Assembly: GCA_903928445.1 (NCBI GenBank)
Contig: CAIYRB010000087.1
Coordinates: forward strand, 1 to 64,000
DNA length: 64,000 nt
Direction: 5' to 3'
From: an uncultured Pseudomonadota bacterium
GTDB lineage: Bacteria > Bdellovibrionota_B > Oligoflexia > Oligoflexales > CAIYRB01
Shown: piece by piece, positions 1 through 64,000 of the stretch
How positions within the stretch are numbered: position 1 is the stretch's first letter
How the letters are laid out: each line of letters starts with the position of its first letter
The notes under the pieces: model-generated
Databases searched by the model: none
Told to the model about the DNA's origin: nothing
The model's input: only the letters and a program-made list of their open reading frames with translations
Made by a program: the position numbers and the translations under genes

Positions 1-73
1 CCCCGCTCAGGCCCGACAGGGTTTGAAGCACGGCCCAGGCAAACACCAGCTGGACGTGGAACAAGTCCCTCAC
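1..73 (-). CDS. Possible 5' end of a divergent gene (partial, runs off window)
   Basis: Read on the minus strand from a GTG at 73-71, 24 open codons run to the window edge and give a hydrophobic, membrane-like start (MRDLFHVQLVFAWAVLQ). I see no clear ribosome binding site and the fragment is too short to assign. It could equally be non-coding. It is reported only because the region is otherwise unexplained. Confidence 0.2.
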   Translation of the reverse strand, partial: MRDLFHVQLVFAWAVLQTLSGLSG

Positions 74-83
74 GGGACAGTGT

Positions 84-138
84 GAAAAGTCGACAAGCCT
101 AAGTATTTTAGGTGAAATGGACTTTTCGTACAGGTTGT
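84..138. repeat. Small nested inverted repeat sharing a 16-base motif with the 52.2 kb repeat
   Basis: Two nested stems are visible: 84-91 pairs with 120-127 (GAAAAGTC/GACTTTTC) and 98-102 pairs with 108-112. The bases 123-138 (TTTTCGTACAGGTTGT) are identical to 52300-52315, which is the right end of the large inverted repeat downstream of the DUF1036 gene. I infer that both are copies, one degraded, of the same dispersed palindromic element. Confidence 0.5.
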
Positions 139-247
139 AAGCACGATTGCCAATGAGATGCGATCCACTGACCAAGATGGTGCTCATCATTTACATTCCC
201 CACCCAGTGCATTATGGTCAAGGCTTACTGTAATCTCCTGGAGAATC

Positions 248-1453
248 ATGATGCTACGTCGTCTGTCGCTGGCACTTGCTGGGCTTTTGGTCATGGTGCC
301 CGAGGTGTTCGCTGCGGAGGTGGTCTATGTTGGCTCTCGTTTTGCTATTGTCAACGCCGGTAAGGGCGACGGTCTAGCCAAGGGCGACGAAGTCTGTCTT
401 GAGCAAGGCAGTGGCGAGGTATGCGCGCGCATCTATGTCGCGCGCGAGCACCTGGTTGGCCTTCGCTTAAGCAAGAGTGACTTGGCGCATGTCGCGGTCG
501 GCGCTAAGGCCACGGCAAAGAATCTTGTCGACTCCGGACCGAGTAAGTTAACCGACGGTGAGCTTGCGGCATTCGTGGCAGCGACTGAAAGTCGTAAGAA
601 GAAGGTCGCTAAAGATCCAGTCAAGACTCCAGATCAGACTCCGGACAAGAGCCCGGACAACAGTCCGGAGCAGAGCTCGAGCAAAGCTTCGGTCAAAGAG
701 GTTAAAAAGGAACCGTCGGCGCCGGCCACCCGCGGCGCAAGGCTGGTCGCTAATCGCCGAGTCGCCCTCGCCTATCTCTACTCAGCTGCGGCGCCGTTCC
801 AATATCATATTCCCCGTTACGATCTGCAGAGCGAGCTATTGCGGTCTGGCTCCTTGTGGAAGCCCGATAATAAGGTGATCGGCGGCATCCTTGGCGTCGA
901 GGCGACCTTTGCCGTTCCGCTTACAAGCAAACTGGCGATTGTTTCAGGCGCTCACTATCGCTATACCCCAACGGACACACTGTCCGTCGATTATGATGGC
1001 ACCGATCCGAGTGTTTATGCACAAAGTCGCACCACCGCCAGGTCCTTTGGTTTTAGCGTCGATGCTGATTACGGCGTTTTGATCCACGGCGACCTCGCTT
1101 GGCATCTGCTCGGAGGACTTGATGTGGATGAGTCCCGCATCAACTATACCGCCACTGCACAGGGTGGCTCGGAAACGACGATCGCCAGCTTGCGTTCGCA
1201 GCTGGATATCATATCGTTGCGTTTAGGCTCCAGTGTCAACATCCTGCTTGGTCCGATCGCCGTGGGCAGTGGCATAACCATCCTGCTGCCGATGATCGGC
1301 TCCGCTGTGCAAAGAAGCTCTGAGCAAAACCTCAAGCCAGAGGTCAGCTCGAGCCAACGCAGTAGTGCCGCTGCGGACCTTGCGCACGCGCTGGGGCATA
1401 AGCGCTCGACGTTTGGGGCGCAGCTAAGCCTCGCCGTCACTTACCCCTTTTGA
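248..1453 (+). CDS. Outer-membrane beta-barrel protein with periplasmic N-terminal domain
   Basis: The 401-residue product starts with a signal peptide (about residues 1-23, ending VFAAE). A compact beta-rich domain follows (about 24-92), then a Lys/Pro-rich linker of degenerate tetrapeptides (TPDQ, TPDK, SPDN, SPEQ), then a C-terminal part with alternating aromatic and polar strands ending in YPF. A C-terminal Phe is typical of proteins folded by the BAM complex. The ATG at 248 is preceded by CTGGAGA; an upstream in-frame ATG at 158 would put about 30 non-signal residues ahead of the signal peptide. The family is not recognised; envelope location is inferred. Confidence 0.7.
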   Translation: MMLRRLSLALAGLLVMVPEVFAAEVVYVGSRFAIVNAGKGDGLAKGDEVCLEQGSGEVCARIYVAREHLVGLRLSKSDLAHVAVGAKATAKNLVDSGPSKLTDGELAAFVAATESRKKKVAKDPVKTPDQTPDKSPDNSPEQSSSKASVKEVKKEPSAPATRGARLVANRRVALAYLYSAAAPFQYHIPRYDLQSELLRSGSLWKPDNKVIGGILGVEATFAVPLTSKLAIVSGAHYRYTPTDTLSVDYDGTDPSVYAQSRTTARSFGFSVDADYGVLIHGDLAWHLLGGLDVDESRINYTATAQGGSETTIASLRSQLDIISLRLGSSVNILLGPIAVGSGITILLPMIGSAVQRSSEQNLKPEVSSSQRSSAAADLAHALGHKRSTFGAQLSLAVTYPF

Positions 1454-1557
1454 GGGTAAGCTTTCGGTTCCAGCGCGCCTTGACACGACCAAGGGGACCT
1501 GTGAGACTTGGTGCAACTTATCGCGAAATTTAGCAGTTAATCTGGTGGAGGAGCGGC

Positions 1558-2961
1558 ATGGCATCCTGGAACAACAAGGCCGTAGTGTTGGCACTGCTCG
1601 GGCTGAGCACGGCCATCAGCGCCTGCGGTTCGCGAAATCGTACCCAACGCTCGCTGTCACCACGAGCGGGAATTTTTTTTCCCACCGGGGGGACCTCAGC
1701 CACCATTAAGTCGGATGTCAATGGCGTTATCGTCGCCACATTGGATCCAAACTCGGCGACGGCGCAAGTCGTCAAAGCAAGTGCAAGCAGCAATATCAAA
1801 GATGTTTCGATCGCTTTCCCACCAGGAGCGCTAGCGATTGCAACGGATATCTCGCTGCAGGAAGGGGAATCCTTCTCGGCCAGCTCTCTCACGGCGGCCG
1901 CGGGCGTCGCTGACGGCACCAGTATCACCCAGGCGGCTGCGCCGGTGACGGTGCTTTCGTCGCAGCCGATCGATTTGAAGGTGCCGATGGTCTTCGCCTT
2001 GTCCTTGCCATCCGGCGCGGGGCTTGCTTCTGATGCTTTGCCGATCGAACGAATGGGCGTGATCTATCGAGTGCAGGTGCAAGCCACCGGCGAACGCCTC
2101 GCCGGCGTCGTGCCAGCTGCCTCGCTCACGATTCAGGGGGGAAGGCTGCTTTATCCCAGTAACTACTTTGGTTGGTTTCAGGTGACGGTGTTTGATAAGC
2201 CGATCGTCGAGAGCAAGCAAGCCGACACGCAGTCCCTGTATCAGGCGCTGGTTACGATCTTTGCGGGTCAGACGCTGCCGGCTTGCGGCCAGGCGGATGT
2301 CGGTCGGACGATTTACTCTCAGGACCAGAAGACCTTTTTGTACTGTACGGCGACGGGGTGGACGCCGCTGGATTTAAAGGGACCTGCAGGAGCAACGGGG
2401 GCGACGGGAGCGGCCGGGGCGGCCGGGGCGGCGGCGAGTACGCAGACCTTTTCTGTTTATGACCAGGCGAGTGGTCGTGTGGGAACTCTGTTGGCTATAG
2501 TGCTTGGGAATTATATCGATATAAACTCTGTTGTTGTTGGCCTTGGCAGCTCGAGTGCTGCAAACAATGGCACTGTGATCCTTAGTTTCGAAAAGGGCTT
2601 ATTTCAAGGCGGTCCTTGCACCAATCGAACGCAGTTTAGCAATGGGAATGCAAACAATCTTGGCTGCTACTGCCTATACGCCGATGCCGCCTGCTCAACT
2701 CCGGCAAGTGCCTGCAACGTCGGTGGTAGGCCATCGAAGGATGCGGTATTTAAGACGGCCAATGGCTCCTGGGTGCGTGCTAGCGGCAGCGAAACCAGCA
2801 CCAGCTCGACCGGCTTGGCTTATTATTATAACGGCTCTAGCTGCCTAAACTACGGTTATGGGGTAACCAGCAGTTACTACACAGTCACCACGTCCTACAC
2901 ATACCCGACTGGTGTACCAGCTATCCCAGTGGCAAACCCGCCGCTCTATGTCGACCCATAA
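1558..2961 (+). CDS. Lipoprotein with collagen-like Gly-X-Y segment
   Basis: The 467-residue product has a lipoprotein signal ending in lipobox ISAC (Cys about residue 23), so it should be lipid-anchored. Residues of about 60-240 look like extracellular beta-sandwich sequence. A short collagen-like run (GPAGATGATGAAGAAGAA, about 275-293) follows, then a Gly/Ser/Tyr-rich C-terminal domain with several Cys that could form disulfides (CTNRTQ, CYCLYADAACS). The ATG has a strong GGAGGAG upstream. The gene overlaps the following O-antigen-ligase gene by 14 bases, which suggests co-transcription. A surface-exposed, adhesin-like role is inference; no enzymatic motif is seen. Confidence 0.75.
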   Translation: MASWNNKAVVLALLGLSTAISACGSRNRTQRSLSPRAGIFFPTGGTSATIKSDVNGVIVATLDPNSATAQVVKASASSNIKDVSIAFPPGALAIATDISLQEGESFSASSLTAAAGVADGTSITQAAAPVTVLSSQPIDLKVPMVFALSLPSGAGLASDALPIERMGVIYRVQVQATGERLAGVVPAASLTIQGGRLLYPSNYFGWFQVTVFDKPIVESKQADTQSLYQALVTIFAGQTLPACGQADVGRTIYSQDQKTFLYCTATGWTPLDLKGPAGATGATGAAGAAGAAASTQTFSVYDQASGRVGTLLAIVLGNYIDINSVVVGLGSSSAANNGTVILSFEKGLFQGGPCTNRTQFSNGNANNLGCYCLYADAACSTPASACNVGGRPSKDAVFKTANGSWVRASGSETSTSSTGLAYYYNGSSCLNYGYGVTSSYYTVTTSYTYPTGVPAIPVANPPLYVDP

Positions 2962-4747
2962 AGGTCTTGTTTGCGATTTCGTCGCCAATTTGTCTTTAGT
3001 CTTGGCTGCTACCTTGGTGCCACTGATCGCACGAGTGCACTTTCAGTCTGACATGCCGCCTGGCTATGGCGCACTCGGCGCCGGTGCGGTCATGTCAGAC
3101 CTGTTTTGCTGGTATAAGGCTATTGTACTCATAGCCCTGAGCTGCTGCGCAGTGATGTTCGCTCTGATCGGGTGGCTCCGTTTTGGCTCCCCATCGCCGG
3201 CGCTGCCTCTTCCTCTGGTCGGTGCACTTGTGGTCTGGATGATGGTAGCGGCCTGGCTATCACCTTTCTCCGGCAGTGTATTCATGGGCGCACCCGCCAG
3301 CTATGAGGGGCTGTTGGTCCACCTCAGCTATCTGGGCTTGGCCACCGTGGCATCTGGGCTCGTTGCTGCTCCAAAGATGATGCGTTGGCTGATCTATGGG
3401 TTTGGCGCATCGTTGGTGGTCACCGCAGGCTTTGGTCTGCCTGAGGTCCTAGGTATCCACCCGTTGATGAGTGATTGGGCGCAAGCTCATATCCTTGGTA
3501 TCGACGCGAGTCGTGGCGCCTTCCTTTCTAGATCGGCGCACCGCTTCGCCACGGCCATGTTTGCCCATTCTAATTACCTCGGCACCTACGCCGCAATGAT
3601 GGGGCTGTTCTTTTTGGTCTTTGCTCTGACGGCGCGCCGGCGCATCCAGCAGATCGCTTACGCGTGCCTAACGCTGCTGGCTTTTGCTTTGCTCATTGGC
3701 AGCTTCAGTCGTACGGCCTATATCGCAGTCGCCGCCGTGGTGGCTCTGTGTCTCCCGCTCTGGCTCCTCCGGCTCCAAGACGGGAGAGCTAGGCGCTTGC
3801 TAGGCATTGTCGGCGCCAGCTTGCTGACGATCCTCCTGCTGATGGATCATTTCAGCGATGGCGCGCTGCGCCGTCGTCTTGCCAGCATGTTTGCTCCTGC
3901 AGTCAATGAGCCGGTATCCTGTCAAATCGTTGCTGACGGTGAGCGGCTGCGCGTGACTTGGGGTGGCGCAACGCTGCTATTTCGGCCTAACCGCGAGCGC
4001 AGCATGGACGTCTCTACAGAAGATGGTCGAGACGTTGGTACAAGTTTTGCGGGCATGACGCTGCGCCGTGGCCACGTCTACGACTATCAGTCGGTGGATG
4101 TTCGTCGCGGCGAGGCGAGTTTCACCATAGCGTTGGCGGCGCCTGGACTGCGCATATTCAGTCGCCATGCGTTGTTGGTGCCGGAACAGCCGCCGGTTAG
4201 CCGCATGCCCATTGGGCCGACTGCGGTGAATAACCGGGCCTTTATTTGGGCGCGTAGCTTGCCGCTTTTAGCTGCTGCGCCATGGTTTGGTCGAGGTCCT
4301 GGTAGTTTTGCCTTGGATTTTCCGAACCGCGATTTCTCTGGCTTTATGACGATCTTTGGTACCACAGATATCATGGTTGATCGGCCGCACAGTTTTTACC
4401 TGCAGTATGCGCATGCGTTTGGTATGCCGGCTCTTTTCCTTCTGTTGTCTCTCATGCTTTATTACTTTTATCGGTCTTTTACCTTGCTGCGCCGGGCGAC
4501 AACTGTTGATAGGTCTTGGACGCTTGCAGCAGCTTGCGTCGCTGCGTGTTTGGGCTTCGCGCTTACTGGGCTTTGCAACGACAGCATGATCGGAGCTTCC
4601 ACCGTCTTCTGGGTGCTGTTAGGCGTCGGCCACGGCGCAAATCGCATGGAAAAGTCTTCGCAGGCGATATTGGCCCTAGCCACATCCGGCCAACTGTTTA
4701 CTCAGAAGGGGGGCGGCAACACCGAATTCAACTCGGATTGGGCTTGA
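2948..4747 (+). CDS. O-antigen ligase / Wzy-type polymerase family membrane protein
   Basis: The 599-residue polytopic membrane protein has about ten or more hydrophobic segments. The Wzy_C signature region is seen as an Arg followed by WARSLPLL and PWFGRGPGSFALDFP (about residues 437-460), as in WaaL and related glycan ligases or polymerases acting on the periplasmic face. A non-hydrophobic, beta-rich stretch of about 110 residues (about 313-425) is inserted before this signature, larger than the usual periplasmic loop. The start is ATG 2948, overlapping the upstream lipoprotein stop; a GTG at 2912 is an alternative. The glycan and acceptor (LPS, capsule or a surface protein) cannot be told from the sequence. 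Confidence 0.75.
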   Translation: MSTHKGLVCDFVANLSLVLAATLVPLIARVHFQSDMPPGYGALGAGAVMSDLFCWYKAIVLIALSCCAVMFALIGWLRFGSPSPALPLPLVGALVVWMMVAAWLSPFSGSVFMGAPASYEGLLVHLSYLGLATVASGLVAAPKMMRWLIYGFGASLVVTAGFGLPEVLGIHPLMSDWAQAHILGIDASRGAFLSRSAHRFATAMFAHSNYLGTYAAMMGLFFLVFALTARRRIQQIAYACLTLLAFALLIGSFSRTAYIAVAAVVALCLPLWLLRLQDGRARRLLGIVGASLLTILLLMDHFSDGALRRRLASMFAPAVNEPVSCQIVADGERLRVTWGGATLLFRPNRERSMDVSTEDGRDVGTSFAGMTLRRGHVYDYQSVDVRRGEASFTIALAAPGLRIFSRHALLVPEQPPVSRMPIGPTAVNNRAFIWARSLPLLAAAPWFGRGPGSFALDFPNRDFSGFMTIFGTTDIMVDRPHSFYLQYAHAFGMPALFLLLSLMLYYFYRSFTLLRRATTVDRSWTLAAACVAACLGFALTGLCNDSMIGASTVFWVLLGVGHGANRMEKSSQAILALATSGQLFTQKGGGNTEFNSDWA

Positions 4748-5444
4748 GCAGCAGGATCAGCAGATCGCCCGCCGTGGTCATGGGATTGCCATCGCCATTG
4801 ACCAGTTTGTCGTCCGGACCGAACCCGGGTAGCGAGGTGCTGGCTTGCACCTGGTCGGCGGACTTGAGGGCATCCGCGGTGAAATCTCGCTCCGTGTCGA
4901 TGTTCGGATCCACCATATGGGTGAAGTGGGCTCCTCCAACACTGCTGAGCGCAACCCCAGTGTCGAACACCGCACCGCCAAGCCAGATTGGCCTGCCGTC
5001 AGCAGTCTCGGTGGGGGCTAACCAGAAGCGACTATGGTGGCGGCGTTTCGGTGAGTTGTTGACCTGTAGCTCGACGGCGATGTCCTGAGCGCGACCAAAC
5101 AGTTCTAAAGTGCTCACCGGCGCGTTGGGATACGAGTAATTGATCACCGTGTCAGCGGCCAGTCTGGCTGCGGTTTTGCTATTCAGTGGATCAGCGATGC
5201 TCCACCCAGCGGCGGTGAAGGCCGCTTCAAGTGCGTCCTGACTGCCGATGATGACGAGCTTGATGACGTCCGCTGGGTGACCTTTGGCGCTTGTAGCACG
5301 AGGATTTGCGCTAGTCAGAGCGATGACCGCTGCCGTGTCGATGGCTGCTGGAGCGGCAGCGTCGTCTTTTAGTCCGGCGCCGGAATGCACAGTGCGACAT
5401 CCGACTAAACTCAGTCCAACGAGCAAGACGAACCATCGAAACAT
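4728..5444 (-). CDS. Lipoprotein with LssY C-terminal-like domain
   Basis: The 238-residue product has a lipoprotein signal with lipobox LVGC (Cys at residue 16). The rest matches the pattern I know from LssY_C domains: GHPADVIKLVIIGS, a DALEAAFTAAGW helix, NAPVSTLELFGRAQDIA, KRRHHSRFWL, GRPIWLGGAVFD and DTERDFT. The function of LssY_C is not established; it is often fused to DedA or PAP2 membrane domains, while here it is free-standing and lipid-anchored. ATG 5444 is preceded by GGAGGGGG; a TTG five codons upstream lies inside that ribosome binding site. The 3' end overlaps the end of the convergent O-antigen-ligase gene by 20 bases. Confidence 0.7.
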   Translation of the reverse strand: MFRWFVLLVGLSLVGCRTVHSGAGLKDDAAAPAAIDTAAVIALTSANPRATSAKGHPADVIKLVIIGSQDALEAAFTAAGWSIADPLNSKTAARLAADTVINYSYPNAPVSTLELFGRAQDIAVELQVNNSPKRRHHSRFWLAPTETADGRPIWLGGAVFDTGVALSSVGGAHFTHMVDPNIDTERDFTADALKSADQVQASTSLPGFGPDDKLVNGDGNPMTTAGDLLILLLKPNPS

Positions 5445-5553
5445 CGGGGCCCCCTCCAACAGGTACGCTCCTGTTATCGGAATGGAGGGGTCAAAAATTA
5501 AGGCCTAGTAAAAATCGCGGCGCCGCGCAGTCCTTGGGGCGCGCTAAGAAAGC

Positions 5554-6072
5554 CTATTTTCTCTTTGGCGGCGGGATCTTCCAGGATCGCCCAGCAAACT
5601 TTAGGTCGATAATTTCGAGCTCCATATCCCCCGCTGGACGGTAGGCGGTGACGAGGTCGCCGACGCGCTTACCCATCAAGGCGATGGCCACTGGGGATTT
5701 GTAGGAGATCGACCCAGCGCGGTGGTCGGCTTCACCCTCGCCGACCAAGGTGTACTCGCGCAGGGCGTCGTCCTCATCTCGCACTGTGACGGTGGCGCCA
5801 AAGCACACCTGATCGCCACCGAGGTACTCGGGGTCGCAGACCTTGATGTCTTTGAGGAGGAAGCCAAGATACCTGAGCCGCTTGTCGAGCTCGCGCAGGC
5901 GCTTTTTGCCATAGATATACTCGGCGTTTTCCGAGCGGTCGCCCTCAGCCGCGGCGATGGCGATCCCCTGGACGACCTTAGGTCGCTCGACGAGGAGGAG
6001 CTCATCATGCTCAGTCGCGAGCAAGGCGTAGCCGGCCCGGGTGAGCGGGCGTTTGGGAATCTGCTCCACCAC
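5554..6072 (-). CDS. greB: GreB-like transcript cleavage factor
   Basis: The 172-residue protein carries the GreB hallmark GDRSENAEYIYGKKRLRELDKRL (about residues 44-66), the acidic tip of the coiled coil that enters the RNA polymerase secondary channel and stimulates cleavage of backtracked RNA. The C-terminal FKBP-like domain follows, with SPVAIALMGKRVGD near the end. The start is a GTG, with AGGGAG about 10 bases upstream. It lies 20 bases downstream of another minus-strand gene, so the two are probably co-transcribed. The tail KIPPPKRK is basic. GreB rather than GreA is favoured by the SENAEYIYGKK string. Confidence 0.88.
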   Translation of the reverse strand: MVEQIPKRPLTRAGYALLATEHDELLLVERPKVVQGIAIAAAEGDRSENAEYIYGKKRLRELDKRLRYLGFLLKDIKVCDPEYLGGDQVCFGATVTVRDEDDALREYTLVGEGEADHRAGSISYKSPVAIALMGKRVGDLVTAYRPAGDMELEIIDLKFAGRSWKIPPPKRK

Positions 6073-6092
6073 CGGTTGGGCTCCCTGTTCGG

Positions 6093-6692
6093 TTAGGTCT
6101 TACGGTAGCGCCAGGCTTTTTCCGGGATCTGCGGATAGGTGTACAGGCCATCGCTGCGGTAAGAAGGGGACATCACCGCGTCGTTGAACTGGAGCAGAAA
6201 CTCCTCCTTGGTCATCTCGAAGTCGCCGGTGCCGTCCACCGAGACCTTAAACGACTGCTTGGCATGGAGCGGCTCGATCTTGTGTTTGTAGAAGGTCAAG
6301 CGCGGCGAGGTCCAGGCCGCGCCCAGTCCGCGGCGGGTTGGGGGAGTTGGCTCCTTGCGCGCGCTGGGAGTGCGCTTTTTCTTCTCTGGCTCGGGATCGA
6401 TGCGTCGAGGCTCGGGGGCACGCAGGGCGGCAGCCCTTGCCAGCGCCTCTTGCGCCGCGGCCTTCTCCTGATACTTGGCGAAGGCGTCGAGCTGGATCTC
6501 GCTAAATTCATCTGCAAAGTCAGGTGGTTGAACTGTAATCGGATCCTCAGCAAAGAGCAGATCGGGCAGGATCAGCACTTCGCCGGCGGGATTGATCACC
6601 TTGTAACGCGTCCCCAAGGTGTCATCGACAAGGATAAACAGCTTGTTGGTCTTGCGGTTACGGACTGCTTCTAGTGCGGTTTCCTGGGCCAT
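6093..6692 (-). CDS. Conserved-looking hypothetical protein
   Basis: The 199-residue cytoplasmic protein has three parts. An N-terminal beta-rich part (NKLFILVDDTLGTRYKV) comes first, then a charged Ala/Glu/Pro/Lys-rich linker (about residues 75-130, low complexity), then a C-terminal part with KQSFKVSVDGTGDFEMTKEEFLLQF and YRSDGLYTYPQIPEKAW. No signal peptide or membrane segment is present. The family is not recognised. The ATG at 6692 is preferred over an in-frame start further upstream, which would run toward the divergent uvrA promoter. It sits directly ahead of greB, perhaps in one operon; that is the only hint of function. Confidence 0.6.
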   Translation of the reverse strand: MAQETALEAVRNRKTNKLFILVDDTLGTRYKVINPAGEVLILPDLLFAEDPITVQPPDFADEFSEIQLDAFAKYQEKAAAQEALARAAALRAPEPRRIDPEPEKKKRTPSARKEPTPPTRRGLGAAWTSPRLTFYKHKIEPLHAKQSFKVSVDGTGDFEMTKEEFLLQFNDAVMSPSYRSDGLYTYPQIPEKAWRYRKT

Positions 6693-6825
6693 GGATGGTG
6701 TTGGGACCTTTGTGGAGGATGACCGAGCGATGGCTATGTGGTAATGGTCTTTGTCCCCAAAAGGCAAGAGCTTTTCCGCCCCCCCGCCGATTCGTCTTGC
6801 TTCACCGACGAAGGATCCCGCGATT

Positions 6826-9729
6826 ATGGCACGCTTATCACCTGCTACGGCAAAAAAAGCGAACCCAGCAAAAAATAGCGAAAGGGCTAGGGCGGTCGAG
6901 CTGGATCACATCGTGGTGACCGGGGCCTGCGAGCACAACCTCAAAAATATCGACGTGGAGATCCCCAAGAAGAGCCTCGTCGTGTTCACCGGGGTGTCCG
7001 GCTCGGGCAAGTCCAGCCTGGCTTTTGACACCATCTTCGCCGAGGGGCAGCGGCGCTATGTCGAGTCGCTGTCGTCCTACGCCAGGCAGTTTCTCGGCCA
7101 GCTTGATAAACCCAAGTTTGAAACCATCCGCGGCCTGTCGCCGACGATCTCGATCGAGCAAAAGTCGGCGAGTAAAAATCCGCGCTCGACCGTCGGCACC
7201 ATCACCGAGGTCTACGACTATCTGCGCGTGCTCTACGCGCGTATCGGCGAGCAGTTTTGCCACAAGTGCGGCAAGCGGGTCGGCAAGGGCGATGCTGCCA
7301 GCATGGTCGAACAGATTTTGAGTCTACCGGAATCGACCAAGATCTTGCTACTTGCACCCATCGTCGAGAACCGCAAGGGCGAGCACAAAGAGTTGTTTGC
7401 CGAGCTGCGTCAGGCCGGATTTAGCCGCGTTCGCATCGACGGGGTCGTGCGCGAGATTGCCGATGTCCAGAGTCTGGCTAAACATAAAAAGCACAACATC
7501 GAGGTCGTCATCGACCGTCTGGTCATCCAGCGCAAGGCAGAGTTTAAAAAACGTCTGACCGACTCCGTTGAAACGGCCTTAAAACGCGGCCAATCGGCGA
7601 TCATCGTGCATGTGCAGGAGCGCGAGGATATCCGCATGAGCGAAGCACGCAGCTGCTGCGGCTTTGCCTTTCCTGAGCTAGATCCGCCGCTGTTCTCGTT
7701 TAACTCGCCGATGGGCATGTGCCCAACCTGCAACGGTCTTGGCGTCCTGCTGGTGATGGACGAGGCAAAGCTCATTCCAGATCCGAGCTTGAGCCTCAGC
7801 GCCGGTGCGGTCGTGCCGTGGCGCAGCTTTTTTAAAGACGGCGAAGACAGCGAGGGCTGGGGCGTCGGCAAGATCAAAGCGGTCGCCAAGCTCTATGCGA
7901 TCGATCTGGACAAGCCGTGGAACAAGCTGACGAAGAAGCAAAAGGACGTGCTGCTCCACGGCACTGGCGACGAAGAGATCGCCGTCAAGGTGCGTGGTTC
8001 AGGTACCTATCACGTCGAATTCGCCGGCCTCATCCCGCACATGCTGCGTCGCTACCATGAAACCCAGTCCGACGACATGAAGTCCTGGTACGGCAAGTTT
8101 ATGGCGAGTAAGCGCTGCGGTACCTGTGCTGGCTTGCGGTTAAAACCTGAGGTCCTGGCCGTACGCGTCGCCGGTAAGTCGATCATCGAGACCTGCTCGC
8201 TGACCATCGCCGACGTTTATCAGTTCTTTATGGACCTCAAGCTGAAGGGCAACCAAGAGATCATCTCGCGCGAGTTGCTTAAAGAGATCAGAAGCCGCAT
8301 TGGCTTTTTGCTCAACGTCGGCCTCGACTATCTCACCTTGGACCGCAAAGGCCCGACCTTATCCGGTGGTGAGGCGCAGCGCATTCGCTTGGCCTCGCAG
8401 ATCGGCTCTGAGTTGACCGGGGTGTTGTATATCTTGGATGAGCCGTCCATCGGTCTGCATCAGCGCGACAACACCAAACTGCTCGGGACGCTGCGCCATC
8501 TGCGCGACATCGGCAACACCCTCATCGTCGTCGAACACGACCAAGAGACGATGGAGGCCGCCGACTGGATCCTCGACATCGGTCCAGGTGCTGGTCACTT
8601 GGGCGGGCGGGTCGTCGCCTCGGGCACGCCGGCCCAGCTGAAGCAGGATAAGCACTCGGTGACTGGCGCCTACCTCAGCGGTCGGCTGCAGATTCCAGTG
8701 CCGAAGCTTCGCCGTCAAGTCGGCAAGGACCCGAAAAAGTCCTTTGTGTCCATCGAGGGGGCCAGTGAAAACAATCTGCAGAACGTCAGTGCCAAGTTCC
8801 CCCTCGGCCTGCTCACCTGCGTCACCGGCGTGTCGGGTGCCGGCAAATCCACGCTGATCAATCAGATTCTTTACCCCGCTCTTGCTGCCCGCCTGCATGA
8901 CAGCGCCGAGGAAGTGGGCAAACACAAGGCCATCATCGGCCTCGAGCATTTGGACAAGGTCATCAATATCGATCAAAAGCCGATCGGTCGGACGCCGCGC
9001 AGCAACCCCGTCACCTACACCAAAGCCTTCGACCTGATTCGCGACTTCTTCGCCCTGCTGCCGGAGTCGCGCGAGCGTGGCTACGAGAAGGGTCGCTTTT
9101 CGTTTAACGTCAAAGGCGGTCGCTGCGAAGTCTGCGAAGGCGATGGCTACCTGACGGTCGAGATGCACTTTCTCGCCGACGTGCTGGTCCCGTGCGAGAC
9201 GTGCAAGGGGCGCCGCTTCAACGAAGCCACTCTAGCGATCAAATACAAGGATTACTCGATCGCCGACGTGCTGGATATGTCGGTGGCCCAGGCCGAGGAC
9301 TTATTCAAGCATCACCCGCGCATTATGAAGGTACTTAAGACCTTGACCGACGTCGGCCTGTCCTACGTCAAGCTCGGCCAGCCAGCCACGACCTTGTCTG
9401 GTGGTGAGGCGCAACGCATCAAGCTGGCCAGGGAGCTGGCGCGGGCCGACACTGGGCGCACCCTGTATATCCTCGATGAGCCGACGACCGGACTACACTT
9501 TGAGGATATTCGTAAACTGCTTGATGTTTTGCAGCGCTTAGTCACCTCTGGTAACACGGTGGTGGTGATCGAGCACAACCTCGACGTGATCAAGACCGCC
9601 GACTGGGTCATCGACATGGGGCCAGAGGGCGGGTACCGCGGTGGTCAGATTATTGCTCAGGGCTCGCCGGAGCAGGTGGCGAAGGTAAAGGCCAGTTATA
9701 CCGGGCAGTATCTAGCTAAACTACTGTGA
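6826..9729 (+). CDS. uvrA: Excinuclease ABC subunit A
   Basis: The 967-residue protein has both ABC modules of UvrA: Walker A GVSGSGKSS near the N-terminus and GVSGAGKST in the second half, two LSGGEAQRI signatures, and Walker B regions ending LYILDEP (twice). It acts with UvrB and UvrC in nucleotide excision repair, recognising DNA damage. The second zinc module is intact (CEVCEGDG then CETCKGRRF). The first is unusual: before the conserved FSFNSPMGMCPTCNGLG the expected CxxC reads RSCCGF, so one Cys is displaced or lost. ATG 6826 follows AAGGA; an upstream TTG would add 25 residues. The gene appears monocistronic and diverges from the greB operon. Confidence 0.96.
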   Translation: MARLSPATAKKANPAKNSERARAVELDHIVVTGACEHNLKNIDVEIPKKSLVVFTGVSGSGKSSLAFDTIFAEGQRRYVESLSSYARQFLGQLDKPKFETIRGLSPTISIEQKSASKNPRSTVGTITEVYDYLRVLYARIGEQFCHKCGKRVGKGDAASMVEQILSLPESTKILLLAPIVENRKGEHKELFAELRQAGFSRVRIDGVVREIADVQSLAKHKKHNIEVVIDRLVIQRKAEFKKRLTDSVETALKRGQSAIIVHVQEREDIRMSEARSCCGFAFPELDPPLFSFNSPMGMCPTCNGLGVLLVMDEAKLIPDPSLSLSAGAVVPWRSFFKDGEDSEGWGVGKIKAVAKLYAIDLDKPWNKLTKKQKDVLLHGTGDEEIAVKVRGSGTYHVEFAGLIPHMLRRYHETQSDDMKSWYGKFMASKRCGTCAGLRLKPEVLAVRVAGKSIIETCSLTIADVYQFFMDLKLKGNQEIISRELLKEIRSRIGFLLNVGLDYLTLDRKGPTLSGGEAQRIRLASQIGSELTGVLYILDEPSIGLHQRDNTKLLGTLRHLRDIGNTLIVVEHDQETMEAADWILDIGPGAGHLGGRVVASGTPAQLKQDKHSVTGAYLSGRLQIPVPKLRRQVGKDPKKSFVSIEGASENNLQNVSAKFPLGLLTCVTGVSGAGKSTLINQILYPALAARLHDSAEEVGKHKAIIGLEHLDKVINIDQKPIGRTPRSNPVTYTKAFDLIRDFFALLPESRERGYEKGRFSFNVKGGRCEVCEGDGYLTVEMHFLADVLVPCETCKGRRFNEATLAIKYKDYSIADVLDMSVAQAEDLFKHHPRIMKVLKTLTDVGLSYVKLGQPATTLSGGEAQRIKLARELARADTGRTLYILDEPTTGLHFEDIRKLLDVLQRLVTSGNTVVVIEHNLDVIKTADWVIDMGPEGGYRGGQIIAQGSPEQVAKVKASYTGQYLAKLL

Positions 9730-9795
9730 GCTTGGGGCGGCTGACCGCCACCACCTCCTTGCGCTCGCTCTCTGCCTGACCTGAGTGGATATGGT

Positions 9796-10248
9796 CTAGG
9801 CATTCATGAGTTTCGTCAGCAGACGGTCTAGGCCGTCGGCGAACTTCTTTTTGTCGCCCTCGCCCAGCGGCCCTGGTCCGCCCTGAATCTCGCCCCCGCT
9901 GCGGAGTTCCTGCATCAGGTTGCGCATGGCGAGGCGCTCTTGGATATTGGCGGGATCATAGACTTCGCCGCGAGGGTTCAGGCCGATGGCGCCTTTGTCG
10001 ACAATGCGCTTAGCCAAGGGGATATCAGCCGTAATCACCAGGTCGCCGATCTGGACATGCTCGGCGATATAATCATCAGCGGCGTCGAAGGCCCCAGACA
10101 CCGCAATCATCTCAATCAGGCCGCCGGGTGGAACGGCGCTATAGCGGTTGGCGACGACGGCGACTTTGAGCTTGCGCCTGGTCGTCGCTTTGAAGACAAG
10201 GTCTCGAACGAGTCGCGGACAGCCGTCGTTGTCGAGCCACACCCGCAC
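9796..10248 (-). CDS. UPF0178 (YaiI/YqxD) family protein
   Basis: The 150-residue protein matches the UPF0178 pattern: an N-terminal VWLDNDGCPRLVRDLVFKA, then VVANRYSAVPPG, then DDYIAEHVQIGDLVITADIPLA and a terminal Lys/Asp-rich helix. The conserved acidic residues suggest a PIN-like nuclease fold, but the biochemical role is not established. The start is a GTG whose first base is the last base of the upstream gene's TAG stop (TAGTG), so translation is likely coupled to the pentapeptide-repeat gene. No independent ribosome binding site is obvious. Confidence 0.88.
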   Translation of the reverse strand: MRVWLDNDGCPRLVRDLVFKATTRRKLKVAVVANRYSAVPPGGLIEMIAVSGAFDAADDYIAEHVQIGDLVITADIPLAKRIVDKGAIGLNPRGEVYDPANIQERLAMRNLMQELRSGGEIQGGPGPLGEGDKKKFADGLDRLLTKLMNA

Positions 10249-10925
10249 TAAAGGATGACGCCTGGCGGTAGCTCAGGATCCGGCTTGACCGCAGCGACCG
10301 GGCTTTTCACGGTCTGCTGCGTCAGCTTAAAGCCGCCTGCGGCAGCCACTGCTGCGGCGGTCGACGCTTGCTGCGTCGCCTGCTCCTGCTCTTGCTCCTG
10401 TTCCTTCACTGGATCTTGGGCGGCAGCAAGGTCTTCGGCGGTCTTGACGATCGCCTTGCTCAGGTCGACGCCGGTCAGCACCGCTCCGGTGAGGTCGGCG
10501 CCGCGAAGGTCGGCTCCGTCGAGACGGGCGCGGCGGAGTTTGGCATGGCGCAGATTACAGGTCGCGAGGATGGCGCGCTCGAGGTTGGCCACGGTGAGAT
10601 TGGCGCCTTCGAGATCGCAGCCGGCGAGGTTGGCGCCGCTAAGGTTGGCGCCGCTGAGGTTGACGCCGGCTAAGTCGTAGCCGCGAAGGTCAGCACCCTT
10701 CAGGTTGGCGCGTCCGACAGCGACCTCGACGTTTGGGTCGAGCACGGCACGCGTCCACTGCTCGTGGCTGGCGAGGACTTTGAGCAGGTCCTCGTGGCTG
10801 GCGATATGCGCCACTTCGGCTACCGGAATCTCGGGGAGATGACTCTTTTTGGCGCCGTCCCCCGTGCCGTGAGAGTGGTCTGACGCGGTCGCTTCCTGCG
10901 GTGCCAGGGATTCTTCCTGAGTCAT
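10248..10925 (-). CDS. Pentapeptide-repeat protein
   Basis: The 225-residue protein contains roughly 17 consecutive A(D/N)LxG-type pentapeptides (about residues 63-150: GADLRGYDLAGVNLSGANLS and onward), which fold into a right-handed quadrilateral beta-helix. An acidic N-terminal tail precedes the helix, and a Glu/Gln-rich (EQEQEQEQ) plus Pro-rich tail follows. There is no signal peptide, so it is probably cytoplasmic. The ATG at 10925 has GGGAGG at 7 bases; the open frame extends further upstream but that stretch is Cys/Arg-rich and does not look coding. Known members include gyrase-protecting Qnr/MfpA proteins, but this sequence alone does not support that role. Confidence 0.88.
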   Translation of the reverse strand: MTQEESLAPQEATASDHSHGTGDGAKKSHLPEIPVAEVAHIASHEDLLKVLASHEQWTRAVLDPNVEVAVGRANLKGADLRGYDLAGVNLSGANLSGANLAGCDLEGANLTVANLERAILATCNLRHAKLRRARLDGADLRGADLTGAVLTGVDLSKAIVKTAEDLAAAQDPVKEQEQEQEQATQQASTAAAVAAAGGFKLTQQTVKSPVAAVKPDPELPPGVIL

Positions 10926-11109
10926 GTCCTTGCCTCCCATATTGCGACGTTGCCATCTTGGCTGCGCCTGATCTTGCCCCATACAGTAGCAAGACTGGCG
11001 CACCTTGGAAAGCCTGGCCGGCCGTTTTGGTGTCCGGGCATGCCTCGCTTGACACGTCACACAACCCGCACACGGACGGCCTGCGCAGCTGCGCTCGCCG
11101 CCTAGGCGC

Positions 11110-11475
11110 TCATGCCGCAACCACCAGCACCAGCGGAACGATCTTGACGATGGCGCCGATTTGCACAGCGCGCAGATTGACCACCGACAGGGAGGCCAAA
11201 AAGAGAGCGTAGGCGTCTTTGGCCGGCATCCTGTGCGCCGAAAAGATCTGCAGCTTAACGTTGACTGCTGGGTCCATGACAAAACTGTGTCCCGACCATT
11301 TTGCCACATCCTTGATGATGATGCTGAGCAGCGTCGGGTCAGGATAGTTTATGTCTACCTGGTGGCTTACGACGGGCTTGACGGGCTGCGCCGGCGGCGG
11401 CGGTAGGTCTGCGGGTGGCGTGCTGACCCGGGTCGGCTCCAATGCGGCAAGATCGTCGATATTCCTGTCTGACAT
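11110..11475 (-). CDS. Stand-alone secretin N0-like domain protein
   Basis: The 121-residue protein resembles the N0 domain of type II secretion/type IV pilus secretins (GspD/PilQ). It shows VDINYPDPTLLSIIIKDVAK, then SFVMDPAVNVKLQIFSA, then KDAYALFLASLSVVNLRAV and IVKIVP. In secretins this domain sits in the periplasm ahead of N1-N3 and the pore. Here there is no signal peptide and nothing follows: the frame stops after PLVLVVAA, and the 184 bases downstream show no secretin sequence. The N-terminal 45 residues are Pro-rich. ATG 11475 is chosen over an upstream in-frame start. It may be a truncated pseudogene or a small standalone protein. Confidence 0.6.
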   Translation of the reverse strand: MSDRNIDDLAALEPTRVSTPPADLPPPPAQPVKPVVSHQVDINYPDPTLLSIIIKDVAKWSGHSFVMDPAVNVKLQIFSAHRMPAKDAYALFLASLSVVNLRAVQIGAIVKIVPLVLVVAA

Positions 11476-11686
11476 AGTCCACCTGCATCCTGTCTGAAAA
11501 GACCTGAGGTTCAACCACCAAGGGGCACGGTTGGGAACCCGAACAGGCTTCGGACAGGGTCTGGCCTAACCTTAATTTATTTTCAAAAAGGCAGGCATGT
11601 CAGCGGCTTAAAATTTTATACCGGCACTGAGGGAGGCCTACAGGCGCAAAACACTCCGGAGCGCCAGCCCGCAACTCGTCCGGTGA

Positions 11687-13729
11687 TCAGACGCCTTTGA
11701 GTTTGAAGTTGGGATCGAGGACCGGCTCGTAGACCTTCGACTCAACGAACAGTTTAAACAGCTCGCCGTCGATCTTTTTGCTCTTCACTTCCATCTCGAT
11801 GATGTCCAAAGCGCGGTCGACGGGTACGGCCTTTTTGTAAGGACGGTCGGCGGCGGTCAAGGCGTCAAAGATATCGGCGATGGTCATCATGCGCGTCTGG
11901 GGTGGAATCTCGGTGGCCTCGGCAGATGTCGGGTAGCCCGAGCCATCGAGCTTTTCGTGATGCTTCGCGGCGATCTGTGGCACGTTGGCGAGTTTCTTGC
12001 CCCAGGGGATTTGGCGGAGGAATTCGTAGGTGTGAGTGACATGACTTTGGATTTCCGCGAACTCCTCGCGGGTGAGTGAGCCGCGCGAGACGGAGAGGGC
12101 TTTGAGTTCTTCTGACAGCAAGTATGGGTGCTTTTCTTGGCGCAGGTTGCGGTAGCTGAGATTGGCGATGTCCTTTAGCTTTTCAAAGCCGCCCTGCTCG
12201 AGCACGGTGGGTTCGTTGGCCTTGGACACAAAGCGCAGGTATTCCTCTAGCTCGGCCACCTTTTGATTTTTTTCATACTCAAAGGTGTAGGGGTTGGCGC
12301 CGAGCGGAAAGTGGTCTGGGGACTGATGGTACTCGATGACCTTCTTTAAGTAGTCGATCTCTAGGCCGGCGCGGATCAATTCAAAGCGATTGAGGACGGT
12401 GTCAAATTCCCAGGGGTAGAGCTTTTTTGCTTTAACCAGGACGTTTTCACTCACACCAAGCTTGCCGAAGTCATGCAGCAGCGAGGCGTAGCGGATTTCC
12501 TGGAGTTGATCGGAGTTAAACTTCAGATCCTTATAAGGGCCGATGGCGCAGCGGTGCACCACCTCGGCCAGGCCAACGGTGAGGTGCGCGACGCGAAAGG
12601 AGTGACCACTGGTGGTCGGGTCGCGTTGTTCGATCGCGGTGACCGAAGCATTGACGAAGCCGTCGAATAACTCCAGGATGTTCTGGTTCATATTGGCGTT
12701 TTCAAGCGCGATCCCGGCCTGCTGGGCGACGATTTCGGCCATCTCCTGGTCCATTTCGTCGAAGGGCACGACCTGCTCGGCAAAGAGCTCTTTTTTGTCG
12801 AGTTTAACTTGTCGGCTTTTTTTGCGGTTGATCAGCTGGATGACGCCGATGACATTGTGGCTGATGTCAAACATCGGCACCGTGAGCATCGAGTGTGATT
12901 CGTAGCCAATGCGCTGATCCCAGGTGCGATCGTGGCGGGCGCCGAAGGGATTGGCGGCGGGATCCGGACTGAGCTTGTAGAGGTCGGGGATATTGATGGT
13001 GGCTGCGGCGATACAGGCGCTGCCGACGATCGAGCCTTCGTTGACCGGCATCGAAAATTCCGACAGGTTTTGCTTGATCGAGAAGTTCTGGGTAAAGCGA
13101 AACTGCATGGTGCCATCGCGGACGTTGTTGGTCGGCGAGTCCACCGTGTAGATGGAGCCGGCATCGGCACTGCAGATGTCGCAGGCCTTAAACAAAATCA
13201 GCGTCAGCAGCTTGGGGATATTGCGCTCACCGTTGAGTTCGCGCGAGATCGACATGACGTATTTAACCGCTTGGTTGGCCTCCTCGACCTCTTGGGCAGC
13301 CGATTGGGAGTGCGCCAGCAGCGTTTGCAGGTTGTAGATATTCTGCACTAAGTAATAAAGACTATTGGTGAACATCGGCAGGCCCAGCTGCTGGATATCG
13401 GGCCGTTTGAGTTCGGCTGGGAAGTCGATAAAGTCGGCCGCGGTGCCAGCGCAGATCATGCAGATGCCGGTCTTGTCGGCATGCTCGAGATAGGGGAGGC
13501 GATCCTCAAGTGAGCGCCACAGGTTTGGGCCGAGGATGATTTGCGTGAGCCCGTCGCGGGTGATGCTGACCAGGTCGTCGCGCGGCGTTTCGATGGTGAA
13601 GCCACGAAAGCTCTCGTGCTGGAGCAACGCCGCCGCGACTGCCGCGATGCTCGAAAGCAGCACGTCTTGGATGCTTGGGGACTCTGCTTGGGACAGATCA
13701 TGGTCGAGTTTGAGCGGGGTTGACGTCAT
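11687..13729 (-). CDS. GAF / HD-GYP domain protein (probable c-di-GMP phosphodiesterase)
   Basis: The 680-residue protein has an N-terminal region of about 160 residues of unclear fold, a GAF domain (about 165-350), and a C-terminal HD-GYP domain. HD-GYP features are present: HSFRVAHL (about 374), the HD pair in LLHDFGKLG (about 418), and HHEKLDGSGYP (about 590) followed by TRMMTIADIFDALTAADRPYK. Such proteins hydrolyse cyclic di-GMP in response to a ligand bound by GAF. An insertion of roughly 100 residues, including a conserved-looking YHQSPDHFPLG, separates the HD and GYP halves and is longer than usual. No membrane segment is seen. The ATG at 13729 has only a weak GGAG upstream. Confidence 0.9.
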   Translation of the reverse strand: MTSTPLKLDHDLSQAESPSIQDVLLSSIAAVAAALLQHESFRGFTIETPRDDLVSITRDGLTQIILGPNLWRSLEDRLPYLEHADKTGICMICAGTAADFIDFPAELKRPDIQQLGLPMFTNSLYYLVQNIYNLQTLLAHSQSAAQEVEEANQAVKYVMSISRELNGERNIPKLLTLILFKACDICSADAGSIYTVDSPTNNVRDGTMQFRFTQNFSIKQNLSEFSMPVNEGSIVGSACIAAATINIPDLYKLSPDPAANPFGARHDRTWDQRIGYESHSMLTVPMFDISHNVIGVIQLINRKKSRQVKLDKKELFAEQVVPFDEMDQEMAEIVAQQAGIALENANMNQNILELFDGFVNASVTAIEQRDPTTSGHSFRVAHLTVGLAEVVHRCAIGPYKDLKFNSDQLQEIRYASLLHDFGKLGVSENVLVKAKKLYPWEFDTVLNRFELIRAGLEIDYLKKVIEYHQSPDHFPLGANPYTFEYEKNQKVAELEEYLRFVSKANEPTVLEQGGFEKLKDIANLSYRNLRQEKHPYLLSEELKALSVSRGSLTREEFAEIQSHVTHTYEFLRQIPWGKKLANVPQIAAKHHEKLDGSGYPTSAEATEIPPQTRMMTIADIFDALTAADRPYKKAVPVDRALDIIEMEVKSKKIDGELFKLFVESKVYEPVLDPNFKLKGV

Positions 13730-13849
13730 GAGCAGGTCAAGCTCCAGCAGATGGACTAGATATCGATGGGGAGTGTGTTACTAGTTTAAACGAGGCTGCG
13801 GCTAAAGGCCACCAAGCGGATGCAACTTGATGACAGGTAGGGGCTTTTG

Positions 13850-14569
13850 ATGAACTTTGGGCTAATCGTTGACGTGGAAACTACAGGGCTCGACCCCGAC
13901 ATAGATAAAATCATTGAAATCGGCCTGTTAGAGTTTTGTTGGGACGAGGCTGTGGCGCCGCGGGTCACCCGCAGCTACGGTTCTTTGCATGATCCAGAAC
14001 GACCAATCAGTGCTGAAATCGTCCGCATCACCGGCCTGAGCGACGCTGTTTTGGCAAAGCAGGCGATCAATTGGGAGGTCGTGCGCGACTTTTTTCGCCG
14101 CACCTCGGTGGTGATCGCCCACAACGCGGATTTTGACCGGAGCTTTCTCCTAAACTCCGGCCAGCTGGATGGCATCGACCGGCCCTGGGCCTGCTCGCTG
14201 CGTCACATCGATTGGCGCCGCCTTCACTGCGGCAACCTTGGCCTAAACTATCTCGCCGCCGATCATGGCTTTGTCAATCCGTTTGCGCATCAAGCATTGT
14301 TTGATTGCGCGACGACCTTTCGTTTGGTCTCGCCACACCTCAGCGAGCTGCTCCAACGTAGCTCCGAGAAGGAGTACTTGATCAAAGCCGTCGGCTCGCC
14401 GTTTGAATCGAAGGACCTGCTCAAGCAGCGTGGCTACCGCTGGGATGCGCAAGAACGGGTGTGGAGCCGGGTTCTCGGCGAGTCGGCTCTGGTCGAGGAG
14501 AGGCAGTTTCTACAGGAGCACATCTATAAAGGGCGCGGCAGCCATCATGAGCACGAAAGGAGTTTTTAG
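13850..14569 (+). CDS. DEDDh 3'-5' exonuclease domain protein (DnaQ-like)
   Basis: The 239-residue protein contains all exonuclease motifs: ExoI VDVETTGLD (Asp/Glu), ExoII IAHNADFDRSFL (Asp), and ExoIII HQALFDCATTF (His-x4-Asp), so a two-metal DNA or RNA 3'-5' exonuclease activity is expected. A short C-terminal module (LLKQRGYRWDAQERVWSRVL) is a Trp/Arg-rich motif seen in some stand-alone exonucleases. The ATG follows AGGTAGGGG. No polymerase or clamp-binding domain is present, so this is a free-standing nuclease rather than a polymerase III epsilon subunit. The gene diverges from the HD-GYP gene. Confidence 0.85.
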   Translation: MNFGLIVDVETTGLDPDIDKIIEIGLLEFCWDEAVAPRVTRSYGSLHDPERPISAEIVRITGLSDAVLAKQAINWEVVRDFFRRTSVVIAHNADFDRSFLLNSGQLDGIDRPWACSLRHIDWRRLHCGNLGLNYLAADHGFVNPFAHQALFDCATTFRLVSPHLSELLQRSSEKEYLIKAVGSPFESKDLLKQRGYRWDAQERVWSRVLGESALVEERQFLQEHIYKGRGSHHEHERSF

Positions 14570-14741
14570 TCGCTCATTTTGCCCGTTATGCGACGGTTTT
14601 GCTTGAGCCTTCCGCCTGAGACCTATAGCGTATCTAAAGAAATTTATAAAATGGTGTAAACAGCGCTATGGGTCACCCGATCGATCTTGAATTCAATGGC
14701 AAGGTCTTAGGGTGGGCCACTCACAAGGAAGGATCCGCAGC

Positions 14742-16094
14742 ATGAGGACGAAACTTCTAGCCATTTGGTTTGGGGGCATGGCGCCGCTTTGCGCGCAGGC
14801 GGCGACCGTGGCGATCATCGATTCTGGTTTTGATTATGAGCATGAAGCGCTTCAGGGCAAGGTGTGGACCAATCCAATCAGTACCCCCGAAGAGGGTAAG
14901 GACAAGGAGAAGAGCGGCAAGATCGGCGGTCTTCATGGCTGGAATTTTGCCGATAACAACGGCGAGATCATCGACTACAGCCAGCAGTCTAACTACGTGC
15001 CGGACATCGAGAAGTTCTTGGATCTGCAGTTTGCCGCGAGCGCTGGTAAGGCCACTGAGGGTGAAAAAATATGGCTACAAGACCGGTTGAAGGATCGCGA
15101 CTTTCTTAGCAAGTTTCTCGCCTTCAGCAGCTATGCACACGGGACGCATGTGGCCGGAATCGTCGCTCGGGATAATCCGCAGGTCAAGCTGTTAGCGATC
15201 AAGATGACCTCGACAAAGAGCCGGATGCGCGGACTCGAAGAGCGCGTTCATGCAGCCTTTGCCGCCGGAAACGATATCGACTTCATCCGTGAATTTATCC
15301 TCAAACTCGGCCTGGCCGCCATCGCCTACAGCCAGGCGCAGTCGCTGGACCAAGTCGCCAATTATTTGGCTGAGACGGGGGTCAACGTTGCCAATGGCTG
15401 GAAGTCGATCGATATGGCGCAGGCTCGTGGCTTAGTCACGCCGCTGCTGACGGTCGCGGCGGAAGCACAGCCGACACCGGAAATGATTGAAGAGCACGCT
15501 GAGTTTTTCGTGCGCCGCGTCGTTGCTGAAGAAAGCAAAATCCTAAACAAACATCCCGATATTTTGTTTGTCTTTGCAGCTGGTGACGACAGAAGCGACA
15601 ATGATCAATTACCGAGCGCTCCAGAGGTCGTGCAATTGCCTCATGTGCTGACCGTTGGCGCGACGGCGGGCAACGTCGCGTTGGCTAAGTTCAGCAATTT
15701 CGGGGCCTCATATGTCGATCTCTTCGCGCCGGGTGTTGCTATCAGGTCAGCGGTGCCGCGTCACGATATGTACCTCCCGTATAGCGGGACAAGCCTGTCA
15801 GCAGCCCAAGTGTCTCGCCTGGCTGCGCTCCTTAAGGATAAAAATCCGCAGCTTCAGGCCAAGGATCTGCGGCAGATTCTTCTTGGTACCATCGATCGTA
15901 AGGACTTTCTCAAAGGGCGAGCTTATACCGAGGGTGTGATCAATGACGAGAGGGCTTTGCTTGCCGCGGAGCAGTCATTGACCAAGGATCTGCGTCACGC
16001 GATTGCGGCGGCAAAAGCCACGGTGGTCGATCGTGCTCCGACCAGCGAGTCCTTGGATGCGCTTGATGCAAGTACTTGGACGGCGCCGTTCTAG
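14742..16094 (+). CDS. Secreted subtilisin-like serine protease (S8), non-canonical oxyanion residue
   Basis: The 450-residue protein has a signal peptide (about 1-20, APLCAQA) followed directly by the catalytic domain, with no I9-type propeptide. The triad is visible: Asp in VAIIDSGFD (about 26), His in AHGTHVAGIVA (about 132), Ser in YSGTSLSAAQ (about 350). The usual AAGN oxyanion Asn is Asp here (FAAGDDRSDN), as in mammalian PC2. An extra helical segment of about 120 residues lies between His and Ser. The start ATG has AAGGAAGGA upstream. The substrate is unknown; it is likely periplasmic or exported. Confidence 0.85.
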   Translation: MRTKLLAIWFGGMAPLCAQAATVAIIDSGFDYEHEALQGKVWTNPISTPEEGKDKEKSGKIGGLHGWNFADNNGEIIDYSQQSNYVPDIEKFLDLQFAASAGKATEGEKIWLQDRLKDRDFLSKFLAFSSYAHGTHVAGIVARDNPQVKLLAIKMTSTKSRMRGLEERVHAAFAAGNDIDFIREFILKLGLAAIAYSQAQSLDQVANYLAETGVNVANGWKSIDMAQARGLVTPLLTVAAEAQPTPEMIEEHAEFFVRRVVAEESKILNKHPDILFVFAAGDDRSDNDQLPSAPEVVQLPHVLTVGATAGNVALAKFSNFGASYVDLFAPGVAIRSAVPRHDMYLPYSGTSLSAAQVSRLAALLKDKNPQLQAKDLRQILLGTIDRKDFLKGRAYTEGVINDERALLAAEQSLTKDLRHAIAAAKATVVDRAPTSESLDALDASTWTAPF

Positions 16095-16103
16095 TGTTGA
16101 TGC

Positions 16104-16134
16104 GCCTTGCTCCGCGCGACGAGCGGAGCAAGGC
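16104..16134. terminator. Strong hairpin after subtilase gene (terminator-like, no T-tract)
   Basis: A perfect 12-base-pair GC-rich stem (16104-16115 with 16123-16134) and 7-base loop lies ten bases after the subtilase stop. No T-run follows on the plus strand, so intrinsic termination is uncertain; the hairpin may stabilise the 3' end. The following 150 bases up to the FabG-like gene are AT-rich and probably hold its promoter. Confidence 0.5.
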
Positions 16135-16282
16135 ATTCGGTCAGTTCCATCCGGGTCTAGACGCACAACTGTAAGCAAAAAATAAAAAAAATTTGAATCA
16201 TGGTGCATAAGACTTGCACTTTATTGTACAGTGACCTCATCCACTATTGATTAAAAACTGACTTTTCCTTGAGGGCGCCGCT

Positions 16283-17032
16283 ATTTTCCCGAATTTTAAA
16301 GAGAAAATCGTTTTGGTGAGCGGTGGTAGTCGCGGCATCGGTCAAGCGGTGGTCGCTGCTTTTGCTAAACAAGGCGCGACGGTTATTTTCACTTACTCAT
16401 CAAGTCAGGCTCAAGCTGAGCACGTGGTGACGGACCTTGGTACCCAGGATCTGCGCGTCAAAGCGGTGCAGTGTGATGTCCGCGACGCCGCAGCCGTGGC
16501 GGCGGTGATAACGGCCATCGAGGCTGAGCATGGACGTCTCGATGTCTTGGTCAATAATGCCGGAGTCACGCGGGATCAGTTGATGATGGCGATGGAGCCA
16601 AGCGACTGGAGTGATGTCCTGGCGACCAACTTAACCGGGGTGTTTCACTGCATTAAACCCGCGGCACAGCTGATGATGCGGCGCCGCCAGGGTGTCATCA
16701 TCAATCTGTCCTCGATCGCCGCAACCCGGCCCGGGCGCGGTCATAGCAATTATGCCGCGTCTAAAGGCGGGATCGAGGCGATGACCAAAGCACTGGCCGT
16801 GGAGCTGGCGCCGCGCAATATCCGGGTGAATTGCGTGGCTCCCGGCGTCATTGCCACCGATATGAGTAAAACCATTCGCGAGGCTGCCAGCGAGCAGGTG
16901 CTATCAAAGATCCTGCTGAAGCGCTTTGGTCAGCCGCAAGAGGTGGCGCACGCGGTGTTGTTTTTGGCTAGCGACTGGGCGAGCTATGTGACTGGCACCG
17001 TGTTGCATGTTGATGGGGGTTTCGGAGCCTAA
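16283..17032 (+). CDS. 3-oxoacyl-ACP reductase, FabG-like, probable ATT start
   Basis: This short-chain dehydrogenase has the cofactor motif SGGSRGIGQ, NNAGVTRD, catalytic Ser in NLSSIAA and YAASKGG (Tyr-x3-Lys), and ends VDGGFGA, all typical of FabG, which reduces beta-ketoacyl-ACP with NADPH. An ordinary start (TTG 16313) would remove the first beta strand. Reading from ATT at 16283 gives FPNFKEKIVLVSGG, the normal FabG N-terminus, with GAGGG seven bases upstream, and a total of 249 residues, the usual family length. No ATG, GTG or TTG exists between the upstream in-frame stop and 16313. It is the first gene of a six-gene cluster with ACP, dehydratase and ketosynthases. Confidence 0.85.
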   Translation: MFPNFKEKIVLVSGGSRGIGQAVVAAFAKQGATVIFTYSSSQAQAEHVVTDLGTQDLRVKAVQCDVRDAAAVAAVITAIEAEHGRLDVLVNNAGVTRDQLMMAMEPSDWSDVLATNLTGVFHCIKPAAQLMMRRRQGVIINLSSIAATRPGRGHSNYAASKGGIEAMTKALAVELAPRNIRVNCVAPGVIATDMSKTIREAASEQVLSKILLKRFGQPQEVAHAVLFLASDWASYVTGTVLHVDGGFGA

Positions 17033-17086
17033 GCGGCTCTGGTTATTTTTTGCAGTCTTTGTCTGTTAAGTCTTGAGGAGAATGTC

Positions 17087-17527
17087 ATGAGTCATCTCGA
17101 TCGTGTTCGCGGCGTCATCGCTGATGCCCTGTGTGTGGACCTGGATAAAGTCACACCAGAGGCCAACTTAATGCGGGATTTTGGCGCTGAAAGCATCGAC
17201 TTTCTCGACATCATGTTTCGTCTGGAAAAGGAGTTTCACATCGAGATTCCCAAAGGTGACATCGAGCGTCGGGCGCGTGGCAATCTGAGCGATGCGGAGT
17301 TCTCCCAGGATGGTCAGCTGACCGAAGCAGCCTTGGCAAATGTGCGGCAGATCTTTCCCGAGGCAAAGCCAGGGGAAATTCATCCTGGCTTGCTGTTTCG
17401 TGATCTGCCGACGCTGTTCACCGTGACCAGCATCGTCAATATGGTCAACCATCGCCTGGCTGAGGCCGGTGGTGGTGCGGAGATCGCTCTTGGCGCGGCG
17501 CAGCCTGAGGCTGGCGCAACGCTGTGA
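17087..17527 (+). CDS. Acyl carrier protein with long insertion
   Basis: The 146-residue protein starts like an ACP (VRGVIADALCVDLDKV), and FGAESIDFLDIMFRLEKEF carries the serine for 4'-phosphopantetheine (about residue 37; ESID instead of the common DSLD). Helix IV reappears near FTVTSIVNMVNHRLAE (about 112-127). Between them are about 50 extra residues, so it is nearly twice the usual ACP length of about 80. It would hold the growing chain for the neighbouring ketosynthase, reductase and dehydratase. The ATG follows GAGGAG. A dedicated ACP in the cluster implies a pathway separate from primary fatty acid synthesis. Confidence 0.85.
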   Translation: MSHLDRVRGVIADALCVDLDKVTPEANLMRDFGAESIDFLDIMFRLEKEFHIEIPKGDIERRARGNLSDAEFSQDGQLTEAALANVRQIFPEAKPGEIHPGLLFRDLPTLFTVTSIVNMVNHRLAEAGGGAEIALGAAQPEAGATL

Positions 17528-17608
17528 AAGCGGCGTCGCCGGTCCGTTCGGTTGCAGCGGGCGGGCGCTGGCCGTCGGCTTGCTGCGACTTCAAGGGAGG
17601 ATATCACG

Positions 17609-18466
17609 GTGCGCTTTCTCTTTGTTGATGCCATCACGAGTCTCGGTGACCAGCAGATTGCTGGGCGCCGCCACTTTTCCATCATGGAGCCGTTGCGCTA
17701 TCAAGGTCCCACCGGTGACCTGCAGGTGGCCCCTGGTGCAGTGTGCGAAGCCATTGGTCAACTCGCCTCGTGGTACGGGCTGAAGCACAACGATTTTGCC
17801 TCGCGGCAGGTGTTTTTATTCGCCGAGCGGATCGAGATCTTAGCCCCCGTGCCGGTCGGTGTGACCCTCGAGCTCAAGGTGCAGATTCACGCCTTCGATG
17901 CCGAATCGTTTCGCTACAGCGGCGTTGCCGAGCTGGATGGCGTGCCGGTGCAGCGGATCACCAACTGCAGCGGCTATTTTATGCCGCTAGCGGAGCTCGA
18001 GGACCCGGCGCAGACGCGGCGCTCTTTCGCTGCATTGACGAATGGCGGCCTGATCTATCCCGAGCCGTCGCAGCCAGCCTTTGCTTTCGCAGACCTCGCC
18101 GGTGCTTGCTTGGAGTTGGTGCCGGCAAAGAAGATTCATATTCAGCATGCGTTTGCCGCTGACGCGCCATTTTATGCCGATCACTTTCCGCGCTTTCCCG
18201 TCACCCCGATCGTCATGCTCAATGAGATGATCGGGCAGGCAACGGTGCAGATGCTGGGTTTACCAGCACGCGGCAATCTGCGTATCCGCCGGATTGACGA
18301 TGTGAAGATTCGTTCTTTCGTGCGGCCTGGCGAGACCTGCGAGGCGGTGGTCACGGTCACGGCAAACACCGATCAAGACGGCCGCCCGCAGGTGGCCACG
18401 GTGGCCGAGATCCTGAAAGCGGGCAAACGCATTCTGCGTGGCCTTTATTATTACGAGATCGTCTGA
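17609..18466 (+). CDS. Double-hotdog 3-hydroxyacyl-ACP dehydratase
   Basis: The 285-residue protein consists of two consecutive hotdog folds. The second (about 155-285) has FYADHFPRFPVTPIVMLNEMIGQ, matching the GHFPGxPxxPGxxxxEAMxQ active site of FabZ/FabA with the His and Glu retained. The first (about 20-135) keeps VAPGAVCEAIGQLA but lacks the HFP part, so it is probably structural or binds substrate. The expected reaction is dehydration of 3-hydroxyacyl-ACP to the enoyl form. GTG 17609 has AAGGGAGG eight bases upstream, while an earlier in-frame ATG lacks a site. It is the third gene of the KS/ACP cluster; no enoyl reductase is present beside it. Confidence 0.82.
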   Translation: MRFLFVDAITSLGDQQIAGRRHFSIMEPLRYQGPTGDLQVAPGAVCEAIGQLASWYGLKHNDFASRQVFLFAERIEILAPVPVGVTLELKVQIHAFDAESFRYSGVAELDGVPVQRITNCSGYFMPLAELEDPAQTRRSFAALTNGGLIYPEPSQPAFAFADLAGACLELVPAKKIHIQHAFAADAPFYADHFPRFPVTPIVMLNEMIGQATVQMLGLPARGNLRIRRIDDVKIRSFVRPGETCEAVVTVTANTDQDGRPQVATVAEILKAGKRILRGLYYYEIV

Positions 18467-18481
18467 TTTTAAGGAATATCT

Positions 18482-19744
18482 ATGCCTCATGATCCGTTGC
18501 GCCCAAACAAGCGGCGCGTGGTGGTGACCGGAATCGGCGCGGTTTCGGCTCTTGGCAGCAACCTAAACGACACCTGGAATGGCATTCTCGAGGGGCGCTC
18601 TCCGGCAGCCGCCGTGACGCATTTTGATGCCAGCCAGGCGCCTTGCAAAATCGCCTACGAAGTGACTGATTTCGTTCTTCCCGCAGGTCTCATCAGCGAC
18701 CGGGAACGCCGCTTTTTGAATACGGCCATGGGCTACGGAGTCAAAGCCGTCGCCGAGGCGATGGAGCAGGCGGCGCTTTTACCCGGGCAGGTGGATCCAG
18801 AGCGCTTGGCGGTATGCCTGGGCATGGGCCTTTGCGGCGCTGATGTCGATTGGTGCGAGCGCATCTTCTTGCCAAAAAAATACACTGATCCGTCTTTAGA
18901 TGAACATATCCGTTTCAATCCCGAACAGCTGGCCTCGGTGGTCGCGCGTCTGGTTGGAGCCAAAGGTGGCAACACCACCATTCATACCGCCTGTGCCTCG
19001 TCGGGCCAGGCCCTAGGCGAGGCCTACGAGATGATCGCCTACGGCGAAGCCGACGTCGTCGTGACGGGAGGGGCGGATTCGATGATTAATAGCTTCTCCA
19101 TGGTCGGCTTTGATCTACTCGGTGCGATGTCCAAGCGCAATGATGCGCCGCAGCAGGCGTCGCGGCCGTTTGATGCGGGGCGCGACGGCTTTGTCATGGG
19201 CGAAGGTGCCTGTATGCTGGTGTTTGAAGACTATGCCCTAGCGCAGGCGCGTGGAGCTAAGATCCTAGCTGAAATCTGTGGCTACGGCGTCACCGAGTCC
19301 ACCTACCGCATCACCGATCTGCATCCCGAGGGCCGAGGCCCGGTGGAAGCCATGCAGATGGCGTTAGACGACGGCGGCACCGCCGCGGCAAAAGTCGGCT
19401 ACATCAACGCCCATGGTACCTCGACGCAGATCAACGACCGGGTCGAAGCCCTGTCGATCGCCAAGGTCTTTGGCACCGGACCCGTGGCACCAAAGGTTAG
19501 TTCGACCAAAAGTATGACGGGTCACATGATCGCCGCCGCCGGGGCCATGGAACTGGCGATCTGTATCAACGCCCTGCGCTTCCAGGTCCTACCGCCCTCG
19601 ATCAATGTCTTCCAGCAGGACCCGGCGTGTCCCGTGGCACTGACCAACGCGGTTGCGACACCAACTGAGCTGAGCTTTGCGCTGTCGAATTCCATAGGCT
19701 TTGGCGGTTCCAATACCGCATTGGTCGCTCGGAGGTGGTTATGA
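18482..19744 (+). CDS. Beta-ketoacyl-ACP synthase (FabF-like, catalytic KS)
   Basis: The 420-residue condensing enzyme has the complete Cys-His-His triad: Cys in HTACASSGQALGEA (about 169), His in NAHGTSTQIND (about 310) and His in KSMTGHMIAAAGAMEL (about 346). It performs decarboxylative Claisen condensation of malonyl-ACP with an acyl chain. The C-terminal NSIGFGGSNTALV is typical. ATG 18482 follows AAGGAAT. The stop overlaps the start of the next KS-like gene (ATGA), as in KS-alpha/KS-beta pairs of type II polyketide and aryl-polyene-type systems, so the two probably form a heterodimer. Confidence 0.92.
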   Translation: MPHDPLRPNKRRVVVTGIGAVSALGSNLNDTWNGILEGRSPAAAVTHFDASQAPCKIAYEVTDFVLPAGLISDRERRFLNTAMGYGVKAVAEAMEQAALLPGQVDPERLAVCLGMGLCGADVDWCERIFLPKKYTDPSLDEHIRFNPEQLASVVARLVGAKGGNTTIHTACASSGQALGEAYEMIAYGEADVVVTGGADSMINSFSMVGFDLLGAMSKRNDAPQQASRPFDAGRDGFVMGEGACMLVFEDYALAQARGAKILAEICGYGVTESTYRITDLHPEGRGPVEAMQMALDDGGTAAAKVGYINAHGTSTQINDRVEALSIAKVFGTGPVAPKVSSTKSMTGHMIAAAGAMELAICINALRFQVLPPSINVFQQDPACPVALTNAVATPTELSFALSNSIGFGGSNTALVARRWL

Positions 19745-21006
19745 GCCAGCGCGCAGACGAGTTGGTGATCACGGGGGTGGGCGTTGCCTCGGCTGGGGCC
19801 TACGGGCTTGAGGCGCATTGGGAGCTGCTCCGCCAGGGCGCGGTGAAAGCCAATGCCGCCGCCTATAGTATGGGCGATTTCAAGGCGGCAGCGCATTTAA
19901 AGGAGCCGCGTTTACTCAAAGCGGTGTCGGCGACCGATGCCATTGGTCTCGCTGCACTGGCAGATCTGCAGCGGACGGGGGCGTGGTCCGCGGATGCCTA
20001 CCCAGCGCCTCGGTCAGGGCTTTACACCGGATCTCCGGGCCCTTCGAGCTTCGATCTGTGTCCGTACTTCGAGGCGATGGAGGCGGCGCGCGACGGGGAC
20101 GGCCATATCGACGTTGGTGCCTTCGGCCGTACGGCGATGAGCGCTCGGCCAACGACCTTGCTCGCGAGCTTGGCCAATAACGTCCTCTGCTACGGCAGTA
20201 TGATGTTCAATGCGCAAGGACCAAACTCGAATTACACCAGTGGTGAGTTAAGCGGCCATCTCGCCGTGCAACAGGCCGCAAAAAGACTACGCCGGCAGCA
20301 GCTTGATTACGTCGTCGCGGGCGGGTTTGGCGCGCATAGCGAGGCCATCGACACCGGCATGTATACAAGTTTGGGTTTGCTACTTGCTCAGGGCAGCGAG
20401 TCCACGCACACTGTGATGCCCTACGAGGCCGGCGAGGATGCACGGGGCGGAATGGTTTTGGCTGATGGTGCGGCCTTTGTGGCGCTTGAGCGCCGCGGTG
20501 CCGCAACGGCCCGTGGGGCGAAGATTCTGGCCACCTACGTCGGCGGCGGGATCGCCAGTGATGGCCTTGGCCCCCTGCGCTCGGATCCCGAAGGTGTCGC
20601 CTATAGCCGCATGATACTTAGGACGTTGACCCAAGCTGGCATCGAACCAGCGCAAATCGCTTTGATCTTAGCCAATGCAAGCGGCATCCGCGCACTGGAT
20701 CGTTGTGAGATCAACGCCTTACAGCGTGTCTTTGGCGGTCTTGGCGCAGCCTTCGAGTCGCCCGCACTGGGCGTGACGACGCGTGTCTTTGGCAACCTAA
20801 TGGAAGCATCCGGGATCCTCGAGCTTGGGCTCGTACCTAGGCTGTTTGCTCACGGCGAATTGCCCGCGGTCATGACTGCACCGACTAGTCTTGGCTTTAG
20901 CAACCGCCTGCCCCGCAGGACTCCCGCCGCATCTTACGCACTGGTTCTAAAAGCGAGTCCTTGGGGTGAATACAGCTGCATCGTGCTGCGAAGGGAAGAT
21001 CAATGA
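19741..21006 (+). CDS. Ketosynthase-like partner lacking the catalytic triad (chain-length-factor type)
   Basis: The 421-residue protein keeps the thiolase-fold framework of KS enzymes (LVITGVGVASAGAYGLEAHW at the start, GEDARGGMVLADGAAFVALERR mid-protein), but the active-site residues are gone. The Cys site reads NSNYTSGELSG (Thr), the first His site NASGIRALD (Ser), and the second TRVFGNLMEASGI (Asn). This is the pattern of a KS-beta/chain length factor, which shapes the pocket of the partner KS. It overlaps that gene by four bases (ATGA, with GGAGGTGG upstream) and the next gene by four. The number of extension cycles it allows cannot be read from the sequence. Confidence 0.85.
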   Translation: MSQRADELVITGVGVASAGAYGLEAHWELLRQGAVKANAAAYSMGDFKAAAHLKEPRLLKAVSATDAIGLAALADLQRTGAWSADAYPAPRSGLYTGSPGPSSFDLCPYFEAMEAARDGDGHIDVGAFGRTAMSARPTTLLASLANNVLCYGSMMFNAQGPNSNYTSGELSGHLAVQQAAKRLRRQQLDYVVAGGFGAHSEAIDTGMYTSLGLLLAQGSESTHTVMPYEAGEDARGGMVLADGAAFVALERRGAATARGAKILATYVGGGIASDGLGPLRSDPEGVAYSRMILRTLTQAGIEPAQIALILANASGIRALDRCEINALQRVFGGLGAAFESPALGVTTRVFGNLMEASGILELGLVPRLFAHGELPAVMTAPTSLGFSNRLPRRTPAASYALVLKASPWGEYSCIVLRREDQ

Positions 21007-22181
21007 GCGAGGCGAAGTCGATCAATTTATTTATCACCGGCGGCACGGGCTTTGTTGGCAAGGCCGTGTTGGCCAGGCTGGCGCGCACAGCGTCGATCGG
21101 CAAGATCTATCTTCTAGTCAGGTCGCGGCAAAAAGCTGAGGCTCAGGAACGAGTCACGCAGATCATTAAAAATATGTTTCCGCCAGAGCAGGCCGAGGCG
21201 CTGGCGCAGCGCTTCGTTGCGGTACCTGGCGACTTGACTCAGCCGGGTCTTGGCATTGCGCCGGCGCAGTTGCCGACGCTGGCCGCCGACGTGCACCAAA
21301 TCCTCCACCTCGGTGCTAGCACCGATTTTGGTGCGGCATTGGATGTCGCCCGGCGCGACAACGTCGAAGGGACGCGGCTGGTCTTGGACCTCGCCCAATA
21401 CCTCGCGACTCATGGTCATCTGCGCCGCTTTGAATATGTCTCGACCGCCTATGTCGCTGGCAAGGGCAAGGGTCGCATCAGCGAGGATGATCTGGACCTT
21501 GGTCAGGACTTTGCCAATCACTACGAGCGCAGTAAGTTAGAGGCCGAGGTGTTGGTCCGTTCTTACGCCAAGTACTTTCCCATCGTCGTCTACCGGCCGT
21601 CGATCGTCGTGGGCGATGCCCAAAGCGGTTACACGCCGCACTTCAAGGTGATGTATTGGCCGATCTCCTTGCTCGCCAAGAATCTCGTTTCTGTTTACAC
21701 CTGTAACCGTCGCGGGCGGCTCGATATCGTCCCGGTCAACTACGTGGCCGATGCGATTGTGGCTTTGCTGCAGCAAGACGAAAGCACCGGGCAAACTTTC
21801 CATCTGACGGCTGGAAGCGGCAACGAGGTGACCATTGCCAAGGTGCTCGATGGGGCCTACGCGTATGCCGGCGTCAAGCCGCGGCCCTTTGTTCCGTTCT
21901 GGTTATTTCTGCTCGTCAGAAAGTCGCCGTTTGCCAAATTCTTCTCCGCGGATTTTTGGTACATCGCCGATCTTGCCAAGCCCTACTATAATTATCTGCG
22001 GGGAGTCCGCTTTTCTTTAGATAACCGCAAGACGCAGGCGCAGCTGGCCGCCTTGGGTGTCGCTCAAGCATCCTGGGATGACTACAAGGAACCGCTATTT
22101 AAGTACTGTACGGAAAGCCGCTGGGGCAAGCGGGTGCCGAAGCAGGAGTATCTGTACTATTTGCCTGATCCTGCGACCTAA
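21003..22181 (+). CDS. Thioester reductase / fatty acyl reductase-type extended SDR
   Basis: The 392-residue extended SDR has an N-terminal GGTGFVGKAVLARL (NAD(P) binding), then YVSTAYVAGKGKG, then NHYERSKLEAEVLV with the Tyr-x3-Lys pair, and VYRPSIVVGDAQSG. This combination is typical of the NAD_binding_4 reductases (fatty acyl-CoA/ACP reductases and the reductase domains that release chains from carrier proteins). It is the last gene of the KS/ACP cluster (start overlaps the KS-beta stop), so reductive release of the acyl-ACP as an aldehyde or alcohol is the likely role, by inference. The C-terminal 100 residues are rich in aromatics and may contact membrane. Confidence 0.8.
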   Translation: MSEAKSINLFITGGTGFVGKAVLARLARTASIGKIYLLVRSRQKAEAQERVTQIIKNMFPPEQAEALAQRFVAVPGDLTQPGLGIAPAQLPTLAADVHQILHLGASTDFGAALDVARRDNVEGTRLVLDLAQYLATHGHLRRFEYVSTAYVAGKGKGRISEDDLDLGQDFANHYERSKLEAEVLVRSYAKYFPIVVYRPSIVVGDAQSGYTPHFKVMYWPISLLAKNLVSVYTCNRRGRLDIVPVNYVADAIVALLQQDESTGQTFHLTAGSGNEVTIAKVLDGAYAYAGVKPRPFVPFWLFLLVRKSPFAKFFSADFWYIADLAKPYYNYLRGVRFSLDNRKTQAQLAALGVAQASWDDYKEPLFKYCTESRWGKRVPKQEYLYYLPDPAT

Positions 22182-22192
22182 GCCCCTGTGGC

Positions 22193-22822
22193 TTACTCTG
22201 CCGCCACCTTGTTGTACGCACGCTTCTTGATCACATGCCCGGCGATCGAGATCAGAATCACTAGACCCAGGATCAGGTAGATCCCAAACTGAAACTGGTG
22301 AATACGCTTTTCCAGCTCTTCGAGGTTTTGTCCAAAGAGGTAGCCGACGTAGACCCATAGCGGCACCGAGATGATTGCTGCGAGGCCGTCGAGCAGCAAG
22401 AACTTCCATAGTTTGACATGATAGGCGCCGCAGGTGACGAAGATCGGCGTGCGCAGCCCCGGCATGAAGCGAGCCACGAACACCACCTTGTCGCCGAAGC
22501 GGTGGATCACGCCCTGCACCTGGAGGTCGCGCTTTTCGCTCAGCAGCTTGCGAAACAAGACGTTGTTTTTAAGACGCGGTCCGAGATGACGGCCAATCAT
22601 AAAGACCATGCCATCTCCGATCAGCACGCCAACTAGGCAGGTGATGGTGACGGTCCCAAAGTGCGTCACACCGTGGGAAGCGAGGATGCCGCCGGCGATC
22701 AAAATGATGTCTTCGGGCATGGGGAGGCCAAAGCCGCAGGCGATCAGCAGACCAAAAATAAAGAAGTAGCTATGCGAGCCATAGGGCTGCAGAAAATTCA
22801 AAAAATCGATAAGCAATTGCAT
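22193..22822 (-). CDS. DedA family membrane protein
   Basis: The 209-residue polytopic protein has the DedA/VTT features: GLLIACGFGLPMPEDIILIAGGIL near the N-terminus, GDGMVFMIGRHLG, and FVARFMPGLRTPIFVTCGAYH. About five hydrophobic segments are visible. Family members are linked to membrane lipid (undecaprenyl or other phospholipid) scrambling and envelope homeostasis. Its 3' end faces the thioester reductase stop only 11 bases away. It is 20 bases downstream of a small membrane-protein gene, probably in one operon. Confidence 0.9.
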   Translation of the reverse strand: MQLLIDFLNFLQPYGSHSYFFIFGLLIACGFGLPMPEDIILIAGGILASHGVTHFGTVTITCLVGVLIGDGMVFMIGRHLGPRLKNNVLFRKLLSEKRDLQVQGVIHRFGDKVVFVARFMPGLRTPIFVTCGAYHVKLWKFLLLDGLAAIISVPLWVYVGYLFGQNLEELEKRIHQFQFGIYLILGLVILISIAGHVIKKRAYNKVAAE

Positions 22823-22842
22823 AGGACAGAATGATATCCTGA

Positions 22843-23169
22843 TTATGGGCCGTGAGAAGCGTGCACCAGATCTTTCATCTGATGCATCAGCTCTTTGAGC
22901 TGTCCGGTGTGGCTATCCAATATACCTGTAACGAGCGCGACCGCAATGGCTGCACCGACGCCAAAGGTGAGTAGTCCGATCAGAAAAAAGATCAACACAT
23001 GGGTGGTGAATCCCCGGCGGGCCTTGGGGCGAAAGTTTGTTAGACTTGTAGGCGGTGCCGATGCCAAGGGTGAAATCAGGTCGCCGGGATGCGAGGATAC
23101 CGCCTCCGCTTCGAACAACGCTGGTTCTGGCCGCGCTAACTCATCGGGAAGGTTTTTCGCTTCGGTCAT
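22843..23169 (-). CDS. Small single-pass membrane protein, hypothetical
   Basis: The 108-residue protein has an N-terminal acidic, Pro-rich part with a basic patch (FRPKARRG), one clear membrane helix (THVLIFFLIGLLTFGVGAA and onward, about residues 56-80), and a short amphipathic His/Met-rich tail (KELMHQMKDLVHASHG). By the positive-inside rule the N-terminus should be cytoplasmic. The family is not recognised. It precedes the DedA gene by 20 bases and may be a partner or regulator of it, but that is only positional. Confidence 0.55.
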   Translation of the reverse strand: MTEAKNLPDELARPEPALFEAEAVSSHPGDLISPLASAPPTSLTNFRPKARRGFTTHVLIFFLIGLLTFGVGAAIAVALVTGILDSHTGQLKELMHQMKDLVHASHGP

Positions 23170-23275
23170 GGGACTATCCTATCATCCGTTGCGCCAGGAT
23201 CTTAAAATGACCGGCCCTTAGCCCGTCTGTTCTGACCGGCTTAGGTGGTATCGGCATGTTGGCTGCGGTCCTTAA

Positions 23276-25489
23276 CTAAACTTTCAGCCGCGGGACGTGC
23301 CTGAGGTCTGGGTTGACCGCAAAGGGCTGACTTTCCTGCCTCCCGCCCAGCTCCCGCGTGGCTTGCACCAAGGGCCGCAGGCCGGCCGCGCGAATCTGGT
23401 CTATCACAGCGATAGGACTTAGCTTTTCGACGTCGATCGCGCCGAGGTCGGAGGCGCCGTAGTGCAGGCAGAGGGAGGCAATCTTTTCGGCAGGGTGCTG
23501 GCTTAAGGCAGTGCCCAGACCCGAGGCCGGACTCAACGTCGGCATCCGAGCTAAAGGCGCTATGATCGCCTCGATGCCATGCGCGGCCAGACGGGCCAAG
23601 GCGACGGCCCGAAGGTACTCGGAGGTGGTGACAAAGCTGCCAGGAGACGCTTCGATACTCAGCGCCAGCAGTGGACCACCGACCGGGGCCATCTCGGCAA
23701 AGGCCATGATGCGCTTGAGAAAAGCCTCCCACTGCGGCTCACCGGAGCCATGCATCGGTGCACTCAGCTCGACCTTGGCGGTACTGCAGAGCCCAGCGGC
23801 ATGCATCTGCCGATGCAGCTGAATGATCTCCTTTTGCGTCAGGTCGGTCTCGCTTTCGTGCGGGCTGCTGTCGATGCGGCTCAGTCCAGCCTGCTTTAAG
23901 CACGTGAGCAGCTCGGTGACCGTGACGTGCTCGTTTTGCGCCATGCGCCAGACACCTTTCACCCCGAGCAAGCTCAGGTCTAGTGCTGGAAAACTGTGGC
24001 GGCACGCGAACACCAGCTCCAAGAGCAGGCCGAGGTCATGCTCCGCTGGACTTGCCTGTGGTGACGCGGGCGTTGCCAAGTCGATGGTGATGCCGACCGG
24101 TTCGACCTGGTATTTTGCCGCGCAGGCTTTGCCTGCAGTGCTAAGCGTATCGATGGCCGCAGCGACGCTGGTGATGTTGTTTAGATTGAGACTTAGAATC
24201 GGCATGCAGCTGGCTTCGCCGCCGTCGTTCTGGCGTTCTGGGACTTGATTGGCAAGGCGACCAAGCTCGTGCAAGCTGCCGTGATGGGCTAAGTTGAGGA
24301 GTTCATCCAGTTGCAGCTTGTGGCCACAGTCCGCTTTATTCATGGCTTCGCGCAGCAAGACCGCCTGGGACTGCTCGGCGTTAGGACTGATTCGTTCGCT
24401 GCGCGGTGATGCATCAGGCCTGCTGACCGGGTTGTATAGCGTGTCGCGTTCAACCGGCGTGCGTTTGGCCTTGGTGATGATCTGTTCGATGTAAGAGCGG
24501 CCCATGGCCATGCCGGCGCGTCCGCCAGCCATACGCGAGATCTTTTCTTCGATCACCGTGCCGTCGAGGTCATTGGCGCCAAACTGCAAGGCCAGCTGGG
24601 CGATGTCTTGTCCGAGCATGACCCAGTAGGCTTTGACGTGGCGAAAGTTGTCGAGGTACAGACGGGCGATCGCCAGGGTCTTTAAATCGTCGTAGCCAAA
24701 GGTGTAGCGGTCGATCCCCATCTCGTTTTGAAAGGGCTGGAAAGACAGCGGAATAAAGGCGTTAAAGCCGCCGGTTTCATCCTGCAGCTGGCGCAGCCTG
24801 CGCATATGGTCGACGCGGTGATGGTATTTTTCGATATGGCCATAAAGCATGGTGCAATTGGAGTGCATGCCGAGCTTGTGCGCCGTGCGATGGGTGTCGA
24901 TCCACTGCTCCGCCGAGACCTTGGTGTCGCAGATCGCGTCGCGGATCTCCGGGTGAAAAATCTCGGCGCCGCCGCCAGGCAACGAGCCTAGGCCGACGCC
25001 CTGGAGTTCCACCAGGACTTCAGCGATGGTCTTGCGCGCCTTGCGCGCTAACCAGTCCAGCTCCACGGCAGTAAACGCCTTGATGTGGATCTGCGGATAC
25101 GCCGTCTTCACCGCTTGGACCATGTCTTTATAGTGCTCGAACTTCCAGCGCGGGTGGAGACCGCCGACCATGTGGACCTCGGTCGCGCCTTGCTCGACCG
25201 CCTCGCCGGCCTTGACCACCATCTCGTCGATCGAATAAGCGTAGGCGCCGTCTTCGCCTGGCTTGCGCGAGTACGCGCAGAACTTACAGCTCAAGGCACA
25301 GATATTAGTCGGGTTGATATGCCGGTTGACGTTATAGAAGACGCGGTCACCATTGCGGACGCGATTGACCTGGTCGGCGAGGCGACCGATCTCGATCAGG
25401 TCGCTGCTTTCAAACAGCGCCAGTGCGGCCTCATCCGACAGTCGCTCACCCTTGGCAATGGTCTGCGCAACGCTGCTCAGTAGGTCCAT
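23276..25489 (-). CDS. mqnE: Aminofutalosine synthase (MqnE) fused to a degenerate MqnC/MqnE-like domain
   Basis: The 737-residue protein has two homologous halves. Residues 1-370 are a complete radical SAM MqnE: CALSCKFCAYSRKPGEDGAY holds the CX3CX2C cluster, followed by LGSLPGGGAEIFHPEI and FQPFQNEMG. This activity joins S-adenosylmethionine chemistry to the MqnA product to form aminofutalosine in menaquinone synthesis. Residues of about 385-737 align in order with the same family (LHELGRLANQV, LLTCLKQAGLSRIDSSPHES, LCLHYGASDLGAIDVEKLSP), but where the cluster should be the sequence reads LNLNNITSVAAAID with no Cys. The second half is thus a pseudo-radical-SAM domain. GAGGAG precedes the ATG, 49 bases after mqnD. 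Confidence 0.88.
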   Translation of the reverse strand: MDLLSSVAQTIAKGERLSDEAALALFESSDLIEIGRLADQVNRVRNGDRVFYNVNRHINPTNICALSCKFCAYSRKPGEDGAYAYSIDEMVVKAGEAVEQGATEVHMVGGLHPRWKFEHYKDMVQAVKTAYPQIHIKAFTAVELDWLARKARKTIAEVLVELQGVGLGSLPGGGAEIFHPEIRDAICDTKVSAEQWIDTHRTAHKLGMHSNCTMLYGHIEKYHHRVDHMRRLRQLQDETGGFNAFIPLSFQPFQNEMGIDRYTFGYDDLKTLAIARLYLDNFRHVKAYWVMLGQDIAQLALQFGANDLDGTVIEEKISRMAGGRAGMAMGRSYIEQIITKAKRTPVERDTLYNPVSRPDASPRSERISPNAEQSQAVLLREAMNKADCGHKLQLDELLNLAHHGSLHELGRLANQVPERQNDGGEASCMPILSLNLNNITSVAAAIDTLSTAGKACAAKYQVEPVGITIDLATPASPQASPAEHDLGLLLELVFACRHSFPALDLSLLGVKGVWRMAQNEHVTVTELLTCLKQAGLSRIDSSPHESETDLTQKEIIQLHRQMHAAGLCSTAKVELSAPMHGSGEPQWEAFLKRIMAFAEMAPVGGPLLALSIEASPGSFVTTSEYLRAVALARLAAHGIEAIIAPLARMPTLSPASGLGTALSQHPAEKIASLCLHYGASDLGAIDVEKLSPIAVIDQIRAAGLRPLVQATRELGGRQESQPFAVNPDLRHVPRLKV

Positions 25490-25538
25490 GCTATCTCCTC
25501 AGGAGCTTATCGTAAGTATCGTCCAGGTGTGCACGCAC

Positions 25539-26426
25539 TCAATCGTACAGTGCGGTCGCGAGATCCACGGCTGGGCATAACCCGGCAGCGGCACCGATGC
25601 TAAACAACTCTGCCATGGCCTCACGGACGTCTGGTCGCATCGCCAGGCTTCGCTCGTTGACGTACATGGAAATATACTTGTCTCCGAGCGATAGGTCGAG
25701 GTGCGCTTTGGACTCCTTGAGCGCCTCGCCCAAAGTCGCGGCGCGATTGGCTAGGCCAAAATCGATACTTTCGCGCATCAGCTGGGTGATTTCGTGGATG
25801 GCTTGGGGGCCCAAGCTACGGCGAATGGCGTTAGCGCCAAGCGGCAACGGCAGGCCTTTGGCGGCGTGCCACAGCTTGCCGAGATCCCCGAGCTTGCGAA
25901 AGCCGCGCTGCTCACAGTCAAGCTGCAACTCATGAATCAGCACGCCAGCATCGACCTCGCCGCGCTCGACGGCGCCGCTGATCTCGAGAAAGCCCATCGG
26001 CACATCGATAAAGTCACCGATCAGCCCGCGCGCGGCAAAGAACGCCGAGGTTTGCCGGCCAGGCACGGCTATGCGCTTGCCGCGAAGCTCAGTGGCGTCG
26101 CGCAAGGGGCTGTCTTGGCGCACGATCAGAGCTGGACCGAAGTCATCGCCGATACTCGCACCGATGGGCATCAGCAGGTACTCGTCCGCGATGCCTGGGT
26201 AAGCGGCGATGCTGATGGCCGTAACATCGTAACGGCCAAGGCGTGCTTGTTCGTTGAGGTATTGAATATCCGCAGCCGTGTAGGTGAAGTCGTAAGGGCC
26301 ACAACCTATCAGGCCCGCGCGCATGGCATGGACCATGAAGGCATCGTCGGTATCTGGACTAAAGGCGATCGAAATGGGAGTTCGCGACGTCTTATGGATA
26401 TCAGTCATAGGCTTCTTCTCATTCAT
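25539..26426 (-). CDS. mqnD: 1,4-dihydroxy-6-naphthoate synthase
   Basis: The 295-residue protein matches MqnD: ISIAFSPDTDDAFMVHAMRAG near the N-terminus, DVTAISIAAYPGIADEYLLMPIGASIGDDFGP, and GKRIAVPGRQTSAFFAARGL. MqnD converts cyclic de-hypoxanthinyl futalosine to 1,4-dihydroxy-6-naphthoate, the last ring-forming step of the futalosine route. The fold is like a periplasmic binding protein but there is no signal peptide. The start overlaps the mevalonate kinase stop (ATGA), with GGTGGAG as ribosome binding site, so it is translationally coupled to the mevalonate genes. It lies upstream of the mqnE fusion on the same strand. Confidence 0.92.
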   Translation of the reverse strand: MNEKKPMTDIHKTSRTPISIAFSPDTDDAFMVHAMRAGLIGCGPYDFTYTAADIQYLNEQARLGRYDVTAISIAAYPGIADEYLLMPIGASIGDDFGPALIVRQDSPLRDATELRGKRIAVPGRQTSAFFAARGLIGDFIDVPMGFLEISGAVERGEVDAGVLIHELQLDCEQRGFRKLGDLGKLWHAAKGLPLPLGANAIRRSLGPQAIHEITQLMRESIDFGLANRAATLGEALKESKAHLDLSLGDKYISMYVNERSLAMRPDVREAMAELFSIGAAAGLCPAVDLATALYD

Positions 26427-27406
26427 ATCAGCTCCACCGCGCAAACGCGGGTGCCGCCGAGGCGTTCATTGAGGGCGATGACTTGAGCCGCGCCGTGTTC
26501 TGCCGACAATAGAGCTAAAACACAGCCGCCGCCACCAGCGCCTGTGGTCTTAGCGGCAAGGCAGCCAACGCTCTTCGCGGCGGCGATGATCTCGCTTAGG
26601 TGGTCGGTGACCACTCCAGCCTCGTCCAGATAGGCCCCTGCGGCGGTCATCGCCTCGGCGACCTCGATGGTCGAGCCGTGCGTTAAGCCGTAGATCACCT
26701 CAGCGGCCAACTGGTCAAAGTTGGCAATGCGACGTTCGCCGGCGGATCCATGGAAGTAGGGCGTGGCGACCTGGATCATCGTCATCGTCGAAGAACGCAC
26801 GCCGCTGTCGAGCAGGGCAAAACGCCAGGGTAGGTCGTCCGGCAGGCGCTGCAAGGGGACTTCCAGCGGCATCGCGCCCTTGGCGAAGGAGACCACATGG
26901 CCCATGGCGACGACGGCCGTGTCCAGGCCAGACGGGTTGCCGTGAAAGCGCCGCTCAAGCTGGGTGCCGAAGTTGGCTAGTTCATAGCGGGCCAGAGGAC
27001 GCTGCACGGATTCGGCGAGCGCTTTGAGGATGACGATACACAGCGATGCCGATGAACCGAGGCCGGCGCCGATCATCACCGTCGAGTTGCCCTCGATATC
27101 CAGAGGAAAAGGTTCAATACCGAGCAGTTTAAAGGCCTCCTCGACCAGTCCATCGACATGCGGCGAGACGCTGCGGCCGCCAAGCAGGACGCGAAAGATC
27201 GGATCGCCATTCTTATGGCGCCTGGTGGTTGGCGTCAGCCGCACCGTCATCTGCAGCGTCGGCACCGGCATCGCCACGGCACGCGCGCCGTAGACCACTG
27301 CATGCTCGCCGACAAGGATCGCCTTGGCGCAGGCGGAAGCGTTGACACTACGGTGTTGCGTCATGGTCCCAGGGTAAACGGTAGCGTCGACGTCAGGGCT
27401 GTTCAA
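26423..27406 (-). CDS. mvk: Mevalonate kinase
   Basis: The 327-residue GHMP kinase has SACAKAILVGEHAVVYGARA at the N-terminus, ATP loop GAGLGSSASLCIV, catalytic Asp region HGNPSGLDTAVV and C-terminal KTTGAGGGGCVLAL. It phosphorylates mevalonate at C5. The annotated start is TTG 27406, whose last two bases begin the TGA of the preceding gene's overlap (TTGA) and which has AGGAGA at good spacing. ATG 27364, 14 codons later, is an alternative with a weaker site. It is followed by mqnD with a 4-base overlap. It belongs to a minus-strand operon holding the whole lower mevalonate pathway. Confidence 0.93.
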   Translation of the reverse strand: MNSPDVDATVYPGTMTQHRSVNASACAKAILVGEHAVVYGARAVAMPVPTLQMTVRLTPTTRRHKNGDPIFRVLLGGRSVSPHVDGLVEEAFKLLGIEPFPLDIEGNSTVMIGAGLGSSASLCIVILKALAESVQRPLARYELANFGTQLERRFHGNPSGLDTAVVAMGHVVSFAKGAMPLEVPLQRLPDDLPWRFALLDSGVRSSTMTMIQVATPYFHGSAGERRIANFDQLAAEVIYGLTHGSTIEVAEAMTAAGAYLDEAGVVTDHLSEIIAAAKSVGCLAAKTTGAGGGGCVLALLSAEHGAAQVIALNERLGGTRVCAVELI

Positions 27407-28431
27407 TGCGTGGGTCTCCTGTACAAGAGCGGACCTTGGCCGGTGCGGTCGGTGATCAAGGCCAAGTCGGGAAAGGCTGCATTCAGTCGCCGCACGACTT
27501 CAGGTGCGGTGTGCGGAGCACAGATGATATGGACGTTGGGTCCGGCATCGATGGTGAAGTAAGCGGCTAGCCCATGCTCCTCGCGCTGCTGGCGCAGCCA
27601 AGCGAGAACTTCAGAGGTGCGCGGCTGCAGATAATCGAGGCGTGGCTCACTGCTTAGCATGACCGCATGCATCTCCAGCGCTTCGGCTTCGATGGCATTG
27701 CCCAAGGCTGGCAGGTCGTGCGCCGCCAACGCCGCTTCGACTAGGCGCATGCGCGCCGGGAGGCCAGCCAAACGTGGCAAAAACAACGGACTACTGCGCA
27801 CGCTGAGGTGCCCGGCGGAGGAGCCGACGGCTTTCTCCTGACGCGACACCAGAACGATGATGTCGGTGAGCGGCCAGTCCACCGCGAGGGGTTCAATGCG
27901 CTGAGCACTAGGGCTGCTCCCGGCATGCCACGTGACGTAACCGCCAAACAGGCTGCGGCCAGCACTGCCCGAGCCCATGCGCGCCAGGTAAGCCAGGCGC
28001 TCGCGCGGGAAGTCGGCGGTCTCCAGCTCGGTCAGCGAGGCGCTGCCCGTCCACGCCGCGATCGCCGCGAGCGTCAAGGCGCCCAGGCCACTTGCGCTGG
28101 AAGCGATGCCGCAGCCGGTCGGAAAGGTGTTGTGGGTGGTGATCTCAAGCGCCGCCGAGAAGCCCAGCTCGCGGCGTAGAAAGGCCAGGTGGCGCACGGC
28201 TTTGTCCGAGCCGGAGGTGTAGGCGGTGACGACGCCCTGACTGTCCGCTCGCCGGATCATGTCGGGACCGGACGCGGCGATCTGGGCGCTCGTCTGCGTT
28301 CTCGCGCTGTCCAGGGTCATCGACAGCGAGTCGTTCTCTGGCCACTGTAGGGCCAGGTCACGTTTGCCCCAGTATTTGATCAGGGCGATGTTGCTCGGCA
28401 CCTCAGCCGTAAATATATATTGATTATGCAT
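27403..28431 (-). CDS. mvaD: Diphosphomevalonate decarboxylase
   Basis: The 342-residue GHMP-family enzyme has the diagnostic PSNIALIKYWGKRD near the N-terminus, NDSLSMTLDSARTQT, ATP loop TGCGIASSASGLGALTLAA and GSGSAGRSLFGGYV (catalytic Ser/Arg region), plus FTIDAGPNVHIIC (catalytic Asp). It makes isopentenyl diphosphate from mevalonate diphosphate with ATP. ATG 28431 lies inside the end of the phosphomevalonate kinase gene (8-base overlap) and follows GGAGGC; an earlier in-frame start lacks the site and would add 15 unrelated residues. The stop overlaps the mevalonate kinase start. Confidence 0.94.
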   Translation of the reverse strand: MHNQYIFTAEVPSNIALIKYWGKRDLALQWPENDSLSMTLDSARTQTSAQIAASGPDMIRRADSQGVVTAYTSGSDKAVRHLAFLRRELGFSAALEITTHNTFPTGCGIASSASGLGALTLAAIAAWTGSASLTELETADFPRERLAYLARMGSGSAGRSLFGGYVTWHAGSSPSAQRIEPLAVDWPLTDIIVLVSRQEKAVGSSAGHLSVRSSPLFLPRLAGLPARMRLVEAALAAHDLPALGNAIEAEALEMHAVMLSSEPRLDYLQPRTSEVLAWLRQQREEHGLAAYFTIDAGPNVHIICAPHTAPEVVRRLNAAFPDLALITDRTGQGPLLYRRPTH

Positions 28432-29485
28432 GGTGCATGCCTCCAAGCAGCTTTGCGCCAGACGGGGTGAAGCCACCTGGTAGCAAGGTCCAACCGCGAC
28501 GCGCGAGGACGCCCGCGGCGGCCTCGGTGGCGCGAGCTTCGCCGATCAGCAGCACGGCGTCTTCGCCGCCGGCACCGGTGGTCTTGAAGCTCCAGCTGCT
28601 GTCGCAACCAGCGAGCACCCCGAGGTCTCGGGCAAGAGCCGTGGGAAAAGCTGGCGCCGCACTAAACAACTGTCGATGCTGACCACAGGCCGCCGCCAAG
28701 GCCGCCACCAAAGACTCCTGATGCGGCGCCGCCAGAGCATCGGTAAAGGCCGATTGCAAGGCCTCGGACAAAGCGTGAAGGCGCGGCATCTGCGCGGTCT
28801 CGCGCAACCATGTCAGAGTCGAGAGCAAAAGTGGTGTCGTTGCCGCGCCGGCACCACCGACATAAACTCGAACCAATGTACTAAGGCGTGCCAGCACGCT
28901 GTCACTCGCGCGTTCGATGGACTCCGGCCAATGCGCCAGGTCCGGGCCGGATTTAAAGCGGCACAAACCACCGCTCAGCTGGGTGGCTAGGTCGTAGCCC
29001 GAGGCTTGAGTCTGCGCCTGGCGTTGGAGGCGCAACGCTTCGCTGGCGCAAAACCAGCCATCTGCCGCAGTCTGTGTCCGCCCTTGGCGCCGCAGCGAGG
29101 CGGCACTAAACGCCATCAGCACGCCCAACCGTAGGGCCGACGACGAGCCGATGCCATAACTGACCGTCAGCTCCGACTGCACGCTGACCCGCGTGGCTGG
29201 CAGGTGAAACAGGTCCAGCGCATGCGCCACCGCTGCCAGCAGCGGCTGTGTTGGATAATCGGCGGCGACGCTGCCGACGCTGACAAAGCCCGGTTGCGGC
29301 CATAGCTCGGAATGAACCACACAGCCGATAAAGTCCGCCGCACCTTCGTCCGCCCATGCCACGTCCACCGTCAAGCTGCGCGCGACGGCAACCGCCAAGG
29401 CGGCGCCGCCATCTAGTACGCTATACTCGCCAGCAAGCATCACCTTGCCGGGTACGCGAACGCTGGTGACGGACAGCTCACTCAT
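28424..29485 (-). CDS. Phosphomevalonate kinase (GHMP family)
   Basis: The 353-residue GHMP kinase has VRVPGKVMLAGEYSVLDGGAA at the N-terminus, the loop SYGIGSSSALRLGVLMAFSAAS, and FKTTGAGGEDAVLLIG near the C-terminus. The GEYxVLdGG start, with position between HMG-CoA reductase and the decarboxylase, supports the bacterial phosphomevalonate kinase role (5-phosphomevalonate to 5-diphosphomevalonate). The start ATG overlaps the HMG-CoA reductase stop by four bases (ATGA). A second mevalonate-kinase-like role is less likely because a clear mevalonate kinase gene is present two genes downstream. Confidence 0.9.
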   Translation of the reverse strand: MSELSVTSVRVPGKVMLAGEYSVLDGGAALAVAVARSLTVDVAWADEGAADFIGCVVHSELWPQPGFVSVGSVAADYPTQPLLAAVAHALDLFHLPATRVSVQSELTVSYGIGSSSALRLGVLMAFSAASLRRQGRTQTAADGWFCASEALRLQRQAQTQASGYDLATQLSGGLCRFKSGPDLAHWPESIERASDSVLARLSTLVRVYVGGAGAATTPLLLSTLTWLRETAQMPRLHALSEALQSAFTDALAAPHQESLVAALAAACGQHRQLFSAAPAFPTALARDLGVLAGCDSSWSFKTTGAGGEDAVLLIGEARATEAAAGVLARRGWTLLPGGFTPSGAKLLGGMHHA

Positions 29486-30777
29486 GTGCGCGCGGCCCCT
29501 TGGCGGTTGAGTAGGTCGAGGTTGCTTTTATGCAGACTCATGTGGCCGCGCTGGATGCCCTCGGAGGCCAGGGCCCGCAGCGCCGAGAGGTTCTGCGCCA
29601 GACCGACTGAAGCGACGATACCGGCTAAGGCACGCGCGTCGGGCGACCCGAGTAAGCTCATGGCCGCCTGCGCGGCTGGGTGCAACTGCGTCACGCCGCC
29701 GACCACGCCGACCGCCATGGGCACTGCTAGTCGTCCCACCAAGTCACCCGAAGGCGTCGCTTCCCACACCGCTAAGGGCATGTAGCGGCCGCTGCGACAG
29801 GCGTAAGCATGAGCTCCCGCCTCGACGGCGCGCCAGTCGTTGCCGGTGGCGATCAGCACCGGGTCGATGCCGTTCATGATGCCTTTGTTGTTGGTGGTCG
29901 CGCGGTAGACATCATGGGCGGCGAATTGATACGCCATGACGATGCGCTCGACCACCTCTTTGCCGTCGAACTCGCGCGTGTCCAAGGCACTGGCGGGGAC
30001 GAAGCAGGTGACGTCGGTGAGGCGGCGATCGTTGAGGTTGGTCAAGATGCGCAGGCCGATCGCCACCGGCAGCAGCTCGGGCATCAGCGTCGACACGCGC
30101 TCGCACATGGTGTTGACGATGTTGGCGCCCATCGCGTCGCAGGTGTTGACGTAGAGGTGCAAGACCAGGCTGCCGATCTCCGGGACGTAGCGCCAATCCA
30201 AATCGCAGGCGCCGCCGCCTCGCGCCACCAGGCGGTCCTGACCGCGGTTGGCGTAGTTGATCAGGCGCTCCTTGTGTGCCTTCAAGATAGCGTCAAAGTC
30301 GACGCTGGCATCCTGCAGCAGCAGCTGGATCTGTCCCGTCATCACCGGCTCGGTGCTGACGGCGGTAAAGCCGCCACCAGCGCGCGCGAGTTTGGCGCCG
30401 TGGCTCGCCGCAGCCAGCACGCTCGTCTCTTCGACCGCCATAGGCACGAGGACGTCGCGGCCATTGATATAGAAATTGGTGGCGACGCCCAAGGGTAGGC
30501 TAAAGCTACCCAGACCATTTTCGATGAATACCTCGAGCAGCTCGCCATTGAGGGTGCCGAGGTTACCAAGGCTGGCCAGCGCCGCCTCGTTCAAGCCGGA
30601 GAAGGCCTGGACCGAACGCAGCCGCTCCGAGCGCGGCAGCTCGTAAAACCCTGGCAACCGTGACGACCGGCTAAAATCCCGTTCGCTCGGCGGCCGCTGC
30701 TGGCTAGTCGATGCTGCCGGGGTCGTCACCGCTGGATCTGCGGCTATAGGGGCATCTTGGCGTCGAGTTGTCTCCAT
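29482..30777 (-). CDS. mvaA: Hydroxymethylglutaryl-CoA reductase, class II type
   Basis: The 431-residue protein has class II (bacterial) HMG-CoA reductase motifs: IENGLGSFSLPLGVA with the catalytic Glu, VEETSVLAAASHGAKLA, VNTCDAMGANIVNT, the catalytic Lys in ATTNNKGIMNG, and the C-terminal GHMSLH catalytic His. It makes mevalonate from HMG-CoA using NAD(P)H. No membrane anchor is present. The first 40 residues are a Pro/Ser/Thr-rich tail with no counterpart in the catalytic fold. ATG 30777 is preferred (GCGAGG upstream); a TTG two codons earlier is possible. It is the second gene of the mevalonate operon. Confidence 0.94.
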   Translation of the reverse strand: METTRRQDAPIAADPAVTTPAASTSQQRPPSERDFSRSSRLPGFYELPRSERLRSVQAFSGLNEAALASLGNLGTLNGELLEVFIENGLGSFSLPLGVATNFYINGRDVLVPMAVEETSVLAAASHGAKLARAGGGFTAVSTEPVMTGQIQLLLQDASVDFDAILKAHKERLINYANRGQDRLVARGGGACDLDWRYVPEIGSLVLHLYVNTCDAMGANIVNTMCERVSTLMPELLPVAIGLRILTNLNDRRLTDVTCFVPASALDTREFDGKEVVERIVMAYQFAAHDVYRATTNNKGIMNGIDPVLIATGNDWRAVEAGAHAYACRSGRYMPLAVWEATPSGDLVGRLAVPMAVGVVGGVTQLHPAAQAAMSLLGSPDARALAGIVASVGLAQNLSALRALASEGIQRGHMSLHKSNLDLLNRQGAART

Positions 30778-30789
30778 GCTCAACCTCGC

Positions 30790-32205
30790 TTAAATAGGGT
30801 GCGGTGGGAAGTCTACAGCATCGCTGCTCGCGCGCATCCCATAACTGGTCAATTGGTCGGTGAAGGCACGGCTTTGATGCAGGCGTCGCGGTAGCTCATG
30901 CAGCGTCCGGGCGCCGCTGCATAGCATCGCTGTTTTGAGCCCTTGGGCAAAGATCAGCAGGGCTTCATGCACGGCGTCCTCGGACAGCAAGGCCGCCCGC
31001 AGCAGCGGTAGGCCGATGCCACATAGGTCGGCGCCTAGCGCCACGGCTTTGGCGACGTCCAGTCCGTCGCGGATGCCGCCGGTGGCAACCAGCGGCATCT
31101 GCGGCAAGTCGCGACGCAGCAGCGCCATCGCCACTGCCGTTGGGATGCCCCAGTCGCGAAAGGTCGCGGCAACGGCGCGGGTGACCGCGGCGCTGGTGCG
31201 CTCGCCTTCGATAAAACTCCACGAGGTGCCGCCTTTACCGCCGCAGTCGAGGGCGGCCACGCCGGCCTCCTGCAGGCGGCGGGCCGTCTCTAGATCGAGG
31301 CCGGCACCGACCTCTTTGATCAGCAAGGGCACGCCAAGACGCTCGCGAATGGCGGCGATTTGCGCCAGCACACCGCGGAAGTCGCGGTCGCCCTCGACCT
31401 GGACGACCTCCTGCAGGACATTGACATGGATCGCTAGCGCATCGGCGCTGATCATCTCGACGGCTCGTTGACATAGCTCCAAGGCATCGACGCCGCGCAG
31501 CTGGGCGATGCCGATGTTGCCGATCAAAAATAGGTCGGGGACGGTCTTCTTGACGGCGAAGATCGCCGCATGTTGCGGATTGTCGAGGGCGACGCGCTGC
31601 GAGCCAACGCCCATCGGGATGCCGGCAGCCGCTGCGGCCCGTGCGAGCCGCAGGTTGATCTCGGCGCCTTGCGCTAGCCCGCCGGTCATGCCCGTGATCA
31701 GCAGCGGTAGGGCAAAACGGCCGCCAAGAAAGGTCCGACTCGTGTCGAGGTCGGCCCATGACAGCTCGGGCAGGGCCATGGGTCGCAGCAGAACGTCGCT
31801 GAAGCCGGTGTAGCGGTCGCTGGCCTCAATATCGGTCGTGGCGCAGATCTCGATGTGCTGGCTTTTACGGATCAGGGTGAGCAGATCCGCGAGGATGTCA
31901 CGCTGCCTAGGGTCGGTGATGCGGATGTGCGCCGGGGCCTTGCTCGGCGTCGTAAGAGAGGCGGTCGTTCGGTCCAGAGGGCCCGAGTCGTGGGCTTTGC
32001 CCTCCAACTGAAAGCTTCTCCCCGCGTCCAACACGATCGTCAGACTCCCGCTCGGCAACGTGCCTACATCCTGAAACTGGATGACCAAGGCATCGGCTGC
32101 CAGAGCCTGCACGAATCCAGCCCCTGCGGCGCTGTCGACCACGGCTAGGTGGCGGCGCAAGGTGACGAATGGGGCTGCGCTAGTGAGGTCGTCGCGGATC
32201 AGCAT
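30790..32205 (-). CDS. fni: Type 2 isopentenyl-diphosphate delta-isomerase with N-terminal extension
   Basis: The C-terminal 360 residues are a type 2 (FMN-dependent) IPP isomerase: RKSQHIEICATTDIEA, FGGR-type segment LGGRFALPLLITGMTGG, MGVGSQRVAL, IGNIGIAQL, HVNVLQEVVQ, LIKEVGAGL, DCGGKGGTSW, ATGGIRDGLDVAKAVALGADLCGIGLPLL. It interconverts IPP and DMAPP. The first about 110 residues are extra compared with the usual length of about 340-350. That part is beta-rich (VIQFQDVGTLPSGSLTIVLD) and not recognised, perhaps a small regulatory domain. No internal Met is available as an alternative start. It is the first gene of the operon, divergent from an ABC gene. Confidence 0.92.
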   Translation of the reverse strand: MLIRDDLTSAAPFVTLRRHLAVVDSAAGAGFVQALAADALVIQFQDVGTLPSGSLTIVLDAGRSFQLEGKAHDSGPLDRTTASLTTPSKAPAHIRITDPRQRDILADLLTLIRKSQHIEICATTDIEASDRYTGFSDVLLRPMALPELSWADLDTSRTFLGGRFALPLLITGMTGGLAQGAEINLRLARAAAAAGIPMGVGSQRVALDNPQHAAIFAVKKTVPDLFLIGNIGIAQLRGVDALELCQRAVEMISADALAIHVNVLQEVVQVEGDRDFRGVLAQIAAIRERLGVPLLIKEVGAGLDLETARRLQEAGVAALDCGGKGGTSWSFIEGERTSAAVTRAVAATFRDWGIPTAVAMALLRRDLPQMPLVATGGIRDGLDVAKAVALGADLCGIGLPLLRAALLSEDAVHEALLIFAQGLKTAMLCSGARTLHELPRRLHQSRAFTDQLTSYGMRASSDAVDFPPHPI

Positions 32206-32326
32206 CTAGTCTCTTTGATCCTTTGTGTAATAACTCCGGACAGGGGACCTAAACCAAGGTAAAATCAGGGATCAGTCCGGACGAGGGGGCAGCCTAAGTT
32301 AGGGGTCTAGGGCCCTGGGAGTCAAC

Positions 32327-33127
32327 GTGATTTCCATGCAGCGGGTAAAAATGTCGTTTAGCGGCTTAACACTGCTAAATGACGTCTCTTTTAAGATAGA
32401 AGCCGGCGAGCGGGTCAGCCTGATCGGCCCTGGTGGCAGCGGTAAATCGACGATTCTCAAGATCCTGCTAGGGCTATTGGCCCCCGAGGGTGGGGAGGTC
32501 CGCTTGATGGGGACCGATATGGTCACCGGCCACGAAGACGTCAAACAGCATACCCTGCGCAAGGTCGGCATGGCCTTTCAGCAAGGGGCGCTGTTCGACT
32601 TTATGACGGTTCGGGAAAACCTGGTATTCGCCATGGAGCACATGACGGAGATGAATCCAGAGCAGATGGAGGCACGCGTCCAAGAACTGCTTACTGGCGT
32701 CAAGCTGGGGCGCACCGCGGATATGTTTCCGTTTGAGCTGTCCGGTGGCATGCAGCGCCGCGTCGGCATCGCCCGGGCTTTGTGTACTGAACCACACATG
32801 GCGATCTTCGATGAACCGACCTCGGGTCTCGATCCCGTCACTTCGACGATTATCCTAAACATGATTTTAGCGCTCTCTGGCACTGCCAAGGAGCACGCAC
32901 AGCTGATTGTCACCTCCAATGTCGAGATTGGTATCCGTTTTGCGGATCGTTTGATCGTCTTGAATGAGGGGCAGATTGTGGCTGATGGTCCGTGGCGTGA
33001 GCTGCTGGTGAGTGGGCCTGACTGGGTGCGCAATTTTCTCGGCGTGCGGTTTATTGGGTTGGATGTGGATTATGCGCATGAGTTGAAGCTGCCGGAGGCT
33101 TTTATTGCGCAGCATTGGTCGGCTTGA
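32327..33127 (+). CDS. ABC transporter ATP-binding protein, MlaF-like
   Basis: The 266-residue ATPase has Walker A GPGGSGKST, Q-loop region GMAFQQGALFDFMTVRENL, signature ELSGGMQRRVGIARAL and Walker B MAIFDEPTSGLD. The string FQQGALFD with VRENL is characteristic of MlaF/Ttg2A-type ATPases, which energise phospholipid transport between the membranes with MlaE, MlaD and MlaB. No permease or MCE-domain gene is adjacent here, so its partners must be elsewhere. GTG 32327 with GGGAG six bases upstream is preferred; ATG 32336 is the alternative. It diverges from the mevalonate operon. Confidence 0.85.
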   Translation: MISMQRVKMSFSGLTLLNDVSFKIEAGERVSLIGPGGSGKSTILKILLGLLAPEGGEVRLMGTDMVTGHEDVKQHTLRKVGMAFQQGALFDFMTVRENLVFAMEHMTEMNPEQMEARVQELLTGVKLGRTADMFPFELSGGMQRRVGIARALCTEPHMAIFDEPTSGLDPVTSTIILNMILALSGTAKEHAQLIVTSNVEIGIRFADRLIVLNEGQIVADGPWRELLVSGPDWVRNFLGVRFIGLDVDYAHELKLPEAFIAQHWSA

Positions 33128-33271
33128 TGGCTGCCTAGTCAATACTGGGAACTCAACGTCGACCAGGTCCACTGGGCCACCGTCCATGCCGTCCAGCTGC
33201 TTGCGGCCGAGAACGACCGCCTAAAGGCCGATGCCGTCAAGTTGGTATGGTATTTTTCCAGGATCAGTTAA
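33128..33271 (+). pseudogene. Open remnant directly following the ABC gene stop
   Basis: The frame of the MlaF-like gene continues after its TGA for 47 open codons that look coding (QYWELNVDQVHWATVHAVQ, then ENDRLKADAVKL), ending at TAA 33269-33271. There is no start codon or ribosome binding site. The helical ENDRLKAD end resembles C-terminal tails of larger surface or fibre proteins, but this is weak. It is most likely a gene remnant; it overlaps the end of the convergent PEGA lipoprotein gene. Confidence 0.3.
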
Positions 33272-34015
33272 AAGCGTCGTAAAAATTCGGCCAGCAGAGG
33301 GTCTGCGAGGCTGGTGGCAATGTTCAGGTGCGCGCGGCACATGGTGCCCATGACTGCGGGTAGCAGCCTCGTTCACCGGCTCGCGCAGCTGTTCAAAGCG
33401 GTCTTGCCGCACGGCCTCATCGACGTTGACGTCATCGCCTTGCGTTTGCATCTGCAGCATTAGTTTATATAGCCTAGCCAGGATGTTCTGGTTTACCTCT
33501 GCTGTTTGACCACCGTAATAATTACGTATCTGTTCCAACATGTAGTCTTCTGGATAGGACTTTTTCAAGCGCCGTAGCGCGGCCGACTCAGCTACATCCT
33601 GCGGCACCGTCATCGGTGGCGCTTTTGCTGCCTCCTCCGCGTCGCTTGCCAGCGCAAAGTGGACCTTGTCGCTCTCATAGGTCCAGATATGGTGATCCAA
33701 CCAATCGATGGCTGCGGTGATCAGGCCGAGCGAGCCAAAAAGGATATTACCCCAGAACGGATAGGCAATCCGCCGAACCAAGGTGTCCTCTTTGTCGTCG
33801 TAGCCGTCGAGAGTCGCTTTGACCTGTTGGTTGACGATTGGCTTGACCACCAGCTTACAAGGCGTCGTACAGGACTGACCATTGGCCACCGTAACGACAG
33901 CACCGCTTGGTTCAGAGCTAAACTCGGTTTCGTCGTCGCCAGCCACACCAACGACGATCGTAGCGCAACCGATTGTCAGGGTAGCGAGTAGGCTAATACA
34001 GGCGAATAACCACAC
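33221..34015 (-). CDS. PEGA-like lipoprotein, C-terminus probably frameshifted
   Basis: The product has a hydrophobic signal and lipobox TIGC (Cys about residue 17), then a PEGA-type domain (SSEPSGAVVTVANGQ, SCTTPCKLVVKP, ATLDGYDDKEDTLVRR) and a short hydrophobic hairpin (PFWGNILFGSLGLITAA), then a helical region. After QLREPVNEA the read sequence becomes His/Pro-rich and improbable. One base out of frame it continues as LLPAVMGTMCRAHLNIATSL and ends at 33268 as LLAEFLRRF. A one-base indel near 33370 is therefore likely. The start is uncertain: GTG 34015 overlaps motB by 23 bases; TTG 34030 or ATG 34090 would lengthen the signal peptide. It is downstream of the MotA/MotB-like pair. Confidence 0.6.
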   Translation of the reverse strand: MWLFACISLLATLTIGCATIVVGVAGDDETEFSSEPSGAVVTVANGQSCTTPCKLVVKPIVNQQVKATLDGYDDKEDTLVRRIAYPFWGNILFGSLGLITAAIDWLDHHIWTYESDKVHFALASDAEEAAKAPPMTVPQDVAESAALRRLKKSYPEDYMLEQIRNYYGGQTAEVNQNILARLYKLMLQMQTQGDDVNVDEAVRQDRFEQLREPVNEAATRSHGHHVPRAPEHCHQPRRPSAGRIFTTLLTDPGKIPYQLDGIGL

Positions 34016-34619
34016 GGCGCTGCCTACCAAGAAGCGTGTTCCGGTCAAGCTCGACCCCCTTTTCCGGCGTGAACGGCTTGGTATCGGCATAGGCCTCGAC
34101 ACGGATGCGTTTCGGTGCGACGCCGACGGCCTCTAAGTGTTCGCGGATCTGCATCGCGCGGGCACTGGATAACTCCCAGTTGGATTTATAAGCACCGCTA
34201 CGCATCGGCACCTCGTCGGTGTGACCCTCGACCGCTAGATGATATTTCTCGGCGTACGGCTTTACCACCGTCAGCACTTTGGCCATCGGCGCTTCCATGC
34301 TGGGCAGGATGTTGGCTTGACCGGAGGCGAAGGTGACGCCCGAATTAAAGGCAATTTCCAAACCTTCATCGGTCATTTGGACGCTGACCTCCTGGCTCAA
34401 CTTTTGCTCTTCAAGCGCCTGCTTGACCTTCTTGCTGGCCGATTCGAGCGACTCGGAGGCAGTTTCGCCACTCAGCGCCGCGGCGATCTTCTCCATCTTG
34501 CTGGTCTGGACGTGCGAGGCGGCAATCATGAGGACGAAGAACAACAGCAAGTTGGTGATGAGGTCGGCATACGACGTCAACCAACCTTCGTTCGTCGCGC
34601 GCAGGCGGCGTAGGGTCAA
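33993..34619 (-). CDS. MotB/OmpA-type stator protein
   Basis: The 208-residue protein has one N-terminal membrane helix with the stator proton- or sodium-binding Asp (LTSYADLITNLLLFFVLM, Asp about residue 19). A helical linker follows, then a C-terminal OmpA-like peptidoglycan-binding domain (VEGHTDEVPM, NWELSSARAMQIREHL, VEAYADTKP). This is the MotB architecture, somewhat shorter than flagellar MotB. Together with the upstream MotA homologue it should form an ion-driven stator anchored to peptidoglycan. The start is a TTG that overlaps the MotA stop (TTGA), with AGGTGG upstream. No flagellar genes are nearby. Confidence 0.88.
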   Translation of the reverse strand: MTLRRLRATNEGWLTSYADLITNLLLFFVLMIAASHVQTSKMEKIAAALSGETASESLESASKKVKQALEEQKLSQEVSVQMTDEGLEIAFNSGVTFASGQANILPSMEAPMAKVLTVVKPYAEKYHLAVEGHTDEVPMRSGAYKSNWELSSARAMQIREHLEAVGVAPKRIRVEAYADTKPFTPEKGVELDRNTLLGRQRRVVIRLY

Positions 34620-35350
34620 AGGGCACCACCTGATTGCTGGGCTCGACTCTCGCTGACTAAGCCAGCCACCGTCTTTTCTAACAACTCCAACTGAGTGAGG
34701 CGGTCGTTCAGCTGGTTATTGACCCGCGAGGACATCGGTCCACCGATGGCGGCACCTGTGGTGATGCCATATAGCGTCGCCAGAAGGGCCATCGCCATGG
34801 AGCCGCCGAGGTTAGACGAGTTTTCGGCCATGTTGCGAAACAGCTGCACCATGCCGGTGACGGTGCCAACCATGCCGAACGATGGCGCTAGGCGGCTAAC
34901 CATTTCCCAGCCTTCGATGACCGCGCCATACCGATGCATGTAATCAGATCGAAGCTGGGCGAAGCGTTCATCCAAGGTGGCGCCACTGAGTTGGCGTAGC
35001 AGCGCATCAGCGGCTACTCGTAGCTCAAGGGTGGTGCCGCGATCGGCCATCTCGAGGATGGTGGCACGGCGACCTTCGCGCCAGGCGCCGCGCATGTCTT
35101 CTAGTCCCTTGGCGGTCTGGATCTGTTCCCGCGACAGGGTGCTGGTCGATGGCAGGAGTTCGCGCAGGGATTGCAGCATCCGCCATAGCGCCCGTCGATC
35201 GATCGCGAGCAGCAGAGAGCCGATCACACCGCCAAAGACGACGAAGGCGGCATGTGGATCGAGGAAGCCGAGCTTGGCCGCCGACCGTTCCGACAGCGCG
35301 ACGAAGCCAACCATGATCAACGTCAAAAGACCTAGCAGAGGTGTGATCAC
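34616..35350 (-). CDS. MotA-type stator protein
   Basis: The 244-residue protein has four membrane helices: TPLLGLLTLIMVGFVAL, AAFVVFGGVIGSLLLAI, and the pair LAPSFGMVGTVTGMVQLF and ALLATLYGITTGAAIGGPMS, with the two conserved prolines (LAPSFG and GGPMS) of MotA/PomA. A cytoplasmic domain of about 90 residues lies between helices 2 and 3. GTG 35350, with TGGAG upstream, is chosen; longer in-frame starts only add sequence that is antisense to the divergent lipoprotein gene. It pairs with the MotB-like gene just downstream. It could power an extra flagellar stator or the adjacent envelope complex; the sequence alone does not decide. Confidence 0.88.
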   Translation of the reverse strand: MITPLLGLLTLIMVGFVALSERSAAKLGFLDPHAAFVVFGGVIGSLLLAIDRRALWRMLQSLRELLPSTSTLSREQIQTAKGLEDMRGAWREGRRATILEMADRGTTLELRVAADALLRQLSGATLDERFAQLRSDYMHRYGAVIEGWEMVSRLAPSFGMVGTVTGMVQLFRNMAENSSNLGGSMAMALLATLYGITTGAAIGGPMSSRVNNQLNDRLTQLELLEKTVAGLVSESRAQQSGGAL

Positions 35351-35450
35351 TGGGGCCAATGCTCCACAAACCAGATGATGCTGGTTGATTTTATTTAAGC
35401 TTATTTGCAGAATATATCCGCGAAGCTGACTTTTAGCAAACCCAACGCCG
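35351..35450. promoter_or_regulatory. Divergent intergenic region between stator pair and envelope operon
   Basis: The 100 bases separate the MotA-like gene from the first gene of the eleven-gene operon. They are markedly more AT-rich than the flanks (TTGATTTTATTTAAGCTTAT near 35383-35402), as expected for back-to-back promoters. No convincing consensus -35/-10 pair could be fixed by eye. Confidence 0.35.
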
Positions 35451-36164
35451 ATGAGTTCGTCGATGCTGAGTAGCCGCACCGCGCTGGTCGCCGTGCTATC
35501 TCTAAATCTAAACATCGGCTGTGTCACGCTGACCCATCCGCGCGGCGACTGGATCAAGCCGGTAAAGCTGCCCCTTGATGAAACGTCGCTTAAAGGTGCC
35601 AGCATCGGCATTGAATGTGGCGAGGGGCAGGCCGAAGGACGAGCTTGGCATCCGGCAAGTTTTGCTGGTTGCCGCGCCCTAGCGGGTTTGCTGCAAGGCA
35701 TGGGTGCCAAAGTAAGCGGTGCTCCCGGCTTACTGCCAAAGCCAAAGCCGGGCGAAGGCGAGGTCGACGACGTTGGGGAAGACAGCCAGAACTCCACTCC
35801 AGTCGACTTTAGCGTGCGCTACGTGGACCGTGACCACAGTCGCGACTACTGCAGTTGGACGCTGCCGCTGTTTATCCTAAGCTTCTCCCTGTTTCCTTGT
35901 GTCGAGGATTTGACCGCTGGAGCCGAGATCCAGCTGGTGCAAGCGAATGGGTCGATCGACGGCGTTTATCCCTTGCGCCTAGACGTCACCGCAATCTATG
36001 GCCCTATTGCGCTTTACTACCTGGCCTTGCGCGGGCTAGAGTTGCCGCAGTCCCAATTCGAGAGGCAGCAGCGGCAGGAGCGAGCTCTGATTCAGTACAG
36101 TGCGGGCCTCATATACAATTATCGGCTACGCACGCAGCTGTCCACTGCGGAGGTCAAAGGGTGA
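35451..36164 (+). CDS. Lipoprotein, first gene of envelope operon
   Basis: The 237-residue product has a lipoprotein signal with NIGC as lipobox (Cys about residue 24). It contains SLKGASIGIECGEGQAEGRAW and a helical GCRALAGLLQGMGAKV, a hydrophobic segment WTLPLFILSFSLFPCVE (about 136-152) that could be a second membrane contact, and a polar C-terminus. The family is not recognised. The start ATG lacks an obvious ribosome binding site; ATG 35463 is an alternative. The stop overlaps the next start (GTGA), which begins a chain of overlapping genes running to 47140. Confidence 0.65.
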   Translation: MSSSMLSSRTALVAVLSLNLNIGCVTLTHPRGDWIKPVKLPLDETSLKGASIGIECGEGQAEGRAWHPASFAGCRALAGLLQGMGAKVSGAPGLLPKPKPGEGEVDDVGEDSQNSTPVDFSVRYVDRDHSRDYCSWTLPLFILSFSLFPCVEDLTAGAEIQLVQANGSIDGVYPLRLDVTAIYGPIALYYLALRGLELPQSQFERQQRQERALIQYSAGLIYNYRLRTQLSTAEVKG

Positions 36165-36745
36165 TCCAGGCCGTCGTGCTGCAGATCTTGTTTATGATTG
36201 GTCTGGCCAGCCCGGGCAATGCCGGGATGTCGCCGGAGGCCATGTATGACTTGGCCCTGCTGCGCGATGAGCCACCTGCATGTCGCGAGCCCTCGGTGAT
36301 GGAACAGCAAGAACGTGGTGTGGGAGGGCGTGGCAAAGCCTCGACCTATAGCCTAGACGGCGTGTACTTATGCGAACGCACGATCTTTGACTATGGCCAG
36401 CGCGATTCCTACAGCGACTTTCTGCTGGCGCAGGCCCCCGCGCGGGCCTTACTCGCGGCGCGGGCCGCAGAGCAGCTGCTGACCGCGCAGCCCAAGCTCA
36501 AGAACAAGATCTGGACGGTGGCTGTCACCAGTGGGCCTGCGGAGCTCAGGCCGCACCTTGAGCGCGTGTACCGCCAAGCCTTGAGTCAGACTTTGGCTGG
36601 CATTCGCGTCGCTCGCGCCAGCACGCCCGCGCCCGGAGGTATCTCGGTCTTAGTGGCTGTGCGCCCGGCGATAGAGGCGGATCTGCTCTTCGCGGTCACG
36701 GCCAAGTCGGTAGACGGCGAGGCACAGCACCTGTGGTCGCTTTGA
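36161..36745 (+). CDS. Secreted hypothetical protein of envelope operon
   Basis: The 194-residue product has a signal peptide (about 1-20, FMIGLASPGNAG) and a mixed alpha/beta periplasmic body with LKNKIWTVAVTSGPAELRPHLERVY and a basic, Pro-containing segment. It has two Cys (EPPACREP, VYLCERT) that could pair. The GTG start is fused to the upstream stop (GTGA) and has GGAGG seven bases ahead, which rules out the longer open frame beginning at 35855. The family is not recognised. Confidence 0.6.
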   Translation: MIQAVVLQILFMIGLASPGNAGMSPEAMYDLALLRDEPPACREPSVMEQQERGVGGRGKASTYSLDGVYLCERTIFDYGQRDSYSDFLLAQAPARALLAARAAEQLLTAQPKLKNKIWTVAVTSGPAELRPHLERVYRQALSQTLAGIRVARASTPAPGGISVLVAVRPAIEADLLFAVTAKSVDGEAQHLWSL

Positions 36746-37917
36746 ATCTTCACCACCCTATCCGCGCCGCTCTCGTCGCCAGTCTTTGCTGGCTGAGCCT
36801 AAGCGCAGCGTCGCAGGCGCTGGCCGCGGCTAAAGAGCCTGGAGGCCCGATTACCATGGACGTGCGGCTCATGGCAGCCGACCTCGTCGATGAGATGGTC
36901 TACTCATGGCAGGATGCGCCACCACTCAGCGGCAGAGCCAAACTGGTTCTGGCCGATATCGCCGCGCCCGTCGGCCTCGATGAACGTTTTAATGTCCTCG
37001 TGGAAAACCGCATCTTCGAGCTGCTGCGGCAAAACCCAGGTATTCAGGTCGAGTTGTCGCACTGTGGGCCGTGCACTCGTTGGGTGGCTAAATCTAACCC
37101 GCAAGGAACGATCCTCGGGCGCGGTATCGACCAGCCGGAGATCCTAGCGCAGATGCTGCACGATATGCCCGAGCGCCAAGCGCTCAGCCTTGATTTTGAG
37201 GCCGAAGGGCGCGAGCTGGTGCTGCGCGCGCAGATCTATGAACTAACCGCGTCTCAGCGCATCCTTTGGGCACAGACCTTTAGCACGAGTTTGAGTGCCC
37301 GCCGGGTGCTGCGCGAGGCGAATCCGCTGCTTAGTTTAGCCGAGGCCCGTGAGCAGCAACGGCAGCTCCTCGCCGGTCGCGACCCCATCGAAATCTCCTC
37401 GCGCTTGGCTATTCGCAGCTTTAACAACAAGTCCTCGGCGCCGGTGACGGCTGTGCCGCTGCCATTCATTGAGCAAAGCGTCGAATCAGTGCCCTTGCCT
37501 AAACGGTCCATCCGCGCCGGGGTCACGGTCGGGTTTACTAGCATCAAGGACTCGCTGAGTGCCTGGAGTGTCGGCGGGCATGTCATGGGGCTTATGTTTC
37601 GCGATAAGCCGTCGCTGATTGCGCCGGATCTATATTGGACCTTCGGCGCCCAATATATCCGCATGCGCGGACCTGGAGCTGCGTCCTTCGCCCAAGGTCA
37701 AACCGACCTGGATACCCTGCGAAAAACCACCGCCGAACCGCGCGCGACCTTGGTCGCCTACCGACTGGGACTTGAGGTGCATATCAAGTACCGCATGGGG
37801 CTACTCGCGTTTATCGAGGACATCCCGATCTTAAAGGGCAACGATAGCGTCGAGCAGAAGTCGCTGCTGGGCATGCCGTACCACTGCATCGGCGGCGGGG
37901 TGGTGGTGAGATGGTAA
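36733..37917 (+). CDS. Exported protein with FlgO/TolB-like N-terminal part and barrel-like C-terminus
   Basis: The 394-residue product has a signal peptide (ending SQALAAA), then an alpha/beta region with LVLADIAAPVGLDERFNVLVENRIFELL, GTILGRGI and QIYELTASQRILWAQTFS. This recalls the lipoprotein-type FlgO/CsgG fold that detects or remodels envelope structures (weak resemblance). The C-terminal 150 residues alternate in a barrel-like way and end VVVRW. The start is ambiguous between GTG 36733 and TTG 36742, the latter giving the TTGA overlap pattern used elsewhere in this operon. Confidence 0.55.
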   Translation: MVALNLHHPIRAALVASLCWLSLSAASQALAAAKEPGGPITMDVRLMAADLVDEMVYSWQDAPPLSGRAKLVLADIAAPVGLDERFNVLVENRIFELLRQNPGIQVELSHCGPCTRWVAKSNPQGTILGRGIDQPEILAQMLHDMPERQALSLDFEAEGRELVLRAQIYELTASQRILWAQTFSTSLSARRVLREANPLLSLAEAREQQRQLLAGRDPIEISSRLAIRSFNNKSSAPVTAVPLPFIEQSVESVPLPKRSIRAGVTVGFTSIKDSLSAWSVGGHVMGLMFRDKPSLIAPDLYWTFGAQYIRMRGPGAASFAQGQTDLDTLRKTTAEPRATLVAYRLGLEVHIKYRMGLLAFIEDIPILKGNDSVEQKSLLGMPYHCIGGGVVVRW

Positions 37918-38885
37918 ACCGTATCACGACCTACCTGCGGTTGATGTTGCTAGCGACCTGTTCCTGGTTGTTTAGTGCTAGTCCGGGTTTAGCGATGCTG
38001 CCGCAGACCGCTTCAGACCTCCAAGTGTTAGAGGATGCCCTGCGCCAAGCGACCGAAGCGGACCCGTCGCTGCTCAAGCAGGCGACGCCGATGCTGCTCG
38101 CTCCACCGCTCCACCACTGGCGTGAATCGCGCGACGATTTTGCCGCAGTCGCCCTTGCGACCCTAACGACGATTTTTAACACACCCCAAGCGATCATCCC
38201 CTGTCCCGACTGCGATGCTTGGCGGCTCAATGTGCGGCCAGGCAATGGGCTTGACATCTACAATGGCGAATTGTCGCTGGGTGAGCTGGGGAGGTTGCAA
38301 AAGGATCATCGCTATAGTGCAGCCAAAGCCCTCACGGTCATTCAGGAAACCCCCTCCGGGGTGCAGGTGCGGATCACCAGTTTGACCGACGGCAGGCTGA
38401 TTTGGAGCCGTTTAGCCGACAGTAGTGAACGCCTAGCCCAGGTTAAGCCGTGGACCAACTTCGCGGCGGAACGCGACCGCCGTCTGCGCGGCGAGTCGCT
38501 GTCTTACGTGTTCATCAACTTGGGCTTATATCCAAACCCCTTGTTCCAGCTCGAATTCATCGAGCAATGGGGCGACCGCAATCAACACCTTAGTGGCGTG
38601 GCGATCTCGCTGCTTAATCCGAATGTGTCGGTAGGTATCGTCTATCACTATATGATGCCAAAATTGCGGCGCCTCCACCTAGGCGGCAGCCTCTATTTCC
38701 CGTTGCAAAACCTCGCCCAAAGCTCCGGCAGTTCGCGCGACGTGTCGTCGCAGTTCGTCGGTCAAGGCATGGTCGAGTATACCTTTGCCAACAGCTACGG
38801 CGTCTTTGGCTCGATATCGTCGAAGGGCCAGTTCAGCATCGGCTTTAACTTCTATAACCCGCTCTTCATGCCGTTTCTATTGTGA
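37911..38885 (+). CDS. Exported protein with FlgO-like N-terminal part and barrel-like C-terminus (paralogue-like)
   Basis: The 324-residue product has a signal peptide (LFSASPGLA) and the same two-part plan as the upstream gene. An alpha/beta N-terminal half contains a CxxC (IIPCPDCDAWRL, comparable to CGPCTRW upstream) and ITSLTDGRLIWSRLA. The C-terminal half has short amphipathic strands (YVFINLGLYPNPLFQLEFIE, FGSISSKGQFSIGFNFY). The shared CxxC and order suggest the two are diverged paralogues. ATG overlaps the preceding stop by seven bases. Outer-membrane location is inferred. Confidence 0.6.
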   Translation: MVNRITTYLRLMLLATCSWLFSASPGLAMLPQTASDLQVLEDALRQATEADPSLLKQATPMLLAPPLHHWRESRDDFAAVALATLTTIFNTPQAIIPCPDCDAWRLNVRPGNGLDIYNGELSLGELGRLQKDHRYSAAKALTVIQETPSGVQVRITSLTDGRLIWSRLADSSERLAQVKPWTNFAAERDRRLRGESLSYVFINLGLYPNPLFQLEFIEQWGDRNQHLSGVAISLLNPNVSVGIVYHYMMPKLRRLHLGGSLYFPLQNLAQSSGSSRDVSSQFVGQGMVEYTFANSYGVFGSISSKGQFSIGFNFYNPLFMPFLL

Positions 38886-38895
38886 GGACAGTTTG

Positions 38896-39552
38896 ATGAA
38901 CTGCTCTGGTCCCGCCCGCTCTTGGTGGCTGCTTTTAGCCCTGGCCTTGCTGCCCGGCCTGACTGCGTGCAATTCCACCCGCGAGTTCTGGCGCTACGTC
39001 GTCGAGGATGAGGTCGAAAAGCCGATGGCCAAGCGCGACAAGGGGCAGGAAGATGCGCCAAGAGTGCTGTCGCCGCATAACGTCAAGGTCGTTTACAGCG
39101 ATGGCTCGACCTCGACGGAGGTGTTGATCCCGGTGCTTAGTTCCGGCCAGCAGATCGTCATCGATCACAAGAGCCGCGGCGCCCCGCAAGCCATCGCCCT
39201 GGCCCCTCTGGCCCCAGCCGATGCCGATAAAGATCTCGAGGATGCCTACGTCAAAGGCGGCAATCCCGTCAGCAAAAAGAGCCCCGAAGTGAGCTTGGTG
39301 AAAACCGAGGGACGCATCCGCGAGCTGGTCAAGGACGGCAACTACGCCTTGGCTCTCGAATATGCCGAACAACTCCTGAAGCGCTACCCAAGCCATGCCA
39401 AGACGCTGCGCACCAAAGGCTCGCTGCTGCTCAAAATGGGTGAGCGCGAAGCAGCCCTCAAGGCCTACCAGAAGGCCCAGGACATCGAGCCTGATCCACG
39501 CGTCGAGGAACAGATCAAGGCCCTGGACAAGGATAGATCCCCTAAACAATAA
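38896..39552 (+). CDS. TPR-containing lipoprotein
   Basis: The 218-residue lipoprotein (lipobox LTAC, Cys about 25) has a polar linker and a C-terminal pair of TPR-like helices: EGRIRELVKDGNYALALEYAEQLLKRYPSHAK and GEREAALKAYQKAQDIEPD. Such proteins act as periplasmic scaffolds. The ATG follows GAGGA at seven bases; an open frame further upstream overlaps the preceding gene and is not used. Small helical-repeat lipoproteins are also part of the Myxococcus Glt and Tol/Pal-type assemblies, which fits the operon context but is not proof. Confidence 0.7.
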   Translation: MNCSGPARSWWLLLALALLPGLTACNSTREFWRYVVEDEVEKPMAKRDKGQEDAPRVLSPHNVKVVYSDGSTSTEVLIPVLSSGQQIVIDHKSRGAPQAIALAPLAPADADKDLEDAYVKGGNPVSKKSPEVSLVKTEGRIRELVKDGNYALALEYAEQLLKRYPSHAKTLRTKGSLLLKMGEREAALKAYQKAQDIEPDPRVEEQIKALDKDRSPKQ

Positions 39553-39591
39553 ATGATCGCGGCGCACAGCGCGCTTAAGGAAGGGCAAGTT

Positions 39592-41292
39592 ATGCGGTGG
39601 ATGGGAATGGCGAAGTTATGGGTCGTAGTGCTGAGTTTATCGTCGTGGACGGTTGCTGCGACGGCGCTGGCTCAAGGCGTGCAGTTCCCGCCCGCGGTGC
39701 GCCAGCAGGCAAGCGAAATCCAGGACCGATTCGCCGCTGTGCTCGACGAGGAATGCCCAGCCGGCAGCTGCTACTCGCTCGGTTGCAAGCCCAGTCGCTT
39801 TGAGACCCTCGATCAAACCGCGGATTCCTCGCTGCCCGGCCTCGAGACATCCGGCACGATGGTTGCGGCGCAATACCGGCTCACTTCGGTGCTCTGCGAA
39901 CTAGCCTACGAACCGACGTTAAAGAACGATGAACTAACGAATTTGCGTCAGCGTATTCGCCAGAAGGTCAAGACCGTCGGCGTCGATGTGCAGCTGTCCA
40001 CCAAGCCACTCCAACCCAAGGCCGACGCCGCCGCCCAGGCGGCTCAGGCCAAAGACACGCAGCACCAAGTACCGCCGACGTGGCAAGAAGGCCTGTGGAA
40101 CCGCCTGCTGCCTTTTCTACCGTGGTTTGTCTTGGCGATTCTGCTGGCCGCGATTACGCTACTTCTCGTCTGGGGCATCCGCCGTCTCGGCACTGGACAA
40201 AGCCGGCGTGCTAGCCAAGCAAGAACGCGGGCCACCGATCTGATGACGCAGGTGCGCACGGGCGAAGCCGAGCCAACCCCGCACATGCTGCTGACGCGCG
40301 TGGAGCAGATCCGCGGCGAGCTCAAGGCGAACAAGCGCTTAGTTGAGCTGACCCTGAAAAAGCACTTCGACGAAGAGCATTATCCCGAACTCTGTTCGTT
40401 TCTGCAGTATTTTGGCCCAGAACTCCTCGTTCCCTTCAAAGAGAAGGCCGAATATCGCACCGCCCTCGGCACCCTCAGCGAAAAATACGCGGCTAACGAG
40501 GGCAACGACGACCCGCATGCGATGTGGAAGTTTCTCGGCAGCCTCGAACGCGACATGACTGCCGCCAAGGTGCGCATCGATGCCGAGCCCTTGGCGGATG
40601 ACTTCAACTTCTTGATGGGCCTCGAGGTCGACGAGTTCGTCGGCGTTCTCCGCGATCTGACGGAAGAAGAAGCGATCGCCGCCGTGGCCTACGCACCTAG
40701 GGCCTTGCGCGAACGCTTTTTCACCAGTGCCAACCCGGCTTTTACCGCCAAATTTGTCGAACACCTCACCAGTGTCGACAAGATGTCGGATAGCTTTGTC
40801 CGCGGCGTGGCGCAAAAGCTGCGCCGCATCTATACCGATAAGGGCGATTCGCTGCGGACCATCCGCGTCGACCGCATCCCCTTGCTGGAAGCTGCGCTCA
40901 ATGCCCTGGAGCCGGCTAAACGCCGCCAACTGATCGCCAACATCGGCAAGGACAATCCGAGCTTTGTCCATAATATGGCGCCGGCGGTATTCCTCGACGA
41001 CGCCTTGCCCCTGCTGCCTGTCGAAGTCTTGACCGAGGCCCTACTGTTGATCACTCCCGAGGAGGCGGGGCAGTACCTAGCCGGCTTCTCTTGGTCGGGA
41101 GATGTGCTGGCGAAGATCAACCCACGCCTCGCCGAGGCCATTAAGAAGCAGATGCCGCTCGTTCCACTTGATGGCTCTAAAGGGGCGCGCATCGCGCATG
41201 AAAAGTTCTCTGCTTACATCAAGCGCCTGCATGCCGATGGGACGATCGACCTGCGAAAAATTAATTCGAGTTTAGTCGAGCCGATGTCGTGA
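39592..41292 (+). CDS. Single-pass membrane protein with large cytoplasmic helical domain, FliG-reminiscent
   Basis: The 566-residue protein has a signal-like N-terminus, a periplasmic part (about 28-170) with several Cys (EECPAGSCYSLGCKPS), one membrane helix (about 171-199, WFVLAILLAAITLLLVWGIRR) and a C-terminal cytoplasmic domain of about 365 residues built of helices. The segments EVDEFVGVLRDLTEEEAIAAVAYAPR, ALNALEPAKRRQLIANIGK, and ALPLLPVEVLTEALLLITPEEAG recall the armadillo-like helices of FliG/MgtE_N, but the match is only suggestive. A protein spanning the inner membrane with a cytoplasmic superhelix beside a MotA/MotB pair could couple stator motion to the envelope complex. ATG 39592 has GGAAGGG upstream. 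Confidence 0.65.
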   Translation: MRWMGMAKLWVVVLSLSSWTVAATALAQGVQFPPAVRQQASEIQDRFAAVLDEECPAGSCYSLGCKPSRFETLDQTADSSLPGLETSGTMVAAQYRLTSVLCELAYEPTLKNDELTNLRQRIRQKVKTVGVDVQLSTKPLQPKADAAAQAAQAKDTQHQVPPTWQEGLWNRLLPFLPWFVLAILLAAITLLLVWGIRRLGTGQSRRASQARTRATDLMTQVRTGEAEPTPHMLLTRVEQIRGELKANKRLVELTLKKHFDEEHYPELCSFLQYFGPELLVPFKEKAEYRTALGTLSEKYAANEGNDDPHAMWKFLGSLERDMTAAKVRIDAEPLADDFNFLMGLEVDEFVGVLRDLTEEEAIAAVAYAPRALRERFFTSANPAFTAKFVEHLTSVDKMSDSFVRGVAQKLRRIYTDKGDSLRTIRVDRIPLLEAALNALEPAKRRQLIANIGKDNPSFVHNMAPAVFLDDALPLLPVEVLTEALLLITPEEAGQYLAGFSWSGDVLAKINPRLAEAIKKQMPLVPLDGSKGARIAHEKFSAYIKRLHADGTIDLRKINSSLVEPMS

Positions 41293-42038
41293 ACAGCCAA
41301 AGGTCATTCAAACATGCACCCTTGGGACTGCTTCTAGCGGTCCTAAGCACCGGCTGCTACGAGGGCTGGGACGTGCCGCAGGTCAAAACGGGCAGCCCAG
41401 CACCGAACAAGACGGTGCCCGTCGCAACGAAGACCTTTGCCTACATCCTGTTTCAACCGATCACGATGAGTGCGGGTGCGCTGGCGAGCGATACCTGCTT
41501 TTCGGCATCGGGTCTGCGCCAGTATCGTTCCAACGAGTGGTCCATGCGGGTGGATTCAATCGGGGCCGCATTGCAAGCTCTAGCCGATACCGTCACCGTG
41601 GTGCCGATTCAAATCAGCGCCAGCGACTGCACGAAGCTCGCCGCCGTGCAAGCCGCAGCGATCGATACGCAGCCTTGGGGTGCGGCCAATTCGCCTGCCG
41701 ATGTCACGGGCAACCGCGCGGTCGTCCATTTAAAGGCAGCCTTCTGGGAAGGCGATCCCGGACTCAGTCCACCCGACGTCGTAGCAACCCAGGAGTGGGC
41801 CGCGTGGCAAACACTAAGAGACTCGGGTAAACCGGCCTTCAGCCGTCTATACACCGTCATTTCCACTAGCACCGCTAGCGGCTATTTTAGCGAGTGGTTA
41901 GGAAAAGCCGGTCCAAGTCTTAAGGGAACCTCCATTGATCAAGTCGATCCTAGTAACAGCGGCATCGCCGCGCGCCAGAGTCGGGTGAGCAGCGATACCG
42001 ATGCGCTGGTGACTTGGTTGCAAGGGCAGCAACCATGA
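41289..42038 (+). CDS. Lipoprotein of envelope operon
   Basis: The 249-residue product has a lipoprotein signal with lipobox STGC (Cys about 23) followed by a Pro-rich linker and an alpha/beta domain (FAYILFQPITMSAGALASD, TVVPIQISASDCTKL, RAVVHLKAAFWEGD). The GTG start overlaps the preceding stop (GTGA) and its stop overlaps the next ATG (ATGA). No family is recognised. It is encoded directly before another, larger lipoprotein that also begins its mature part with a short linker and VAYIFF-like strand, so the two may be structurally related. Confidence 0.6.
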   Translation: MNSQRSFKHAPLGLLLAVLSTGCYEGWDVPQVKTGSPAPNKTVPVATKTFAYILFQPITMSAGALASDTCFSASGLRQYRSNEWSMRVDSIGAALQALADTVTVVPIQISASDCTKLAAVQAAAIDTQPWGAANSPADVTGNRAVVHLKAAFWEGDPGLSPPDVVATQEWAAWQTLRDSGKPAFSRLYTVISTSTASGYFSEWLGKAGPSLKGTSIDQVDPSNSGIAARQSRVSSDTDALVTWLQGQQP

Positions 42039-44125
42039 CGCTGGGCGCCGCAAAGGTTTGGCAGGTTGCGGTGCTCGGCATGGCCGCGGCGGGGGCAGCG
42101 CTCTTAGGTTGCGGGCATAAGGTTCCGCTTACGGCTGATTTTGGCAGCATCGACTTCGGTTCTGCGCATTGGTTTGCTAATGAGCAGGTGGCTTATATTT
42201 TTTTCAGCTTGAGCGAACGTTCCTCTCGCTTGGTGCATTCAGGTTGGCAGATGCGATGGAGCGCGACGTCGGCGGATGGCGGGGTTGAGGAGCATGCGTT
42301 TGCACCGATCGATTTCAACCAAGGCGTCCATGAACATTTACAGCTGCCTTGCGGTGACCAGCGCATCTGTAGCAGCTTTAGCTTTAAGAGCGCCCGTCCG
42401 GTGAACAGCGTCGACCTCAAATTCCTTTACGACGCCGACTCCCCGACCGACCTGCAAAAGAGCTTGGATGTCGCCAAACACGCCGCGGGTACGTCGTCTG
42501 ATGCGTTCAGTGCCCTTGCCTACGGCGTCTTTGACGAACCCAACAGCCATATGCAGGTGCGTATCCATCATAATTTTGGCTCGCCACAAGACGAGCTTGT
42601 GCCGACGTTTGGCTTAGTCCGCAGGTTCCACGCCAACAGCGTCGTGCTGCATGGGATCGACACGGTGACGGTCAGAAAGGCACAGAGCGCTAGCGCGACG
42701 CCGCTGCTCTATCCGGCGAGCTTTTGCGCCGGCCAAACGGGCAGCGATGACCTCCGCTTTGCCGGTACCAGCGCATGGTTTAACGGCAGCCTCGACAAGG
42801 CGCAGGGGCAAAACGGCGCCTGCTTTCAGATTGAGGCCCTAGACAAGCAGGGGGTCCCTCTGCCCAGTGGCGTGCAGAACTCCTTTGGCCGGCGCAATCC
42901 CGAGATCAGCAACCCCATTGGCCCGACCATCCTAACACCGTTGACCCAGACGACGCAGATTCCCATTGCAGTGCGTATCTGTCCAGATGATCCAGCCGCG
43001 GGTAGCATGGTCGATGAGGACTTCTTTTTCTACCAAGAATTCATCCTGGGCATGAGCCGACGGCCGACCGATTTATGCTTTCGCATCGGCAAAGAGTCGG
43101 TGTTTGCCAAGGACTTTGCGGCCATGCTGGCATCGCGTTTGGCTGATGCTCGCAGCAAGGCCACCACGAGCAATGATTATTTGTTTGTCGTCGCCTTGCA
43201 CGAGCTGTTTACCTCCGAGTTTACCCAGATTCAGTCTAGTATCAGCTCCGCTCTATACAACATGATCAACGCCGAGGCCCATACGGCCTCACCGCGTCTG
43301 GTCGGAGCCTTTGTCTACGATTCGACGGTCAACTTCGTGCCGACAGCGACGCAGCGCCAATCGATCATCTGGTGTCCACAGACCTTATTGCCGCTGGTAC
43401 TGTCACCGCAGACGGCACCATTAGCTGATCAGAATTGCACCATCACGGCAGCAGCTGAGCTAGATCTCCAGTTGATCAATTTCGTCGCTCCTTTGGGGCC
43501 ACTGCCTTCGGTGTCGGTGTACCGCGACTACATGAAAAAATATGGCGATAAGGGCTTGGCGCACAACCCAAGCCTGCAGCTCTACAGTGTGCCGACCGGC
43601 GTCAATACGCTGAACGAAGCCAGCAAGGCCGTCACCTACTTCGATCACGAACGCTTTGTGATCAATGCTGGCGAAGCGGCTAGAATGTGCCCGGAGCGGG
43701 AAGATAAGACTCTCGCCTCGTTCCGCATCCGCACCGCCACGCAAGCCGACGACGTCGCTGGCACGTCGGTAGGTGCCATCAATAAGCTGTGGTTGTCTGC
43801 CGATGCACCGGGCGAGTACCGCATCGGCATCGCCTGGGACTATCCGTTTTGGGGCGGCATCAATTATAAAGCGGCCTTGACGGGTAAGATTGCTTCTGTG
43901 GTGCCGTATCAAAAAAGCAGCTCTGCCTACGAAGCTCTCGGCGACCAAAAGTGGTCTACCGGCAGCTGGGACTTCGGTAAATACACGCAGCGCTGCACGC
44001 GCTACTGCGATAACCCATTCTTTGACGCAACCGGTACCTATCAGGCGAGCCAGACGTGGCGCAACTTCCAAGAAAACAGCTGTCCAAACCCGGTTTATCC
44101 GCAGCCCAGCGCGGGAGGGACGTGA
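42035..44125 (+). CDS. Large lipoprotein of envelope operon
   Basis: The 696-residue lipoprotein (lipobox ALLGC, Cys about 26) is the largest protein of the operon. It is mostly beta-rich, with scattered paired Cys (LPCGDQRICSS, TQRCTRYCDN), and no recognised domain or catalytic motif. Size, Cys content and lipid anchor suggest an outer-membrane-attached periplasmic or surface scaffold. ATG 42035 overlaps the upstream stop; the stop TGA shares a base with the following ATG (TGATG), so the neighbours are translationally coupled. Confidence 0.65.
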   Translation: MTLGAAKVWQVAVLGMAAAGAALLGCGHKVPLTADFGSIDFGSAHWFANEQVAYIFFSLSERSSRLVHSGWQMRWSATSADGGVEEHAFAPIDFNQGVHEHLQLPCGDQRICSSFSFKSARPVNSVDLKFLYDADSPTDLQKSLDVAKHAAGTSSDAFSALAYGVFDEPNSHMQVRIHHNFGSPQDELVPTFGLVRRFHANSVVLHGIDTVTVRKAQSASATPLLYPASFCAGQTGSDDLRFAGTSAWFNGSLDKAQGQNGACFQIEALDKQGVPLPSGVQNSFGRRNPEISNPIGPTILTPLTQTTQIPIAVRICPDDPAAGSMVDEDFFFYQEFILGMSRRPTDLCFRIGKESVFAKDFAAMLASRLADARSKATTSNDYLFVVALHELFTSEFTQIQSSISSALYNMINAEAHTASPRLVGAFVYDSTVNFVPTATQRQSIIWCPQTLLPLVLSPQTAPLADQNCTITAAAELDLQLINFVAPLGPLPSVSVYRDYMKKYGDKGLAHNPSLQLYSVPTGVNTLNEASKAVTYFDHERFVINAGEAARMCPEREDKTLASFRIRTATQADDVAGTSVGAINKLWLSADAPGEYRIGIAWDYPFWGGINYKAALTGKIASVVPYQKSSSAYEALGDQKWSTGSWDFGKYTQRCTRYCDNPFFDATGTYQASQTWRNFQENSCPNPVYPQPSAGGT

Positions 44126-44874
44126 TGGCAGGTTACGGCATAAGCATTGGCCAGTGGCGCCGCGAATGGTGCGGCCGGGTCCTGACTGTCGGCGTTTGGG
44201 CTGTTGCTGCGTCGGCAAGCGCGGGTCACGCGCAAGAAGGCATGAGCGTCGCCGGGATCGTTAAAGAAGTGACCTCGCGCGCCGAAAGCCCACATGCCTA
44301 CGATTGGCGGCGCGCTGCTGCGGAGGTGCAACTGGGCTACGGTTACACCGCTGAAGCCAATAACTTCGACACCGATACCGTCGAACTCGGCGTTGGCATA
44401 CCGGTGAGCGGCGGCTCACTTCTGCGCTTTGGTTTGCGCCGGGCGATGGTCCACAGCACGCCCTCGTCCAATGATATCGGGCGCACGCCGTTCAAACAAG
44501 GCGCACAGTCGACGCGCTATGAACTCTTTGGCGGCTATGGCTTTGGTCTCCTAGAGGGGCGATCGATGACCCGCTTTAGTCCGATGTTGCCGGATTTTGA
44601 GCAAATCCTGCTAGCTTGGGGCGGGGCCCACTACAACCACCTAAACCGAACGTGGCTTCCCATGAGAAGCGATCCACCAGCCCCTCTGCCTGGTCAGGAT
44701 CCTGCTTATGCCAAGATCAATATCGAGATCGGCTTGCGCTGGCAGGTCTACATGCCGCAAAGCTTCGGTCTGTCGTTTGAGGCGATGCAAGTGCGACCTA
44801 TGGGCGGATCTGGCAAGTTGAGGTACTGGGCTTACTATAGCGGCGGGGTGCTATGGTCGTTCGGAGCGCATTAA
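44125..44874 (+). CDS. Outer-membrane barrel candidate of envelope operon
   Basis: The 249-residue product has an unusually long signal region (Trp/Arg-containing n-region, cleavage near SASAGHAQEG) followed by alternating strands with aromatic girdle residues (AAAEVQLGYGYTA, LLRFGLRRAMVHS, YELFGGYGFGLLEG, INIEIGLRWQVYMPQ) and a final SGGVLWSFGAH. This is typical of a small beta-barrel of about 8-10 strands, though it does not end in Phe. GGGAGGG precedes the ATG. It is followed, with a 22-base overlap, by the helical-repeat gene. Confidence 0.6.
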   Translation: MAGYGISIGQWRREWCGRVLTVGVWAVAASASAGHAQEGMSVAGIVKEVTSRAESPHAYDWRRAAAEVQLGYGYTAEANNFDTDTVELGVGIPVSGGSLLRFGLRRAMVHSTPSSNDIGRTPFKQGAQSTRYELFGGYGFGLLEGRSMTRFSPMLPDFEQILLAWGGAHYNHLNRTWLPMRSDPPAPLPGQDPAYAKINIEIGLRWQVYMPQSFGLSFEAMQVRPMGGSGKLRYWAYYSGGVLWSFGAH

Positions 44875-46658
44875 AAATCTCGGTTTGGTTGCTAATATCT
44901 AGCTTGTTTAGCTCAGCCTATGCTGCTGACACTGAGGTGCTAACTAAGGCCCGTGAGCTTCTCAAGAATGGCGAGGCAAAAGCCGCCGGCTTGTTATACC
45001 GCCAGCTCGAACCGGGGTCCCCCCTATGGTCGGAACGCCTGACGGACACGATTCGTTATCATCTATTGAATAAACGTCCGCTCGAAGCTTGGCGCCTCAC
45101 CGAACTCGCCAGTCGCATGGGCACTGATGTGCAAGGTCTGCCGTATTACCGCGCCCTAAGTGCGACTTCGGGGCATGTCTGCACCCTACACACCCGCGAT
45201 CAGCCGTGGTCGTGGATCCGCTTGATGGAAGCGCACATCTACCGCTTTCCTTCGCGCTTTCAGCAGGGTGCCTACCGTGCCGATGCTTATGGTGCTGCAG
45301 ATCGAGGCGTCCTCCAACACCACTTGGATGAGGAGCAAACGCAGCTTCTCGCTGATATTCCTGCTGCGGTACTACTTCAAGGGACCGGCTGCAGCTGGCT
45401 GGGCGACCGGCTAGTCGATCGTGCGACCGCCGGGCATTTTGAATATCTAAGTCTAAAGGCCTGGTTTGAGGCGCGCATGGCCGCCACCTCCCCAGAGCTT
45501 AACATCGGCGGTGAACAAGGCGTGGAGCTGCGTCTTCTTGAGCTTGCTGCGAAGGAAAAAGATCAGGAGCTGCAGCGTCAGGTACTCGCTCAATACGCCA
45601 ACCTCAGCGCTGCCACATGGTTAGCGCTGCCTGAGCAAGAGCGCCGCTTTATCTGGCAACAGCTGGTCCTTGCTGAGGTCTTGGCAAAGCCACCCTACGG
45701 TCCTAAAGCCAAAGAGTACGCGCTGGTCAAAGCCATTGCATTAGGCCTAAACACCGCCGATGCGGCTGAATGGCTCGGTCTGTTGGCCTGGGAAGACCTG
45801 CCTGCAGTCGAGCGCGAGCAGCTGGTGGCCCACGCCTTGAAGATTCCGGACATTTCCCACCGTGGCTATCTTGTGGCCCTATCGGCGGAGTCGGCCTACC
45901 GACATGGCGATATGCCAGCAGCTCTGGCTATCGTGCGGCGCTTGTTGCTTCTCGGCGAAGCCGACGGCGACAACGAGCTCGAAGCCTTCGCCACCGGTCT
46001 CGCCGGGCAAATCTTCGCCGAGTATCGCTACGACGAGGCGATGCTCGGTGCTCTGCAAAATGCTTTGCCGAGTACCGCCTGGGGCGCGGTCTTTCGCCGC
46101 CAGCTGCTGCTGCAGTCATTGACCGGCAATGGCAAGGGATTTGATACCTTGGCGGCAAGCGTGATCGGCAGTCGTCTGAGGAATGTCAAATTCAAAGTCG
46201 ATGAGTTGGCGCTGCTCAAAGCCTTGGCGCATCGTCAAAGCGCAGACTTTACCAAGGTCATCCACGACTGGGAACGCTCCTCCAGGTCCAGTTCTCACGC
46301 CACGACCTTTCTCGCCGATCTCGGCGCTGCGGTCTTGCAGCTAAACAAAGATGAGCGAAATGCCGTCGCGGGCTACCTGGACAAGATCGCCACGCTTTTA
46401 AAGATGCAGATCGGTCACGGCAGCGGCGAAGGTCGCCTGTTGGAGTTAACTCAGCTGTTTTCCGGTGAACCCAAGGACCGCTACGACGCCGGCGGTGAAA
46501 CGGTGCGCGAGGGAACCGTCGCCGTCGGTGTCGCTGATCTACGTAGACGCAACCAGCTCTCCTTCCCCTTCACTTGGTCACCACCATCACATTTGCCGCT
46601 GCGCGACCTTTTGGTCCAACCCAAAGGCGTCGGCGACCGGGAATGGGAGATTCGGTGA
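44853..46658 (+). CDS. Exported helical-repeat (TPR-like) protein
   Basis: The 601-residue product has a signal peptide (LISSLFSSAYAAD) followed by almost entirely helical sequence with TPR/SEL1-like spacing (VLTKARELLKNGEAKAAGLLYRQL; HGDMPAALAIVRRLLLLGEA; further pairs to about residue 540). It lacks a lipobox. Large periplasmic TPR proteins act as scaffolds that bridge inner- and outer-membrane parts of trans-envelope machines. The ATG overlaps the barrel gene by 22 bases with GGGGTG upstream, and the stop overlaps the next GTG (GTGA). Confidence 0.7.
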   Translation: MVVRSALKISVWLLISSLFSSAYAADTEVLTKARELLKNGEAKAAGLLYRQLEPGSPLWSERLTDTIRYHLLNKRPLEAWRLTELASRMGTDVQGLPYYRALSATSGHVCTLHTRDQPWSWIRLMEAHIYRFPSRFQQGAYRADAYGAADRGVLQHHLDEEQTQLLADIPAAVLLQGTGCSWLGDRLVDRATAGHFEYLSLKAWFEARMAATSPELNIGGEQGVELRLLELAAKEKDQELQRQVLAQYANLSAATWLALPEQERRFIWQQLVLAEVLAKPPYGPKAKEYALVKAIALGLNTADAAEWLGLLAWEDLPAVEREQLVAHALKIPDISHRGYLVALSAESAYRHGDMPAALAIVRRLLLLGEADGDNELEAFATGLAGQIFAEYRYDEAMLGALQNALPSTAWGAVFRRQLLLQSLTGNGKGFDTLAASVIGSRLRNVKFKVDELALLKALAHRQSADFTKVIHDWERSSRSSSHATTFLADLGAAVLQLNKDERNAVAGYLDKIATLLKMQIGHGSGEGRLLELTQLFSGEPKDRYDAGGETVREGTVAVGVADLRRRNQLSFPFTWSPPSHLPLRDLLVQPKGVGDREWEIR

Positions 46659-47140
46659 CGCCTAGCAGCTGGCTCCTCGTCGGCAAATGGTGTGGGCTGC
46701 TGCTCATCGGGATGCTGTTTTGGAGCAGCAGGATTGGCGACGACCCCTCGGTGCCCGACGACACATCACCGCTGCATGTACAGACGCCGTCTGGATCAAA
46801 AGCGACGAGTGCAACCAGCGGCCGATCAAGCCCTCCCCGCGAGCTGCTGCCCGTAGCTCCCGATGGCGGCTTGGATCGCCGCACGTTTATCCTGGCGTTC
46901 AAGCGCCAGGCGGACTTTGAATTGATCGCCTGCTTAAAGGCGTGGGAGGTCTCGCCGGGATCTGTTGCGGTCAGCGCGGTGCTCGACCAGCAGGGGCAGC
47001 TGCGTCACTTGAATTCCCTAGACCCGGCCAGGCCCTTGCCTAGCTGTGCCGAGGAGGCGATCACCGCGATGCATTTTGCCGCCAGCGGGCGGCAACTACT
47101 AAGACCGACAGTGGTTCTGCAGTGGCGGATCGACTGGTAA
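46655..47140 (+). CDS. Single-pass protein with AgmX/TonB-like C-terminal domain
   Basis: The 161-residue protein has one N-terminal membrane helix (LVGKWCGLLLIGMLFW), a polar Pro/Ser-rich linker, and a C-terminal domain with the AgmX/PglI- or TonB-C-like pattern: a helix with one Cys (LIACLKAWEVSPGSV), strand AVSAVLDQQGQLRHLNSL, second Cys in PLPSCAEEAITAMHF, then VVLQWRIDW. In Myxococcus a protein with this domain (AgmX/GltJ) belongs to the gliding machinery. It is the last gene of the eleven-gene operon (GTGA overlap with the helical-repeat gene, GGGAG upstream). Domain identity is by pattern only. Confidence 0.62.
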   Translation: MTPSSWLLVGKWCGLLLIGMLFWSSRIGDDPSVPDDTSPLHVQTPSGSKATSATSGRSSPPRELLPVAPDGGLDRRTFILAFKRQADFELIACLKAWEVSPGSVAVSAVLDQQGQLRHLNSLDPARPLPSCAEEAITAMHFAASGRQLLRPTVVLQWRIDW

Positions 47141-47265
47141 ATGAAAAGATGTTCGGTGCGTTGCAGGGTGAGGTAGTCCTAGGCTCGACGACCGCATTCC
47201 AGCCTAATAAGAGCACGTAGGTGCCCAGCACTAGCACCAGGCGCTCTCCAGGCTCCTTCAGGGCC

Positions 47266-48333
47266 CTAATCGGAAGGACTGACCGAATAGTGGATGTTGG
47301 GATTAGTTGAAGCGACATCTTTATAGATGCGAATGCGCAATTCATTAGGCCCCAAAAATTGATAAATAAGCCCTAATCCTGGGGCGTCTCCAGCAATTTC
47401 ATCGAGTTTGATTTGTTGGTGAAGGGGTGGCTTAGTTGGCTTTGGCGAGCTTAAGCTGATGTTGAACCAAAGCTCATCGTCGGTGACGTGAAGAGTGACG
47501 GTGCCAGCAGATTCCAGGCAGGCAAGAGTACGGCCAATCATCTGCCCAATGATGCCGTGGCAGACCAGATACGAGTGCGGCTGCGGTGGGATATCGACCA
47601 TGACCTCGCAGCTTTTGCCAATGACATTCTTAGCCGATGTTTTGATGGATTCGCTGAGCTTCGTGGCATTAAGGCGTTGCCCGGTATGGTCTTGTATTGA
47701 GAGTCTATACAAGGCCCAATAGGTCTTCGATAGGCTATAGCTGTCGAGGGCTGGGCGCATGGCGGCACATAGGAACTCAAGTAAAAAGCCAAAATTAGGT
47801 TCATCCAAGTCTTGACCACTGATATCGCCGTTCATAAAAATGAATCCGACTAACTGTTCATTCGTAAAAATGCCTGAACAAATACCAGCACCAAGGTTCA
47901 TTTGCGCAACCCGCGCAAGCGATCGCTGGACCGGCGCGCCGCAGTCGATGAATTGCGCTACGACATCTCTGGCGTTAGTGAAAAATCTTACCGATCTGGG
48001 AGGTAGGGAGAACAGCGAGCCGTTCGGGTTAACGAAGCAAGAGTAAGATTCGGGCATCAGATTTTCGCCGACTGCATTGCGATTGGCTGAGGATATGACA
48101 TAGAGACGGTTGGCTCCGCCTGTTCGACCGACGATGGATATCCGCTTAATCAGTTTAAGGTCGCGGTGATTTGCGCAAAGATCTAGTAGGCGCTGGGCCA
48201 AAGTGGTGGGGTCGTTTGTTGGCATGACCGGCAAAGATATGAGGTTTGCCAACAGCCACCCATCCTCCTGATCAAGTTCCAGTTTTCTGGAGCGCAGCAA
48301 CGTTCGATAGGTGATCGGACTATCTTTGAACAT
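47266..48333 (-). CDS. GAF-like sensor protein with degenerate HATPase-like C-terminus
   Basis: The 355-residue protein has an N-terminal GAF-like region (RISIVGRTGGANRLYVISSANR, RFFTNARDVVAQFIDCGAPVQRSLARVAQMNLGAGICSGIF, LVGFIFMNGD). A C-terminal region follows whose order recalls a histidine-kinase ATPase domain (LVCHGIIGQMIGRTLACLESAGTV, a strand pair, then GDAPGLGLIYQFL), but it has no intact N-box and no phosphorylatable His box. It is probably a ligand sensor or non-catalytic regulator. ATG 48333 follows GGGGAG. It lies 180 bases from the pseudo-receiver/TPR gene on the same strand. Confidence 0.55.
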   Translation of the reverse strand: MFKDSPITYRTLLRSRKLELDQEDGWLLANLISLPVMPTNDPTTLAQRLLDLCANHRDLKLIKRISIVGRTGGANRLYVISSANRNAVGENLMPESYSCFVNPNGSLFSLPPRSVRFFTNARDVVAQFIDCGAPVQRSLARVAQMNLGAGICSGIFTNEQLVGFIFMNGDISGQDLDEPNFGFLLEFLCAAMRPALDSYSLSKTYWALYRLSIQDHTGQRLNATKLSESIKTSAKNVIGKSCEVMVDIPPQPHSYLVCHGIIGQMIGRTLACLESAGTVTLHVTDDELWFNISLSSPKPTKPPLHQQIKLDEIAGDAPGLGLIYQFLGPNELRIRIYKDVASTNPNIHYSVSPSD

Positions 48334-48405
48334 ATAAACTCCCCAGATCGCTTATGCTAAGGCAGAGGCGCTCGACTGACACAGCCATTAACGCTAAGCC
48401 AATTC

Positions 48406-48487
48406 ACCGATAACATTTGGTCTGACTAAATTTTACCGATAAAGGTTTCCTAAGGTCCAATTTTTGGCGATATTTTTCGGTCTGGCT
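48406..48487. repeat. Pair of 22-base direct repeats upstream of the GAF-like gene
   Basis: 48406-48427 and 48466-48487 share 15 of 22 positions, including CGATA and GGTCTG blocks at the same spacing, exactly 60 bases apart (about six helical turns). They lie 73-155 bases upstream of the GAF-like start in an AT-rich gap. A regulator-binding site is possible but unproven. Confidence 0.3.
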
Positions 48488-48513
48488 TATGCACTTTGCC
48501 TCGAACCACAGTT

Positions 48514-50652
48514 TTATCGCCTTATGTTAGGGTCTAATCCCCTGGTTTCGGATCGTTCAATAGCTCGTCGCCGTTTGAACGGGGGTAGTCTTTGATAAAG
48601 CTCTTGAAGTGCGGCATCAGGATTAATGATAGAATAGACGCGGTGGCAGCATTGCTCGCCGGGATTGGTTGAAAGCAGCTGGTAGTCCGCTTCTTTTTCT
48701 GCGTCAACGGTATTATCAGCTAAGACAATGGGGGCATCGCAATCTTGCTGATTTTGCAGCAAACTAAACGGCGTGCCATTTTTAATTGCGGCATCTAGGC
48801 GCTTAGCGAGTGAATAGGCCTTTTCGGCGAGCTTTTTATTGGGGCTTTCCTTGGCTAAATTCGCTTGCGCTAGGGCGAGTGGCAGGTCGCTGGCTCGGGC
48901 GTAGGAGAGCGATAAATTATAATGGATAAGTTTTCTTACTTCATCGGCCTTTGCCGGTAGTGCTTCAAGTGCTCGTAGGTAAAATGACTGCGCTTCATCA
49001 ATTTTTCCCGCACGCGATAGACTCACGCCGCGATTGTTTAGGTAGCTGAGAACATCATCGAAGTTATCTAACTTTTGCAGGATGCGGCCAGCCATTTTGA
49101 CGTCGCCAATGGTGAGGTTGAACTTCGCCTCATGGGTCTGCACGGCGCTGTTGGTTGGGTCGAGAGCCTTGGCTTTATCGAGTGCCTCCTGGCCGGCTGC
49201 GGCGCGGCTAAGTTCGCTATTACAGTCAGCTAGAGCGCAAAGGCGCAGGATATTGAGGGGTGAGAGCTCCTGCGCCTTCTCCAGGCAACGGATCGCGGCA
49301 TCGAAGTCGCCCAGCTTCATTAATACCCGGCCAATTAGATTGTAGAGGCGGACCGAAGAATAGCCCCTTTTAAGGGCGGCAAAGCCCGCCGCTTTAGCCT
49401 CTTCAAAATGATTTTGATAATAGGCGATTTCGGCGTCGAAGTAGCTAGATACGGCTTCTGTGATGCGCCCGCCTTGCACTAAGGTCTTTTTGAAATCAAT
49501 GGCGGTGAGGAAATTCTTGCGAATTAAATAGGCCATCATTTTGCGCTCAAGGACGCCAACTTCCGTCGGGTGACGTTCCTGCTTCAGCGTCCAGATGAGT
49601 GCCTGCAGAAATTCTTCACGCAACATTGGCTTTTGTACAACCATAGCCACGCCCATCTCGCGGGTTAAGTGCTGGTCTTTGCCGCTGACGAGTGAACTTA
49701 GAATAATAACCGGGGTCTTTTCGTGGCCCAGCTGCCTAATGCGTTGTAGAAAAATCGGACCGCTGACCTTCGGCAGTCTCCATTCATGGATCACAAGGGA
49801 TTGTTCAGCCCGGCCATCAAGATAAGCGATCGCTTCGACCGGGCAGGTAAAGTACTCAACATTTACGGCACCCAGGGCCGTCAGGATTTCACGCACTGAA
49901 TTGAGCGACAGTTCGTCTGGGTCGACAACGACGGCGTTGGTGATCCCCAGCATGTTAGCTCCGCCTGCTCCTCCGGCCTGCGGCAGCTCAATATCCGGTA
50001 AGAGCTTGCTATGGATGGCCTCCGCCTGCTGGGCTCTCCCTGCATCAAGGAGCTTGATCTGGGCTAGGGTGGCGGCGGCAGCAGTCTTGTGGCCGCTTCT
50101 GGCCTGGGCTTCCGCGTGCCATAGTAGTATTCCCATGTGCCCTGGATATTGCAGCATAAGAGCTTCAGAAAAAAGCAAGAGTTCGGAAAACTCTTGGCGC
50201 GCGATGAGTATTTCGCGCAAATACTCCGCCGAGATCGGGCAAGAATCCTTGCCATTTTGATCAATGCGTTGCTTTAGAATTGTCGCCGCTTCAATCATTG
50301 CTGTCTTGTTATTGGCCGTTGGGTGGCAGGTGAATAGGCCTAGCTCGAAGGCAATTGGCAGAACATAGGCCTGGTCTTCATTGTAGAAAGCCGAGACTCG
50401 GGTGTGGCGAAATTCTGGCAGAGTTAAGCATAATCGCAGTAGCTGCAGTGTGTTCACTGAATCAGCAAGAATGATCGGGCATATAATCCAGGAAATCTCT
50501 TCAGTCTCAAGAAGGCTTATGGCATCACCGATGGTCGGCACCCCAGAGACATTGGTAAACCCGACCTCTTTGGCAAAGGCGCTCAGAATCGATCGGATTT
50601 GCGATGACCGCTCGATCACTAGCGCCGTTCCACCTGTCTCAAAGACTTCCAT
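48514..50652 (-). CDS. Dual pseudo-receiver and TPR regulatory protein
   Basis: The 712-residue cytoplasmic protein has two response-regulator-like domains and a TPR array. The second receiver (about 237-350) keeps the acidic pair (VVVDPDELSL), Ser (IILSSL) and Lys (VVQKPM), but the phospho-acceptor Asp is Glu (LVIHEWRLPKVSG), which may mimic the phosphorylated state. The first (about 8-125) lacks it too (WIICPIIL). TPRs run from about 375 to 650 (EEAKAAGFAALKRGYSSVRLYNLIGRVLMKLGDFDAAIRC and onward). There is no DNA-binding or enzymatic output domain, so it likely works as a protein-protein adaptor. The ATG has only a weak ribosome binding site. Confidence 0.8.
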   Translation of the reverse strand: MEVFETGGTALVIERSSQIRSILSAFAKEVGFTNVSGVPTIGDAISLLETEEISWIICPIILADSVNTLQLLRLCLTLPEFRHTRVSAFYNEDQAYVLPIAFELGLFTCHPTANNKTAMIEAATILKQRIDQNGKDSCPISAEYLREILIARQEFSELLLFSEALMLQYPGHMGILLWHAEAQARSGHKTAAAATLAQIKLLDAGRAQQAEAIHSKLLPDIELPQAGGAGGANMLGITNAVVVDPDELSLNSVREILTALGAVNVEYFTCPVEAIAYLDGRAEQSLVIHEWRLPKVSGPIFLQRIRQLGHEKTPVIILSSLVSGKDQHLTREMGVAMVVQKPMLREEFLQALIWTLKQERHPTEVGVLERKMMAYLIRKNFLTAIDFKKTLVQGGRITEAVSSYFDAEIAYYQNHFEEAKAAGFAALKRGYSSVRLYNLIGRVLMKLGDFDAAIRCLEKAQELSPLNILRLCALADCNSELSRAAAGQEALDKAKALDPTNSAVQTHEAKFNLTIGDVKMAGRILQKLDNFDDVLSYLNNRGVSLSRAGKIDEAQSFYLRALEALPAKADEVRKLIHYNLSLSYARASDLPLALAQANLAKESPNKKLAEKAYSLAKRLDAAIKNGTPFSLLQNQQDCDAPIVLADNTVDAEKEADYQLLSTNPGEQCCHRVYSIINPDAALQELYQRLPPFKRRRAIERSETRGLDPNIRR

Positions 50653-50906
50653 TAGCTTTATCCCAGCGCTGATTGCAGAAATTTTCGTGATAAGTGAATA
50701 CCGGTGTCAGCGTTGCAAAGGCGTGCGACCTTGTAACAAGGTGCATGTTGCGACTGTTGATAGTTGATTTCCGACTGCCCTGAGGACCATGGTCGCGCCG
50801 TCGTACAAGGGGGCGGGTAGCGAGAGGCGTAACGGTACGGCAGTCGGATACCCCGCTTGCGGGCCGCAAGTTCTGTGATGATTTCATTTTTTTAGTTTTA
50901 TCATAA
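50653..50906. other. Non-coding stretch upstream of the pseudo-receiver gene
   Basis: Together with the remnant that follows, this forms a gap of about 570 bases between intact genes. I see no coding pattern here. A small hairpin (50856-50861 with 50865-50870) is followed by a T-rich stretch at 50882-50893, too distant for a standard terminator. It should hold the promoter of the minus-strand gene starting at 50652. Confidence 0.4.
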
Positions 50907-51185
50907 GGGTGGTTAGGACGCCAGGGCTGGTCCGAAGATAGGGGCCTGCTCAATCTTGGCGCTGCGTATGGCAACCTCGGGCGCTACAGTGAGGCGGAGG
51001 CGAGCTGTCGCCAATCCATCGCTTTGCAGCCAGCACTGCGCCTGGCGCCTGTCAAATGGCCTGGTGCCAATGCGGCGGTGCGTGCAATGGACTCAGGTAA
51101 GTGCTGCACCAGCCAATCGAGCTCTTATATTGAGTGGTATCTGCGACCTGGTTGCATTACTTTGGGTAATTCGGATGTTTTCTGA
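50907..51185 (+). pseudogene. TPR-protein remnant
   Basis: An open frame without a start codon, bounded by TAA 50904-50906 and TGA 51183-51185, reads GLLNLGAAYGNLGRYSEAEASCRQSIALQP, a typical TPR repeat, and then degenerates into unrelated sequence. It is most likely the surviving piece of a TPR-repeat gene on the plus strand. The overlapping frame starting near 50956 is its shadow. Confidence 0.5.
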
Positions 51186-51223
51186 TAGGGTTCGCTGAGA
51201 GTCATGACTGTGGGGGGATCACA

Positions 51224-52198
<975 letters not shown>

Positions 52199-52313
52199 AA
52201 CATGTCCGAAAATTCCGTGTCTCCCTACTTCCGCGCCTCCGTGGTCAAACCCAAACGCCCAATTTAACCACAGAGACGCGGAAGTAGGGAGACGCGGAAT
52301 TTTCGTACAGGTT
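52199..52313. repeat. Large imperfect inverted repeat (51-base arms)
   Basis: Arms 52199-52249 and 52263-52313 are reverse complements with only a few mismatches, around a 13-base loop. The pairing is strongest over GAAAATTCCG and CTCCCTACTTCCGCG. It begins at the first base after the DUF1036 stop, so the transcript would fold into a very long hairpin. The last 16 bases of the element recur at 123-138. I infer a dispersed palindromic intergenic element; no transposase is encoded. Confidence 0.85.
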
Positions 52314-52430
52314 GTTAGTGTAGGCAGCCGGTATCGAGGATCTGGCGGTACGTCTGATCTAGATGGCTGAAGGATGGCTCGGGACCAGGCTGACGATGAG
52401 CTGGGCCAATTGCGGTCAGGCGGCGCGGCT

Positions 52431-54008
52431 TTAGGCCGTTGCGATAAAGGTCATGGCGCGCTCGGCCATCGCCGTGATCGTCAGACTCGGATTGACGCCG
52501 AGGTTTGCTGGTACCGAGGCGCCACCGAGGACATAAAGGCCAGGATAATGATGGATGCGGTGGGCGTGGTCGATGACTCCGTCCGCCGCGGTTTCGCCCA
52601 TGGGACAGCCGCCCAAGATATGTGCCGTCAACGGGATGCCGACGACTTCGCTGGACGATGAGGCGGCGATGCCGCCAGTCGTCGCCGCGAGCTTTTCGAC
52701 GAAGGCGACGCCTTGCGGTATCAGCACGGGAGGCCGTTGGGCGCCGACAAAATCACCGCTCAGCCCTTGGCGAAAGGGCCAGGGTAGGCTGCGTTTTAGA
52801 CGAAAGCGCATCGTGCTATCCAGTGACTGCATCACCAGGATGATCACGGATTCGACGGCAAAGCCGCGCGGGAACCAGCTTCTACACACCACTAGGGGAT
52901 GTGTCAGGGTGTAGAAAGCCACTCGTAGTAGCCGCTCTAACGGGGTTCGACCGCCTGCCAGCGGCATCACCAACAGACCCATCGCATCAGATCCCGCAGG
53001 ATACCTCACCGCCTCGATACTGGTGTGGTCATCCGGATGCACTCCAGCAGCGATGGCGATCCCGCCCGACATCGGTACTTGCGGCGACGGCACACGGACG
53101 CCAAGGATGGACTCGCTGTTGGTGCGAACGCCGTGGCCGAGGGTTGGCGATAGCTTCGGCAGAGTTTTGGCGACGTCGCGGCAATGCAGCAGCAGCTTCA
53201 CCGTCCCAAGTACGCCGGCGGCGAAGATCACCTGCTTCGCAGTGATCTTACGACGTGGCGACCAAAATACGCCTGGCCGTTTGATGACGACTTGGTAACG
53301 ACCGTCCGCCTGGGGCCGCACGTCGATCACTTCGCTATCGGCTTTGATGGTCGCGCCTTTTTTTGCCGCAAAATAAAGGTAGTTTTTGACGAGGGTGTTC
53401 TTGGCATTGTTGCGACACCCGACCATACAGCCACCGCACAAGGTGCAGCCGGAGCGCTCCGGTCCTTCGCCACCAAAGTAAGGGTCTGCGGCGGTTTGAC
53501 CTCGTTGGCCAAAATAGACGCCGACATCGACGGGGCTAAAGGTGTCGCCGTAGCCGAGTGCCGTCGCCGTCTCCTTGAGCAGCTGATCGGCGGGAAAGTC
53601 GACGGGTGCCGGGGTCACACCGAGCATGCGGCGAGCAGTCTCGTAGTGCGCAGCGAGTGCTTCGGCCCAGTCGGACACGGCGCTTAGGCGTGGCCACGAG
53701 GGGCCGCGCAAAGCGCCAAGCCGAGGCTTTATAAGGGTGTTGGCATAGACTAGGCTGCCGCCTCCGACCCCGGCGCCGGAGAGGATGGACACGCCGCGAA
53801 AGAAATTGATGCGCATGATCCCGCGCAGGCCAAGCCAAGGAGCAAAGATAAAGCGGCGTAGGTTCCAGTTGGTTTTAGCAAAGTCTTGGTCGCGAAAGGC
53901 GCTGCCGGCTTCGATGACCGCCACGCGGTAGCCCTTTTCTGCAAGGCGTAGCGCGGCGACACTACCGCCAAATCCCGAGCCGATGATAAGATAATCAAAT
54001 TCCTGCAT
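52431..54008 (-). CDS. GMC-family FAD oxidoreductase with Cys cluster
   Basis: The 525-residue flavoenzyme has FAD-binding DYLIIGSGFGGSVAALRLAE at the N-terminus, SGAGVGGGSLVYANTL, and the C-terminal HILGGCPMG and YVLGGASVPANLGVNPSLTITAMAERA typical of GMC and cholesterol-oxidase-like enzymes. A CTLCGGCMVGCRNNAKNT segment (about residue 186) with four closely spaced Cys occurs in the ChoD-like/GMC subgroup and may bind a metal or cluster. There is no signal peptide. GGAGGGTGG precedes the ATG. The substrate (sterol, alcohol or other) is not determinable. It diverges from the metallophosphatase gene. Confidence 0.85.
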   Translation of the reverse strand: MQEFDYLIIGSGFGGSVAALRLAEKGYRVAVIEAGSAFRDQDFAKTNWNLRRFIFAPWLGLRGIMRINFFRGVSILSGAGVGGGSLVYANTLIKPRLGALRGPSWPRLSAVSDWAEALAAHYETARRMLGVTPAPVDFPADQLLKETATALGYGDTFSPVDVGVYFGQRGQTAADPYFGGEGPERSGCTLCGGCMVGCRNNAKNTLVKNYLYFAAKKGATIKADSEVIDVRPQADGRYQVVIKRPGVFWSPRRKITAKQVIFAAGVLGTVKLLLHCRDVAKTLPKLSPTLGHGVRTNSESILGVRVPSPQVPMSGGIAIAAGVHPDDHTSIEAVRYPAGSDAMGLLVMPLAGGRTPLERLLRVAFYTLTHPLVVCRSWFPRGFAVESVIILVMQSLDSTMRFRLKRSLPWPFRQGLSGDFVGAQRPPVLIPQGVAFVEKLAATTGGIAASSSSEVVGIPLTAHILGGCPMGETAADGVIDHAHRIHHYPGLYVLGGASVPANLGVNPSLTITAMAERAMTFIATA

Positions 54009-54248
54009 CCACCCTCCGGCAGCCCTCTGCTGAGTGTGATCGGCTTATGGCACCAGGACTTTAGCTGTAGGCTCCCTGTACCAGGATGACTCAGGAGCGC
54101 CTGGTGCTAGCAGATTTAGCAAAAATATCCTGTTAATCCATGGTTAAACTATGTTTGGGCGTAGGTCAGTGGGTTGCCGTGCGGCGCTCATGCCCCTATG
54201 GTAAGTCCGATATCACTCGCAAACCGTATCGAGAATAGGAGCGATCTG

Positions 54249-55580
54249 ATGACATGGACGAATGGATGGTGCTTGGCCTGGGCATTAGCGGCAGGCCCGG
54301 CATGGGCAGCGGGGATGACCCACTTTGAGACGTGGACGCAAAATAGCATCGGCGAACAAGTCCTGACCGTCGCCATCACAGATCATGGTCGCGAGGTCTT
54401 GAAGTTAACCGCCCCGGCCAGTCAGGTTGACCTCGACGCATGGAGCACATCTGGCACCCTGCACTTAGACTGGAGCCATTGCCGCACCGCGGAGATGCTA
54501 GCAAACGCGGGCGAGCTGACGCAGTGCATGCGGCGTGCTTTCTTAAGCCTAGATGGCGAGGGCGATCGCTTGTCTCCGGCGGTCCTCGATCTGAGCCTCA
54601 GCCGCGACGGCGAGCTATTGGCCGATTACCGACCAGATATCACCACCGGGGCTAAGCCGTTGCAACTTCGGGCCCGTGCCCAACTGCCGACGCTGGAATT
54701 TTGGCGCCCCGCCGTTGCTGCTTTGACCATGGTGCGGTCGCGAGCCGCGATGATCGCCAGCAGCGAGGCACTCGACCGACCGGGTGCTGCGAGTCGCTTT
54801 GTTTTCTTTGGCGACGCAGGCAGCGGCGATGAGCATCAGTATGATGTTGCGGCTGGGCTTGATCACTACTGTCGACAGCATGACGGCGCTTGCGGCTTTG
54901 CCTTGATGCTCGGCGACAACTTCTACAACAACGGGGTTTCCAGCACGAAGGATCACCAATGGAAGTCCAAGTTCGAGAAGCCCTATAACGCTCTTGACCT
55001 CGATTTCTATCCCGTTTTAGGCAATCACGATCACCACGGCGACACCCAGGCGCAGTTGGATTATGCAAGGAAGTCCGCACACTGGAAGATGCCGGCGCGC
55101 TACTACACGTTCACCGATGGCGATGTTCAGTTCTTTGGCATCGACTCGGATGACTTCGATGCAGATCAAGAACACTGGCTGCAGGCGAGCCTACAGGCTA
55201 GCACCAAACCGTGGAAGATTGTTTATGCGCATCATCCGATCTATTCCTTTGGCAGTCATGGGGATAACGATGGGCTTAAGGAACACCTTCTGCCACTACT
55301 CAAGGCCGCAGGCGTCGACTTTTACCTGACTGGGCATGACCACGATAAACAAATCATCGAACGAGATGGCCTGACCTTTATCATCACTGGGTCGGGCGGC
55401 GCGCTGATCCGCCCGGTGGGGCGTGGTGAGGGCACGGTGTTTGCGCAAAGCACCTACGGCTTCTCGCATTTCACCATTTCCGGTCGCACGGCAACTCTAG
55501 ATATCTTGGATCAAGATGGTGATGTGGAGTTTAGTCGCACCTATACCAAGGTGGATCCGCAGCATGCAGCGCAGCCCTAG
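54249..55580 (+). CDS. Secreted calcineurin-type metallophosphatase
   Basis: The 443-residue product has a signal peptide (cleavage near GPAWAAG), a beta-rich N-terminal domain of about 150 residues, and a C-terminal metallophosphatase domain with all metal-ligand motifs: FFGDAGSGD, MLGDNFYNNG, VLGNHDHHGD, VYAHHPIYSFGSHGDN and YLTGHDHDKQI. This order resembles tartrate-resistant/purple acid phosphatases. Phosphomonoesterase or related activity in the periplasm is expected. ATG 54249 has AGGAG at seven bases. It converges with the ferredoxin gene, 18 bases away. Confidence 0.87.
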   Translation: MTWTNGWCLAWALAAGPAWAAGMTHFETWTQNSIGEQVLTVAITDHGREVLKLTAPASQVDLDAWSTSGTLHLDWSHCRTAEMLANAGELTQCMRRAFLSLDGEGDRLSPAVLDLSLSRDGELLADYRPDITTGAKPLQLRARAQLPTLEFWRPAVAALTMVRSRAAMIASSEALDRPGAASRFVFFGDAGSGDEHQYDVAAGLDHYCRQHDGACGFALMLGDNFYNNGVSSTKDHQWKSKFEKPYNALDLDFYPVLGNHDHHGDTQAQLDYARKSAHWKMPARYYTFTDGDVQFFGIDSDDFDADQEHWLQASLQASTKPWKIVYAHHPIYSFGSHGDNDGLKEHLLPLLKAAGVDFYLTGHDHDKQIIERDGLTFIITGSGGALIRPVGRGEGTVFAQSTYGFSHFTISGRTATLDILDQDGDVEFSRTYTKVDPQHAAQP

Positions 55581-55598
55581 GCGTCTGCCTTGGCCTGC

Positions 55599-55889
55599 CT
55601 AGGCCTCGTCGATTAAGACCTCGACATCACCCATAATCCGACACTGGCACGCCAAACGCTCATCAGCGTCGGCGTGCATCGCTTTAAGAAAATCCTTCTC
55701 CTCGCCCACCGCCGGACTCAAGTGCTCCATGCCCTTGACGACATGCATGATGCAGATACCACAGTCAGCCTCGCGGCAATCAAACTCGATCGGCGTCTCA
55801 TGCTCGGCGCAGAGGGCCTGAAAGCCAAGCCCTCTGCGTACCGTTAAACGCTGAATTTGATCTTTGAAGCGAATCACCACCGAGGGCAT
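55599..55889 (-). CDS. 2Fe-2S ferredoxin
   Basis: The 96-residue plant-type ferredoxin-fold protein has cluster ligands in FDCREADCGICIMHV (three Cys) and the fourth Cys in RLACQCRI. It is a single-electron carrier. It is the last gene of a minus-strand run with fadA, fadN, tkt and the HtrA-like gene, 34 bases after fadA, so it may transfer electrons for a linked acyl-CoA dehydrogenase elsewhere; this is inference. Confidence 0.9.
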   Translation of the reverse strand: MPSVVIRFKDQIQRLTVRRGLGFQALCAEHETPIEFDCREADCGICIMHVVKGMEHLSPAVGEEKDFLKAMHADADERLACQCRIMGDVEVLIDEA

Positions 55890-55923
55890 AGGCTGCGCAC
55901 CATCCCAACTTTGTCAGACTCGT

Positions 55924-57099
55924 TTAGAGTAGCTCGAAAACCCCAGCCGCACCCATGCCGGTACCGATGCACATCGATACGACGCCGTACTTCTCTTGGT
56001 CGCGGCGCATGCCGTGCAGCAGCGTGGCGGTCAGCTTGGCGCCAGTCGCCCCGAGTGGGTGACCAAGCGCAATCGCACCGCCGGTTTTGTTGACTTTGGT
56101 CGGATCGATCTGCAGCGTGCGCAAGACGGCCAGGGCCTGTGAGGCAAAGGCTTCGTTGAGCTCGACGCGGTCGATCTGGCCGATCTTGAGGCCGGCCTTC
56201 TTCAAGGCCAAAGGAATCGCCTCGACGGGGCCTATACCCATGATCCGCGGCGGCACGCCAGCCACCGCAAAGCTCAGCAGGCGAGCCATCGGCTGTAGGT
56301 TGTGCTTTTTGACGAAGGCTTCGGAGCACACCAGGGCCATGGCCGCGCCGTCGGACATCTGCGAGCTGTTGCCCGCGGTAACGGATCCGCCGGCAAGAAA
56401 AGCGGGGCGCAGCTTGCCGAGGACTTCCACCGTGGTGTCGGCGCGCGGGCCATCATCGACGCTAAAGGTCGCTTGGTCGATCTTCACCGCGCCGCTCGCA
56501 CCGGGGCTGCGAAAGGTGGTGTCGATGGCGACGGTCTCGGCCTTGAACAGGCCTTGTTCGATCGCGGCCGCGGCTTTGATGTTGGACTCGTAGGAAAAGC
56601 GGTCCTGGTCTTCGCGGCTGATTTTGTACTCTTTGGCGACGTTCTCTGCCGTTATACCCATGCCGAGATAGAAGTCAGGATGGGTGTCGTTGATGGTACG
56701 GCTGCCGACGGGTTTGAACCCCATCATCGGCACCATGGTCATCGACTCCGTGCCACCAGCCAAGACGCAGTCCATGTCGCCGGCTTTGACCGCAGCGGCG
56801 GCCATGCCGATGGTCTGCAGTCCCGACGAGCAAAAGCGGTTGACCGTGACACCTGGGACGCGCTCGGGCAGACCGGCGAGGAGCAAGGCAAAGCGTGCGA
56901 CGTTCATGCCCTGGTCACCCTCGGGCATGGCGCAGCCTAAAATCACATCTTCGATCAAGGCCGGATCAACACCACTTTGTTTGACCACGGCCCGGATCAC
57001 ATCGGCGCAAAAGTCATCAGGTCTCTTCGTGCGCAACCCACCCTTGAAGGCTTTGCCGACGGGGGTACGCAGCGGGGATACGATATATGCGGCTGGCAT
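55924..57099 (-). CDS. fadA: Acetyl-CoA acyltransferase (3-ketoacyl-CoA thiolase)
   Basis: The 391-residue thiolase has catalytic Cys in TVNRFCSSGLQT (about 92), ELNEAFASQ, catalytic His in IALGHPLGATGA (about 350) and Cys in SMCIGTGMGAAGVFE (about 380). It cleaves 3-ketoacyl-CoA with CoA in beta-oxidation. The start ATG follows GGAGGAG and lies 22 bases after the fadN stop, so the two form a beta-oxidation operon. It carries out the thiolysis step that follows the FadN-type enzyme. Confidence 0.94.
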   Translation of the reverse strand: MPAAYIVSPLRTPVGKAFKGGLRTKRPDDFCADVIRAVVKQSGVDPALIEDVILGCAMPEGDQGMNVARFALLLAGLPERVPGVTVNRFCSSGLQTIGMAAAAVKAGDMDCVLAGGTESMTMVPMMGFKPVGSRTINDTHPDFYLGMGITAENVAKEYKISREDQDRFSYESNIKAAAAIEQGLFKAETVAIDTTFRSPGASGAVKIDQATFSVDDGPRADTTVEVLGKLRPAFLAGGSVTAGNSSQMSDGAAMALVCSEAFVKKHNLQPMARLLSFAVAGVPPRIMGIGPVEAIPLALKKAGLKIGQIDRVELNEAFASQALAVLRTLQIDPTKVNKTGGAIALGHPLGATGAKLTATLLHGMRRDQEKYGVVSMCIGTGMGAAGVFELL

Positions 57100-57121
57100 A
57101 GGAACTCCTCCGGTCGGTTGA

Positions 57122-59557
57122 TTAATTGCGCAGTGGTTTGCCGGTCGTCAGCATATGCTCGATCCGGTCGGCAGTCGGTTTTTGTTGGCATAGCTCGATA
57201 AACACGCGGCGCTCGAGATCGAGGAAGTACTGCTCGCTCACCGCTGTGCCGGAGTCGACCTCGCCGCCGCAGAGTACGGTCACGACCTTCTCGGCGATGA
57301 CCGCGTCGTAGGCCGAGATGGCGCGACCCTGGACCATGTTATACAAGGCCATTTTGAAGGTCTGGATGCCGGGATCGCCCGCGACTTTGATCGCTAGGGC
57401 AGGGGTCTTCGGCACATAGCCATCGGCGACCAAGGTCAAAGCGGCGCGTTTCGCCCGGTGAACGATATGTTCGCGCGACAGAGAAATCTGCGTGGTCTGC
57501 GGGTAAAGTCCCATTTCCACAGCTTCATGCGCCGAGCTCGACACCCGGGCCATACCGATCAACTGAAAGGCACGCTGGAGGAAGGGCACCGGATCGGCCT
57601 TGTCGCCCTGATTAGCGGCCTCGTAGGCGCGCAGGGCAAGCTCTTTCGTACCGCCACCTGCGGGGATGAGGCCGACGCCCATTTCGACCAAGCCAGCGTA
57701 GGTTTCGCCTGCTGCCACACGGAGGGTGGTGTGCAGGGTGACTTCGCAGCCGCCGCCCAGGGCCAGCCCAGCGGGACACGAAACGGTCGGATAGGCGGCG
57801 AATTTCAGTAGCTGCAGGGCGCCTTGGAAGCCACGCAAAAAGGTGTCGATGTCGCTCCACTTTTGCGTGTGGATGGCGCTTAAGATCATCTTGATGTTGG
57901 CGCCGGCCGAGAAGTTCGGTGCGTCGTTGCCGATGACCAGCGCGTCAAAGCTCTGACCGACCTTCAGCGCGGCTTTTTGCAGCATCTCGATCATGTACTC
58001 GTCGATGCTGTTCATCTTCGAGTGGAACACCAAACAGGCGACGCCGTCGCCGATATCGAGCAGGCTGGCACTACGGTTGGACAAGACGACGCGCTTGTCG
58101 TCCTTGTTTTCGAAGGACGGCAGCGTGTAAACATAATCTGGTTTTGGAATCGCGACCAATTTGGTCTGCGTCCCAGTCGCCTGAATCTGCTTGGTCGCGC
58201 CGCCGCTGGCGCTCCATTCTTTGCTGTTTGGCGTCGGTTCGTAGAACTTCACGCCGGGTTTAGCCCAAGCCGGCAACTTGGCCTTGTCTTCTTGCATGCG
58301 CTGCAACACCTCGTCGTAGCCCAGTGCCTGCCATAGTTCAAAGGGGCCGATCTCCCAATTGAAACCCCAGCGGATCGCGTCGTCCACGGGCTGCGGCAAG
58401 CCGCCGGCAATGTCCTCAAGCAGCAGCGCGGCGTAGCTAAACACGTCGCGCATCGAGGCCCAGACGAACTGCGCTCCGGCGTCTTTCTGGCTCAAGATAA
58501 ACTTGATGCGCTTGACGGTGTCGCGCTCTTTATTCGCCGCCGCCTCCCACGGGAATTCCTTGACCTCTTGCGGTACATAGGACTTGGTCTCTGGCCGGTA
58601 GGCGAGGATGACGGTATTGCCTTTGGCGTCTTTGTCCTTTTTGTAGAAGCCGGTGCTGTTGGTCTTTTGCCCGAGTGCCCCCTTGGCGATCAGCTCGTCG
58701 ACCCAAGTCGGCATCTTGAACCATTCGCGAAATGGATCCTTTGGTGCCTTGTCATAGGTGTTGCGAGCTACGGCGGCAAAGGTGTCTAGACCAACGACAT
58801 CGGTGGTGCGCATCGTCGCTGATTTGGCATGGCCGATGAGCGGTCCGGTCAAGTTATCGACGGTCTCGATGTTGAGTCCGGCCGTGGCCATATGCTGCAT
58901 CACGGCTTGCGACGCAAATACGCCGATGCGGTTGGCGATGAAGTTGACGCTGTCGCTGGCGTGCACGATGCCCTTGCCGAGGCGTTCGCTCATCCAGGTT
59001 TCCAACTCGCTTTGCAGCTTGGACGAGGTGTTTGGGTGCGGAATGACTTCGAGCAGGCGCATATAGCGCGGGGGATTGAAGAAGTGGGTGCCAAAAAAGC
59101 GCTGCTGGTACTCTTCGGGCAGCTCCTGGGCGATTTCGCTCAGGCTGATCCCGGAGGTGTTGGTCGTCACTGGCACGTGGGGCCTGGCGTACTCGGCGAT
59201 CCGCTTATGGATACTGCGCTTGATATCGAGGCGTTCGACGACCGCCTCGATGATCCAGTCGCATTCGGCCAGCACCGACAGGTCGTCGTCAAAGTTGCCG
59301 GGGATGATATTGCTCAAGGCCTGCGCTGAGTACAGCGGCGACGGCTTCAAGGACTTCAAGTTTTCGATGGCGACGACGGCGCGGGCATTGCGAAAGTTTT
59401 TGCCCACGACCTTGGCCAGAGCCTTGTCCGTCGGGGCTTCCGCCGAGGCAAGGTCCAGCAGATAGGTGCGAACTCCGGCAGCTCCCAGATGCGCGGCGAT
59501 CTGGGCTCCCATGACGCCCGATCCCAGCACCGCGGCACGTCTAATCTTCAACCTCAT
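57122..59557 (-). CDS. fadN: 3-hydroxyacyl-CoA dehydrogenase / enoyl-CoA hydratase (FadN type)
   Basis: The 811-residue protein has an N-terminal NAD-binding dehydrogenase (AAVLGSGVMGAQIAAHLGAAG, NTSGISLSEIA, THFFNPPRYMRLLEVIPH), a middle dehydrogenase C-terminal part, and a C-terminal enoyl-CoA hydratase/isomerase-like domain (NFSAGANIKMIL, CPAGLALGGGCEVTLHT). This order (dehydrogenase first) is that of the FadN family rather than E. coli FadB. It performs hydration and NAD-dependent oxidation in fatty acid degradation. GAGGAG precedes the ATG; fadA follows after 22 bases. Confidence 0.93.
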   Translation of the reverse strand: MRLKIRRAAVLGSGVMGAQIAAHLGAAGVRTYLLDLASAEAPTDKALAKVVGKNFRNARAVVAIENLKSLKPSPLYSAQALSNIIPGNFDDDLSVLAECDWIIEAVVERLDIKRSIHKRIAEYARPHVPVTTNTSGISLSEIAQELPEEYQQRFFGTHFFNPPRYMRLLEVIPHPNTSSKLQSELETWMSERLGKGIVHASDSVNFIANRIGVFASQAVMQHMATAGLNIETVDNLTGPLIGHAKSATMRTTDVVGLDTFAAVARNTYDKAPKDPFREWFKMPTWVDELIAKGALGQKTNSTGFYKKDKDAKGNTVILAYRPETKSYVPQEVKEFPWEAAANKERDTVKRIKFILSQKDAGAQFVWASMRDVFSYAALLLEDIAGGLPQPVDDAIRWGFNWEIGPFELWQALGYDEVLQRMQEDKAKLPAWAKPGVKFYEPTPNSKEWSASGGATKQIQATGTQTKLVAIPKPDYVYTLPSFENKDDKRVVLSNRSASLLDIGDGVACLVFHSKMNSIDEYMIEMLQKAALKVGQSFDALVIGNDAPNFSAGANIKMILSAIHTQKWSDIDTFLRGFQGALQLLKFAAYPTVSCPAGLALGGGCEVTLHTTLRVAAGETYAGLVEMGVGLIPAGGGTKELALRAYEAANQGDKADPVPFLQRAFQLIGMARVSSSAHEAVEMGLYPQTTQISLSREHIVHRAKRAALTLVADGYVPKTPALAIKVAGDPGIQTFKMALYNMVQGRAISAYDAVIAEKVVTVLCGGEVDSGTAVSEQYFLDLERRVFIELCQQKPTADRIEHMLTTGKPLRN

Positions 59558-59615
59558 CCTCGGCTCCTCTTCAGCTCGTTGCAGCTCATTGCAGCATATT
59601 CCGGCTCATCTCAGC

Positions 59616-61577
59616 TTACTTAGCAAAGTGCGCTTGGATCCTCTCACAGATCTTCGCGGCGGTGAAGCCATACTCCTCGGCTAAGACCTCAGCCGGCGCG
59701 CTGGCACCGTAGTGGTCGATGCCGATGGCGAGGCCGTCGAGGCCAATATAACGCTCCCAGCCGAAGGTCGTGCCGGCCTCGATCGAGACGCGTTGGCGCA
59801 GGTGCTGCGGTAGAATCTCCTCGTGGTACGCTGCGGTCTGTTCGGAAAACAGCTCCCAGCAAGGCATGGAAACGACGCGCACGCGAAACTTGGTGAGCTT
59901 GGCGGCGACCTCTAGAGCCAGTCCGACCTCGCTGCCGGTGGCGAGCAGCAGCAGATCTGGTGCGGCCGTATCGTGGACGACGTAGGCGCCTTTAACGGCC
60001 TTCGCCAGGACCTCTTCGCGCGGTAATTTCAGGTACGGCACCTTTTGCCGGGTCAGAGCGATAGCGCTCGGCAGCGGCAGGGCGATGGCCTTGCGCATCA
60101 AGGCCTCGGTCTCCAGTGGGTCGGCGGGACGCAGCAGGTAGAGATCGGGAATCGCGCGCAGCGACATGACCTGCTCGATCGGCTGATGCGTCGGGCCGTC
60201 TTCGCCCAGATAGAATGAGTCGTGGCTAAATTCGTGAATGACCCGCGTCTTTTGAATCGCCCCGAGGCGTAGCGCTGGCCGCGAGTAGTCGGCGAAGCTC
60301 AAGAACGTGGCGTCAAAGGGCACCAGCCCACCGTGCAGGGCGATACCGTTGCACATCGCCGACATCGGGAATTCCCGGACGCCAAAGTTGAGGTTGCGAC
60401 CCTGCGGATGTGCCGCGTCAAAGGTGCCGACGATCTTGGCGAAGGCGCCGGTCATGTTCGACGGCTCAAGGTCGGCGGAGCCGCCAAAGAGGGCAGGGAG
60501 TTCGGTGGCCCACTGCTTGAGGATGTCGCCAAAGGCGTTGCGGGTGGCGATCTCTTGGTCCAACTTCCAAGGTACAGCGCTGAGCTTGGCGACGTCGTGC
60601 TCGCCGTAGTGTTGGTTCCAGCGCTGCTTAAAACCGCTATCGCTTAGTTTTTGTTTATGCCGGCCGCGCCACGCCGCGGCCCTTTGCCGTAGCCCGGCAA
60701 AGTTGCGCTGAAAGTGGGCAATACCCCCCTCGGGCAGCCAAAACTCTTGACCTTCGGGGATGCCAAGGCTCCGTTTGGTATGGATGCGCTCATCCTTGGG
60801 TAGGGGTGAGCCGTGGGTTTTGAAGCTGTTTTCCATGGTCACAGTGCCCTTACCGATGATGGTGTGGGCAATGATGATGGTGGGCTTATCGGTGCTGGCC
60901 TCCGCCTTTTTGTAGGCGGCGCGGATCTGGGCGTGGTCGTGGCCGTCGATGGTGATGACGTTCCAGCCAAAGCCGGTGAAGGTCGCCTCATCGTGGTCGG
61001 AGGCGGCGAGGTTGGTTGGCCCCGAGAGCTGGACGTTGTTTTTGTCGTAGATCCAGATCAGATTGTTTAACTTGAGGTGGCCGGCGAGCGAGGCGGAGCC
61101 GAGGGCGACGCCCTCTTGCAGGTCGCCGTCGCTGCAGATGACCCAGGTGCGGTAGCGAAACAGCTCTGGGTCGAGCACGGCCGCTAGATGCTTCGACGCC
61201 GTGGCAAAGCCCAGCGACATGGCGCAGCCTTGGCCGAGTGGACCGGTGGTGCATTCGACGCCCGGCGTGACGTGGTTTTCGGGGTGGCCAGGGGTTTTGG
61301 AATGCAGCTGGCGGAACTGTTTTAAGTCGTTGGAGCTCAGCCAGCCGATGCCGTGCAGCATGGCATATTGCAGCATCGACATATGGCCGGCGCTCAGGAT
61401 AAAGCGGTCACGGCCGAGCCACTGCGCATCATCGGGGTCAAATTGCAGGTGCTCGGTAAAAAGCAGGTAGGCCAGGTCCATGCTCGACATCGGCCCACCG
61501 GGATGGCCGCTATTGGCCTTGTGGATGGCATCGATGACCAGACCTTTAAAAGCATTGACGAGCTGCGAATCTTGCAT
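59616..61577 (-). CDS. tkt: Transketolase
   Basis: The 653-residue thiamine-diphosphate enzyme has an N-terminal ANSGHPGGPMSSMDLAYLL and GPLGQGCAMSLG, cofactor motif CSDGDLQEGVALGSASLAGH ending in DKNNVQLSG, and a pyrimidine-binding domain with GVREFPMSAMCNGIALHGG. The C-terminal TGSEVGLALEVA and SIEAGTTFGWERYIG complete it. It transfers two-carbon units in the pentose phosphate pathway. It lies between the HtrA-like gene and fadN on the same strand, probably by chance rather than function. Confidence 0.96.
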   Translation of the reverse strand: MQDSQLVNAFKGLVIDAIHKANSGHPGGPMSSMDLAYLLFTEHLQFDPDDAQWLGRDRFILSAGHMSMLQYAMLHGIGWLSSNDLKQFRQLHSKTPGHPENHVTPGVECTTGPLGQGCAMSLGFATASKHLAAVLDPELFRYRTWVICSDGDLQEGVALGSASLAGHLKLNNLIWIYDKNNVQLSGPTNLAASDHDEATFTGFGWNVITIDGHDHAQIRAAYKKAEASTDKPTIIIAHTIIGKGTVTMENSFKTHGSPLPKDERIHTKRSLGIPEGQEFWLPEGGIAHFQRNFAGLRQRAAAWRGRHKQKLSDSGFKQRWNQHYGEHDVAKLSAVPWKLDQEIATRNAFGDILKQWATELPALFGGSADLEPSNMTGAFAKIVGTFDAAHPQGRNLNFGVREFPMSAMCNGIALHGGLVPFDATFLSFADYSRPALRLGAIQKTRVIHEFSHDSFYLGEDGPTHQPIEQVMSLRAIPDLYLLRPADPLETEALMRKAIALPLPSAIALTRQKVPYLKLPREEVLAKAVKGAYVVHDTAAPDLLLLATGSEVGLALEVAAKLTKFRVRVVSMPCWELFSEQTAAYHEEILPQHLRQRVSIEAGTTFGWERYIGLDGLAIGIDHYGASAPAEVLAEEYGFTAAKICERIQAHFAK

Positions 61578-61619
61578 GGGGACCCCGCGTGAGTGGCTGT
61601 TGACCGCGGGATTATGGAT

Positions 61620-62684
61620 TCAAAAGAGGTCCTTGGCAATCGGCAGATCGTTGACTTTGGGAAACTCTTCGAGGCCGAGGCCGATGTTCATGAAGCCTTT
61701 GCCGCGGCGAAAGATCTTCAGGCGGACGCGGTCGGTGGGTTCTTTGCCCCCCATCAAGCGCTGCAGATGGTTGAGGTCGTCGACCTTTTCTTGGTCAAAG
61801 CCCATGATCAGGTCGCCGATCCTGAGGCCGGCTTTGTGGCCGGGCCCGTCGACGATCAGGTTGGTGACGATGACGCCGTAGACCGAGCCGCGCTGGTCAC
61901 CGGTTTCGACTTCGTCACTAGATAGGATGTTCTTGCCGACCAGGCCGATATACGGGCGCTTGACCTTGCCGTAGCGGATCAAGTCTTTGACGATGGTGCG
62001 GGCGAGGTTGATGGGGATGGCAAAGCCGATGTTCGGGCCCTCCGCCGAGATCGCTGTGTTGATTCCGATCACCCGACCGCGGATGTCGATCAGGGGGCCA
62101 CCGGAGTTACCTGGGTGGATCGCCGCATCGGTCTGGAGGAAGTCATCGTAGGGGCCGGCGCCGATGACTCGGCCCTTGGCCGAGATGATGCCGCTAGTGA
62201 CGGTGTGGGCGTAGCCGAAGGGATTGCCGATGGCGAGGACCAGGTCGCCCACCCGTAGCGCATCGCTATCGCCCAGGTCGAGAGGAACGACGCCTGGCGG
62301 TAGCTGAATTTGCAGCAAGGCCAGGTCGGTCTTGACATCGACGCCAATGACCTGGGCGCGGACCTTGCGCTTGCTCTTGGCGAAGAGCACTTCGATGACG
62401 CTAGCGCCGTCGACGACGTGATTATTAGTAAGAATATGACCCTGGGCGTCGATGACCAGGCCCGAGCCGACCGAATGGGTGGCGGCGGTCCGCGGCAAGG
62501 TCCCACGCAGAAAGAACTGATACAGATCGACCGACGGGTCTTTATTGCCATTGTAGATCGTCGTGCGAATATTGACGACGCCGGGTATGGCGCGACCTGC
62601 AACGTCCGCAAACGAAGTATAGACGGCGCCGCGGCCACTGGGCGCTGCGGCGAGCAAGGCAAGAATACACAGGATGGTTCGCAT
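61620..62684 (-). CDS. HtrA/DegS-like periplasmic serine protease with one PDZ domain
   Basis: The 354-residue S1C protease has a signal peptide (LLAAAPSGRGA), triad His in ILTNNHVVDG (about 86), Asp in VKTDLALLQI (about 118), Ser in HPGNSGGPLID (about 192), and a single C-terminal PDZ domain (about 245-340, GPGHKAGLRIGDLIMGFD). The single PDZ and length resemble DegS or single-PDZ HtrA, although the N-terminus looks like a cleavable signal. It acts in periplasmic quality control or envelope stress signalling. The ATG at 62684 is chosen over a GTG one codon upstream; neither has a strong ribosome binding site. It diverges from the PBP gene. Confidence 0.92.
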   Translation of the reverse strand: MRTILCILALLAAAPSGRGAVYTSFADVAGRAIPGVVNIRTTIYNGNKDPSVDLYQFFLRGTLPRTAATHSVGSGLVIDAQGHILTNNHVVDGASVIEVLFAKSKRKVRAQVIGVDVKTDLALLQIQLPPGVVPLDLGDSDALRVGDLVLAIGNPFGYAHTVTSGIISAKGRVIGAGPYDDFLQTDAAIHPGNSGGPLIDIRGRVIGINTAISAEGPNIGFAIPINLARTIVKDLIRYGKVKRPYIGLVGKNILSSDEVETGDQRGSVYGVIVTNLIVDGPGHKAGLRIGDLIMGFDQEKVDDLNHLQRLMGGKEPTDRVRLKIFRRGKGFMNIGLGLEEFPKVNDLPIAKDLF

Positions 62685-62746
62685 CACACCATGTTATCAC
62701 GTCCCAGCCCATGATAGGATAGGGTGCTTTTACAACTGGAGTGTCG

Positions 62747-64000
62747 ATGCCTGCCTCCTTTCGGTCTTTTGCTAAATTTTCCCTGTGGAGCCTGACGGCT
62801 CTGATCGTTAGCCTGCTCGCCGGAGCTTTGGGCGTCCTCGCCGTGGTCTACGGGCTGGTCTACTTCGGCGATGATTCGAACCTGAAGAAGGCGACGATCT
62901 TGGCGCGCATCAACGAAGAGACCAACATCTACATGCTCGACGAGAAGACGCCGATCGGCTCGATCTTCAGCGATGCGCACCGCCGCTATGTGCCGATCGA
63001 CGAGGTGCCGGCGACGATGATCAATGCCCTGATCGCCGCCGAAGACAAGAACTTCTATAATCACCACGGCATCGATCCGGTCGCCATCGTCTCGGCCAGC
63101 GCCGGCGTGCTCAAGGGTGGCCGGGTCCGCGGGGCCTCAACCTTGACGCAGCAGACGGCGCGCAACATCCTCGGTTGGTGGGACGTGACGCTGTCGCGCA
63201 AGGTCAAGGAAGCGATCGCCTCTCTGCAGTTGGAGCGCCTGTACAGCAAAAAGCAGATCCTCGAATTTTATCTCAACCAGTTTCACGTCTCGGGCAACGG
63301 CCGTGGCATCGGCATCGCGGCTAAATATTATTTCAACAAAGACGTCAAAGACCTCGATCTGGTCGAGTCGGCTTTTATCGCCGGGTCGGTGAAGGGGCCG
63401 AGCCAATACGATCCGTTTATTAAGTTTACCAAAGAGCGCCGCGAGCGCGCCATCAAGAAGGCCTACAACCGCAAGAACTACGTACTGCGCCGCATGTACG
63501 AGCAAGGCTGGGTGAGTGCTGACGACTTCAAGAAGGCCTGGGCCGAACCGGTCAAATTTAGCCGCGGCAGCTTTCGTACCGATGAGGTGGCGCTGGTTGA
63601 CCTCATCACCGAGCAGGTCAAGCGCAAGGAGATTCTTGAAGCTCTGGGTATCGAGGACGAGCGCGAACTGAGCGCGGCCGGACTCAAGGTCTTTAGCACC
63701 ATCGACGGCGAGATGCAGAAGGCTGGCCAACTTGCGGTCCGCCGCAACCTGTCGCGCCTTGAGACGATCCTTAAGGGTTTTAAACAAGAAAGTCCGCAGT
63801 TTTTCCATCAGCTGCGCGGCCTCACCGTCAATGATTTTTACTTTGGCCAAGTCGCCGCCATCGCCGGCACCGCCAAGGAGCCCGAGCTGAAGATCAGCTT
63901 TGGCCTACCGACCTGTACGATCCCCTTTGACTCGCTGATGCGCTACGCCAAGCAGGTCGATTTACCCTTTGGCCAAGGTTGGCAAAAGGTATTGACCGAT
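62747..64000 (+). CDS. Penicillin-binding protein 1A-like, partial (cut by window end)
   Basis: The frame runs open from ATG 62747 (TGGAG upstream) to the window end, 418 residues. One membrane helix near residues 13-42 (LTALIVSLLAGALGVLAVVY) precedes a complete glycosyltransferase GT51 domain: catalytic Glu in IAAEDKNFYNHHGIDP (about 99), GASTLTQQTARN, and SRKVKEAIASLQLE. The region after about residue 280 (LKVFSTIDGEMQKAG) is the start of the linker/transpeptidase part. It polymerises and cross-links peptidoglycan. The transpeptidase Ser motif lies beyond the window. Confidence 0.9.
   Translation, partial: MPASFRSFAKFSLWSLTALIVSLLAGALGVLAVVYGLVYFGDDSNLKKATILARINEETNIYMLDEKTPIGSIFSDAHRRYVPIDEVPATMINALIAAEDKNFYNHHGIDPVAIVSASAGVLKGGRVRGASTLTQQTARNILGWWDVTLSRKVKEAIASLQLERLYSKKQILEFYLNQFHVSGNGRGIGIAAKYYFNKDVKDLDLVESAFIAGSVKGPSQYDPFIKFTKERRERAIKKAYNRKNYVLRRMYEQGWVSADDFKKAWAEPVKFSRGSFRTDEVALVDLITEQVKRKEILEALGIEDERELSAAGLKVFSTIDGEMQKAGQLAVRRNLSRLETILKGFKQESPQFFHQLRGLTVNDFYFGQVAAIAGTAKEPELKISFGLPTCTIPFDSLMRYAKQVDLPFGQGWQKVLTD

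Follow-up and report, generated by a model that had tools for sequence, protein, structure and literature searches.

Within the window, the whole stretch of 64,000 nucleotides analysed here, a minus-strand set of genes for MotA, MotB and a PEGA lipoprotein (33221-35350) faces eleven open reading frames on the plus strand (35451-47140), which mostly overlap, with joins of a few bases. The gap between the start of MotA and the eleven-gene operon is about 100 bases. Starts were corrected from homologues and overlaps (MotA, GTG 35350; g2, GTG 36161; g5, ATG 38896; g8, ATG 42035; g11, ATG 46643), and the features are as follows.

33221-34102, minus strand: PEGA-domain lipoprotein, downstream of MotB and overlapping it; the true start is probably inside
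33993-34619, minus strand: MotB, stator subunit with proton-channel helix SYADLITNLL and an OmpA-type peptidoglycan-binding domain
34616-35350, minus strand: MotA, flagellar-type stator subunit
35451-36164, plus strand: g1, lipoprotein with lipobox NIGC (by eye); orthologues in G031, G038, G030, G022, G053 and G056
36161-36745, plus strand: g2, small exported protein; orthologues adjoin g1 in the same genomes
36733-37917, plus strand: g3, periplasmic alpha/beta-like domain with a pair of conserved cysteines, then a barrel-like stretch at the C-terminus
37911-38885, plus strand: g4, exported protein and candidate barrel, with an orthologue in every g6 operon that extends to it
38896-39552, plus strand: g5, TPR lipoprotein (TPR_2, 1e-8), core component of both versions of the system (alignment of both)
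39592-41292, plus strand: g6, membrane-anchored FliG-like protein (family profile against PDB FliG; topology)
41289-42038, plus strand: g7, lipoprotein of divergent-type loci only (orthologues in L008, L039 and L040)
42035-44125, plus strand: g8, large Cys-rich lipoprotein; orthologues in all complete g6 operons
44122-44874, plus strand: g9, small outer-membrane barrel candidate (orthologues; barrel-type C-terminus in relatives, by eye)
44853-46658, plus strand: g10, periplasmic helical-repeat protein (orthologues)
46643-47140, plus strand: g11, single-pass protein with a weak TonB/AgmX-like tail (orthologues)

Orthologues of these genes were found in eight further genomes and dN/dS against a 95%-identical sister locus (L008, from a lake-sediment MAG) was 0.02-0.29 with g1, g2 and g11 left out, which together exclude chance open reading frames. 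The tested genes are under purifying selection, with the lowest values in g5 (0.017), MotA (0.047) and g6 (0.061). Both gene sets of the original prediction are thus real by their open reading frames, Pfam matches, orthologues and dN/dS, the PEGA match (PF08308, E 0.003) being under the Pfam cut-off; an orthologue of the PEGA gene adjoins MotAB in L008, L039 and L040. Lipobox-like cysteines behind a signal peptide, called by eye and hydropathy, are present in the PEGA lipoprotein and in g1, g5, g7 and g8. The barrel status of g3, g4 and g9 is a matter of C-terminal patterns alone. Profile searches of g3, g4 and g8 against PDB returned no matches, and g8 had none in Pfam or NCBIfam either. The TonB/AgmX-like character proposed for g11 survives as a weak myxo_SS_tail match (0.028) in one of five orthologues, with no stronger match. 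Pfam detected no rod, hook, export or FliM/FliN genes among the operon proteins, and a scan for promoters and terminators gave nothing above chance. In the sister genome g10 (L008:15203-16904) is split into two frames past residue 395, by a frameshift or an assembly error.

MotA matched PF01618 (1.4e-16), and MotB matched both MotB_plug (PF13677, 2.4e-13) and OmpA (PF00691, 4.2e-16). Against PDB the MotB family profile found MotB at 7e-33, while that of MotA found MotA/PomA at 7e-27 over its full length (profile positions 2-232), with ExbB/TolQ absent from its matches. The YAD motif with its proton-binding Asp was invariant in the MotB alignment. A stator tree, which included stator paralogues from the genome of the window and from related genomes, placed the MotAs of the system on the MotA side and not the TolQ/ExbB side (support 100/100), standing apart from the flagellar MotAs; one joint clade of the two system MotA groups was compatible with the data (p-AU 0.21). 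Judged from its sequence, the stator belongs with the flagellar type (MotA/PomA) and not with Agl/Tol/Exb.

The most telling part of the operon is g6, of which the original prediction had recognised the single pass but missed the FliG-like domain. By eye and hydropathy g6 has a signal peptide, a Cys-rich periplasmic domain, one transmembrane helix at about 168-198 and a cytoplasmic domain resembling FliG_M and FliG_C. Searched alone in Pfam, the g6 of the window gave sub-threshold matches to FliG_C (0.15) and MgtE_N (0.03). A profile of the family built with eight relatives, searched against PDB, put FliG first (1lkv 2.7e-9, 4fhr 2.2e-8, 3ajc 1.5e-7), with MgtE at 0.24 only. A longer family of membrane-FliGs, of 750-970 aa, was found in the same phylum; FliG_M and FliG_C were above the Pfam threshold in all 13 of its members, its profile matched PDB FliG at 1e-14 and hhalign related it to the g6 family with a probability of 98.9%. 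On these profiles g6 ends in a FliG-like middle and C-terminal domain. Proteins of both families begin with an exported region containing paired cysteines, cross the membrane once and end in a FliG-like C-terminal half; the periplasmic Cys module occurs once in g6 and as two repeats in the long form. In a tree of the g6 family, whose long branches confine its use to this point, the membrane-FliGs fall outside the flagellar FliG group.

The periplasmic modules might be read by eye as alpha-beta-beta-alpha-beta, like ring-building motifs, which is a guess. Homology of the periplasmic domain to FliF, also suspected by eye, was rejected when hhalign against FliF (YscJ_FliF ring domains) gave no match, and a FliG_N suspected in the cytoplasmic linker had no profile match in g6 or in the long family. 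A PDB profile search with the periplasmic domain of the long family was without match, and AlphaFold of g6 with two sequences gave a pLDDT of 37 and no usable model. Searches for carriers outside the phylum found none among viral contigs and, among plasmids, nothing but a true fliG, and a scan of genome contigs with one sequence found solely the sister MAG.

Neither the EHPQ motif, the FliM contact of FliG, nor the acidic pair matching E. coli FliG D288/D289 is kept in alignments of g6, where Lys/Gln or similar residues occupy the D288/D289 sites in either alignment register. The long family largely retains a Glu-Asp pair and an EKPx-like motif. As a torque partner it therefore seems closer to convention, whereas g6 seems to have diverged. 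D288 and D289 are the residues of E. coli FliG that contact MotA (numbering as in PMC12505986).

The stator genes and the operon are linked in other genomes. In G031 and G038 the arrangement is divergent as in the window, with g1 and g2 of G031 inverted behind MotA. A single operon in G030, G022 and G053 runs g1-g2-g3-g4-g5-MotA-MotB-g6 and then g8 to g11 where the contig continues, G056 has g3-g4-g5-MotA-MotB and the start of g6, and MotA-MotB are immediately upstream of g6 in the operons of these four genomes. In G027 MotB lies directly before g6, with g8, g9 and onward to the contig end. A second version forms one operon in G048 and G050, consisting of a g3-like gene, a TPR lipoprotein, MotA, MotB and the long membrane-FliG. 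The same order is implied in G052 by the positions of three matches, and G053 and G056 have at least the part from the TPR gene through MotA-MotB to the long membrane-FliG. Alignments showed g3 and g5 to be homologous between the two versions; g3, like g5 a core component of both, is present in 34/58 genomes. Across most of the order the parts of the second version sit at three loci: a g3-g5 pair, MotA-MotB beside clpS-clpA, and the membrane-FliG alone.

Several neighbours of the split version recur. A ClpA-like gene adjoins the long-system MotA-MotB in 12/12 such loci (e.g. L224, L225, L227, L229, L230, L237-L241), and in L224 Pfam identified ClpS (2e-34) and AAA_2/Clp_N. In seven loci (among them L231:10813-12635, L234:9033-10665 and L235:6868-8179) the unlinked g3-g5 pair is preceded by two conserved genes of about 210-340 aa; these have no Pfam match, are not g1/g2 by profile and are candidates for further parts of the long version. 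The solo long membrane-FliG (L046-L053, L058) comes after YkuD L,D-transpeptidase and DsbA-like genes, with PilM and secretin genes a few kb away (by Pfam in L058).

Co-occurrence was assessed across 58 genomes by Fisher tests that ignore kinship. The membrane-FliG and its MotA were both present in 27 genomes, both absent from 28 and discordant in three (27/1/2/28, p 8e-13), and among flagellated genomes only p was 1e-10. Membrane-FliG and g3 agreed in 53/58 genomes (30/1/4/23). Presence and absence vary inside at least three families (f6, f8, f12). Stator and operon co-occur in every genome with g6 and share one operon in several, and on these grounds they belong together. The original prediction of a single distinct energised envelope machine had named a lack of such co-occurrence as its refutation; the co-occurrence was found, and that part of the prediction is supported.

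With a probability of about 0.58, the genes of the locus specify a motor of the envelope, powered by ions and distinct from the flagellum of the cell, whose MotAB would act on a FliG tethered in the membrane and send force across the envelope. MotA and MotB would form a flagellar-type stator fixed to peptidoglycan through the OmpA-like domain of MotB, and its partner would be the FliG-like M and C domains of g6, carried on one transmembrane helix and not in a cytoplasmic C-ring. Ion flow would turn the MotA ring, which would push the FliG-like domain of g6, and the motion would pass through the transmembrane helix and periplasmic domain to the TPR lipoprotein g5, to g3 and on to the lipoproteins and barrels of the outer membrane (g4, g7-g11); these would then move, open or drag a cell-surface structure. 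We infer from the gene set that the products assemble into one complex, in which g6 would form a ring, receive torque and rotate, and along which the force would take this path; a classical MotA contact would be uncertain for g6 given the loss of the acidic pair and EHPQ. Our guess for the biological task is movement on surfaces or the extrusion of some structure at the cell surface.

The torque unit shares with that of the flagellum the stator family, the MotB plug and OmpA domain and the FliG_M/FliG_C domains. It differs in having its FliG-like domain anchored in the membrane together with a periplasmic domain of its own, whereas FliG is a soluble cytoplasmic protein whose FliG_N is bound to FliF. 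The locus also lacks FliF, FliM, FliN, rod and hook genes and has outer-membrane lipoproteins and barrels instead, with the full flagellar set elsewhere. The closest engineered counterpart is a Salmonella FliF-FliG fusion (PDB 8z4d/8z4g), in which FliG is likewise joined to a protein that sits in the membrane and reaches into the periplasm, but here the joining is natural and the periplasmic domain is without detectable FliF homology. A more specific and tentative form of the motor reading, which we would not hold as the likelier outcome, is a second natural MotAB-FliG motor with a one-piece membrane rotor, a periplasmic ring replacing FliF, a dedicated stator and a surface machine without a filament. 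Its phylum-wide core would be g3, the TPR lipoprotein, MotA, MotB and membrane-FliG, with outer-membrane parts added in some lineages such as this one.

Away from the locus, the genome of the window encodes true FliF and FliG, one more FliG and two further MotAB pairs, and every intact carrier of the system has a separate flagellum. An accessory role at that flagellum is unlikely but has to be weighed: membrane-FliG with its own MotAB could provide an extra ring, a brake, alternative stators or a periplasmic scaffold, the TPR lipoprotein and outer-membrane rings resembling other motors with extra periplasmic rings, and the FliG-like domain could interact with flagellar stators. Membrane-FliG is confined to genomes with a flagellar FliG, occurring in 31/49 of these and in 0/8 of those without (p 0.0009, kinship ignored), but most of the latter are small and reduced, and flagellum and system may both have been lost from them. 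About 18 flagellated genomes do without the system, so that it is no standard flagellar part and is dispensable for flagella; its genes are outside flagellar clusters in the loci read and the stator tree gives it a stator lineage of its own. The second FliG homologue of this genome (G000:C39, L152:7359-8354) is complete with 331 aa, lies away from the main flagellar FliG and matches TIGR00207 at 2.9e-64, just below the cut-off; similar copies are present in many genomes of the order.

A Tol/Ton-like energised complex, in which the FliG-like domain docks or gates and does not act as a rotor and which serves outer-membrane upkeep or transport, is rather improbable. The many outer-membrane lipoproteins and barrels, the weak TonB/AgmX-like tail of g11 and the loss of torque residues from g6 would suit it. 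Tol-Pal and ExbBD-TonB have in common with the proposed motor a stator-driven link from inner to outer membrane, but here the stator subunits belong to another clade (MotA/PomA with an OmpA-domain MotB, not TolQR/ExbBD), the partner is FliG-like and the long members keep both FliG domains in 13/13 cases. The Agl-Glt gliding machinery of Myxococcus, to which the original prediction compared the locus, similarly combines an ion-driven stator with periplasmic TPR proteins, barrels and lipoproteins. Membership of Agl/Glt is not supported: MotA falls with MotA/PomA and not with the TolQ/TolR-type AglRQS, Agl-Glt has no FliG part and NCBIfam, which may not have a model for each Glt protein, gave no Glt match at 0.01. 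AglR/AglRS is grouped with generic TolQ/ExbB-type transporters in PMC12505986. Zorya defence was also rejected, for although MotB resembles ZorB (1.7e-18), MotA has no ZorA match and the proteins scanned contained no other Zorya component. The fallback that an extra flagellar stator sits beside an unrelated envelope operon can be dismissed, for while the divergent strands of the window require no shared transcript, gene order in other genomes, with MotAB inside the same operon and adjoining g6, and co-occurrence reject it.

FliG and its MotA torque contact are regarded as the hallmark of the flagellum. A library of open-access papers, which lacks preprints and many journals, yielded no description of a FliG that is naturally tethered to the membrane and paired with a MotAB of its own, and the available parts of a 2025 study and a 2026 review describe no such membrane-FliG motor. 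The gene set looks like an undescribed motor made of flagellar torque parts without a flagellum of its own. If the motor reading is true, the torque unit would be seen to work outside flagella, on a FliG anchored naturally in the membrane and served by its own stator and outer-membrane components. Such a motor would offer an independent case for asking which contacts between MotA and FliG are indispensable and by what route motors of this type evolved. The locus supplies a definite set of candidate genes, divided into core and accessory ones, and bears on the question of gliding motors near Bdellovibrio-like bacteria.

Elsewhere in the same genome a TolQ/TolR-like pair with large TPR proteins (L153:1-4094 and L152:13054-19723, G000:C39) is perhaps a separate Agl-type or Tol-type envelope cluster. 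Upstream of the locus the window carries mevalonate-pathway-like genes (25539-32205), which by eye resemble HMG-CoA reductase and type 2 IPP isomerase, and just beyond the operon, on the other strand, is a response-regulator protein with several TPR repeats (48514-50652).
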